From positions 1 through 37,827 of the forward strand of contig CAIWMU010000071.1 in the NCBI GenBank assembly GCA_903913865.1: a DNA stretch of 37,827 nt. Direction: 5' to 3'. Both the position numbers and the translations under genes were made by a program. Source of the DNA: an uncultured Verrucomicrobia subdivision 3 bacterium. GTDB taxonomy: Bacteria > Verrucomicrobiota > Verrucomicrobiia > Limisphaerales > UBA8199. The notes under the pieces were generated by a model that saw nothing but the letters and a program-made list of their open reading frames with translations, did no database searches and was not told the origin of the DNA. Of this stretch, positions 1-37,827 are shown piece by piece; positions within the stretch are counted from its first letter, which is position 1; every line of letters begins with the position of its first letter.

Positions 1-1449
1 GGTGCCGTTCTGGTGCCAAAGTTGTCGGATGGTCGCTCCGTGCAGGTCGATCGCCGGGCTGGAGGTAGCATTCCGGTCGCTCAGTTCTTCCGCCTGAACG
101 GGTTTACCCAGTCCGGTGGCTCTGCCAGCCTGAGCAGCCTGACAAATCTGGACAGCACCGCACGACTGTTTGCAATCGCTGGTGCCGTGGTGGATGTCCC
201 AGAAGTCGGTCAGGCTGTGTGCAGTGCGCCAACGATTTGGCAGGCGGAAGGATCCGGCAGCCGTCTGGTGCTGAACGGTTTAACCAATCTGACTGGCTTC
301 AATTCGGATTGGTTACACCTCAGGGCCTTCAGCGGGGGCCAACTGGTCATGAGTAATCTGGTGAGCATCACTGATGGTTATGTCGAGGTTTATGCCGATG
401 GCGACAACAGCATCGTCGATCTGTCGTCCCTCCATACTTATCAACCCACCAACGGTTATATGAGTCTCCTCGCCTACAACTACGGTGCCGTTCTGGTGCC
501 AAAGTTGTCGGACGGTCTTGCCGTGCAGGTCGATCGCCGGGCTGGAGGTAATATTCCGGTGGCTCAGTTCTTCCGTCTGAACGGATTCACTCAGACCGGC
601 GGCTCTGCCAGCCTGAGTGGCCTGACAAATCTGGACAGCACCAGCCGTTTGATTGCAACCGCAGGAGCAGTAGTAGAGGTCCCCGGGATTAGCCAGGCAA
701 CGTCCAGTGGTCGCACCATGTGGCTGGCCGAGGGCGCAGGCAGTCGGCTGGTGTTGTCTGGCTTGACCAATCTCACGGCCTTAACCTGGGAATGGGTTCA
801 CCTCAGGGCCTTCAGCGGCGGACAGCTGATACTGAGCAACCTCACAAGCATCACTGACGGAAATGTGGAGGCTTATGCGGACGGCGACAACAGCGCCGTG
901 GACTTGTCTGCCCTCCAAACTTATCAACCCACCAATGGCCTCATGAGTCTGCTCGCCGACAACAACGGTGCAGTCCTCGTCCAGAAATTGGCCGACGGGC
1001 GTGCCGTTCAGGTCGACCGCCGTGCCGGAGGCAGCATACCCATAGCACAGTTTTTCCGGTTGAATCAATTCAGCCAGTCGGGCGGCTCTGCCAGCCTCAC
1101 AGGCTTGACCAATCTGGATTCCACGACCCGCTTATATGCAACCTCAGGCGCTGTGGTGGATGTCCCTGCCGTTGGACAGGCAGCATCGCGCATCGACACC
1201 ACGTGGCAGGCCGATGGTGCAGGCAGCCGGGTGATGCTCACGGGCTTGACCAACCTGACATCGTCTTCAGCTGCGTGGCTTCACATCAGGGCCACCAGTG
1301 GCGGCCGACTGGAGCTTGGCAATGTCACCAGCATCACTGATGGCTACGCTGAGGTCATTGCAGACGGAAACAACAGCGTCGTGGATTTGAGCCATCTCTC
1401 CGGCTTTGTGATGCAAAACGGTCAGGGGCGGCTCGATGCCGTTAATGGC
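1..1449 (+). repeat. Three in-frame 483-bp tandem repeats
   Basis: The sequence beginning GGTGCCGTTCTGGTGCC at 1 recurs at 484 and, more diverged, at 967; the third unit ends near 1449. Each unit is exactly 483 bp (161 codons) with no indels. Units 1 and 2 are very similar at DNA level over their first ~100 bp, while unit 3 has more synonymous change. The array probably continues to the left of the window. Confidence 0.9.
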
Positions 1450-1953
1450 GGAGTTATTCTCCTAAACGACGAAGCTTGGCTCCTGGCCAACGTGGCAATC
1501 AACATTCAATCCGGCAACCCGGTCTTGCCACCGGCTTTGATCGCATCCCCCACCCTGACGCTCTACGGCAAAACATGGAACAGCTACTGGATCGAGAAGC
1601 GGGACACTTCGGCAAAGGCCGGTGCGTGGGAATTTGTTGCGCGTGTGCCGCTGACAAATACGTTCCAGGCGTTCGCCCCAACTCCGAAACCCAATACCGC
1701 CTACCGCGTCCGGGAGTTTGTGGCAGACCCGGCCATCCTGGACATCAACCTGATCAACGGCACGGACGTTCAATTGGTGCTCTATGGCCAGCCGCAAATC
1801 AGTTTCGATGTGCAGTCCGCCCAAAACATCGACGTATCCCCAGTCGTCTGGAGTCCTTTGGTTGCGACGGATCCGATGACAAACTCGTTCCGGATCCTTC
1901 CACCTCTAACACCAGCCGGGACAAAGCAATTTTATCGAAGCAGGAAATTGTAG
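1..1953 (+). CDS. Exported tandem-repeat protein, 3' part (5' end outside window)
   Basis: The reading frame is open from the first base and ends in TAG, so the gene is cut by the window edge; the first GTG at 13 lies inside a repeat and is not a real start. About 650 residues are visible. The first 483 codons are three consecutive 161-residue repeats. Each contains shorter sub-repeats rich in LTNL, GGxL and SITDG motifs, a spacing that suggests a parallel beta-solenoid. The last ~165 residues are non-repetitive (YWIEKRD, AYRVREF, FYRSRK near the end) and resemble C-terminal domains of large verrucomicrobial surface or secreted proteins. No catalytic motif is visible. A role in the cell surface, adhesion or extracellular matrix is only an inference. 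Confidence 0.75.
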   Translation, partial: GAVLVPKLSDGRSVQVDRRAGGSIPVAQFFRLNGFTQSGGSASLSSLTNLDSTARLFAIAGAVVDVPEVGQAVCSAPTIWQAEGSGSRLVLNGLTNLTGFNSDWLHLRAFSGGQLVMSNLVSITDGYVEVYADGDNSIVDLSSLHTYQPTNGYMSLLAYNYGAVLVPKLSDGLAVQVDRRAGGNIPVAQFFRLNGFTQTGGSASLSGLTNLDSTSRLIATAGAVVEVPGISQATSSGRTMWLAEGAGSRLVLSGLTNLTALTWEWVHLRAFSGGQLILSNLTSITDGNVEAYADGDNSAVDLSALQTYQPTNGLMSLLADNNGAVLVQKLADGRAVQVDRRAGGSIPIAQFFRLNQFSQSGGSASLTGLTNLDSTTRLYATSGAVVDVPAVGQAASRIDTTWQADGAGSRVMLTGLTNLTSSSAAWLHIRATSGGRLELGNVTSITDGYAEVIADGNNSVVDLSHLSGFVMQNGQGRLDAVNGGVILLNDEAWLLANVAINIQSGNPVLPPALIASPTLTLYGKTWNSYWIEKRDTSAKAGAWEFVARVPLTNTFQAFAPTPKPNTAYRVREFVADPAILDINLINGTDVQLVLYGQPQISFDVQSAQNIDVSPVVWSPLVATDPMTNSFRILPPLTPAGTKQFYRSRKL

Positions 1954-2573
1954 GCGATAGTGCCGCAGAATCTTCACTTGAACATCGTTGGTTTCATCTC
2001 GAATCTAACACCCAAAGCACTCCCGCCGTCACACTGAGATTGCCCGGGGCTGATTCATCTGGGAAGGGGGGTATGGGATTTGACCGAACAATCTTTGACC
2101 TGAAGAAGAGCCAGGACGGGATCCTCACCAGGGACGAACACCAGCTCAACCAGCAGGGTTTCCCCCCCCTCTCAGGGCATCTGGAAGAAGGGGCACAGTC
2201 CAATTGACTGCAGGCACATTGCCCGGGTGGCGATAACCTCGGAAGAGAGCGGCATCATCGGATGCTGGAAGATCATTGCCATCAAACGCTATTCCCAGAA
2301 ACCGAACAAACCGAAGGGGGAGGATTCGGAGGAAACCGGCTATCACATTTCAGGCCTGGCCCGGCAGGAGCGGGATGATGCCGGGATCGGGGCCGTTGTG
2401 TGCGTGCGCTGGTCGGGGGTTGGGTTTGAGCCGCCCCAAAGGCAGGTTCTCAAGCACCACGCCCAATTCCAAATGAATCGGCCCTGCCCGGTCCTCTGAA
2501 AAGCAATTCTCAGATGTTGCCATCTGGGATTCTATCAGGATAATGGGTCAGGAGCATCCCATTTTACCAACTC
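1954..2573. other. 620-bp intergenic region, no convincing gene
   Basis: Short open frames exist on both strands but none has a recognisable protein, a good ribosome binding site or codon patterns like the neighbours. The right end holds the candidate promoter and palindrome of the LysR gene. A G-rich stretch near 2066-2075 and a C-rich stretch near 2160-2170 are present. No clear Rho-independent terminator follows the repeat-protein gene. Confidence 0.5.
2511..2544 (+). promoter_or_regulatory. Candidate lysR promoter with overlapping palindrome
   Basis: A TTGCCA hexamer (2517-2522), a 16-bp spacer and GATAAT (2539-2544) each match the sigma-70 consensus at 5 of 6 positions and lie ~30 bp upstream of the ATG at 2574. 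The 16-bp palindrome CAGATG-TTGC-CATCTG (2511-2526) covers the -35 box. LysR regulators often bind dyads at their own promoters, so autoregulation is plausible, but this is inference from sequence alone. Confidence 0.4.
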
Positions 2574-3452
2574 ATGAACATACATCATCTGGAACTGTTC
2601 TACTATGTCGCACGGCACGGAGGCATCACCGAGGCGGTGAGGAATATCCCGTATGGAATTCAGCAACCGGCGGTCAGCGGTCAGGTCGCGCAGTTGGAGG
2701 AATACCTGGGAGTGGTGCTGTTCCAAAGACGTCCTTTCACACTGACACCTTCCGGTGAGAAGCTCTATAATTACATATGTCCCTTCTTCTCCAATTTGGA
2801 TGGTATCAGCGCCGAACTCCAGCGCGGGAAGGCACGACAGATCCGGATAGGAGCATCAACAGTCGTGTTGCGGGATCATCTGCCCGAGCTGTTTAAGCGG
2901 GTTAGGGCAAAATTTCCGAACTTGAAGATGACTCTCCGGGAGGGGTATCAGGCGGAACTGGAACAACTCCTCCTCAAGGAGGAGATTGATCTGGCGGTGA
3001 CCCTCATCGAAGAGAAATCCCCCGCAGGCATACACTCCCTGCCAATGATAAAACTCCCAATTGCGTTGCTGGTGGAAGTCGAAAGCCCGATCAAGGACTT
3101 GAAGAGCCTCTGGAGCCAGGGACGCATCCTGACCCCCCTGATCTGCCTCCCCGAGGTCGAAGCCATCTGCAGACAGTTCCAAAGGGGGTTGGTGCGGCTC
3201 GGGGTGGATTGGTTTCCGAGCATCGAAACCAGTTCCATCGACCTTGTGCAAACCTACGTGGCAAGCGGGCTCGGCATCGGACTGACCGTTCTGGTTCCCG
3301 GAGCATCCCTGAGCAAAAGTGTTCGTGCCATTCCCCTACCCGAAAAGGAGTTTGGTTCAGTCAGTGTGGGAGCCATGTGGCGGGGGAAAATCTCAGTCCT
3401 GTTGCAGGCCTTCGTTGACGAGTTGCAGCTGGGCGCCAAACGGTTGCAGTAG
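2574..3452 (+). CDS. LysR-family transcriptional regulator
   Basis: This 292-aa cytoplasmic DNA-binding protein has the normal LysR length. Residues ~1-60 form the winged helix-turn-helix (LELFYYVARHGGITEAV, then QQPAVSGQVAQLEEYLGVVLFQR, then LTPSGEKL). Residues ~90-285 form the substrate-binding-like effector domain (IRIGAS, LREGYQAELEQLL, IDLAVTL, YVASGLGIGLTVL). The ATG at 2574 has no strong Shine-Dalgarno; the nearest GGAG is ~20 nt upstream. It stands alone between the repeat-protein gene and the pil cluster, facing the same way. Neither its ligand nor its target genes can be read from the sequence. There is no divergent partner gene, which is atypical for LysR regulators. Confidence 0.92.
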   Translation: MNIHHLELFYYVARHGGITEAVRNIPYGIQQPAVSGQVAQLEEYLGVVLFQRRPFTLTPSGEKLYNYICPFFSNLDGISAELQRGKARQIRIGASTVVLRDHLPELFKRVRAKFPNLKMTLREGYQAELEQLLLKEEIDLAVTLIEEKSPAGIHSLPMIKLPIALLVEVESPIKDLKSLWSQGRILTPLICLPEVEAICRQFQRGLVRLGVDWFPSIETSSIDLVQTYVASGLGIGLTVLVPGASLSKSVRAIPLPEKEFGSVSVGAMWRGKISVLLQAFVDELQLGAKRLQ

Positions 3453-3524
3453 GATGCTCCGGCTCGGAGTGTCAACCTTCCATGCCAACAGTTGCCCAGC
3501 CTTGAGACACCCGGAGCCTGGGGA

Positions 3525-3557
3525 TTGACCTCGCCGCCTCTCCCTCACCGGTATAAT
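3525..3557 (+). promoter_or_regulatory. Candidate pil operon promoter
   Basis: There is a perfect TATAAT at 3552-3557. The best upstream -35-like hexamer is TTGACC (3525-3530), but the spacer is 21 bp, longer than optimal, so the -10 may depend on another factor. If used, the pilM transcript would carry a ~235-nt leader containing the direct repeats. Confidence 0.3.
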
Positions 3558-3691
3558 AAAAAATCCGACAATCAATCGGCCCTTCTCCACCCCTTCAGGA
3601 GAGAAAAACCGGGGCTTTTTTTACAGGAAATCGGGCAACGAATGAATTTTGGCCCGGACCCTGCTTTCAACCATTGTGCTTGGTCGCAAAA

Positions 3692-3801
3692 CGGCGAACA
3701 AGCCGTCTTGAACCAAGCAAAATAACATGCTATCTTTTTCAAAACTGAACCTACGTTTGCACGCGGCGAACAAGCCGTCTTGAACCAAGCAGAATAACAT
3801 G
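3692..3801 (+). repeat. Two-copy 38-bp direct repeat ending at ATG codons
   Basis: Copy 1 (3692-3729) and copy 2 (3764-3801) differ at a single base and are offset by 72 bp. Each contains the small dyad CGGC-GAACAA-GCCG and ends in an ATG. The ATG of copy 2 is the pilM start (3799), and that of copy 1 (3727) opens the 18-codon leader ORF. Copy 1 has extra outer pairing (GCTTGGT 3678-3684 with ACCAAGC 3712-3718) that copy 2 lacks. Confidence 0.9.
3727..3783 (+). CDS. Possible 18-aa leader peptide upstream of pilM
   Basis: The ORF starts at the ATG of the first direct-repeat copy, encodes MLSFSKLNLRLHAANKPS and stops with TGA at 3781-3783, 15 nt before the pilM ATG. The start context (AAGCAAAATAAC before ATG) is almost identical to that of pilM, so if pilM is translated this could be too. 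It may be a translated leader or simply the remnant of a duplicated pilM start. There is no homology evidence. Confidence 0.3.
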   Translation: MLSFSKLNLRLHAANKPS

Positions 3802-4866
3802 GCCTTGCCATTCATAAGTCGCTCGACGAAGAGAGACCAGTTGATTTCGATCGATTTGGGTGCGCGAACCACGAAAGCGGTTTGTCTGCAGCGCAAACCT
3901 GAGGGGTATGTGCTGTTGGGCTACGCAATCATGGATGCGCCTATTTACGAGAAAAGCCTCTCGGTGGAGCTTCTGGCGGATCATCTCAAAAGTGTCTGGC
4001 AAGCGCTGAACACAAAGACCAAATACGTCATTTTGTCCCTCAGCCTCGCGGATTCAGTGGTGCGGCACGCGGAGTTGCCGCAGGTGCCGGTCAGCGACAT
4101 GAGGCAGATCGTCAAAAACAACCCAAAAAACTATCTTCAACAGGAACTCCCCGGACACGTCTTTGACTGCTGTGTGATTCCGCAACGACCGGGCGCCAAA
4201 CCCGCAGAAAAGCCCAAACCAGGTATGCCGGTTAAGGATCGCGTCCTAGTAGCCGGGGCGAAAAAACAGACGGTGGATGACGTCTATGCCTCAATCAAGG
4301 CAGCCGGATTGATCCCTGAAGCGATAGCCCCCGGCCTGCTTGGGCCGGTCAATGCTTTCGAGCTCAGTCTTCCCGCAACATTCACAACTGAGGTCGTTGC
4401 TCTTGTCGACATTGGTTTCAAGAGCACCAGCATCTGCATCCTGCAGGAGGGCGAACTGGCCCTCAGTCGTGTCGTCGGAATTGGCGGGGACAAACTGACC
4501 TTGGGCCTCTCCGAATCCCTGGGGGTCAGCTACGCTGAAGCCGAGGGAATCAAGGTCGGAATGCCAACAGATGTGCAGACGAATCTGGAAGGGTTGGTCC
4601 TCCCACTTGGACGGGAATTGCGCGCATCCATAGATTTCTTCGAACATCAGCAGGATAAGGCCATCACCAAGGTCTACATCTCGGGAGCAACATCCCGCTC
4701 GGATGTCATAGTCCAGATGTTGCAGGCCGAACTGATGGTGGAATGTAAACCCTGGAACCCCCTGGTTTCACTGCAATTCGCCCTGCCCCCGGAGCAGGTC
4801 GGTGATATTGAGAATGTCTCCACACAACTGACTGTCGCGATCGGAGCCGCCGCAGCCCTGCTTTGA
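3799..4866 (+). CDS. pilM: Type IV pilus assembly protein PilM
   Basis: This 355-aa protein is an actin-like (FtsA/MreB fold) cytoplasmic ATP-binding protein that binds the N-terminus of PilN and links the pilus motor side to the inner-membrane alignment complex. The N-terminal phosphate-binding signature is present (LISIDLGARTTKAVCLQ, residues ~14-30). A second acidic/phosphate segment (VALVDIGFKSTSICIL, ~residue 200) and a late ISGATSRSD segment also fit the family. Length is typical. The ATG at 3799 gives the canonical N-terminus; no Shine-Dalgarno is obvious, and the start lies in the 38-bp repeat. It is the first gene of pilMNO(P)Q, with a 3-nt gap to pilN. Confidence 0.93.
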   Translation: MALPFISRSTKRDQLISIDLGARTTKAVCLQRKPEGYVLLGYAIMDAPIYEKSLSVELLADHLKSVWQALNTKTKYVILSLSLADSVVRHAELPQVPVSDMRQIVKNNPKNYLQQELPGHVFDCCVIPQRPGAKPAEKPKPGMPVKDRVLVAGAKKQTVDDVYASIKAAGLIPEAIAPGLLGPVNAFELSLPATFTTEVVALVDIGFKSTSICILQEGELALSRVVGIGGDKLTLGLSESLGVSYAEAEGIKVGMPTDVQTNLEGLVLPLGRELRASIDFFEHQQDKAITKVYISGATSRSDVIVQMLQAELMVECKPWNPLVSLQFALPPEQVGDIENVSTQLTVAIGAAAALL

Positions 4867-4869
4867 CTT

Positions 4870-5541
4870 ATGCCTATTCAACTAAATCTATTGGCTGAAA
4901 CCCAGGCATTGGAGGATCTCCGCCGACGGGACCCCGTGAAGCGAACCATCTGGCTTGGAGTGATGCTGGTTCTCCTCTTACTGGCATGGAGCAGTTCCCT
5001 GCAACTCAAGGCAATGATAGCTCGCGGAGAACTCAGCCGATTGGAGGCCCGATTGCACAATCAAACCAACTCCTATGGGCAGGTGCTTGAGGCCCAAAAG
5101 CGGCTCCGGGATGCAAACCTCCGGCTTGAGTCACTCCAGAGACTTTCAACGAACCGATTGCTCTACGGGAACATGCTCAATGCGATCCAACATTCCACAG
5201 TGGATGCGATCCAGCTAATACGACTCAAAACGGATCAGACATACATTCTAAACGACGAGATCAAACCCAAGACGAACGCAAACAACCACATTGTGCCCGG
5301 AAAACCGGCAACGATCACCGAACGGATCGTGATCACTCTGGACGCAAAAGACACCGCCACCAGCCCGGGAGACCAGATCCCGACCTTCAGACGAGCAATA
5401 AGTGAAAACCCTTATTTCATAGTGATGTTGGGCAAAACCAACGACGTTCGCCTGACCAGCCTTTCCCCCCCATCGGTCAGAGATTCAAAACCTTCTGTCC
5501 TGTTCACCCTCGAATGCCGTTTGCCGGAGGTTACCCGATGA
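4870..5541 (+). CDS. pilN: Type IV pilus alignment protein PilN
   Basis: This 223-aa protein is a bitopic inner-membrane component of the alignment subcomplex. It begins with a short cytoplasmic tail holding the family's LNLL motif (residues 4-7), the segment that docks onto PilM. One transmembrane helix follows at ~28-47 (WLGVMLVLLLLAWSSSLQL), then a coiled coil (~50-95) and a small periplasmic ferredoxin-like domain. Gene order and topology make the assignment secure even though PilN sequences are poorly conserved. Its stop overlaps the start of pilO (ATGA), implying translational coupling. Confidence 0.88.
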   Translation: MPIQLNLLAETQALEDLRRRDPVKRTIWLGVMLVLLLLAWSSSLQLKAMIARGELSRLEARLHNQTNSYGQVLEAQKRLRDANLRLESLQRLSTNRLLYGNMLNAIQHSTVDAIQLIRLKTDQTYILNDEIKPKTNANNHIVPGKPATITERIVITLDAKDTATSPGDQIPTFRRAISENPYFIVMLGKTNDVRLTSLSPPSVRDSKPSVLFTLECRLPEVTR

Positions 5542-6116
5542 AAGGACTGACAAAACAGAAGAAACAGCAACTGCTTCTCGTGGGCCTAATCACTGCCGCC
5601 GCACTGGCTGCGGTATGGCTCAGTCTGATCAGCACCCAGCAAAACACTCTGAGTGAAATTGCGGTCAAGAAGGCCGAAGCCTCGAAGAAGCTCGAGGCGA
5701 TGGGATTCGAGATACAAAAGGCGGATGTAGTGGAGAGTCGACTCACCGAAACCTCCCAAAAACTCGGCAAATTGGAGGAGGGCATGGCCTCGGGTGATCT
5801 CTACTCCTGGACGATCAACACGCTGAGACAGTTCAAGCTGCCTTACAAGCTGGACATCCCCCACTTTTCCCAGATCGACGGTCCGAAGGACTATAACCAG
5901 ATGCTGAACTTCCCATACAAGCAGGCATCGATCTCTGTGGGCGGTAGTGCGGAGTTTTTGGAATTCGGACGGTTTGTCGCCGACTTTGAAAACCAATTCC
6001 CACACATGCGAATTCTGAACCTCACCCTCGAGCATGATGCTGGAACCAGCAGCGAGGGCGAGAAACTGAACTTCAAGATGGACATCCTCACACTGGTAAA
6101 ACCGTCCGGATCCTGA
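5538..6116 (+). CDS. pilO: Type IV pilus alignment protein PilO
   Basis: This 192-aa bitopic membrane protein is expected to heterodimerise with PilN in the periplasm. It has a short basic cytoplasmic N-terminus (MKGLTKQKKQQ), one transmembrane helix (~12-32), a coiled coil (~35-85) and a C-terminal periplasmic domain. I chose the ATG at 5538: it overlaps the pilN stop as ATGA and has a CGGAGG Shine-Dalgarno 7 nt upstream. An in-frame ATG at 5514 would remove that spacing and add eight residues inside pilN. The family call rests on position, size and topology more than on sequence motifs. Confidence 0.85.
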   Translation: MKGLTKQKKQQLLLVGLITAAALAAVWLSLISTQQNTLSEIAVKKAEASKKLEAMGFEIQKADVVESRLTETSQKLGKLEEGMASGDLYSWTINTLRQFKLPYKLDIPHFSQIDGPKDYNQMLNFPYKQASISVGGSAEFLEFGRFVADFENQFPHMRILNLTLEHDAGTSSEGEKLNFKMDILTLVKPSGS

Positions 6117-6127
6117 GGAACCCAACG

Positions 6128-6592
6128 ATGAAATTGATGCGACCAAGATACGTGCTTCTGCTGGTGGGATCTTTGGGCTTCAGCCTTGCCGCCTTAGCCC
6201 AGACCCCTGCACGGACCAAACCCCCTGCCCCATCCACCAACACCCCGCCTGCGTTGGTTGCACCGGTGGAGATACCCAAATCGGTGTTTACTGCTCCGAA
6301 GTCGCCGAAGGAAGGGCGCAATCCGTTCTTTCCAGATTCACGTCAGGTGACGGAACAGGTGAAATCAACTCCTGCACAGGCCCCGGTGCTTCTCGTTTTG
6401 AATGGCATTTCAAGTCCCCCCAAAGCCACAGCCATGATCAACGGCAGCACCTTCGAGGTGGGCGAGCAGAGTAGCGTCCGTCTGGCGGATGGGCGCAAAA
6501 TCAGCATCAAGTGCATCGAGATCCGCGAGTCTTCGGTTGTGGTCACAATAGGCTCGGAACAGCGTGAACTCAAACTGAGGCCCGGCCTCTAG
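6128..6592 (+). CDS. PilP-like periplasmic pilus protein
   Basis: This 154-aa protein has a signal peptide (residues 1-~25, LLLVGSLGFSLAALAQ), a proline-rich linker (~26-60), then a RNPFFPDS motif (~64-71) of the type found in PilP and GspC linkers. A small beta-rich C-terminal domain follows (VLNGIS, AMINGSTFEVGEQ, REL at the end), like the PilP homology region that binds secretin N domains. PilP is usually a lipoprotein, but no lipobox cysteine is visible here. GAGGA lies 9 nt before the ATG. It sits between pilO and pilQ, where PilP is expected. Confidence 0.72.
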   Translation: MKLMRPRYVLLLVGSLGFSLAALAQTPARTKPPAPSTNTPPALVAPVEIPKSVFTAPKSPKEGRNPFFPDSRQVTEQVKSTPAQAPVLLVLNGISSPPKATAMINGSTFEVGEQSSVRLADGRKISIKCIEIRESSVVVTIGSEQRELKLRPGL

Positions 6593-6814
6593 TGTTGAGC
6601 CTGCCCACCCGACTGGTGACCAATACCATGATCTCTCCCAAGCGCCTCGTTTCGCCCCATCCAAATCTGGCTCCAGTTGTCACTTTCAGGCCAATACCTG
6701 TCCTGTTTCTCGGCATTCGAACGCCCAATCCCCCCATGAAAGAACTTGGCATCGCGATTGCTGTTGAAAGTGTGATTGCCTCCACCCACTAGAGTGGTCC
6801 GTATCAAAGCCAAC

Positions 6815-8371
6815 ATGATTATGAAGAGCAAACTATACCTACTCGCTGCCACATGGCTGGTGTTTTCCGATGCCCAAACTCAGGCAGGGGACACAAACTC
6901 CACAGCTTCGGCAACGCTCGCGGCTGAAGAGGCCCAATTTGCCCCGGGGACGATCATTCCCCTCATCCTGATGGATGAAATTCCGCTGACAGATGCGATC
7001 CGGAACCTGACCCGGCAGGCTTCACTGAACTTCATCCTCGACCCCAAAGTCCAGTTCGGACAACCCGGTCCGGATGGCAAGCCGATGCCCCAACCCAGTG
7101 TGACCCTTCGCTGGAACAACGTGACAGCCCAGCAGGCTCTTCAATCCCTGCTTGCAGCATACGGTCTCCAGATCGTCGAGGATCCCAACAACAAGATCGC
7201 CCGCATCACCACGAAGGATCCCACTGCCTTGCCGCCCCTTAAATCCAAAATAATTCAACTGGAATACGCAAGCCCCACCAACGTCCTGCAAAGTCTCCAG
7301 ACACTGTTTCAGGACAAGCGCAGCAAAGTGGTGGCTGACATACGGACAAGCCAGTTGGTTGTGCTGGCTACCGAACAGGAACTTCTCTCCGTGGATGAAC
7401 TCATCCACCGTTTGGACACCGCTACCAAACAGGTTCTCATCGAGGCACGGCTCATTGAAACATCGATGAATCCGAGCACAAAGAAGGGCATCGACTGGTC
7501 AGGCACGCTGAATGAGCAAAACCTCTCGTTTGGAAACAACGCCAGTAAATCTTCAAGTGCAAGCAGCGGCACTGACGGTATCCTGGCAGGATCCGGTCTT
7601 CCCAAAATGCTGTTCGACACTTCCAAAGGGTTCAATCCCTCAACCGCCTTCCTGAATGCTGACGGGGTCAATGCAGCACTGTCCTTCCTGAACAAGAATG
7701 CTGAGGCGAAGGTTCTTTCGACTCCACGCGCAGTCACTCTGGATAACGAAACGGCTTCCATCTCGGTCACCCGTGCCTCACCAATCTTCAAGAATACCGC
7801 TGGCACGCAGGGATCCCCCGGCGGGTCTGAAGTCACCTACACAAATCTGGGAGTCATCCTGAGTGTAACGCCGCGTATTGCCGCGAATAATCAGGTCAAT
7901 CTGCGGGTTGTGCCGGAAGTCTCACGAGTTTTCGAAACCGTCTCCAAGAAGGTGAATGACCTCCTCAGTCAGGCAGACACCTATGACATTCGAAAGATCG
8001 AGACACATGTCATGATCCCCAGCGGAAACACTCTGGTGCTCGGAGGCTTGGTTCAAGACGACATTCGACAGAACAATACCAAAGTTCCGCTTCTTGGTGA
8101 CATCCCAGGCCTTGGCCGCGCCTTCCGCACAGACTCCAAGAGTCGCCAAAAATCCAACCTGATTATTTTCATTACCCCGACCATCATCGAGGAGACAGAT
8201 TTTCAGCCCACAGAAACAAAGTTCCTGAAAAGCGCCCCGCCGTTGAAGGACGGAGTGGAGGAGGATTGGTCATCATGGGATTCCGGTAAACCCAAGGAAT
8301 GGAAAAAAGCGAAAACCCCGAGCGCTGCGGGTGAGGAGGACCCCAAATTCGCTCCGGTTCCCGCTCACTGA
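6815..8371 (+). CDS. pilQ: Type IV pilus secretin PilQ
   Basis: This 518-aa outer-membrane secretin would form the multimeric gate for the pilus. I chose the ATG at 6815 (or 6821), which gives a signal peptide (MKSKLYLLAATWLVFSDAQTQA); the frame opens earlier at a TTG (6776) but that extension is not signal-like. A short secretin/N0-type domain (IPLTDAIRNLTRQASLNFIL) is followed by N1-type domains (KIIQLEYASPTNVLQSLQTLF, TKQVLIEARLIETSM). The C-terminal secretin core contains the signature VPLLGDIPGLGRAFR and ends LIIFITPTII. The protein is shorter than many PilQ proteins and lacks AMIN domains. A 222-nt gap separates it from the pilP-like gene. Confidence 0.93.
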   Translation: MIMKSKLYLLAATWLVFSDAQTQAGDTNSTASATLAAEEAQFAPGTIIPLILMDEIPLTDAIRNLTRQASLNFILDPKVQFGQPGPDGKPMPQPSVTLRWNNVTAQQALQSLLAAYGLQIVEDPNNKIARITTKDPTALPPLKSKIIQLEYASPTNVLQSLQTLFQDKRSKVVADIRTSQLVVLATEQELLSVDELIHRLDTATKQVLIEARLIETSMNPSTKKGIDWSGTLNEQNLSFGNNASKSSSASSGTDGILAGSGLPKMLFDTSKGFNPSTAFLNADGVNAALSFLNKNAEAKVLSTPRAVTLDNETASISVTRASPIFKNTAGTQGSPGGSEVTYTNLGVILSVTPRIAANNQVNLRVVPEVSRVFETVSKKVNDLLSQADTYDIRKIETHVMIPSGNTLVLGGLVQDDIRQNNTKVPLLGDIPGLGRAFRTDSKSRQKSNLIIFITPTIIEETDFQPTETKFLKSAPPLKDGVEEDWSSWDSGKPKEWKKAKTPSAAGEEDPKFAPVPAH

Positions 8372-8384
8372 TTGGTTGGACCTA

Positions 8385-8423
8385 CCCTGAGGCCGTTTGC
8401 CGTAACGGCCAAAAGCCTCAGGG
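8385..8423. terminator. Bidirectional hairpin between pilQ and the DUF971 gene
   Basis: A 9-bp perfect stem CCCTGAGGC (8385-8393)/GCCTCAGGG (8415-8423) encloses a second stem GGCCGTT (8391-8397)/AACGGCC (8404-8410). It lies between convergent genes, 13 nt after pilQ and 11 nt past the DUF971 stop. There is an A-run within the loop side (plus strand) but only weak U-tracts outside, so its efficiency is uncertain. Confidence 0.6.
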
Positions 8424-8434
8424 CGGAAATCCTT

Positions 8435-8743
8435 TCATTCCTCGAGAGACTTGGCGAGCGCGTGCAGATACTCGAAGGGATAGAGACCGGTGGCGTGACC
8501 GTCCTTCCAAATGGGCTGGACTGCATAGGAACCGACCCAGTCAATGCGCACCAAAACAAAGGATGACAGTGTAAGGGTTTGCTCCGGCCCTTTGTGCAAC
8601 TGTCCCATCACATCCCGTTCCCCCTGACAGCCCGCACACGGGCAGCGCCGCCGCAGGGTCTCCAGAGGGATAAAGCTCTCGGTCTGGTCCGCCCACTTGA
8701 TGGCGATTTCCTTCCCTATCACTTGCAAGTCCAAAGGTCTCAT
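8435..8743 (-). CDS. DUF971 domain protein
   Basis: This 102-aa protein is a stand-alone DUF971 domain, the domain also found at the N-terminus of gamma-butyrobetaine hydroxylase. Hallmarks are the RRRCPCAGCQGE cysteine cluster (residues ~31-42) followed by WVGSYAVQPIWKDGHATGLYPFEYL. In other proteins this fold binds metal, and stand-alone copies are linked with iron-sulfur metabolism, but the exact role is not established. Its ATG overlaps the stop of the upstream PLP enzyme by 4 nt, so the two are probably co-translated. That pairing with a cysteine-desulfurase-like enzyme is suggestive of Fe-S or sulfur chemistry, which is an inference. Confidence 0.85.
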   Translation of the reverse strand: MRPLDLQVIGKEIAIKWADQTESFIPLETLRRRCPCAGCQGERDVMGQLHKGPEQTLTLSSFVLVRIDWVGSYAVQPIWKDGHATGLYPFEYLHALAKSLEE

Positions 8744-9903
8744 GGCTGTTGTTTGATGAATTCCAGAACCCGGGCGAGTTCGGCATCCGTGTTGTAGAAG
8801 TGTGGTGAAAACCGGATGTAGTGCTGACCTGACCTGTCACGCCGGAGTGATGTGATGATTTTTGCTGTGGTCAGCCGTCCATGCAGGGCCGGCATGTCGG
8901 TTCCCTCCCGATGGCAGGATACAATGGCGCTGGAATTCTCCAGCGGAGTATCTCCGGCAAGAACTGTGTAGCCCAGAGCCTGCAAGCCCCCTGCCAGCAA
9001 CGCACGTTTCCGCAATAGTTCCTTCGCAATATTGTCGATACCAAGTTCCAGCAGCAGCTCCATCGATCGGCGCAAGCCAACCAGTCCCAGCAGATTTTGA
9101 CTGCCCGCTTCGAACTTTTTCGCCCCTGGGCGATACTCTATCCGCTCCTGCGCCACATAATCAGGGCAACGTATATTGTGCCATCCGTAAATGGGGGGAG
9201 TAATCCGATCCTGAAGATCCCGGCGCACATAAAGCACCCCTGCCCCGCAGGGGCCAAGCAACCACTTATGGGCATCAGCTGCGAGCATGTCCACATGTTC
9301 AACCGTGGTGGGGAAGGCCCCGAGCGTCTGTATGCCATCAACGCAAAACAATATTTTCCTGGAGCGGAGATAGGACCCGATGGCCGCCAGATCCAAGCGG
9401 TAGCCGCTGATGAAATGACAACTCGCAAGAGCCACAAGGCGGGTGTTTTCATCCACCTGTCCCATCACATCGCGTGGTCGAATAATACCTAGACCGCGCG
9501 TGTTCATCAGGCGAACCTCAATGCCGCGCTGGGCCAGGGCAAGCCACGGATAAACATTGGAGGGGTAATCGTCAAAGTAGATCAGGATGTTGTCGTTGCG
9601 GCGCAGGTTCAGACCTGCGGCCAACAAACTCAGCGACAGTGATGTGGGTCCCACAAGAGCCACTTCGTCAGCCTCACATCCCAGCAGACGTGCGGCAGTC
9701 CCCCGCGTCTCATCCAACAGTCCAGGAAACACCGGGTCCTCCTGATCCCCCAATGTGCATTGGCGGGCATAACCGGATATGGCTTCCGCCACGCAGGTTG
9801 GCAGGGGGCAATCCCCCGCATGCGCCAGGAAAATTGAGTCTCTCGCCACGGGAAATTCCCGAAGGCGCAGCTCCTCGTCGTTCAAAATTTCATTTAATGT
9901 CAT
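8740..9903 (-). CDS. Class V aminotransferase-fold PLP enzyme
   Basis: This 387-aa cytoplasmic enzyme belongs to fold-type I, class V (the cysteine desulfurase/isopenicillin-N epimerase/kynureninase-like group). The PLP-binding lysine is in ADAHKWLLGP (K213), with the pyridine-nitrogen aspartate in CVDGIQ (D189). GTS/GPTSLS-type phosphate contacts lie near residue 85-90, and a C-terminal YIRFSPHFYNT region completes the fold. No cysteine-desulfurase catalytic Cys loop is evident, so epimerase or lyase-type activity is as likely as desulfuration. It begins 6 nt after the gspF-like stop and overlaps the DUF971 gene. Confidence 0.85.
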   Translation of the reverse strand: MTLNEILNDEELRLREFPVARDSIFLAHAGDCPLPTCVAEAISGYARQCTLGDQEDPVFPGLLDETRGTAARLLGCEADEVALVGPTSLSLSLLAAGLNLRRNDNILIYFDDYPSNVYPWLALAQRGIEVRLMNTRGLGIIRPRDVMGQVDENTRLVALASCHFISGYRLDLAAIGSYLRSRKILFCVDGIQTLGAFPTTVEHVDMLAADAHKWLLGPCGAGVLYVRRDLQDRITPPIYGWHNIRCPDYVAQERIEYRPGAKKFEAGSQNLLGLVGLRRSMELLLELGIDNIAKELLRKRALLAGGLQALGYTVLAGDTPLENSSAIVSCHREGTDMPALHGRLTTAKIITSLRRDRSGQHYIRFSPHFYNTDAELARVLEFIKQQP

Positions 9904-9909
9904 GGTAAA

Positions 9910-10911
9910 TCAGGTGTTATCGAGGACGTTGCCCAACGTTCGAAAGTAGCCCGACCAAAATCCGACAATCCGGATGCCGATCATGATCGCCACAATGGCA
10001 TACACAAGCCGGGGTGTCCACTGGGCGAATGCATGCATTTTCCGCAACCCTTCCTCCTGATAGTAGCGGCTCAACCGTTTGAGGCAGTCATCCAGTTTGC
10101 CACTCACCTCGCCAGCCATGTATTGGCTTGAAAACAGGTCGGGAAACAGCCGTGTCCCATTTACGAGCTCAGACGGGGTGGTGCCCTTTTGCAACGCGGA
10201 TCGCCAGGACCGAACCTCACGATTTATGGAAGGTGACCCACTGGCCAGAGCTGCCAGTTCCCAGGACTCGAAGATGTTCACACCCGCACTGATCAGGGCC
10301 TCGAGCGCTCCGGCCAACCTGCCCAATGCCAGATAACGGCGGGCAGCACCCAAAACCGGCACCGGATGAAGCAACCTCTCCACGAAGTGCCTCCATGCGG
10401 CGGCGTGCCGACTCTGGCCCAGATAAATCAATACCCCGACCACCAGGTATGCTGGCACCAAAAGCCCGATGGTCTGCCATGCGTAGTCCACCGTGTTCCC
10501 GGTCAGGAAAAACTGGGCGAACGGAAACACGAAAATTGCGAAATGGAGGAGAACGATCGGATACATGAGGTCCGATATGAATTGCCGGGCCATCCGGCAG
10601 CGCTCCGTGTAATAGTGGGCCAGCATCAGAAAACTTGCATCCATCCGGCCGCTGCGCTCGCCCGCATCGATGAGTGCCACATCGAATTCCGGCAACCACT
10701 GCTGCAGCCGTAGGGATTCCCCGATGGTGTTTCCCGCGTTGACGTGCCCCAGAAGCAAACCAATTGGCTTGCGATAGGATCTGGCGGGGGGATGCTTCTG
10801 AAGACGCTCCAGAGCCGACACCACACCCAAACCCGCAGACGTGAGTTGTGCAAGCTGGTGATAGAACTCAGCTCGACTGCTGAAATGTCCGGGCGTAAAT
10901 GTCAGGCTCAT
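9910..10911 (-). CDS. GspF/PilC-like type II secretion/type IV pilus inner-membrane platform protein
   Basis: With the ATG at 10911 the protein is 333 aa (MSLTFTPGHFSSRAEFYHQLAQLTSAG). Two T2SSF domains are visible: ~residues 12-125 (LAQLTSAGLGVVSALERL, LIDAGERSGRMD) and ~195-310 (RLAGALEALISAGVNIFESWELAA, MAGEVSGKLDDCL). Membrane helices lie near ~120-140, ~155-175 and ~300-320. PilC proteins are usually ~400 aa, so this one is short, mainly at the N-terminus. The frame stays open to 11166 but that extension overlaps the divergent gene and looks non-coding. Despite nearby pilMNO(P)Q, this gene is on the opposite strand with unrelated enzymes and no PilB/PilT ATPase. Confidence 0.85.
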   Translation of the reverse strand: MSLTFTPGHFSSRAEFYHQLAQLTSAGLGVVSALERLQKHPPARSYRKPIGLLLGHVNAGNTIGESLRLQQWLPEFDVALIDAGERSGRMDASFLMLAHYYTERCRMARQFISDLMYPIVLLHFAIFVFPFAQFFLTGNTVDYAWQTIGLLVPAYLVVGVLIYLGQSRHAAAWRHFVERLLHPVPVLGAARRYLALGRLAGALEALISAGVNIFESWELAALASGSPSINREVRSWRSALQKGTTPSELVNGTRLFPDLFSSQYMAGEVSGKLDDCLKRLSRYYQEEGLRKMHAFAQWTPRLVYAIVAIMIGIRIVGFWSGYFRTLGNVLDNT

Positions 10912-11110
10912 ATTGCGGGTCCGAACGGCGGACCACGAATCAACCTTGCCCTGCCCCCCTCCGGAAAGCAAGCCCCCGGGTGATGTGGCCATGAAACCAA
11001 CAATAGGCGACAAACGGATCTCAAGCCCCGAAAAAAACAGGACCAATTGCGCCAGGATGGTTTCCTGCTTTGAATCAGCCACTGAACGGGTTAGCTTTTT
11101 ATCCGAAACA

Positions 11111-12316
11111 ATGAAGACCATCTCAACGGCCCCGGGCACCATCTCCGGGCAGACACCCACCATCACTCCGGAGCGCCTCAGTTCCCTGGATGCCTACCGT
11201 GGATTTGTCATGTTCCTGATGCTGGCCGAGGTTCTGCAATTTTCCCGTGTGTCGGATGCGCTGCCCGGGAGCAAATTCTGGGAATTTCTTGGCGACCAGC
11301 AGTCTCACGTGGCTTGGATCGGATGCGCCCTGCATGATCTCATCCAGCCCTCATTTTCTTTTCTTGTCGGTGTGGCACTACCCTTTTCGATCGCCAACCG
11401 GCTGGGTCGCTCGCAGTCGAGGGGACAGATCTTCCTCCACGCCATTTACCGTGCGCTTACACTGATCCTGCTGGGTGTCTTCCTGCGATCCACGTGGACC
11501 TTTGAAGACACTCTCTCGCAAATCGGTTTGGGTTATGTGTTCTTGTTCATGCTGGGATTCAGACCGGTTCGCGATCAGTGGATCGCCTTCGGGGTTCTTC
11601 TGGCAGGCTATTGGACCGCATTTGCGCTTTACCCGCTGCCCGGCCCGGGGTGGGACTACGCAAAGGTGGGGGTAACAAACGACGGAGCTCAGGTCTTGTC
11701 CGGCTTTGCAGCCCATTGGAGCAAAAACAGCAACCTCGCCTGGAGTTTTGATACCTGGTTCCTCAACTTGTTTCCCCGGCGCGACGTGTTCAAATTCAAC
11801 GGTGGGGGATACGCAACGCTCAGCTTCATCCCGACACTCGCCACGATGGTTCTAGGGCTCATCGCGGGAGGCATCCTCCGGCGGGACTGGACCGGCTCCC
11901 GCAAAGTAAAATGGTTTGCCATCGCAGGGGCAATCAGCTTGGGAGTTGCCATCCTCATCGGATGGCTCGGCATCTGCCCGGTGGTGAAACGCATCTGGAC
12001 TCCGGCCTGGGTGCTGTTCAGCGGCGGGTGGTGTCTGCTGCTGCTCGCTTCTTTCTACGGAATTGTGGATGTTCTGAAATTTCGCGCCTGGGCATTCCCT
12101 CTGATTGTCATCGGCATGAACTCCATCCTCGCATACTGTTCCGAACATCTCTTCGGGGGCTTCATCAAGGGAACCCTGATTGGTCATTTTAGTTCACGTG
12201 TCTTCAACGTGCTGGGGGAAGCATACTCCCCCATCCTCACCGGGGCGCCCACACTGCTGTTGATCTGGCTTCTGCTTTACTGGATGTACCGGCAAAAATA
12301 TTTCCTCAGGATCTGA
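11111..12316 (+). CDS. COG4299/DUF5009-type membrane acyltransferase homologue
   Basis: This 401-aa polytopic membrane protein resembles the catalytic domain of heparan-alpha-glucosaminide N-acetyltransferase (COG4299/DUF5009). The family's opening motif ERLSSLDAYRGFVMFLML (residues ~17-34) is followed by HVAWIGCALHDLIQPSFSFLVGVALPF and about ten hydrophobic helices, ending in IWLLLYWMYRQKYFLRI. The ATG at 11111 fits family N-termini; the frame is open from 10913 but the extra residues are not family-like. In bacteria these proteins probably transfer acetyl groups to amino sugars across the membrane. That is family knowledge, and the substrate here is unknown. It is divergent from the GspF-like gene. 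Confidence 0.83.
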   Translation: MKTISTAPGTISGQTPTITPERLSSLDAYRGFVMFLMLAEVLQFSRVSDALPGSKFWEFLGDQQSHVAWIGCALHDLIQPSFSFLVGVALPFSIANRLGRSQSRGQIFLHAIYRALTLILLGVFLRSTWTFEDTLSQIGLGYVFLFMLGFRPVRDQWIAFGVLLAGYWTAFALYPLPGPGWDYAKVGVTNDGAQVLSGFAAHWSKNSNLAWSFDTWFLNLFPRRDVFKFNGGGYATLSFIPTLATMVLGLIAGGILRRDWTGSRKVKWFAIAGAISLGVAILIGWLGICPVVKRIWTPAWVLFSGGWCLLLLASFYGIVDVLKFRAWAFPLIVIGMNSILAYCSEHLFGGFIKGTLIGHFSSRVFNVLGEAYSPILTGAPTLLLIWLLLYWMYRQKYFLRI

Positions 12317-12434
12317 GCACCTCCATCCCCTCTAAGGCTGAATCTTTGGGGTAGATCATCAGACAGTTTCCGCTTCGGAACGAACCCTCCTTCCGAGGAC
12401 GTTTTCGCTTTTCAGATGCAGCCCCCGTATTATC

Positions 12435-13838
12435 ATGCACCCAATGTTTTCACGGATTCAATCAGTTCATTTTGTCGGCATCTGCGGAACGGCCATGGCC
12501 TCGGTCGCCGCGGCCATGAAGGAGAAGGGTGTGAAGGTCACAGGCTCCGACCAGAATGTCTATCCACCCATGTCCACTTTTCTGTCCAGCAGGCAGATCG
12601 AGGTCATCTCGGGGTATGCGGAGCAAAATGTTGCCTACAAGCCGGATCTGGTTGTCATCGGAAATGCCATCTCAAGAGGCAATCCCGAGGCGGAGTATGT
12701 GCTCGACCACAAGATGCGTTATTGTTCGCTTCCCGAGCTTCTGAGAGAGTTTTTCATCCGGGGCAAACGTTCGCTCGTTGTGGCTGGCACACATGGCAAA
12801 ACGACCACCACATCGCTGCTTACCTGGGTTTTTGAGCATAACGGTTTGAATCCGAGCTATCTGATTGGGGGCATTCCCAACAACCTCGGCCAGGGGGCTA
12901 GATTCACAGATAGCGAATGGTTCATCATTGAGGGGGATGAATATGACACCGCCTTCTTCGACAAGCGCAGCAAATTTATCCACTACCTGCCTGAGGTCGC
13001 CATCCTCAACAATCTGGAATATGACCACGCCGACATCTTTCCAAATCTCGAAGCGATTCAAACCAGTTTCAAACACTTCATCCGGCTCGTTCCCCGCAAT
13101 GGCCTTCTGCTCCTGAACGGGGATGACCGGAACCTGACGGAAATCGGCCGCGTGACTCACTGCCCGGTCAAGCGTTTCGGCTTGAGCGATGGCAACTCCG
13201 TTCAAGCGTTCAACATCCGCTACGGCCCCACCGCAACAGAGTTTGAGATTCCGAGCTTCAAGTTCCACACCAATTTCGTGGGCGAACTCAACGTTCGCAA
13301 CGCTCTGGCAGTTGTGGCCTGCGCCAAGCACTGCGGCCTTAAGAATCAGCAGATCCAGTCGGCCTTCGAAACCTTCAAGGGAATCAAACGACGCATGGAG
13401 ATCAGGGGCATTGCCGGTGGTATCATCGTGGTGGACGATTTTGGACACCATCCGACCGCCATCAGGGAGACCCTCAGTGCTCTGCGAATCAAATATCCCA
13501 ACCAAAAAATCCACGCCATCTTTGAGCCTCGAACCAACACCACCCGACGTAATGTCTTTCAATCGGAGTTGGTGAGGGCATTTGCCGAGGCGGATGCTGT
13601 GGTGCTTGCCCAGATCGCCCGTCTGGAAATGCTGAAACCGGAGGAGCGCCTCGACCCGGAGCGGCTCATGATCGAGTTGAGAGCTTCCGGAAAATCGGCA
13701 GCCTACCTGCCTGATGTGGACGCCATTGTAAACCACATGGGGCTCGAAGCCCAGGGCGGGGATGTCGTGGTGGTGTTCAGCAATGGCGGATTCGGGGGAA
13801 TTCACAATCGGCTGATCGAGCGGTTTAATCGGCGCTAG
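12435..13838 (+). CDS. mpl: UDP-N-acetylmuramate:L-alanyl-gamma-D-glutamyl-meso-diaminopimelate ligase (Mpl)
   Basis: This 467-aa Mur-ligase-family enzyme of murein recycling attaches the recovered tripeptide to UDP-MurNAc in the cytoplasm. The N-terminal Rossmann-type domain has HFVGICGTAM (residues ~12-21). The ATP-binding loop is AGTHGKTTTTSLLT (118-130). Central-domain motifs include IIEGDEYDTAFFD and NLEYDHADIF, which are diagnostic of Mpl rather than MurC. The C-terminal domain has DDFGHHPTAIRETL and FEPRTNTTRRN. Length is typical. A second in-frame ATG at 12444 is an alternative start, and neither has a clear Shine-Dalgarno. Mpl implies meso-DAP peptidoglycan and wall recycling. Confidence 0.95.
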   Translation: MHPMFSRIQSVHFVGICGTAMASVAAAMKEKGVKVTGSDQNVYPPMSTFLSSRQIEVISGYAEQNVAYKPDLVVIGNAISRGNPEAEYVLDHKMRYCSLPELLREFFIRGKRSLVVAGTHGKTTTTSLLTWVFEHNGLNPSYLIGGIPNNLGQGARFTDSEWFIIEGDEYDTAFFDKRSKFIHYLPEVAILNNLEYDHADIFPNLEAIQTSFKHFIRLVPRNGLLLLNGDDRNLTEIGRVTHCPVKRFGLSDGNSVQAFNIRYGPTATEFEIPSFKFHTNFVGELNVRNALAVVACAKHCGLKNQQIQSAFETFKGIKRRMEIRGIAGGIIVVDDFGHHPTAIRETLSALRIKYPNQKIHAIFEPRTNTTRRNVFQSELVRAFAEADAVVLAQIARLEMLKPEERLDPERLMIELRASGKSAAYLPDVDAIVNHMGLEAQGGDVVVVFSNGGFGGIHNRLIERFNRR

Positions 13839-13917
13839 GCACCCGAACCACGATACGCACCGTGCCAGTCAGGATTTTGCGCCTTGCCAAACCCTGTATG
13901 CATTTTACATTCGCACT

Positions 13918-14304
13918 ATGGAATCGACTCAAATAAGAGAGTATCTGCCAGTCTTGATGCTCGTGATTTTGGCGGTGGGGTTTTCCTTCGGGATGCTCCT
14001 ATTCTCTGTGATCGTGGGGAAAAAGGGGCGCCGCCCGGCCATAAAGGACACGGCTTATGAGTGTGGCATGCTCCCCATCGGGGCCGGCAACACCCGGCTG
14101 TCAGTTAAATTCTACCTTGTGGCGATGCTGTTCATTCTTTTCGATATTGAGGTCGTGTTCCTGTATCCTTGGGCTGTTGTTTACAAGGACATGCTCCGGA
14201 CCAATGGCCCCGCCATCCTCGGAGCCATGCTCTCCTTCATGCTCATTCTCTTCGTAGGTTACATCTATGCCCTCAAGAAGAGGGCCTTTGACTGGAAGAA
14301 CTAA
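13918..14304 (+). CDS. nuoA: NADH-quinone oxidoreductase subunit A (NuoA), isolated
   Basis: This 128-aa complex I membrane subunit has three transmembrane helices (~10-32, ~64-86, ~96-118). The conserved loop DTAYECGMLPIG (residues ~44-55) carries the cysteine of the quinone-site loop, and RLSVKFYLVAMLFILFDIEVVFLYPW is the strongest family signature. It is normally the first gene of a nuoABCDEFGHIJKLMN operon, but here it lies alone between mpl and a phosphohexomutase gene, and no other nuo gene is in the window. It has an intact length and key residues, so it is probably functional with partners encoded elsewhere. Confidence 0.95.
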   Translation: MESTQIREYLPVLMLVILAVGFSFGMLLFSVIVGKKGRRPAIKDTAYECGMLPIGAGNTRLSVKFYLVAMLFILFDIEVVFLYPWAVVYKDMLRTNGPAILGAMLSFMLILFVGYIYALKKRAFDWKN

Positions 14305-14392
14305 ACCTGGCGGACCGGCTTACCGGGGAGTTGGACTAGAGAAAACTCCTTCCAACCCACACATAAGATACCACCGTTGACTTAACTTCATC

Positions 14393-15802
14393 ATGGCCAA
14401 CATAAAATTCGGAACCTCAGGTTGGCGTGGGTTGATCGCCCGCGACTTCACCTTCGAAAACGTCCGTCTCGCAACGCAGGGAATAGCGGAATACCTCATA
14501 GAAGCCCCAAGCTCGAAATCAAAAACTGTGATCATGGGGTATGACACGCGATTTTTGGGACGTGAGTTCTCCCTGGCGGCGGCAGAGGTCCTGGCAGCGG
14601 TAGGATTTCAACCCCTCCTTACCGATCGCGATGCGCCAACCCCCGTGATTGCCCACACAATCCGGAAGCGAAAAGCCATTGGCGGCATCAATATGACCGC
14701 AAGCCATAATCCGGCTGAATATCAGGGGCTCAAGTTTTCCACCAGCAATGGTGCACCATCCCAACCGGAGGTCACCCGTCAGGTCGAGGCCAACATAGCC
14801 CGACTGCAACAGGAAAACTGGTCGTTCAAGTCGGCGGTCATCGGCACCTACACATGCAAAACCTTTGACCCCAGGCCGGACTATTTCAAACAGATCAAAA
14901 AACTCATCGATTTCGATGCCATCCGCAAAGGCAGGATGAAGATCGCCGTGGAACTGATGTATGGCACGGGTCGCGGCTACCTTGACACACTTCTCGAAGA
15001 AGCCGGTGCGAAGGTTACCCTGTTTCACAACGAACTGAACCCGCTTTTCGGTGGTCATCATCCTGAACCCAACGCCGAAGGCATGGCGGCAGTCAGTGCT
15101 CTGGTGCGCTCCGGCAAGGCACAACTGGGTCTCGGCCTCGACGGGGATGCCGATCGGTTTGGCATTGTGGATAAAGACGGCACATGGCTCACCCCCAACC
15201 AAATTCTAGCCCTGGCCCTATATCACCTGAAGAAGAACCGGGGATGGACCGGGGCCGTCGTGCGCACGGTTCCAACAAGCCATCAGGTTGACTCTGTGGC
15301 CAACCTTCTCGGGGTGAAAGTTCATGAAACGCCCGTCGGGTTCAAATACATCGGAGCCCTGATGGAAAGTGAGCCGATCATTGTGGGCGGCGAGGAGTCC
15401 GGCGGCCTCAGCGTCAAGGGGCATGTCCCAGAGAAGGATGGCATACTTGCCTGCCTTTTGATGGCTGAACTGGTGGCAACGGAAGGAAAGCCTTTGGGAC
15501 GCATTCTCAAGGAGCTCGAGAAGCAGACCGGTCCGTTCTTCACAGACCGGATCAATGTTGCCATCCGGCCCGAAACCAAGGATGCCCTGTTAGCCAAGCT
15601 TGGCTCCGGCCTTGCGAAGATTGGTTCGTTCCCTGTGGAGAAGTTCATCACAACGGACGGCTACAAGTATCTGCTGCCCGGCAACGAATGGGTTGCCTTT
15701 CGCGCTAGCGGAACAGAACCCCTGGTTCGCTGCTACATTGAGGCGAAATCCGGGGCCCACTTCAAAAAACTGCGTCAAGCGTGCACCGCTCTGCTGGGGT
15801 AG
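14393..15802 (+). CDS. Phosphoglucomutase/phosphomannomutase family enzyme
   Basis: This 469-aa alpha-D-phosphohexomutase interconverts hexose 1- and 6-phosphates in the cytoplasm. Opening motif FGTSGWRGLIARDFT (residues 6-20) binds the substrate. The catalytic phosphoserine is in MTASHNPAEYQG (S104), the Mg2+ loop is LDGDADRFG (249-257), the sugar loop is VGGEESGGLS (~335-344) and the C-terminal phosphate-binding loop is FRASGTEPLVRCY (~438-450). All four hallmark loops are intact. Sugar specificity (glucose, mannose or glucosamine) cannot be assigned from sequence alone. It probably feeds cell-envelope or storage polysaccharide precursors. Confidence 0.92.
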   Translation: MANIKFGTSGWRGLIARDFTFENVRLATQGIAEYLIEAPSSKSKTVIMGYDTRFLGREFSLAAAEVLAAVGFQPLLTDRDAPTPVIAHTIRKRKAIGGINMTASHNPAEYQGLKFSTSNGAPSQPEVTRQVEANIARLQQENWSFKSAVIGTYTCKTFDPRPDYFKQIKKLIDFDAIRKGRMKIAVELMYGTGRGYLDTLLEEAGAKVTLFHNELNPLFGGHHPEPNAEGMAAVSALVRSGKAQLGLGLDGDADRFGIVDKDGTWLTPNQILALALYHLKKNRGWTGAVVRTVPTSHQVDSVANLLGVKVHETPVGFKYIGALMESEPIIVGGEESGGLSVKGHVPEKDGILACLLMAELVATEGKPLGRILKELEKQTGPFFTDRINVAIRPETKDALLAKLGSGLAKIGSFPVEKFITTDGYKYLLPGNEWVAFRASGTEPLVRCYIEAKSGAHFKKLRQACTALLG

Positions 15803-15849
15803 TGGTGACCTGAATAACCTCCTGTTCGAAATCGGGCGCCTTGAGAACT

Positions 15850-17904
15850 TCAAAAACTCTCAAGCACCAGATCCGTCAGGAAATCAGCCCAATCGACTCC
15901 AATGTTCTCCTTGAGTTCGTAGGATTTTGCGAAGTCCGGCTCGAACAAATCTTGGCGGACAGACCGGGCAAATTCAGGGTCGGACGAAGCAATATTGTTT
16001 TCGCGGCAAAGCCGGAGGCTCAGATGATTGAGGTTGGCAGACCCAACACAAGACCATCCATCCACCTGTAGAGCCTTGACGTGTGACATCCCGGGATAGA
16101 AGAACACCCTAACTCCGTGGGCCATGAGGTAGTTCGCCGTCACCAGATTGCTCCGTGCCCCAGCCTTGAAATCGTTCACCCTCGGCAGAATCACCCGGAC
16201 GTCCACACCTCGCCGACGTGCCCGAACCAATTCCCCCGTCACCCGCTTGTCGAACAGGTAGGGATTTTCTACGTAGATATGTTCCCTGGCCATCCCGATC
16301 GCCGCCAGAACCGCCGTGTTCATCGGCTTCCAACCGGTGCGTGTTGGTAGAAGACGCACTGGCACCCAATTGCCAACCCCAGGGTTGTGATGCTCGAGTG
16401 GAGCAAGCACTGCGATGGCGTAAGCCAGATCTCCAAACAGCCCCTCGTGGGCATACAGTCTGCGGAAATCCTCCTCAAGGGAAGATACGACCGGCCCCCG
16501 AACCTCCACCATGAGATCATGCCACTCATACCGGTATTCCCTTCCCAGATTCATCCCCCCAAGCCAGGCCCTCCAACCATCCACGATCACCATCTTGTTG
16601 TGGTCCGAACTGAACCATGGATTCAAAAACGACCTGGTCCCCACAGCGGGGGGGCTTTTTAGAAAGGACTGCATCGAGGAGGGGGATTCAAAATCCACCG
16701 GCAGGGGGGTCGCGGGCGGGGACACCCCTCCTGCCCAGGTTCCCATACGGTCAACAACCACCTTCACCGGGATGGATCGTGACTTTTCCTTCAACTGCCG
16801 GGCAACGTCTACGCCCACGTCATCCCGATCAAAGATATACATATCCACCGAGACATGGTTGGTTGCGGCAGTGATCGCATCTTTCAAGCGGGGAAAGTAT
16901 CTGTCACCATCAATCAGCAATTCCAAAGTCCCCTGCTCTACCTTCGTTCCAGTGTGTCCGTCCAGCCACTGCTCCCAGTCTGCCAGATTCATCCCCTCCT
17001 GCCCGGGGGTGATCAATCCCGGTCGGATGGCTTTTGGACGGGGCCACCGTAGGAACCGCCAGGCTGTTTGCACTCCAAAATCGACCAGCCGGGCTGCAGA
17101 CGAGAAAGGATTTTTTATTAACGCCAGACCATGCCCCTCCACTACAAGGGCACTCAGACTGTCGAGTGTGGCAGCCATATCCATGCCCATTTCGGTGCGG
17201 TCATACAATCCAGCCGGGGAAAGCCAGACACACCTGCGCTTTGCCAGATCCAGAAGGAGGCAAGTGGTGTATTTTCCGGGTTCGGGAAGCATGAGAAGGA
17301 AAAAGCCCTCCCCGGGATGAGTTCGAGTGAGTTCACTCTCGAAGCGTTCAGCCAGTGCGCTGACAGTTTCATGAATCGAATAGCGGTGGTCTATCGCGAG
17401 ATCGGCCGGGAGTGAACCCAACTCCGCGGATCGCACGGCGCCGTTCGTATCCCGGTATAGCACGCCATCGGCCAGAAATGATTGATAATACATCCCATGA
17501 CCGGAAGTTCTTGGAACAAGGTCATCCATCACGACCGAGGAAACCCGCTGAAGGTCCACGCCACCGATGACCCGCGCCTGCCGCCAGTGTTCCTGAAGCG
17601 CGGGCGTGTCGTGGGAGTCTCTTTCCAACTTTAACTGGGCCGAAAGAATCTTGAAATCAGGGGTTGGAACCCTCAGTTTGCTCCAGTCCCCACGATACTC
17701 AACCGCATTCGCTCCATGACCAAAGAGCATCCGCACATCATTCCCCTTAACAAAAGCGCGGGGAAGACCATTCGTCGCTGTCAGATCGCGCCATTCATTC
17801 AGGGCGGTCTGGCGTGGAGACCTCAACTTTGGATCCGAATTTGCAGCCATCCCCCACGTGCAGAGCATCACACACAGCCAACTCAGAAAAACACGGCAGC
17901 CCAT
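15850..17904 (-). CDS. Exported phospholipase D-like protein with two HKD motifs
   Basis: With the ATG at 17904 the product is 684 aa; a GGGAGGGAG Shine-Dalgarno ends ~5 nt upstream and a signal peptide follows (MGCRVFLSWLCVMLCTWGMA). Residues ~30-320 form an N-terminal region I do not recognise. Residues ~328-660 form a PLD/cardiolipin-synthase-type double domain with two intact HxKxxxxD motifs: H435/K437/D442 (SSDHNKMVIVDG) and H608/K610/D615 (MSHVKALQVDG), plus GSANLNHLSL. The reaction is probably phosphatidyl transfer or phosphodiester hydrolysis, but outside the cytoplasm, unlike ordinary cardiolipin synthase, which is membrane-anchored without a cleavable signal. The open frame extends upstream to 18234, but that part lacks a ribosome binding site. 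Confidence 0.85.
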   Translation of the reverse strand: MGCRVFLSWLCVMLCTWGMAANSDPKLRSPRQTALNEWRDLTATNGLPRAFVKGNDVRMLFGHGANAVEYRGDWSKLRVPTPDFKILSAQLKLERDSHDTPALQEHWRQARVIGGVDLQRVSSVVMDDLVPRTSGHGMYYQSFLADGVLYRDTNGAVRSAELGSLPADLAIDHRYSIHETVSALAERFESELTRTHPGEGFFLLMLPEPGKYTTCLLLDLAKRRCVWLSPAGLYDRTEMGMDMAATLDSLSALVVEGHGLALIKNPFSSAARLVDFGVQTAWRFLRWPRPKAIRPGLITPGQEGMNLADWEQWLDGHTGTKVEQGTLELLIDGDRYFPRLKDAITAATNHVSVDMYIFDRDDVGVDVARQLKEKSRSIPVKVVVDRMGTWAGGVSPPATPLPVDFESPSSMQSFLKSPPAVGTRSFLNPWFSSDHNKMVIVDGWRAWLGGMNLGREYRYEWHDLMVEVRGPVVSSLEEDFRRLYAHEGLFGDLAYAIAVLAPLEHHNPGVGNWVPVRLLPTRTGWKPMNTAVLAAIGMAREHIYVENPYLFDKRVTGELVRARRRGVDVRVILPRVNDFKAGARSNLVTANYLMAHGVRVFFYPGMSHVKALQVDGWSCVGSANLNHLSLRLCRENNIASSDPEFARSVRQDLFEPDFAKSYELKENIGVDWADFLTDLVLESF

Positions 17905-18252
17905 GCCACTCCCTCCCGTCAGCACAGTAGGCGGGAGTGGGGGGTGGTGAGACCGTTTCCCACCCGCGAAAGCACATTCATTAACGCCTACCAGATCCAA
18001 CAAGAAATCCCGAAGGACTACTACCCGGCCAACCATGGAGCCGGGCAGCGTCTTGATGGGGTTTGCACATCCCACGAATTTGTGAAAAGTCGTGGAATGA
18101 ATCCCCTCGCCCGGGACCACTTTGCCAACCGATCTGCCTGATTTTCGTCCTGAGTTCAACAACCTCCTTGGCATACTCTTGGATCCGCCCCGGGTCAAAC
18201 TCAATCCCAAGAGCGGTTTGACCCGAAGGAACATTTCCTACAAGCTGATGGC
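17905..18252. other. Divergent intergenic region between the PLD gene and aroC
   Basis: This 348-bp region must carry both outward promoters. The only clear structure is the inverted repeat next to the PLD start (17906-17940). No convincing gene is seen on either strand, and no strong sigma-70 pair could be picked by eye. Confidence 0.5.
17906..17940 (-). promoter_or_regulatory. Hairpin that can mask the PLD gene ribosome binding site
   Basis: On the plus strand CCACTCCC (17906-17913) pairs perfectly with GGGAGTGG (17933-17940). An alternative register pairs CTCCCG (17913-17918) with CGGGAG (17932-17937). Read on the minus strand, one arm of either stem contains the purine-rich Shine-Dalgarno just before the ATG at 17904. 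Regulation by RNA folding is possible but inferred. Confidence 0.4.
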
Positions 18253-19332
18253 ATGGCAAACACATTTGGGCACCTGTTCCGCATATCGACCTGGGGAGAA
18301 TCCCACGGTGGCGGGGTTGGAGTGGTGATTGACGGCTGCCCTCCAGGTTTGTTGTTGTCCGAAGCGGATATCCAGCCGGACTTGGATCGAAGGCGCCCCG
18401 GCCAGAGCAAAATCACCACCCCTCGAAAGGAGTCCGATACTGTCCGAATCTGCTCGGGAGTTTCGGAGGGAAAAACCCTCGGAACTCCGATCTGCATGCT
18501 CGTGAACAACGAGGACGCCCGTTCTGAAGCCTATTCAGAAATGGCCACAAAATTCCGTCCCTCACACGCTGATTTCACCTATCAGGCCAAGTTTGGCATC
18601 CGCGCCTGGGCCGGAGGTGGCCGGTCAAGCGCCCGTGAAACGATAGGGCGCGTGGCAGCCGGTGCTGTTGCAAGAAAGCTCCTGCGCGAACGCCACCACG
18701 TTGAAGTGCTCGCATGCGTCTCACAGGTCCAAAACATCACCTGCCTCATCAACCCAGAGACCGTTTCGAGTAAAGATATCGAGGACAACATCGTCCGCTG
18801 CCCGGATCCGCGGAAAGCCGTGGAGATGATCCGGTTGATCGAAGAAGTCAGGAATGAAGGCGACACTGTGGGAGGCATCGTCACCGGCATCCTCAGAGGA
18901 GTTCCGGCTGGCTGGGGAGATCCTGTCTTCGACCGCCTGGAAGCAGACTTGGCGAAGGCGATGCTCAGCTTGCCCGCATCCAAGGGATTTGACATAGGGA
19001 GCGGATTCGATTGCGTGAAACTGCGTGGAACAGAACACAACGATCCCTTCCGGTCAACGGATGGAAGGGTTCATACCACCAGCAACCGATCCGGAGGTGT
19101 TCAAGGGGGGATTTCCAACGGGGAAACCATCTCCTTCAGAGTGGCATTCAAGCCCGTTGCCACCATCATGCACGAGCAGGACACCGTCGATGCTGAGTTT
19201 CGAAATACTACGATCAAAGGCCGGGGACGCCATGATCCCTGTGTGCTTCCCCGGGCTGTCCCCATAGTTGAAGCCATGGCCGCCCTTGTGTTGATCGACC
19301 ATGCCATGCGGCACAAAGCCCAGTGCGGATGA
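18253..19332 (+). CDS. aroC: Chorismate synthase
   Basis: This 359-aa enzyme catalyses the last shikimate-pathway step, EPSP to chorismate, using reduced FMN. Signature motifs are all present: [20 protein letters not shown] (residues ~13-32), [41 protein letters not shown] and the C-terminal [19 protein letters not shown]. Length is typical of the monofunctional bacterial enzyme. The ATG at 18253 gives the canonical start [19 protein letters not shown]. It heads a compact aroC-aroK-queG cluster, 45 nt before aroK. Confidence 0.97.
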
Positions 19333-19377
19333 GTCAACCCCATCCCCCCATTTCCGAAAAGTCTAACAACTTACCTC

Positions 19378-19983
19378 ATGACTCCCCCACGCCAGTTCCG
19401 CAATCTCTCCCTGATTGGCTTCATGGGGACAGGAAAATCTTCCGTCGGTCGCGTGGTGGCCGGACTGTTGGGATTTGAGTTTCTCGATACTGACCAGGAA
19501 ATCGAAGGGCTGTCAGGCAAGAGTGTGAGCGCCATCTTTGAGCAGCATGGCGAACCGACATTCCGTGAGTGGGAGAGACAGATTTGCGGAATGCTTGAGG
19601 AAAAGTCAGGGGTTGTGATTGCGACGGGAGGGGGACTTCCGATTCAGGAGCAAAACCTCGAAAGTCTGAAACGCCACAGTCTGGTGATCTGCCTGTGGGC
19701 GACACCATCGACCATTCTGGAGCGTGTCGGCGGTCATCTACACCGTCCCCTACTGATGGATGCCAACCGGGATGAAAAAATCCGGACCTTGCTGTCACAG
19801 CGGGAATCGCATTACCGAAAGGCGGATGTTCTGGTGAACACGGAGATGCGATCGATGACGGAAGTCGCCCAGCAAGTGCTCCATCAGTTCCAGGCTGTTC
19901 GAAAGCTTCCGCCGGCAGATGCACCCGATACAACTTCAGTTCCCGCATCCGGAGGCCCGATCCCCGACCGCATCCAGAAATGA
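19378..19983 (+). CDS. aroK: Shikimate kinase
   Basis: This 201-aa enzyme is an ATP-dependent kinase that makes shikimate 3-phosphate. The P-loop is LIGFMGTGKSSVGR (residues ~12-25), the shikimate-binding aspartate is in FLDTDQEIE, FREWER carries a substrate arginine and ATGGGLP is the Walker-B-like glycine loop. The lid region contains HRPLL. The C-terminal ~25 residues are longer and proline-rich compared with minimal shikimate kinases. It overlaps queG by 4 nt (ATGA). Together with aroC upstream this gives two shikimate-pathway steps in one operon; the EPSP synthase gene is not in the window. Confidence 0.95.
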   Translation: MTPPRQFRNLSLIGFMGTGKSSVGRVVAGLLGFEFLDTDQEIEGLSGKSVSAIFEQHGEPTFREWERQICGMLEEKSGVVIATGGGLPIQEQNLESLKRHSLVICLWATPSTILERVGGHLHRPLLMDANRDEKIRTLLSQRESHYRKADVLVNTEMRSMTEVAQQVLHQFQAVRKLPPADAPDTTSVPASGGPIPDRIQK

Positions 19984-21068
19984 AGGAAACCATTCGCACA
20001 AGGGCACGCGAACTGGGCTTTGACGACTGCCGTTTCACAACAGCACTTCCGCCCGCATCCAGCCGCCGGTTTGACGATTGGCTGGCTGCGGGAATGCACG
20101 CCAACATGGGCTATTTGGAACGGAACGCCCACAAACGCAGGGATCCAGATCTGGTCTTGCCAGGCGCTCGTTCAATCATCGTTCTCGCCACATCCTACCA
20201 CCACAAACCTGCATCCCGATCCCCCTCAGAACATCCCAAGGCCTTGGACGAGGAAGGGCCCTCGAGCAAGGGAGCCCTGGAACCGGCTCTTGTCGGGAAA
20301 GTGGCGCGCTACGCAAGCCATGCAGATTATCATGACGTGCTGGCCCCTGCCCTTGCCAAATTGGCGGCATTTATTGACTCTCAATCAGCACCCCCAACAC
20401 GCTCGCTGTGGTATGTGGATACGGGCCCGATTCTGGAGCGTGATCTCGCTCAAAGGGCTGGCATGGGGTTCATCGGGAAGCATACTAACCTTGTCAGCCG
20501 GGGTCTGGGCAACTGGTTCTTCATCTCAGAAATCCTGACGACAGTCAGCATCGAGCCTGACCCACCCGAGGGAAACCACTGCGGGAAATGTTGCCGCTGC
20601 ATGGATGCATGTCCCACTGGAGCGATCGTCCAACCCTTCCAGCTCGACGCCCGTCGCTGCATCTCCTACCTCACGATCGAACTGAAAGGACCGATTCCGC
20701 TGGAATTTCGCCAGGCCATCGGATCCAGAATCTACGGGTGCGATGACTGTCTGGCAGCTTGCCCGTGGAACCGATTTGCAAAAACGGGAGAAACAATGCG
20801 TCACCGGTTCCGGCCAGACCTCACCCAACCTGATTTGCTTTCCCTGCTGAAAATGGATGATGCCGGATTCAAAAAACTCTTCGAGGGAACCCCAATGATG
20901 CGCACCAAGCGCCGGGGAGTATTGAGGAACGTCTGTGTCGCTCTGGGAAACATCGGCGGAGGTGAATCACTCCCATCACTGGAACGGGCAGCAAAGGACC
21001 CGGAGCCTCTCATTGCCGAACACGCACTCTGGGCAATTGAACAAATCAAAAACCGCAAACAAACCTGA
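19980..21068 (+). CDS. queG: Epoxyqueuosine reductase QueG
   Basis: This 362-aa cobalamin- and [4Fe-4S]-dependent enzyme reduces epoxyqueuosine to queuosine in the anticodons of GUN tRNAs. The N-terminal region has ELGFDDCRF and GYLERNAHKRRDPDLVLPGARS. The central domain has DTGPILERDLAQRAGMGFIGKHTNL with the active-site aspartate. Two ferredoxin-type clusters follow: CGKCCRCMDACPTGAI and YGCDDCLAACPWNRFA. The C-terminal ~60 residues look like HEAT repeats (RGVLRNVCVALGNIGG, ALWAIEQI), as in long QueG forms. It overlaps aroK and converges on the cytochrome gene with a 9-nt gap. Confidence 0.95.
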   Translation: MKETIRTRARELGFDDCRFTTALPPASSRRFDDWLAAGMHANMGYLERNAHKRRDPDLVLPGARSIIVLATSYHHKPASRSPSEHPKALDEEGPSSKGALEPALVGKVARYASHADYHDVLAPALAKLAAFIDSQSAPPTRSLWYVDTGPILERDLAQRAGMGFIGKHTNLVSRGLGNWFFISEILTTVSIEPDPPEGNHCGKCCRCMDACPTGAIVQPFQLDARRCISYLTIELKGPIPLEFRQAIGSRIYGCDDCLAACPWNRFAKTGETMRHRFRPDLTQPDLLSLLKMDDAGFKKLFEGTPMMRTKRRGVLRNVCVALGNIGGGESLPSLERAAKDPEPLIAEHALWAIEQIKNRKQT

Positions 21069-21077
21069 AGGGAAGAC

Positions 21078-21677
21078 TCAGGGAATCTGCTGAAGTTGAT
21101 CGGAGGTAAAAGGCTGGGACCGCCCGGACAACTCAGCACGGACCGCCTTCACCTGCTCTGGCGTGATTGCCGATGCCTTGTTTCCCCACGATTGGCGCAT
21201 GTAGGTGAGCACAGCCGAGAGATCGTCATCAGATAAGGCCGCTCCCATCGCGGGCATCGCAAGATTCCATTCGACCCCTTTGATTGTGATCGGACCAGCA
21301 AGACCAGCCAAAGGTATCCGAGCCATCCTTGTGGGACTGCCGAGCACCCACTCGGATCCAACCAGAGGAGGAGCCTGATTTGGCTTCCCCATGCCATCCA
21401 CGTTGTGACAGAGGGCACAAATGTTCTCGTAAACAGCCTTGCCGCGCTCATTTCCACCACCTGCAGGAGGCTGATAAAGCTTCAACTCGGCCACACTACG
21501 ATAAGGCGTATAAACCTGAACGTTGAACCAACCGCTGTTCTGGTCGAAATAATACATTCCCCAGAACGTCAGCAGGAACAACAGGACGAAGAGCCATATT
21601 GGAACATGTGCAAGACTCGCCAGATCCTCCTGTTGAGGGGATGTTGGAGCAGCTTTTGATCGAATCGGGTTGCTCAT
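21078..21677 (-). CDS. CcoP-like monoheme cytochrome c, membrane anchored
   Basis: This 199-aa protein has one transmembrane helix (~residues 26-44, WLFVLLFLLTFWGMYYF) and a single periplasmic cytochrome c domain. The heme motif is C87-A-L-C90-H91, and a methionine of LAMPAMG (~141-144) is the likely axial ligand. Canonical CcoP has two heme domains, so this is a half-size version. It is the last gene of the ten-gene respiratory operon and overlaps the CcoO-like gene by 4 nt. It probably accepts electrons from the CcoO-like subunit or from ActE and passes them to a soluble carrier or an oxidase encoded elsewhere; that route is an inference. Confidence 0.82.
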   Translation of the reverse strand: MSNPIRSKAAPTSPQQEDLASLAHVPIWLFVLLFLLTFWGMYYFDQNSGWFNVQVYTPYRSVAELKLYQPPAGGGNERGKAVYENICALCHNVDGMGKPNQAPPLVGSEWVLGSPTRMARIPLAGLAGPITIKGVEWNLAMPAMGAALSDDDLSAVLTYMRQSWGNKASAITPEQVKAVRAELSGRSQPFTSDQLQQIP

Positions 21678-22567
21678 TTTACGGCGGGTGCGTTGGATGA
21701 AATACCAGAACCGCTTCCAGATGCTGCCGGAGGAGTGCTGAAGGGGGTCGAATAAAGCTGAACGTCAGCTCGGAGGCTTACGAGATACTGGGCAAGCGCC
21801 ACGGCTTCTGGCTTTGGCACCACCTCATAACCTGTCGGAACCAATCCCGATGGCAGGTTCAGCGGTTCAGCCACAGGAACAGATCCAATCTTACGCGTCT
21901 CAAACAGGAACCTGTACGGGGGCATGGTTGAGTTGGCGATCTCCGTCTGAGGTGCATACAGATGCCTGAGATGCCAGTTCACGTCCGGAAGGCGGCTTCC
22001 CAAATTGGCGAGATCCGGACCAACACGCAAACCTCCAAGCATCACAGGATCATCATAGAGATAATCCTCAGCAACACTCCGGCGACGACCCCAACCCCGT
22101 GCAATGTCCGAACCCGACGGCGTTACGACAACCTGAGCCTTTGCCCCGGCCTGATTGATCAACTTCACTGTGGCATCCGCTTTTTGCTTGGTTGTGTCAA
22201 AAACAATCGTTTTTGGGAGGCTCTTCTTCAACTCATTGATCACCTGAGCGTTGTAGTTGGAATTAATCCCCCTCAAGGCGGACTCGACAGCGACAAAGTT
22301 GGTTCCGAAATCCGTGAGGGACACCTCGCACATTGTCCGCTCCTGCACCACCATCTGGCTGTGGCAGGACACACAACCATTGGCTCGATAAACCTGAAGG
22401 CCCTGCTGGGCAAGTCCAGGCCGTCCAAGGGGATAAGTGACCCCTGCTCCAATGGTGTTCGTCTCCTGAAGAGTGGAGAGTTGGAAATTGGGAGCCACCA
22501 CAAAACCGACCCACGAGCCTGACAAGGCCAGAAAAGCGGCTAGAAAAACCAGAGGCCCGTAATTCAT
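21674..22567 (-). CDS. CcoO-like membrane cytochrome c with an inserted domain
   Basis: This 297-aa protein has an N-terminal membrane anchor (~3-23) and a CcoO-type cytochrome c domain. The heme motif C65-V-S-C68-H69 followed by SQMV is like CcoO, and STMPPYRFL (M215) supplies the expected axial methionine, preceded by RVGPDLANLGSRLPDVNWHLRHL. Between heme motif and axial Met there is an extra segment (~95-150) reading LKKSLPKT, KADATVKLINQAGAKAQVVV, which resembles the C-terminal fold of ribosomal protein L7/L12. A proline/serine tail ends the protein. It overlaps both neighbours by 4 nt (ATGA), so all three cbb3-like genes are translationally coupled. Confidence 0.85.
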   Translation of the reverse strand: MNYGPLVFLAAFLALSGSWVGFVVAPNFQLSTLQETNTIGAGVTYPLGRPGLAQQGLQVYRANGCVSCHSQMVVQERTMCEVSLTDFGTNFVAVESALRGINSNYNAQVINELKKSLPKTIVFDTTKQKADATVKLINQAGAKAQVVVTPSGSDIARGWGRRRSVAEDYLYDDPVMLGGLRVGPDLANLGSRLPDVNWHLRHLYAPQTEIANSTMPPYRFLFETRKIGSVPVAEPLNLPSGLVPTGYEVVPKPEAVALAQYLVSLRADVQLYSTPFSTPPAASGSGSGISSNAPAVK

Positions 22568-24003
22568 GACTGCACCTCCGCTGCTCCGGGGAAATGAAGT
22601 CGGGCCATTAGAACTGTGGCCTTACGCCTTGCGAAATTCGCGACTAGAAAGGAGATATTCACTAAAAACAGGAGGTGACCAATGCCGATGAACAACTCGC
22701 CAAGAGTGGCGGGACGCAGGAACTTCAATGTGTTTCTGGCGACATCAACCATCGTCACGGTCGGATTACTCATGTCGAGGCCCTGAACGAGGCCCGCTGC
22801 CATCAGCGGAAGCACAGCAAGAATCAGCCCGATCGCACCTAAAGCAAGATGCGCCTTGATCAATTTGGGGAAAGGCCAGGCAAACCCTGAAAAGTGGGGA
22901 ACCTCAGAGTAAATGACTGCGAAAAGAGCAAATCCAAAGAACCCATACGATCCAAGTTGCTCCAGCGCGATATTGAACCATGTGAATTGAGTCAACTTCT
23001 CGAATCCGAAAAACGCACTGATCGAAAGAATCAACCCAAAGACAACAAACATGACAGCAGAAAGTTTGGCGAAACCGGAACCCTGACCGTCTATGAAGCG
23101 AAAACGACTGCGTGCCAGAAGCACAAACACGCCGAGAACCGGCACCAGAAGAAGTGCAGTGAAAACCTTGCTGAGAACCGGCATCCAAGCTGGAACAGGC
23201 GCGGCAGCCGGTATACCCACCCAGCTGCCAAAGAGAAGGAGGGTCCAGAAGATGAACAATCCGAGATTCCGGTTCACCACAGTCGTGGATTTCCGAACCA
23301 AACTGAGGACCGCTCCCAAACCGGCGAGCCCCATCCAGACGACGGTCAGGTTTCCCGTAAACCACCAGGAGACGATCGATTGAGCCACACCCCGAAGCGG
23401 AAAAGTGTGGAGCAGCAGGGTCGCAGTCGTGAGAATCCAGGCAAACCAAAAAAGGGCGGCAAGTGAAAACCAATGTTCTATTTCCAATCCCGAATTCTCA
23501 CGCTGGTGAAGGGCGAGGCAACCCCAGACTCCCAAAGCAAGAAACCCTGTAAAAAGGATCGGGAGCGAATATCCAGGCAACTCAAGGTGGTCAAAACCGG
23601 AAAGGTCGCCCCCCAGAATTCCACCAACGCCAACCAATACCCCCAAATTCCAGAACACGGTCCCAATCAAAACCAGTCCCGGTAAGGGAAGTCGGGAGCG
23701 GCTGAGACTCGCAAACTGGCACAAAGCAAACGCAGTAGCGGCGGGTATGCAAAAGCCGTAAATGAAAGCAGTGCTCCCTGCTGCCCGGACACGCCCATAG
23801 GTGAGCCACTCAAAATCGGCCAGAAAACCTGCCGAATGAAACTTTATGGATGCGACCATCCCGAAGCCCGAACTGATGACGAGCCAGACGATCCCGCCCG
23901 CCACCAGAGATAGCAAAGGGAATACCCATGAAGGAGGGGAATGGTAACCCGCTTCAACGGTCCTGGGACCGCCCTTCGGGGGTGATGATTTTTTCTGACT
24001 CAT
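22564..24003 (-). CDS. CcoN-like heme-copper oxidase subunit I homologue lacking metal ligands
   Basis: This 479-aa protein has about twelve membrane helices and aligns by eye with cbb3-oxidase CcoN: YGRVRAAGSTAFIYGF matches GRLRPLHTNAVIF, SWWFTGNL matches QWWYGHNA, and TWFNIALEQLGSYGFFGFALFAVIY matches the DWTIGHVHAGALGW helix. At the aligned sites the low-spin heme histidine is G76, the CuB histidine is G217, the paired histidines of GPHHLHY are absent from WVGIPAAAPVPAW (261-273), and both histidines of GHVH are missing (342-352). I therefore infer that it binds neither heme b nor copper and cannot reduce O2 or NO. It may serve as a scaffold for the CcoO- and CcoP-like cytochromes. Confidence 0.8.
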   Translation of the reverse strand: MSQKKSSPPKGGPRTVEAGYHSPPSWVFPLLSLVAGGIVWLVISSGFGMVASIKFHSAGFLADFEWLTYGRVRAAGSTAFIYGFCIPAATAFALCQFASLSRSRLPLPGLVLIGTVFWNLGVLVGVGGILGGDLSGFDHLELPGYSLPILFTGFLALGVWGCLALHQRENSGLEIEHWFSLAALFWFAWILTTATLLLHTFPLRGVAQSIVSWWFTGNLTVVWMGLAGLGAVLSLVRKSTTVVNRNLGLFIFWTLLLFGSWVGIPAAAPVPAWMPVLSKVFTALLLVPVLGVFVLLARSRFRFIDGQGSGFAKLSAVMFVVFGLILSISAFFGFEKLTQFTWFNIALEQLGSYGFFGFALFAVIYSEVPHFSGFAWPFPKLIKAHLALGAIGLILAVLPLMAAGLVQGLDMSNPTVTMVDVARNTLKFLRPATLGELFIGIGHLLFLVNISFLVANFARRKATVLMARLHFPGAAEVQS

Positions 24004-24037
24004 CGCAGCAATTTATCCATCATTCTGACTTCGCCCA

Positions 24038-24412
24038 TCACTCGAACTCGCTCGGCTTCGCGGGGACCTTGGGGGGAGCTGCAGTCGCCTTTTCCACGCG
24101 AGCGATCAGGTTGGACCGTGCTGCGGCCGGATTTTTCCACTCCTCGAGAAACAACGCCATGGCGTTTGTCACTGGCAGACGAACAACACCCTTGGTCTGG
24201 TCAATCCAGCCGGGTGTTGTCAACGCTTCCAACTCCGCAGCGCGAACCTCAGCCAGCGCCTTGGCCCGGACCAGACGCCTATCCTCACCAAGCGCGGTTT
24301 GCTGGGTGAAACCCTTCATGACCCACACAAGTGCCCCGACAATGACAAAGGCTCCCAGCAGAGCCAGAACATACGGAAAAATCGGCTTCTCTCGAACAGG
24401 CATCGAACTCAT
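24038..24412 (-). CDS. Small one-TM protein of the ACIII operon
   Basis: This 124-aa protein has one N-terminal transmembrane helix (~12-32, FPYVLALLGAFVIVGALVWVM) and a ~90-residue periplasmic part. The segment GWIDQTKGVVRLPVTNAMALFLEEW (split here as GWIDQTKGVVRLPV and TNAMALFLEEW) resembles a short motif I associate with small proteins near cytochrome oxidase genes in related phyla. It has no heme motif and no CuA cysteines. Its ATG overlaps the actF stop (ATGA), and a 34-nt gap separates it from the CcoN-like gene. It may be an accessory or assembly subunit joining ACIII with the downstream cytochromes; the function is unknown. Confidence 0.7.
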   Translation of the reverse strand: MSSMPVREKPIFPYVLALLGAFVIVGALVWVMKGFTQQTALGEDRRLVRAKALAEVRAAELEALTTPGWIDQTKGVVRLPVTNAMALFLEEWKNPAAARSNLIARVEKATAAPPKVPAKPSEFE

Positions 24413-25656
24413 GACTTACCTCCCTGCCGCCCCGCCTCATGGGAAACATGCTCCCCTGCCAAAGAATCCGGCATGTCATGGTAAAGCCCCATGGCCTCAC
24501 TCAATCTGGGATCCTTCAGAGGATAGGGCGGATGAGCAGCAAATTTTCGTATGAATACGGTGGCTACAACGCCGGCCATGAATGCCCAGCAGCCAAGATC
24601 CATCCAGTGCAAAACGAATCCGTCCGGATGAAGGATGGGCATGATGTTGAACGACATGTCGACAAAGTGCATCAACCAGGCCCAGATGCAGACGCCGAGC
24701 ATGTAGGGAAACACACTCTTCAGATCGATACGGAGCAGACCGAGGAACGGTATGAAGAAGTGGCCAAAAATGATAACCAGCCCGACGTAAAACCAAGTCC
24801 CCTTCTCCCGTGCAAGATACCAGAAGGTCTCCTCAGGAAGATTGGCATTCCAGATGATAAAATACTGGGAAAACGTTATATAGGAATAAAATACCGTGAA
24901 CGCAAAAAGGAGGGATCCGATGTAATAGTATTGGTTTGCGTGGATCACAGCAGACAGGACCTTTTGCCTGTCGAGAATCATGGTTATGACGTATACGGTT
25001 GCGAGAGTCATCCAAACGCTCCCCGCAAAGTAATAAACGCCATACATTGTTGAAAACCACTCATGCATCAGCGCTTTCATCCACATCACTGCACCAAGAC
25101 TGAGGCTCACAGCAAAAAGGACTATTCCAACGCAGGAGTAAAACCGGAGTTTGTAAGTGGGTAACGCGCCGCCGGTTGTGTCCTGCTTCAAAGACCATCC
25201 CCTCAAATTGCTGGAGAGCCACCACCAAATCAGGAAGCACGCCGCGGAGGCTATGTAAAATCCCTGCATCGTAAACAGCGGATGCTTTGCATGGAGTGCA
25301 TGATCCAGTTCCGGATGGACCTCCCGCATCCACGGATAAACGGTGGGCGCGAGAAGAGCTATCGGAATGAAAAGCAGCGCCATCGTGGGGAAAAGGATGG
25401 TGCTAAGTTGCTCAGAAATCCGGCGAATCGGGACCGACCAAGCGGCATCAAACAGATGATGCACCATCACGAGAAACAGGGCCCCCAGACCAAGACTGAG
25501 AAAGAACATGAACGCAAGCAGCCAGGAAAAGGCGAATTGCTGTGGGTTCACAAGAAAACCCAGCCCGGCGAGAATACCGCCAACGGCCATCAGGATGGCG
25601 GGAACCTTGCGGTATTTCGACAGGTCCAGTGGGGAATGTGAGGCTTGACTCTTCAT
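24409..25656 (-). CDS. actF: Alternative complex III subunit ActF (NrfD-like)
   Basis: This 415-aa polytopic inner-membrane protein has ~10 helices and is the second NrfD/PsrC-like subunit of alternative complex III. Family features include FMFFLSLGLGALFLVMVHHLFDAAWSVPIRR (split: FMFFLSLGLGALFLVMVHHL, then FDAAWSVPIRR), HPLFTMQGFYIASA, and GHFFIPFLGLL near the end. It is homologous to ActC but with a distinct C-terminal tail rich in charged residues. It begins 2 nt after actE and overlaps the small downstream gene. It probably contributes to the membrane part of the complex and possibly to proton movement. Confidence 0.9.
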   Translation of the reverse strand: MKSQASHSPLDLSKYRKVPAILMAVGGILAGLGFLVNPQQFAFSWLLAFMFFLSLGLGALFLVMVHHLFDAAWSVPIRRISEQLSTILFPTMALLFIPIALLAPTVYPWMREVHPELDHALHAKHPLFTMQGFYIASAACFLIWWWLSSNLRGWSLKQDTTGGALPTYKLRFYSCVGIVLFAVSLSLGAVMWMKALMHEWFSTMYGVYYFAGSVWMTLATVYVITMILDRQKVLSAVIHANQYYYIGSLLFAFTVFYSYITFSQYFIIWNANLPEETFWYLAREKGTWFYVGLVIIFGHFFIPFLGLLRIDLKSVFPYMLGVCIWAWLMHFVDMSFNIMPILHPDGFVLHWMDLGCWAFMAGVVATVFIRKFAAHPPYPLKDPRLSEAMGLYHDMPDSLAGEHVSHEAGRQGGKS

Positions 25657-25658
25657 AG

Positions 25659-26306
25659 CTACTTTTTAAGGGCGGCACGCAAAGGCTGGGGCAGATCCTC
25701 TACCGTTCCAAGATGACTGAATTGGAGCGCCCTAACATACGCAATGATGGCCCAACGATCCTGAACAGTGACCTGGGATGCATAGGATCCCATCAAATTT
25801 CTTCCGTTGGTGATCACGTGGAATATTTCACCGTCAGGCAGTCCCACTATCCGCTTGTCGTGAAGGTTCGCAACGACGGCCATCGCACCAATCTTTTTTG
25901 TGATTCCGTTGCCATCAGCCTGGGCACCATGACACGGGGAACAATAGATCGTGAACCGCTGCTGACCCCGTTGAAGATACGTTGCAGTGATCGGCATCGG
26001 ATTCAGTTCGACGAAGTTCGTGGTTCCGGGAGCGCGTCCGGTAAAGACAGGAGCGTCTTCAAAAGGAAGGGCCTCACCCGCCAAAGCATGAATCGGCTTT
26101 GCACGAGCCACGGTTCCCTGGGGTGACATCTGGGAACTCAACCCGTTGGGAAAGAACCCATTATCTTTCTGTGGTCGTAGCTTCAACTGCCACTCCATGT
26201 CCGGGAAGATATACAGCGAGGTCTTGCGGGAGTGCGATCCCCTAAAGCCTAGAATCGCCACAACCGTCACGACCGTGAGGACTAATATGGAAATAAAATA
26301 GCGCAT
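25659..26306 (-). CDS. actE: Alternative complex III monoheme cytochrome ActE
   Basis: With the ATG at 26306 the product is 215 aa. The start overlaps the actD stop as TAATG, with GGAGGA just upstream. An N-terminal membrane anchor or signal (MRYFISILVLTVVTVVAIL) is followed by a cytochrome c domain with YCSPCHGAQADG (CxxCH) and a probable axial methionine in NLMGSYASQV. The region before the heme (FEDAPVFTGRAPGTTNFVELNPMPIT) is typical of ActE. It is expected to sit on the periplasmic face and pass electrons from ActA/ActB to the next acceptor. An upstream extension of the frame to 26393 lies inside actD and is not used. Confidence 0.9.
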   Translation of the reverse strand: MRYFISILVLTVVTVVAILGFRGSHSRKTSLYIFPDMEWQLKLRPQKDNGFFPNGLSSQMSPQGTVARAKPIHALAGEALPFEDAPVFTGRAPGTTNFVELNPMPITATYLQRGQQRFTIYCSPCHGAQADGNGITKKIGAMAVVANLHDKRIVGLPDGEIFHVITNGRNLMGSYASQVTVQDRWAIIAYVRALQFSHLGTVEDLPQPLRAALKK

Positions 26307-26845
26307 TATTCCTCCACCATCTCGATATGCGGGGTGCCGGTTTGCTCCAGCAACTTGCGGGTTTCTGTTTCCGAATATTTCGGATCGGAACACTCAATAA
26401 CGATAAAAAAGGCGTCGTGAGTGACCTGTGCAAACTGCCCGTGCTTGAGCAGCGGATGGTGAAGTCTGGGAAGTCGGTTTAGAAACATCATGCCAAACAG
26501 GGATCCGAAGGCCCCAAACAAAATCGTCAACTCATACGACGGAGGGAACGCGAAGAATGGGCTGAACATGGGCTTGCCGCCAATGACCAACGGGTAATCG
26601 ATGGCATTCATCCACCAGATCATCAGCATCCCTGTTGTGTATCCCGTCACGCCGCCGACGAATGTAAACCACCCGACCTTGGAGTTCTTCAGGCCCATGG
26701 CCTGATCCATTCCATGAACAGGAAAAGGAGTGAAAACATCCCACTTCCTGAAACCGGCGTCCCGAACCTTCTCCGCCGCGTGAAGGAGGGATGCGGTATT
26801 GTTAAACCTAGCTATGATCCCGTAGGATTTTGAAGAAGAATTCAT
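26306..26845 (-). CDS. actD: Alternative complex III subunit ActD (DUF3341)
   Basis: With the ATG at 26845 the product is 179 aa; an AAGGA element lies ~9 nt upstream. It is a DUF3341 protein with YGIIARFNNTASLLHAAEKVRDAGFRKWDVFTPFPVHGMDQAMG (key parts: GIIARFNN, DVFTPFPVHG), two transmembrane helices (~55-78 and ~100-122), and a C-terminal cytoplasmic ferredoxin-like domain ending TPHIEMVEE. Gene position between actC and actE is conserved in ACIII operons. The gap to actC is 4 nt and the stop overlaps actE by one base. Confidence 0.92.
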   Translation of the reverse strand: MNSSSKSYGIIARFNNTASLLHAAEKVRDAGFRKWDVFTPFPVHGMDQAMGLKNSKVGWFTFVGGVTGYTTGMLMIWWMNAIDYPLVIGGKPMFSPFFAFPPSYELTILFGAFGSLFGMMFLNRLPRLHHPLLKHGQFAQVTHDAFFIVIECSDPKYSETETRKLLEQTGTPHIEMVEE

Positions 26846-26849
26846 TGTG

Positions 26850-28283
26850 CTATTCCTTCTCGTGAATGACATCATGAACCTTCGCACCACCCATCGGATG
26901 ATGTGGGTCAGCCTGTGGAATCACGCCCTTAACCTCGGAGATGGCGATCATGGGCAGAAACCGAAGGAACAACAGGAACATGGTGAAAAACAACCCGAAA
27001 GTTCCCAGATAGGTGAGCATATCCACAATGCTCGGACTGAAATAGCCCCAGCTGGAGGGAAGGAAATCCCGGTGCAACCCGATGACGATGATTACAAACC
27101 GTTCAAACCACATCCCGACATTCACCACAATTGAAAGGATGAACACAGCCACCAGATTCTGTCTGAACCATTTGAACCAGAACAACTGGGGCACCACAAC
27201 GTTGCAGCCAACCATCAGCATCCAACCCCACCAGTATGGTCCGAGGGCCCGATTAATGAAGTGAAACCGCTCGCTCGGATTGCCACTATACCAGGCAATG
27301 AAAAACTCCATCGCATAGGCATAACCGACGATTGTGCCGGTTGCCAGCGTCACTTTGCACATGATGTCGATGTGACGCATGGTGATCAGATCCTGAAGCT
27401 TGAAAATCGATCGAATCGGAATCAAGAGGGTCAGAACCATCCCGAATCCGGAAAAGATGGCCCCGGCTACAAAGTATGGGGGGAAGATCGTTGTATGCCA
27501 GCCGGGCAACTGGGAAACGGCGAAATCCAAAGAAACGATGGAGTGAACCGACAGCACCAGAGGTGTCGACAACCCGGCAAGAAGGAGGTAGGCCTTTTCA
27601 TAGTTGCTCCAATGCCGGTTGGAACCAGTCCACCCCAGCGAGAAGAGACCATACATAAATTGACGAACCTTCGTCTTTGAACGGTCCCTGAGCACTGCAA
27701 GATCAGGAATGAGTCCCATATACCAAAACAGCAGGGAAACCGTGAAGTAGGTCGAAACTGCAAACACATCCCACATCAGCGGACTCCTAAACTGGGGCCA
27801 CATGGTGTAGGTGTTCGGAATCGGGAAAAGCCACCAGTCATACCACATCCGACCGACGTGCAACGCCGGATAGATGCCGGCGCACATCACGGCAAAAATC
27901 GTCATGGCTTCCGCCGCACGATTGACAGCTGTCCGCCATTTCTGACGCAGCAGGAAAAGAATCGCCGATATCAAGGTTCCAGCATGGCCGATGCCGATCC
28001 ACCAGACGAAATTGATGATGTCCCATCCCCACATCACAGGATGCATGTTGCCCCAGACACCCACCCCGGTGGAAATCTGATAGCTCAACATGAACAGCAG
28101 GAGACCCAGAAGCGAAACGCTGGGAACGAAAAGAATCCACCACCAGACGGGTGTCTTGCCTTCCGTCAGGCCAGCAACGCGGTCAGAGATCCATCCGAAG
28201 CTGTGGTAATTGGAAACGAGGGGAATCCGCCTCAACTCGCGGGGCGGTTCCGGGACAGTAATCGGTGTCACGTTCGCAGCCAT
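26850..28283 (-). CDS. actC: Alternative complex III subunit ActC (NrfD-like)
   Basis: This 477-aa integral membrane protein of the NrfD/PsrC family has ~10 helices and is the likely quinol-oxidising membrane core partner of ActB. Motifs include [34 protein letters not shown] (key: [24 protein letters not shown]), [50 protein letters not shown] (key: [20 protein letters not shown]) and a long C-terminal hydrophobic hairpin. Its ATG overlaps the actB stop by one base (TGATG). The length and gene order match ActC. Confidence 0.95.
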
Positions 28284-31200
28284 CAGTGCGCTCCTTTCTG
28301 CTCCATGTGTCCCTCGATGTGACCATGGCCAGCTTCATGAGGCTTGGCACCGTGTATGAATGGATCTCCCATTTTCTGCTCGTAATATTGGAAGCTCAGC
28401 GGAGCCTCCTGGTAATCCGGCATCGCCGGGTTGGGGTTTCTCACGCGAGCCAGATATGTGATTCGCGGACGGGTGTTGAGAAAATCAAGCACCGTGTAGT
28501 CCCTCTCAGATTCCTTTGCCTTTGAAACCCGGCTCTCAGGATCTGCAACATTGCCGAATAGGATCGCCCCGGCAGGACAAGCCTGGGCACACGCGGTTGT
28601 GAATGTCCCATCAGGAACGGTGACATCGCTGCTTGAGCCGGCTTTCACCTTCTGCGCGATTTTGGCCTGCTCGATCCGCTGTATGCAGAAAGTGCATTTC
28701 TCCATCACGCCGCGCATCCGGACGGTTACATCCGGGTTCTTGATCATTTTGATCAGATCCCACTCATCATCCTTGCGCTGGCCGAACGGCCCCTTGTAGA
28801 GGGCATCAAGAGGCCGTTTGTTGTAATCGAAATAGTTAAAACGACGGACCTTGTACGGACAGTTGTTTGAACAATACCGGGTGCCAACACACCGGTTGTA
28901 GACCATCAGATTCAAACCCTCCTGATCATGAATGGTGGCGTTCACCGGGCAGACGCTCTCGCAGGTGGCGGCCTCGCAGTGCTGGCACAGCATGGGCTGT
29001 GTCACTGCCTGCGGATCATCCACCCACTCCTCAAACTGCTGCTGCGACTCTGCGTGATAGGTGTCCGCAAACTTGCGCTTCGAGGGAATCCCGCTGAAAT
29101 AGCGGTCGATCCTTATCCAATGCATCTCCCGACCGCGCTTGACCTGGTCCTTGCCAACAATCGGAATGTTGTTTTCGCTCTGACAAGCAACCATGCAGGA
29201 TGAACATCCAACACATAGGTTCAGGTCAATGGACATTCCCCACTGGTGATGTCCCGTTTCCTTGAGCTTGTCAAACGGGTTGGGATAAAGCGACCCGGAA
29301 CCCTCCGGCTCTGGAAGCTGAAGGCGTTTTGCGAAATCGGGATGGGCACGATACTGGTTGAGATTAGCCTCCCGGACAATGGGACGGCCTTCCATGGACC
29401 AGTGGTCCTGAGTGCATGCAATCGTGTAGGTCTTGCCGGTGGCGGCAACGGTGGCCCCAACCACGATGCTATCGGTGCCAGCCCTCAGTGCATAGGCATT
29501 GAACCCGGCCTTCTGACCAACCCGACCTGTGCGCTCACGCCCATATCCCAGTGCAAGCCCAAGGGAGTAGTCTGCGGATCCCGGCTGGACCCAGATGGGT
29601 CCCAGAATGCTCCGTCCACCGACCTTGATCTCAACGACCTCACCATTTTTGACTCCCAATTCCTGGGCTGTCTTGCGGCTCACCAGAACGGCATTATCCC
29701 ACACCATCTTCGTGATCGGATCTGGCATCTCCTGAAGCCATCCGTTGTTGGCATATCGGCCATCATCAAGACTGTAATCGCGATGAAAAACGACCTCCAA
29801 CCGATCCTTGGTGGGCAACTGAAGCTTCAGTCCTGCGATTGCCCCCGTGAGCGCGGCGCCCTGGAAACTGGCGCTGACGGGCTTTCCGGCAGAATTCGCA
29901 AGGAATCCATCGTGCAACAACCGCTTCCAGGCCCCCTCGAAATCACCCGAACCAACGATTCCGCCGAAGGTCTGGCGAACAATCTCATAGGGGCTTGTCA
30001 CCGCCAAACCACCAACCCGGGCCAGAACCTCCAGCTCAGTCATCCCACCGAACAAGGGGGAAATCAATGGTTGAACCGGGAGCAAAGATCCGTCAGTCGC
30101 CCGGGCATCACCCCAGGATTCCAGATAGTGTGCAGCAGGGAGGTGCCAGTTGCATTTTGCAAATGTTTCGTCTTCGTAATAGCCGAGACGAATTATCTGC
30201 TTCGCTTTGGCCATCGCTGTGGCAAAACCAAGGTCTGCAGGAGCGGTAAAAACAGGATTTCCGCCGAGGATGACCAAAGTCTGCACTTCCCCTGCGTTCA
30301 GTGCACCAGCCAGATCGGCCAGTGATCCACACTTGGGACTTGAAGAATCAAGGAGGACCACGGTCTCTCCCACATTCCCAAGGGCGCTGTTTATCGCAAA
30401 AGCCAAAAGGTGAACCGCCAGCGGCTGCCGGTAACCGGCAACGACCAGACACTTGCCCTTGTGGGCAAGCAGATCACGGGAACATTCCAAAATCCACTTT
30501 TCGTCGACACCAGCTGGTTTTCCCAACGACGCCAGTCCTGCGGGAGCATCACCCCCAAGCACCTGTGCGGCAATAGCACCAGCCACTTGTGCAACCGCAG
30601 TGCTACTGATGCGGAGCCGATGATCAGCGCTGACGCCAGTCAGGGTCATCAGACTCTCTACCGCATACAAACGATTGAGACCCTCACCGCCCTTCTCAAC
30701 TTTTCTCCTCACGGAGAACTTGCGGATGTTGTTGTGAACATCCTCCTCGGAGCCGATGAAATCACAGTCCAGAGAAAGAATGACGTCCGCCTTTTCGTAG
30801 CGGAACAGCGGTTTGACACCCTTCCCAAAAGCAATGGATGCAGCACGAGCTGAGGTGCTCAGGTCCACCGCCTCGTCCATAAACCAGCGGGCCTTGGGAA
30901 GCCGCAGGCTGAGCATTTCCTGAAGTCTGTCTCTTGAAGGCGAACTGCTTTGTTCAAGGAGCAGGCAAAGACCAGCACCACCGGATTCAGCCGTCTGACG
31001 TGCTAATACAGAAAGCGCGTCGGTTGTCTCTTCAACGGAACGAACGTTGCCGTTCTGCTTGATGCTGATTGCCCGGTCTGGATCATAAAGGTTCAGGATC
31101 GATGCCTGAGCAAACCTGTCTGATCCTCCGTTGCTGTCCGGATGGAGAGAATTCCCCTCGATTTTGACAGGCCGCCCCTCATGGGATTTAACAACCAGCG

Positions 31201-31531
31201 GCACCGCCCCACCACGGGTGGGCATGGAGGTGGCATAATACTCCGGAACTCCGTGAACATAATTTTCCGGTGTCTTGGAAAACGGAAGAATTTTTTGTTG
31301 GGGACGGCGGCACCCTGTGGCTCCCAGACCGAGACCGGCCAGAAGAAAGGATGCTGACATGATCTTGACGAAGTGCCTGCGAGACACCGGGTCAGTCAAC
31401 TCGCTCGCTCCCTCGGGAAACTCGCGCTCCATCCATTGGCGGAATTCGGGCTTGTCAGCCAGTTGGTCAAGGCTGCGCCAGTAGGTTCGCCCGGCTTCAG
31501 GTTCCGGACAGGCAGGAGGAATCGTTTTCAT
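28283..31531 (-). CDS. actB: Alternative complex III iron-sulfur subunit ActB (fused B1-B2)
   Basis: With the ATG at 31531, overlapping the actA stop as ATGA, the product is 1082 aa. The N-terminus carries a twin-arginine motif (SRRHFVK, R51-R52) and a lipobox-like LGATGC (C74), so it is probably Tat-exported and lipid-anchored. The N-terminal ~700 residues form a molybdopterin-oxidoreductase-like domain, which in known ACIII has no Mo cofactor. The C-terminal part has ferredoxin-type clusters: [60 protein letters not shown] and [11 protein letters not shown], consistent with four Fe-S clusters. It relays electrons from quinol to the ActA hemes. Confidence 0.96.
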
Positions 31532-32196
31532 CGGTGACACGCGGAGCAGGTCTGCAGGGACTCAACCTTGAGGTCTTTCACCAGTTTTTCACCGTGCAGT
31601 TTCTGGAGGCGGGCAGCTTCCTGGGGATCCTGACTCCACTTCCAATTCAGGTCTGTAATCTTGTCTTGAGGACGTATCTTGGCTGCCGGGTTGCGATGGC
31701 ATTCCAGACAGAAGGGCATGCTCAAGGGTTTCTCCTGGAAGACCTCTTCCATTTTGTTCAACTGGCCGTGACATTCGAAGCAGCTGATGCCACGATTCAC
31801 GTGAACGGAGTGGTTGAAGTAGACATAGTCGGGAACCCTATGAATCTGAATCCAGGGAATCGATTTTCCACTCTGAGCCGTCTCCCGCACCAGAGCCAGC
31901 CGGGAATCCTCCTTGAGGACCTGATTGTGACAATTCATGCAGGTTGAGCTTCCCGGCACGTTTGAATACCAGGCCCGCTCAACATCATCATGACAATAGC
32001 GACAGTCGACCCCCAATTGTTCGGCGTGGGTTGCATGTGAAAAGGCAACCGGTTGAATGGGCTTGTAACCCACCCTCGCGTAATTGGGGGACACATAATA
32101 CCAGACACCCGCTGCAAGGGCGCTGCCAACAAGCAGCACCCCCGTGATTATGATCAGCGGGAGCCGATTCGTCCACTTAGGGAAAATGGCTGACAT
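31528..32196 (-). CDS. actA: Alternative complex III pentaheme cytochrome ActA
   Basis: This 222-aa periplasmic multiheme cytochrome is anchored by an N-terminal helix (~12-33). Five CxxCH sites are visible: C65RYCH, C86MNCH, C139FECH, C163LECH and C217SACH, matching the pentaheme ActA of known ACIII. The N-terminus MSAIFPKWTNRLP is typical. It is the first gene of the operon; no strong Shine-Dalgarno precedes the ATG. Its stop is coupled to actB by a 4-nt overlap. Confidence 0.95.
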   Translation of the reverse strand: MSAIFPKWTNRLPLIIITGVLLVGSALAAGVWYYVSPNYARVGYKPIQPVAFSHATHAEQLGVDCRYCHDDVERAWYSNVPGSSTCMNCHNQVLKEDSRLALVRETAQSGKSIPWIQIHRVPDYVYFNHSVHVNRGISCFECHGQLNKMEEVFQEKPLSMPFCLECHRNPAAKIRPQDKITDLNWKWSQDPQEAARLQKLHGEKLVKDLKVESLQTCSACHR

Positions 32197-32586
32197 CTAA
32201 ATTAGTAATTTCAATTCAGACAACTAACACAGCACCTGGCAAAAAATCAGTGAATCAAACCACCAATCCGAGGCCAAAAATGCAAGCCTGATAAATAATA
32301 CTTCATCAGGTAACCGTCAATTGATTTGTCGGACAAACTCAAGTCCAACTCCAACCCGCAGGACCAAGGCACGCTCAAGCACAAATGGAACAGCAAGTTG
32401 CGCGTGGTTTGTAGCCCACGAATCTCCATTTCGCAAGCGAAAGTTTGAATCGGGCCACACGATTTTTGTTGGCTTAATTCATGAAAAGGCGGCTTATAAG
32501 CACCATTCATTGAAACGATGCCACCCCCCTCTAAAATCAGTCTCAACCACCCGTTGCAACTGCCAGACGGCTTTTCCTCTGATGGG
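32197..32586. other. 390-bp region between the FtsK-type gene and actA
   Basis: It is relatively AT-rich near actA and should contain the act operon promoter. On the minus strand a TTGACG (32315-32320) and TATTAT (32295-32300) occur, but with only 14 bp between them. No clear terminator for the FtsK-type operon is seen. A 99-codon open frame on the minus strand (32247-32546) has no recognisable features and is not annotated. Confidence 0.45.
32325..32337 (-). promoter_or_regulatory. Small palindrome upstream of the act operon
   Basis: TTTGTC-G-GACAAA is a perfect 6-bp inverted repeat around one base, ~130 bp upstream of the actA start and 4 bp upstream (minus-strand sense) of a TTGACG hexamer. 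It could be a regulator half-site pair controlling the respiratory operon. The evidence is symmetry and position only. Confidence 0.25.
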
Positions 32587-35500
32587 CTATTTCCCGCTCA
32601 CTCCCTCCAGCCACTCAAGGGGCGGCAGTGCATAGGGTCGGAATGTTTCGAGGCTGCCCTCATGCGCATTATAGTAGAGGGCACGGTGCATGCCCAGAAT
32701 GCTCGCACGGGGGCTGTCGATAAGACTTGCAGAATCGTTTACACTCATCTGGAACAAAACCCGCATCTCAAACTCGCTCAACACCTTCCGGCTGAGGAAC
32801 CTGGCCACATTGTTGTATGTGTCGCACGTGGCGATCACATGGATTCCCAGACGGGCCCCCTCCGAAACAAGGGATGAGAGCACTGCCCCCGGGTTGGGTT
32901 CGCCACTGCTTCCACCCGAGAATCCAAAATCCTCCTCATAGCGCAGACGACCAAACTTCTGCAGGGCGTTAACGAACAGGAATACCGGTGGAAGATCAAC
33001 CCCATCAACGGCTTCCGTCCGACGCTTTAACTCCGCGTCCAATCCGGCCATCAAGGCACCAATTTCACCAGGCTTTACGAATTCAATGTTCTGGCTGGCC
33101 GACTCGGCAACCCGATCAAGATAATTCCGTTCGGGAGTCCCCGGACCCGATGTGTCGCATAAGATCAGCCGGCAACCACCCTTCGGATGTTGGGCACCCA
33201 GCGAAAGCAGTCCAAGGGCAACGAGGGCAAGGACCGTCTCATCCCGCTGTCCCACCATGAGCAGGTGGCTCCCGCTCTGCCGCTGGAAGATTGCCTCCGT
33301 TGGCCCCTTGATGGAATTCGGGGCTCCCATCCACCATCGAGCCGCTGGAGGAGCATCCACCGGATTGGAATTCAAAACACTGGACAACTGCCTGTTCTCT
33401 GAGACATCCGCAGGAGCATTTCCCTCAAAGACAACAGGTTCCGCCACCTCCACGCCCGCAGCAGCAGCATGTTCAGTGACCTTCGAAAGGTATTTGTCCC
33501 GTATGGCATCGGGCAGCCAGACCACCTGGAAAGGGCTGTTTCCCTGAATTGCCCCGGCCGCGTCGTTGTAGATCCCTTCCCCGGGCCGTGACAAAAGCCG
33601 GGGGGCTGGATTGGAATCATCCATGATCAGATAGGCGTCGGCCTCATTACACTGGAGGGCAATTCTGACCACCATCTGTCCAAGGGTTGTCCTTGCCACG
33701 GTGTAGGCACCTCCCAGGGTTTGGGAGCCCAGCAGCACATGAATGCCAAAGGCACGCCCCTGACGGACGATTCTGTCCAACAGCAGCGATGCCGTCTGGG
33801 CAATCTTATCGTCCTCAACAAAGAACTCCTGAAACTCGTCAATGATCAGGAGCGAACGGGGAATCTTTTCCGTCCCGCCGGAACGTTTGTATCCTGGAAT
33901 ATCCTGCACGCCAAGTTTGCGGAAGAGGTCGCCCCGTCGACGCAACTCGTCATCCACACGTTGCAGGACACTGAGGGCAAACTCCCGGTCGCTCTCGATT
34001 GCAACGACTCGTGCATGGGGCAACTTCTTTGCTCCATAACACTTGAACTCCACCCCCTTTTTGAAGTCCACAAGATAAAATTCAATCTGGTCCGGGCTGC
34101 ACCAGAGCGCCAGGTTGGTGATGACGACATGGAACAGTGTTGATTTTCCAGAACCCGTCTTTCCGGCAATCAACCCGTGCTGACGCGTCCCCTTGCCCAG
34201 TTCGAGATACTGCAGCTTGGTCGCCCCGGTTCGCCCGATCGGCACGCGCAACTCGCTCGTCGTATCCTGGGACCACACCTCCCCCGCCCCCGGCATCACA
34301 TGCTCGAAAGGAACCTCGACCCTCATCGAATCACGGCTGCTCCGGCCGACGCGGTTGACAAGTTCGATCGCCAGATCCGCTACGGGTGGCGCCTCAAGGG
34401 AAACTTGAATCCCGGGCGCTGGCTTGCCTTGAAGCAAAGTTTGCCCATCCCTCAAGCTGAGACAAAGGGAACTTTTCCGGAGTTCATCCGGAATAAAGTC
34501 CTGCGGCAGGGGCATCCTCCGGTCCCAATGAATCAACGTGTAAACGCCGCACCGGGCACCGCTGGTCGCGATGCTCATCAGTCGCTTGGCCGCCACATCG
34601 CTGAAATTGGCGGGAAAATCCGCAACCACGAGAAAATGGTATTTTTCAGCAATCACACCAGCCTGCTCGTTGTATTCCGCGATCGACTTGTATTCGTTGC
34701 GCAGATACATCTGGATGACTTTCTCCATGTGCTCATTGAGTTCTCCCAGTTTCTGCTCGATCTGGCCGCTCTGGGTCCAGATCCGGCTGTTAATTAACTG
34801 CTCCTCATAATCGGCAAGATGCATGACACCGGCAAAATTCTGCCCCAAACCCACAGGATCCAGCACCGTGAATACCACCCGCCCGGGAGGAACACTGGAT
34901 ATGAGGCGCAGAATCACATTGTTCAGGGCCTCAACCGCGACCGACTGGTTCGTCCCTTCGGTCTCGATCAACAACGATCCCTGATCAGGAAATCCGAGGC
35001 ACAGCGGGAGGGCGAAATCCGGCCCCATGGGCATTTGAAAACGCGGATCAACCACTGCGGGTATTTCACAGAGGGAGGGCATATGGATCTGTAAATTCCC
35101 GAATCGGGCCGCCTGGGCAAAGGAAACTGGCGGAACCCAGGCCCGTATTCCGGCAGAATCCCACGCTGGAAAGATGTCCGCACCCAGCCGGTTTACCGCA
35201 GCGATGGACTCAAAGGCGGGAATCACCCGCTCATTCCATTCGACGCTCAGCACCTGCAACGCTTTCTCAACCTCGGCCTCCAGCCGTTTAACCCCATCGT
35301 TTGTCTCACCCTTCAACCGTTCAGATCTCTCAACCCCCTTGTCGCCTGAATCCTTCAGCTGCTGCCGGTAGTCTGCCTCGATCTTCGCCTGCCACCTTCG
35401 ATACAGATTTTCATGCCTCTTATTGACCCGCACCACCTTCGCATCGGCACCCATCCGGCAGGATACCCTCGCGTCACTAGCCCGCAACATCGCCTGCTTC

Positions 35501-36459
35501 AGATCCTGCTCCGCACTGGTGACAGTGGTATTGAACTCTGTGAGGATGCGTTGCTGTTCCTGCTCGAAACCGGCAGTGGCAAGGGCATAGGATGCGTTTT
35601 CAAAGCCCCTTGCCTCATTCAACTTTCTCACCAAACCACGAGCCCTGGGTAGGGACGACCGTTGCGCCAGGTATCTGGCCAGAAGCGCACACAGAACCAC
35701 CCCTGCCCCGATCGCAGCCGCCGCCGGGTAAGTCAGGCGCTCTGCACCCGCCAGTTTCAACACGGGAGGCAATCCGCAGGCAAGGATGCCGAGGACGATC
35801 CAAAGGGCTGGATACCGGAAAAGCTTCAGCAGAAAATTCCCCTTGAAATCGTGGACCTCCCGACCCAGTTCCGCATTCATCAGCTGCAACTGGCCCAGAA
35901 CCGACTGCTCGCCCCCCCGCTGCTGGGATGAGCCCCCCGGTTCAGTTTGGTGCAGACCGACCCCAAAAGCCGGATAACCTATGAACGCTGCCTGCGCTTC
36001 TGTCTCAAGACGGGCGAGAATCTGCTGTTCCAGTCCCAGAGCCGCCTTGAACTCCTCATAACGCTTTGCGTTTTCCGCAAGCTGCTGTCCCCGGTCACGC
36101 TCTGCCTGCAGACTGCGCTTCTGGAGTTCATACCTCTTCGCCCCAATCCGGTCATCAATCTGTTTGACCCGCTGTTCCTTGCTCGACTGGTAGCACCTGC
36201 CGATCAGTTTCTTGCGGTTCTCAAAATTTGCAGCGGCAGCAGCCAGTTTGGCAACCCGATCAGCCTCCGCCGTGCTGATCGCTTCGGAGGTTCGGGCAAC
36301 GCTCTCATCCAGAGCGGCCTGGCCGCGCTGACGCTCTCTCGAGCCCTTCAAAGTCAACTCACTTTTTGCCTTGGTGGCACGGTTGATGATGCTTTGAACA
36401 TCTCGTTTGAGTGTGTTCAACAACCCCAGAACGTTGTTTGCGGAAAGTTCCTTACTCAC
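32587..36459 (-). CDS. FtsK/SpoIIIE-family ATPase of a type VII-secretion-like operon
   Basis: This 1290-aa protein has a GTG start that overlaps the previous stop by 8 nt. Order of parts: N-terminal coiled coil (~1-160), two adjacent transmembrane helices (~217-236 and ~244-266), a second coiled coil (~275-425), then three FtsK/SpoIIIE-type modules. The first (~475-690) lacks a P-loop. The second (~735-985) is intact, with Walker A GKTGSGKST (766-774), Walker B SLLIIDEFQE (869-878) and IHVLLGSQT. The third (~1040-1280) has GQRDETV where Walker A should be and IHVIATCDT as the sensor strand. Two TM helices plus three ATPase modules recall EccC/EssC, the motor of type VII secretion, but there is no FHA domain. 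Co-encoded WXG100-like proteins support a secretion role. Confidence 0.85.
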   Translation of the reverse strand: MSKELSANNVLGLLNTLKRDVQSIINRATKAKSELTLKGSRERQRGQAALDESVARTSEAISTAEADRVAKLAAAAANFENRKKLIGRCYQSSKEQRVKQIDDRIGAKRYELQKRSLQAERDRGQQLAENAKRYEEFKAALGLEQQILARLETEAQAAFIGYPAFGVGLHQTEPGGSSQQRGGEQSVLGQLQLMNAELGREVHDFKGNFLLKLFRYPALWIVLGILACGLPPVLKLAGAERLTYPAAAAIGAGVVLCALLARYLAQRSSLPRARGLVRKLNEARGFENASYALATAGFEQEQQRILTEFNTTVTSAEQDLKQAMLRASDARVSCRMGADAKVVRVNKRHENLYRRWQAKIEADYRQQLKDSGDKGVERSERLKGETNDGVKRLEAEVEKALQVLSVEWNERVIPAFESIAAVNRLGADIFPAWDSAGIRAWVPPVSFAQAARFGNLQIHMPSLCEIPAVVDPRFQMPMGPDFALPLCLGFPDQGSLLIETEGTNQSVAVEALNNVILRLISSVPPGRVVFTVLDPVGLGQNFAGVMHLADYEEQLINSRIWTQSGQIEQKLGELNEHMEKVIQMYLRNEYKSIAEYNEQAGVIAEKYHFLVVADFPANFSDVAAKRLMSIATSGARCGVYTLIHWDRRMPLPQDFIPDELRKSSLCLSLRDGQTLLQGKPAPGIQVSLEAPPVADLAIELVNRVGRSSRDSMRVEVPFEHVMPGAGEVWSQDTTSELRVPIGRTGATKLQYLELGKGTRQHGLIAGKTGSGKSTLFHVVITNLALWCSPDQIEFYLVDFKKGVEFKCYGAKKLPHARVVAIESDREFALSVLQRVDDELRRRGDLFRKLGVQDIPGYKRSGGTEKIPRSLLIIDEFQEFFVEDDKIAQTASLLLDRIVRQGRAFGIHVLLGSQTLGGAYTVARTTLGQMVVRIALQCNEADAYLIMDDSNPAPRLLSRPGEGIYNDAAGAIQGNSPFQVVWLPDAIRDKYLSKVTEHAAAAGVEVAEPVVFEGNAPADVSENRQLSSVLNSNPVDAPPAARWWMGAPNSIKGPTEAIFQRQSGSHLLMVGQRDETVLALVALGLLSLGAQHPKGGCRLILCDTSGPGTPERNYLDRVAESASQNIEFVKPGEIGALMAGLDAELKRRTEAVDGVDLPPVFLFVNALQKFGRLRYEEDFGFSGGSSGEPNPGAVLSSLVSEGARLGIHVIATCDTYNNVARFLSRKVLSEFEMRVLFQMSVNDSASLIDSPRASILGMHRALYYNAHEGSLETFRPYALPPLEWLEGVSGK

Positions 36460-36658
36460 AATCTTTCTTTATCCGGCTGCTTAGCTTGTCGATCTGCTCC
36501 ATCACGGTCAGTGCCCGCTCAACACTTGCAAACAATTCGTCCATATATTTGGCTTCGAACTCCAAGGCTTTGGCGTCGCGCCAGGATTCTCTGGTCTGCA
36601 GCCACTGAACCTTCAATTCTTTGGTAACCCCCGAAAGTCGGCTGATATGGGCGCTCAT
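36452..36658 (-). CDS. Small helical protein with a WXG100-like WxD motif
   Basis: This 68-aa, highly charged, all-helical protein has no signal peptide. It contains ESWRDAKALEFEAKY, whose W26, D28, F34 and Y38 have the same spacing as W43, D45, F51 and F55 of the WXG100-like protein two genes upstream. It may be a shortened partner or paralogue of that protein, which is my inference. Its ATG overlaps the upstream stop by 4 nt and its end overlaps the FtsK-type start by 8 nt, so it is embedded in the operon. Confidence 0.7.
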   Translation of the reverse strand: MSAHISRLSGVTKELKVQWLQTRESWRDAKALEFEAKYMDELFASVERALTVMEQIDKLSSRIKKDCE

Positions 36659-37182
36659 GGGTTGCCTTGAAGATCGGGATGTCCGGATTGATGGCTGATT
36701 GTCCCCAATCCCCCTGCCTCCGAATAGGCCGCCAAGGTCGTTATGACCTGATTCAGATGGGCCATTGCCTGAACCATGTCACTGCATAGCACCGTATGCA
36801 CTTTCTCCGTTTGCTTGAGGAGAGGGGCCACCAGATTCTCAAACTCACGGCTCCAGTGTTTCACCGCACGGAGTTTGTTTTCAACCTCCTCAAGCGCCCG
36901 TTTGCACCTTTGCACCTGAAGAAACTCGGCTGATGTCTCCTTGCGCAGATTTCCAATGCGCGCACTGAAGAGGGCCGCCTGCGCCTCCTCCAACTGCTTC
37001 GACCGGCGTCGAAACTGACCCTCCCAATGAATTCGCTGATCATTCTCAAGCCAGTTCCTCAGCCTGACCACATCTGCGCTCACCTCCTCAATCGCGGGTC
37101 GCGCTTTTGCAACGTAAACAATCAACTGGCTTCGAAACTGCTCGATCGCCTCAGTCGATGTGATGTGTGCCCCCTGCGACAT
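36655..37182 (-). CDS. Helical protein of the WXG100-FtsK operon, unknown function
   Basis: This 175-aa cytoplasmic-type protein is predicted to be almost entirely alpha-helical and coiled-coil up to ~residue 155, followed by a short Gly/Ser/His/Pro tail. Notable features are IEQFRSQLIVYVAKARPAIEEV, RLRNWLEND and HWEGQFRRRSKQLEEAQ, which includes a WEG tripeptide (W53-G55), and a KHWSREFENLVAPL segment. I do not recognise a named family. Its position between two WXG100-like genes suggests a chaperone, a co-secreted partner or a larger WXG-type protein. It starts 3 nt after the WXG100-like gene. Confidence 0.75.
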   Translation of the reverse strand: MSQGAHITSTEAIEQFRSQLIVYVAKARPAIEEVSADVVRLRNWLENDQRIHWEGQFRRRSKQLEEAQAALFSARIGNLRKETSAEFLQVQRCKRALEEVENKLRAVKHWSREFENLVAPLLKQTEKVHTVLCSDMVQAMAHLNQVITTLAAYSEAGGLGTISHQSGHPDLQGNP

Positions 37183-37185
37183 GGC

Positions 37186-37458
37186 TCAGCGCTGGTTCAG
37201 ATATTCCTCGATGCGCTGGGCCTTTCGCAGGAGGTAGGGTGTGTGCTGATTTGAAACCTCCACGAAGCGCTTCAGGGTCTTCATGGTCTGGCGGAACTCC
37301 TCGGCGAACTTCTCATGCTCCTGATCCTGCCAGGTATCACTCACCGAACTAAAACGCGCCTGCAGGGCGGCACTCTTCTCCTGCAGTTCTATGTTGAACC
37401 GCTTCAACTCTTCCGCAAATCGGCGGACCTGTTCCGGATCCATTATTGCCTGTGCCAT
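37186..37458 (-). CDS. WXG100-family-like protein (type VII secretion substrate type)
   Basis: This 90-aa protein has the WXG100 size and pattern: helix 1 (PEQVRRFAEELKRFNIELQEKSAALQARFSSV; key F14, F21, L33), a turn with TWQDQEH (W43, the WxG position occupied by WQD), and helix 2 (KFAEEFRQTMKTLKRFVEV). No signal peptide is present, as expected. The C-terminal end (LLRKAQRIEEYLNQR) lacks the YxxxD/E export motif of mycobacterial partners. An in-frame ATG at 37443 is an alternative start. It is the first gene of the four-gene operon, following a strong hairpin and glnA. Confidence 0.82.
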   Translation of the reverse strand: MAQAIMDPEQVRRFAEELKRFNIELQEKSAALQARFSSVSDTWQDQEHEKFAEEFRQTMKTLKRFVEVSNQHTPYLLRKAQRIEEYLNQR

Positions 37459-37585
37459 AACTTTTAAAGTTCCAACGATGTTTTCGTATTCATCATGGCC
37501 TGTTTTACCTCCGGGGGCAAATCCTTATCCGGCACTTCGCTCTCCGAAATCGCCTCCCCTGCCCCTAAAGCACCCCTGTACAGAC

Positions 37586-37615
37586 TAGCGGCGCGGATTT
37601 GCATCCGCGCCGCTA
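37586..37615. terminator. Perfect 13-bp stem hairpin between glnA and the WXG100 operon
   Basis: TAGCGGCGCGGAT (37586-37598) pairs perfectly with ATCCGCGCCGCTA (37603-37615) around a TTGC loop. It is very GC-rich and lies 26 nt downstream of the glnA stop on the minus strand. No U-run follows on either strand, so it could be an RNA-stabilising or Rho-assisted terminator, or a REP-like element. Confidence 0.6.
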
Positions 37616-37634
37616 TCCGCTTTACCCCCGAACA

Positions 37635-37659
37635 CCTCTACTATACGTCATAGTAGAGG
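37635..37659. terminator. 10-bp hairpin spanning the glnA stop codon
   Basis: CCTCTACTAT (37635-37644) is complementary to ATAGTAGAGG (37650-37659) with a 5-nt loop ACGTC. It covers the last codons and stop (37641-37643) of glnA. It could stabilise the mRNA 3' end or assist termination together with the GC-rich hairpin further on. Confidence 0.45.
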
Positions 37660-37827
37660 AAAAACTCATATGGATGCGGGCGCAAGCGCAGGGCATCGTG
37701 CTCCTTGCGCTTGGTCGAAATCCACATGTCCAAAAAGTCCTTGGTGAACACGTCGCCCTTGAGCAGGAATTCGTGATCCGCTTCCAGCGCATCCAGTGCC
37801 TCACCGAGGCTCCCGGCCACATTCGGA
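37641..37827 (-). CDS. glnA: Glutamine synthetase type I, C-terminal fragment
   Basis: Only the last 61 codons are in the window; the 5' part lies beyond the right edge. Read on the minus strand the frame gives [55 protein letters not shown] and FLYYDV followed by TAG. The [13 protein letters not shown] block and the RxRPHPYEFxLYYDV ending are hallmarks of bacterial GlnA (glutamate plus ammonia plus ATP to glutamine). The adenylylation-site tyrosine region lies outside the window. It is upstream of the WXG100-FtsK operon on the same strand, separated by ~180 nt with two hairpins. Confidence 0.93.

What the first reader, a model, noticed from the sequence alone, without database searches (positions are those of the whole stretch)
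32587..37458. Minimal type VII-secretion-like operon (WXG100 + FtsK ATPase) in a probable Verrucomicrobiota genome
Seen: four tightly linked minus-strand genes encode a 90-aa WXG100-like protein, a 175-aa helical protein, a 68-aa helical protein and a 1290-aa FtsK/SpoIIIE-type ATPase with two TM helices and three ATPase-type modules. Known: WXG100 substrates plus an EccC/EssC-type ATPase are the two universal parts of type VII secretion, a monoderm system. Inference: this is a stripped-down export or membrane-associated system of a diderm, with no EccB/D/E, EsaA/EssA/EssB, mycosin or LXG toxin in view. The coiled-coil N-terminus in place of FHA domains sets it apart.
Basis: partly seen in the sequence, partly recalled or inferred. 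Interest (0 to 1): 0.8.

Follow-up and report, generated by a model that had tools for sequence, protein, structure and literature searches.

The report
Four-gene WXG100/EssC-like operon in Verrucomicrobiota
About half of the sampled genomes in one order of outer-membraned Verrucomicrobiota bacteria carry a small, strongly conserved set of four genes that looks like a cut-down cousin of the type VII protein-secretion machine of Gram-positive bacteria, and it gives a compact system for asking whether such machines also export proteins in bacteria with two membranes.

Summary
Four minus-strand genes (32587-37458) encode a WXG100 protein (90 aa), a helical-hairpin protein (175 aa), a small second WXG100-like protein (68 aa) and a 1290-aa EssC-like ATPase. 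The operon is not a one-off: 73 of 75 Verrucomicrobiota loci with enough upstream DNA carry all four genes in the same order, nothing else is conserved around them, and within the order the ATPase tracks rpoB (Mantel r 0.77). The ATPase has a membrane hairpin and three RecA-like modules, of which only the middle one has a P-loop (59/59). Its modelled fold matches EccC/EssC across modules better than FtsK. By phylogeny it lies outside both, in a third clade with WXG100-linked ATPases of TerY-P/CoCoNuT-type loci, Helicobacter, Rhodococcus and Deinococcus. That wider kind was already described (H. pylori HP0062/HP0066; Type III-A CoCoNuTs). New here: the stand-alone, vertically inherited, membrane-anchored four-gene form, and the 175-aa protein, homologous to the N-terminal part of a larger protein in the Rhodococcus locus. 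Protein export is the best guess, not shown. Verdict: new variant of a known kind.

The parts
37186..37458 (-). Gene 1: WXG100 protein, 90 aa, with W-x-D at the turn (W43, D45, F51 invariant)
   Evidence: Pfam WXG100 over cut-off; 85% mean column identity in 24 relatives; best solved-structure match H. pylori HP0062 3fx7, E 1.5e-9
36655..37182 (-). Gene 2: 175-aa protein, one long helical hairpin (helices 6-76 and 80-160) with a variable tail
   Evidence: AlphaFold2 pLDDT 90; conserved in 75 of 80 named loci; profile matches the N-terminal part of a 314-aa Rhodococcus protein
36452..36658 (-). Gene 3: 68-aa second WXG100-like protein, W26-x-D28-x5-F34 and C67 invariant in 54 sequences
   Evidence: Alignment A7; TIGR03930 most frequent profile match, 12 of 54
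32587..36459 (-). Gene 4: 1290-aa EssC-like ATPase: coiled coil, TM hairpin, coiled coil, three RecA-like modules
35680..35808 (-). TM hairpin of the ATPase (residues about 218-260)
   Evidence: Hydropathy in 24 relatives
33490..34290 (-). Middle ATPase module with Walker A (GKTGSGKST, about residues 766-774) and Walker B (DE, 874-875)
   Evidence: P-loop and DE motif in 59 of 59 for this module, P-loop in 0 of 59 for the other two

Best explanation
The operon encodes a stand-alone, membrane-anchored relative of the type VII secretion core. Proposed mechanism: the ATPase sits in the inner membrane by its TM hairpin and works as a hexamer driven by the single active middle module. Modules 1 and 3, which have lost their P-loops, act as docking and gating surfaces. 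The WXG100 protein and the small WXG-like protein form helical-hairpin dimers (with themselves or each other) that dock on the ATPase and switch it on. The 175-aa hairpin protein is the cargo, or the cargo adaptor, moved across or into the inner membrane. Shown by computation: gene content, order, conservation, homology, fold, module activity pattern, membrane segments. Inferred: hexamer, dimerisation, docking, direction of transport, export itself and the nature of the cargo.
For: Four genes in fixed order in 73 of 75 informative loci and nothing else conserved around them. WXG100 profile over cut-off and a known homologous hairpin dimer, HP0062. Second WXG-like protein. Multi-module fold closest to EccC (4nh0, E 4.6e-35 over 950 columns) and EssC, ahead of FtsK at 3.7e-16. 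TM hairpin. Only the middle module active. Plasmid searches with WXG alone and with the ATPase alone meet at the same loci. Gene 2 is homologous to the N-terminal part of a larger protein beside a related ATPase, and related loci carry nuclease and immunity-type genes at the same position. WXG is the most conserved part (85%), as expected of a machine part rather than a variable effector.
Against: No secretion data. The ATPase is outside the EccC/EssC clade. No conserved Y-x-x-x-D/E signal in WXG (inspection). No EccB/D/E- or EssA/B-type partner is conserved nearby. No known outer-membrane route. Related ATPases without TM segments show that the clade need not always export.
Confidence: 0.45

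Rival explanations
1. A non-secretory defence or stress module: a membrane-tethered WXG/ATPase assembly that senses phage or envelope stress and acts inside the cell, like the WXG/FtsK cassettes built into TerY-P and CoCoNuT loci.
For: The ATPase clade includes TerY-P and CoCoNuT-type relatives; carried by only about half of the genomes of the order.
Against: No TerY-P, nuclease or other defence gene is conserved next to it; mostly vertical inheritance and single copy; no polymorphic C-terminal domain on gene 2.
Confidence: 0.25
2. An envelope or division scaffold: the ATPase, coiled coils and hairpin proteins build an inner-membrane structure rather than move a cargo.
For: Long coiled coils and hairpins, strong conservation, no toxin domain.
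Against: An active P-loop module kept in 59 of 59 and the EccC/EssC-like multi-module fold point to a pump.
Confidence: 0.15
3. A DNA pump (FtsK-, HerA- or conjugation-like) that happens to sit beside helical proteins.
For: The middle module aligns to FtsK at Z about 30 and to TcpA at Z about 28.
Against: A separate FtsK-type match (847-aa frame, G000:C106) exists in the genome and falls in another clade. No relaxase or mating genes are conserved nearby. Modules 1 and 3 are degenerate; WXG100 linkage in several phyla.
Confidence: 0.08

Closest known systems
WXG100/EssC-like cassette of TerY-P and Type III-A CoCoNuT loci (Bell et al. 2024, PMC11090510, citing Anantharaman et al. 2012)
   Same: EssC-like ATPase with three modules and only the central one active, N-terminal coiled coil, two WXG100-type proteins, same clade of ATPase
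   Different: Here the ATPase has a TM hairpin; no TerY-P triad, no nuclease fusion, no DNA-mimic protein; an extra 175-aa hairpin protein; stand-alone and vertically inherited
H. pylori HP0062/HP0066 'WXG100 secretion system' (PMC4978471, PMC3397514)
   Same: Gene 1 is closest to HP0062 among solved structures, with the same W-x-D turn, and an FtsK-type ATPase lies in the cluster
   Different: Helicobacter-type loci carry a WHH nuclease and SUKH-1 immunity-type gene and an ATPase without the N-terminal TM hairpin (from the related plasmid locus)
Type VII secretion, EccC/EssC (T7SSa, T7SSb and the subtypes c-j of PMC11217815)
   Same: WXG100 protein plus a TM-anchored multi-module FtsK/SpoIIIE-family ATPase; best fold match over several modules
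   Different: ATPase in another clade, one module fewer, no FHA domains, no YukD in the genome, no known partner subunits nearby, only the second module active
FtsK/SpoIIIE DNA translocase
   Same: Middle module fold and P-loop
   Different: Different clade, extra degenerate modules, operon with WXG100; an FtsK-type gene is present elsewhere in the genome

Membership tests
Type VII secretion system | WXG100 family protein encoded in the locus | tested here: met
   PF06013 over cut-off; HP0062 and EsxB structures matched
Type VII secretion system | Membrane-bound FtsK/SpoIIIE-family ATPase with tandem modules of EccC/EssC type | tested here: met
   TM hairpin; three modules; Foldseek best match EccC and EssC over several modules
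Type VII secretion system | ATPase belongs to the EccC/EssC family proper | tested here: not met
   Tree: EccC/EssC apart with 97/94 support; NCBIfam EccC/EssC cut-offs not reached.
Type VII secretion system | YukD/EsaB-type ubiquitin-like partner | tested here: not met
   No PF08817 match in the own genome; control B. subtilis rings
Type VII secretion system | Subtype-specific membrane partners (EccB/D/E, EsaA/EssA/EssB) | tested here: inconclusive
   None conserved within 9 kb; the genome was not searched for each family
Type VII secretion system | C-terminal Y-x-x-x-D/E export motif (T7SSa) | tested here: not met
   Inspection of the alignment of gene 1
Type VII secretion system | ATPase-dependent secretion of the WXG100 protein | not testable with these tools
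   Needs an experiment
TerY-P / CoCoNuT-associated WXG100-EssC-like cassette | EssC-like ATPase with only the central module active and an N-terminal coiled coil | tested here: met
   59 of 59 for module 2, 0 of 59 P-loops for modules 1 and 3; definition from PMC11090510
TerY-P / CoCoNuT-associated WXG100-EssC-like cassette | ATPase without transmembrane segments | tested here: not met
   TM hairpin in the Verrucomicrobiota ATPases, none at that place in L160, L170, L171
TerY-P / CoCoNuT-associated WXG100-EssC-like cassette | Neighbouring vWA/kinase/PP2C genes and coiled coil-nuclease protein | tested here: not met
   No such conserved neighbours
FtsK/SpoIIIE DNA translocase | Active module clusters with chromosomal FtsK | tested here: not met
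   FtsK rows apart, 96/96 with SspH-like and Paenibacillus rows

The most novel reading that the evidence does not exclude
A dedicated protein-export machine of diderm bacteria, related to but separate from type VII secretion: a third WXG100-ATPase lineage in which a single membrane ATPase plus two WXG100-type proteins suffices to move a hairpin protein across the inner membrane, inherited vertically in Verrucomicrobiota and used for cell physiology rather than toxin delivery.
Probability: 0.35. Interest if true: 0.8.

Novelty: new variant of a known kind. Interest (0 to 1): 0.56.

Why it matters
Type VII secretion is described mainly from Actinomycetota and Bacillota, with many membrane partners that differ between systems. 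A four-gene, single-copy, strongly conserved version in a diderm phylum could define a minimal core (one ATPase, two WXG100-type proteins, one hairpin protein) and would test whether WXG100/EssC-like pumps export proteins in cells with an outer membrane. It also ties scattered loci (the Helicobacter type, TerY-P/CoCoNuT cassettes, Rhodococcus and Deinococcus plasmids) into one ATPase clade.

Tried and rejected
Chance neighbourhood: rejected by 73 of 75 conserved loci; of the two exceptions L076 lacks genes 1-2 and L094 lacks gene 1, and no run of N explains it. Phage origin: no relative of gene 1 confirmed in viral contigs. Plain FtsK or conjugation protein: rejected by tree and by coverage of the fold match. 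Known defence system: PADLOC hits fall on the shared ATPase module or are weak. Homology of gene 2 to genes 1 or 3: not supported. Homology of genes 1 and 3 by profile comparison alone is weak and rests on the shared W-x-D-x5-F spacing and TIGR03930 matches. Homology of gene 2 to the Helicobacter and Caballeronia nuclease-type proteins: not supported. A first rpoB congruence test used wrong frames and was redone. Foldseek of gene 2 found nothing significant. In the VIA-align second look no conclusion is drawn from families that are not listed. A search centred on another phylum was not possible, so presence of exactly this four-gene form outside Verrucomicrobiota is untested; the genome-contig scan kept 80 of 582 relatives. 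Whole-genome download was not available.
Full report
Check of the observation. The window is contig 71 (37,827 bases) of a 6.27-Mb Verrucomicrobiota genome assembly. The four genes lie at the stated places on the minus strand: WXG100 37186-37458, 175 aa 36655-37182, 68 aa 36452-36658, ATPase 32587-36459. Genes 1 and 2 are 3 bases apart, genes 2 and 3 overlap by 4 bases and genes 3 and 4 by 8, a layout typical of translational coupling. Pfam places gene 1 in WXG100 over the curated cut-off and gives the ATPase FtsK_SpoIIIE. NCBIfam ranks EccC and EssC profiles first for the ATPase (1.6e-33, 2.5e-26, 4e-26, against 2.4e-7 for FtsK), but far below their cut-offs.

Conservation. Of 40 genomes searched (the own one included), 27 others have a long match to the ATPase, 47-73% identical in the best segment, and two more hold fragments (my count). 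In the fetched neighbourhoods the other three genes recur in the same order; no gene outside the four is shared by more than five loci within 9 kb. In 80 loci from named genomes (Pedosphaera, Limisphaerales, Verrucomicrobium sp. BvORR106, Spartobacteria LR76, Roseibacillus, Akkermansiaceae, Lentisphaerae) 73 carry all four genes in order on one strand; five of the rest are contig ends and two (L076, L094) are exceptions. The WXG gene was found in 97 of 196 genomes of the order, one copy each except in one genome with two, and in 17 of 289 genomes drawn evenly from the phylum (three of those 17 matches are weaker or belong to other loci). ATPase and RpoB distances agree within the order (20 genomes, Mantel r 0.77, p 0.0002), so inheritance there is mostly vertical. 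Mean column identities are 85% for WXG, 62% for the 68-aa protein, 58% for the ATPase and 52% for the 175-aa protein.

The small proteins. Gene 1 has W-x-D rather than W-x-G at the turn, with F eight residues after W. Its best match among solved structures is H. pylori HP0062 (3fx7, E 1.5e-9), a helical hairpin dimer with a W-R-D turn (PMC3397514). Gene 3 keeps W-x-D-x5-F with the same spacing in all 54 sequences, plus an invariant Cys near its end. TIGR03930 (WXG100_ESAT6) is its most frequent profile match, in 12 of 54. Direct profile comparison of genes 1 and 3 is weak, with the W-x-D turns aligned. I read gene 3 as a second WXG100-like protein, with moderate confidence. Gene 2 is modelled as one long helical hairpin at pLDDT 90. 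No solved structure matches significantly. Its profile aligns over its ordered length with the first 142 residues of a 314-aa protein beside the ATPase on a Rhodococcus plasmid (score 37.9; 200 shuffles reach at most 18.9, 57 coiled-coil or helical controls at most 22.1). That protein has a further C-terminal part in which Pfam recognises nothing. The own genome has no second copy of gene 2.

The ATPase. It has a coiled coil, a TM hairpin (about residues 218-260), a second coiled coil and three RecA-like modules. P-loop and DE motif occur in module 2 of all 59 sequences; modules 1 and 3 have no P-loop in any. Foldseek ranks EccC of Thermomonospora curvata first (4nh0, 4.6e-35, 950 alignment columns), then two-module structures of EccC and EssC, then FtsK (3.7e-16). 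VIA-align 2 gives FtsK Z about 30 on 276 residues, EssC 28.8 on 493 and EccC 27.7 on 747 (at rmsd 13 because module orientations differ). The multi-module plan is that of EccC/EssC. A tree of the active module separates three groups: EccC/EssC (97/94), FtsK with SspH-like proteins (96/96), and a clade (100/97) that holds the Verrucomicrobiota operon (itself 100/98), TerY-P type ATPases, Helicobacter, Rhodococcus and Deinococcus. Branches are long and the root is unknown, so which of the other two groups is nearer cannot be said.

Relatives elsewhere. A tblastn search of 72,556 plasmids with the WXG protein alone returns three records, Caballeronia, Helicobacter and Rhodococcus; all three are among the five best by the ATPase. 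In Caballeronia the order is vWA, WXG100, 436-aa protein (helical part plus, by my reading, a nuclease-like C-terminus), 113 aa, 76 aa, ATPase, CARF, vWA, PP2C, kinase. A Verrucomicrobiota genome (G251) carries both this type (L160) and the four-gene operon (L161). In the Helicobacter plasmid a WHH nuclease and a SUKH-1 immunity-type gene lie between WXG and the small gene before the ATPase. These loci make export of effectors by the wider clade plausible, but do not show it.

Known or new. WXG100 plus FtsK in H. [quoted passage not shown] Bell et al. 2024 describe EssC-like ATPases with only the central domain active, an N-terminal coiled coil and two WXG100 proteins in Type III-A CoCoNuTs, without TMs, and quote an earlier remark that the cassette occurs as a stand-alone system (PMC11090510). 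Gram-positive subtypes c-j are catalogued in PMC11217815. I found no held paper on such a system in Verrucomicrobiota; Sutcliffe 2011 and Anantharaman 2012 are not held, so an earlier mention there cannot be excluded. New relative to what I could read: the TM-anchored ATPase in this clade, the four-gene stand-alone form, its vertical inheritance in one order, and the 175-aa protein with its Rhodococcus homologue.

Mechanism. Best guess (0.45): an inner-membrane pump driven by the middle module, docked and switched on by WXG-type dimers, that moves or assembles the 175-aa hairpin protein. Export, dimers, hexamer and cargo are inferred. Rivals: a defence or stress module (0.25), an envelope scaffold (0.15), a DNA pump (0.08).

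Noticed in passing
L171 (Helicobacter sp. NHP19-012 plasmid) 2541-10136: A DnaK/actin-like gene (my reading), two unknown genes, WXG100-like, helical-WHH nuclease, SUKH-1 immunity-type protein, 77-aa protein and FtsK-type ATPase in a row: looks like a toxin-immunity set built into a WXG100/ATPase locus of a diderm.
   Followed up: partly
L160 (G251) 8666-19003 and L161: One Verrucomicrobiota genome carries both the four-gene operon and a TerY-P type locus (vWA, WXG100, helical-nuclease-like protein, small protein, ATPase, 592-aa protein, vWA, PP2C, kinase).
   Followed up: partly
L169 (Deinococcus actinosclerus plasmid) 7348-12587: 142-aa protein with a C-terminal TM segment, FtsK-type ATPase (947 aa), then two WXG100-like proteins and two helical proteins: here the membrane anchor seems to be a separate gene.
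   Followed up: partly
L172 (Rhodococcus sp. AH-ZY2 plasmid) 6489-11919: ATPase of the same clade with an N-terminal TerD domain, followed by a 314-aa protein whose N-terminal part is homologous to gene 2, a 73-aa protein and a WXG-like protein.
   Followed up: partly
window 28283-32196: Tat-type iron-sulfur/molybdopterin-like protein and a multihaem cytochrome c downstream of the operon, by eye an alternative complex III cluster; not conserved next to the operon in relatives.
   Followed up: partly
window 37641-37826: By eye the C-terminal end of a glutamine synthetase, same strand, upstream of the operon and cut by the contig end.
   Followed up: no
L076 and L094: Two loci keep the ATPase but lack genes 1-2 (L076) or gene 1 (L094) although upstream DNA is present.
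   Followed up: partly
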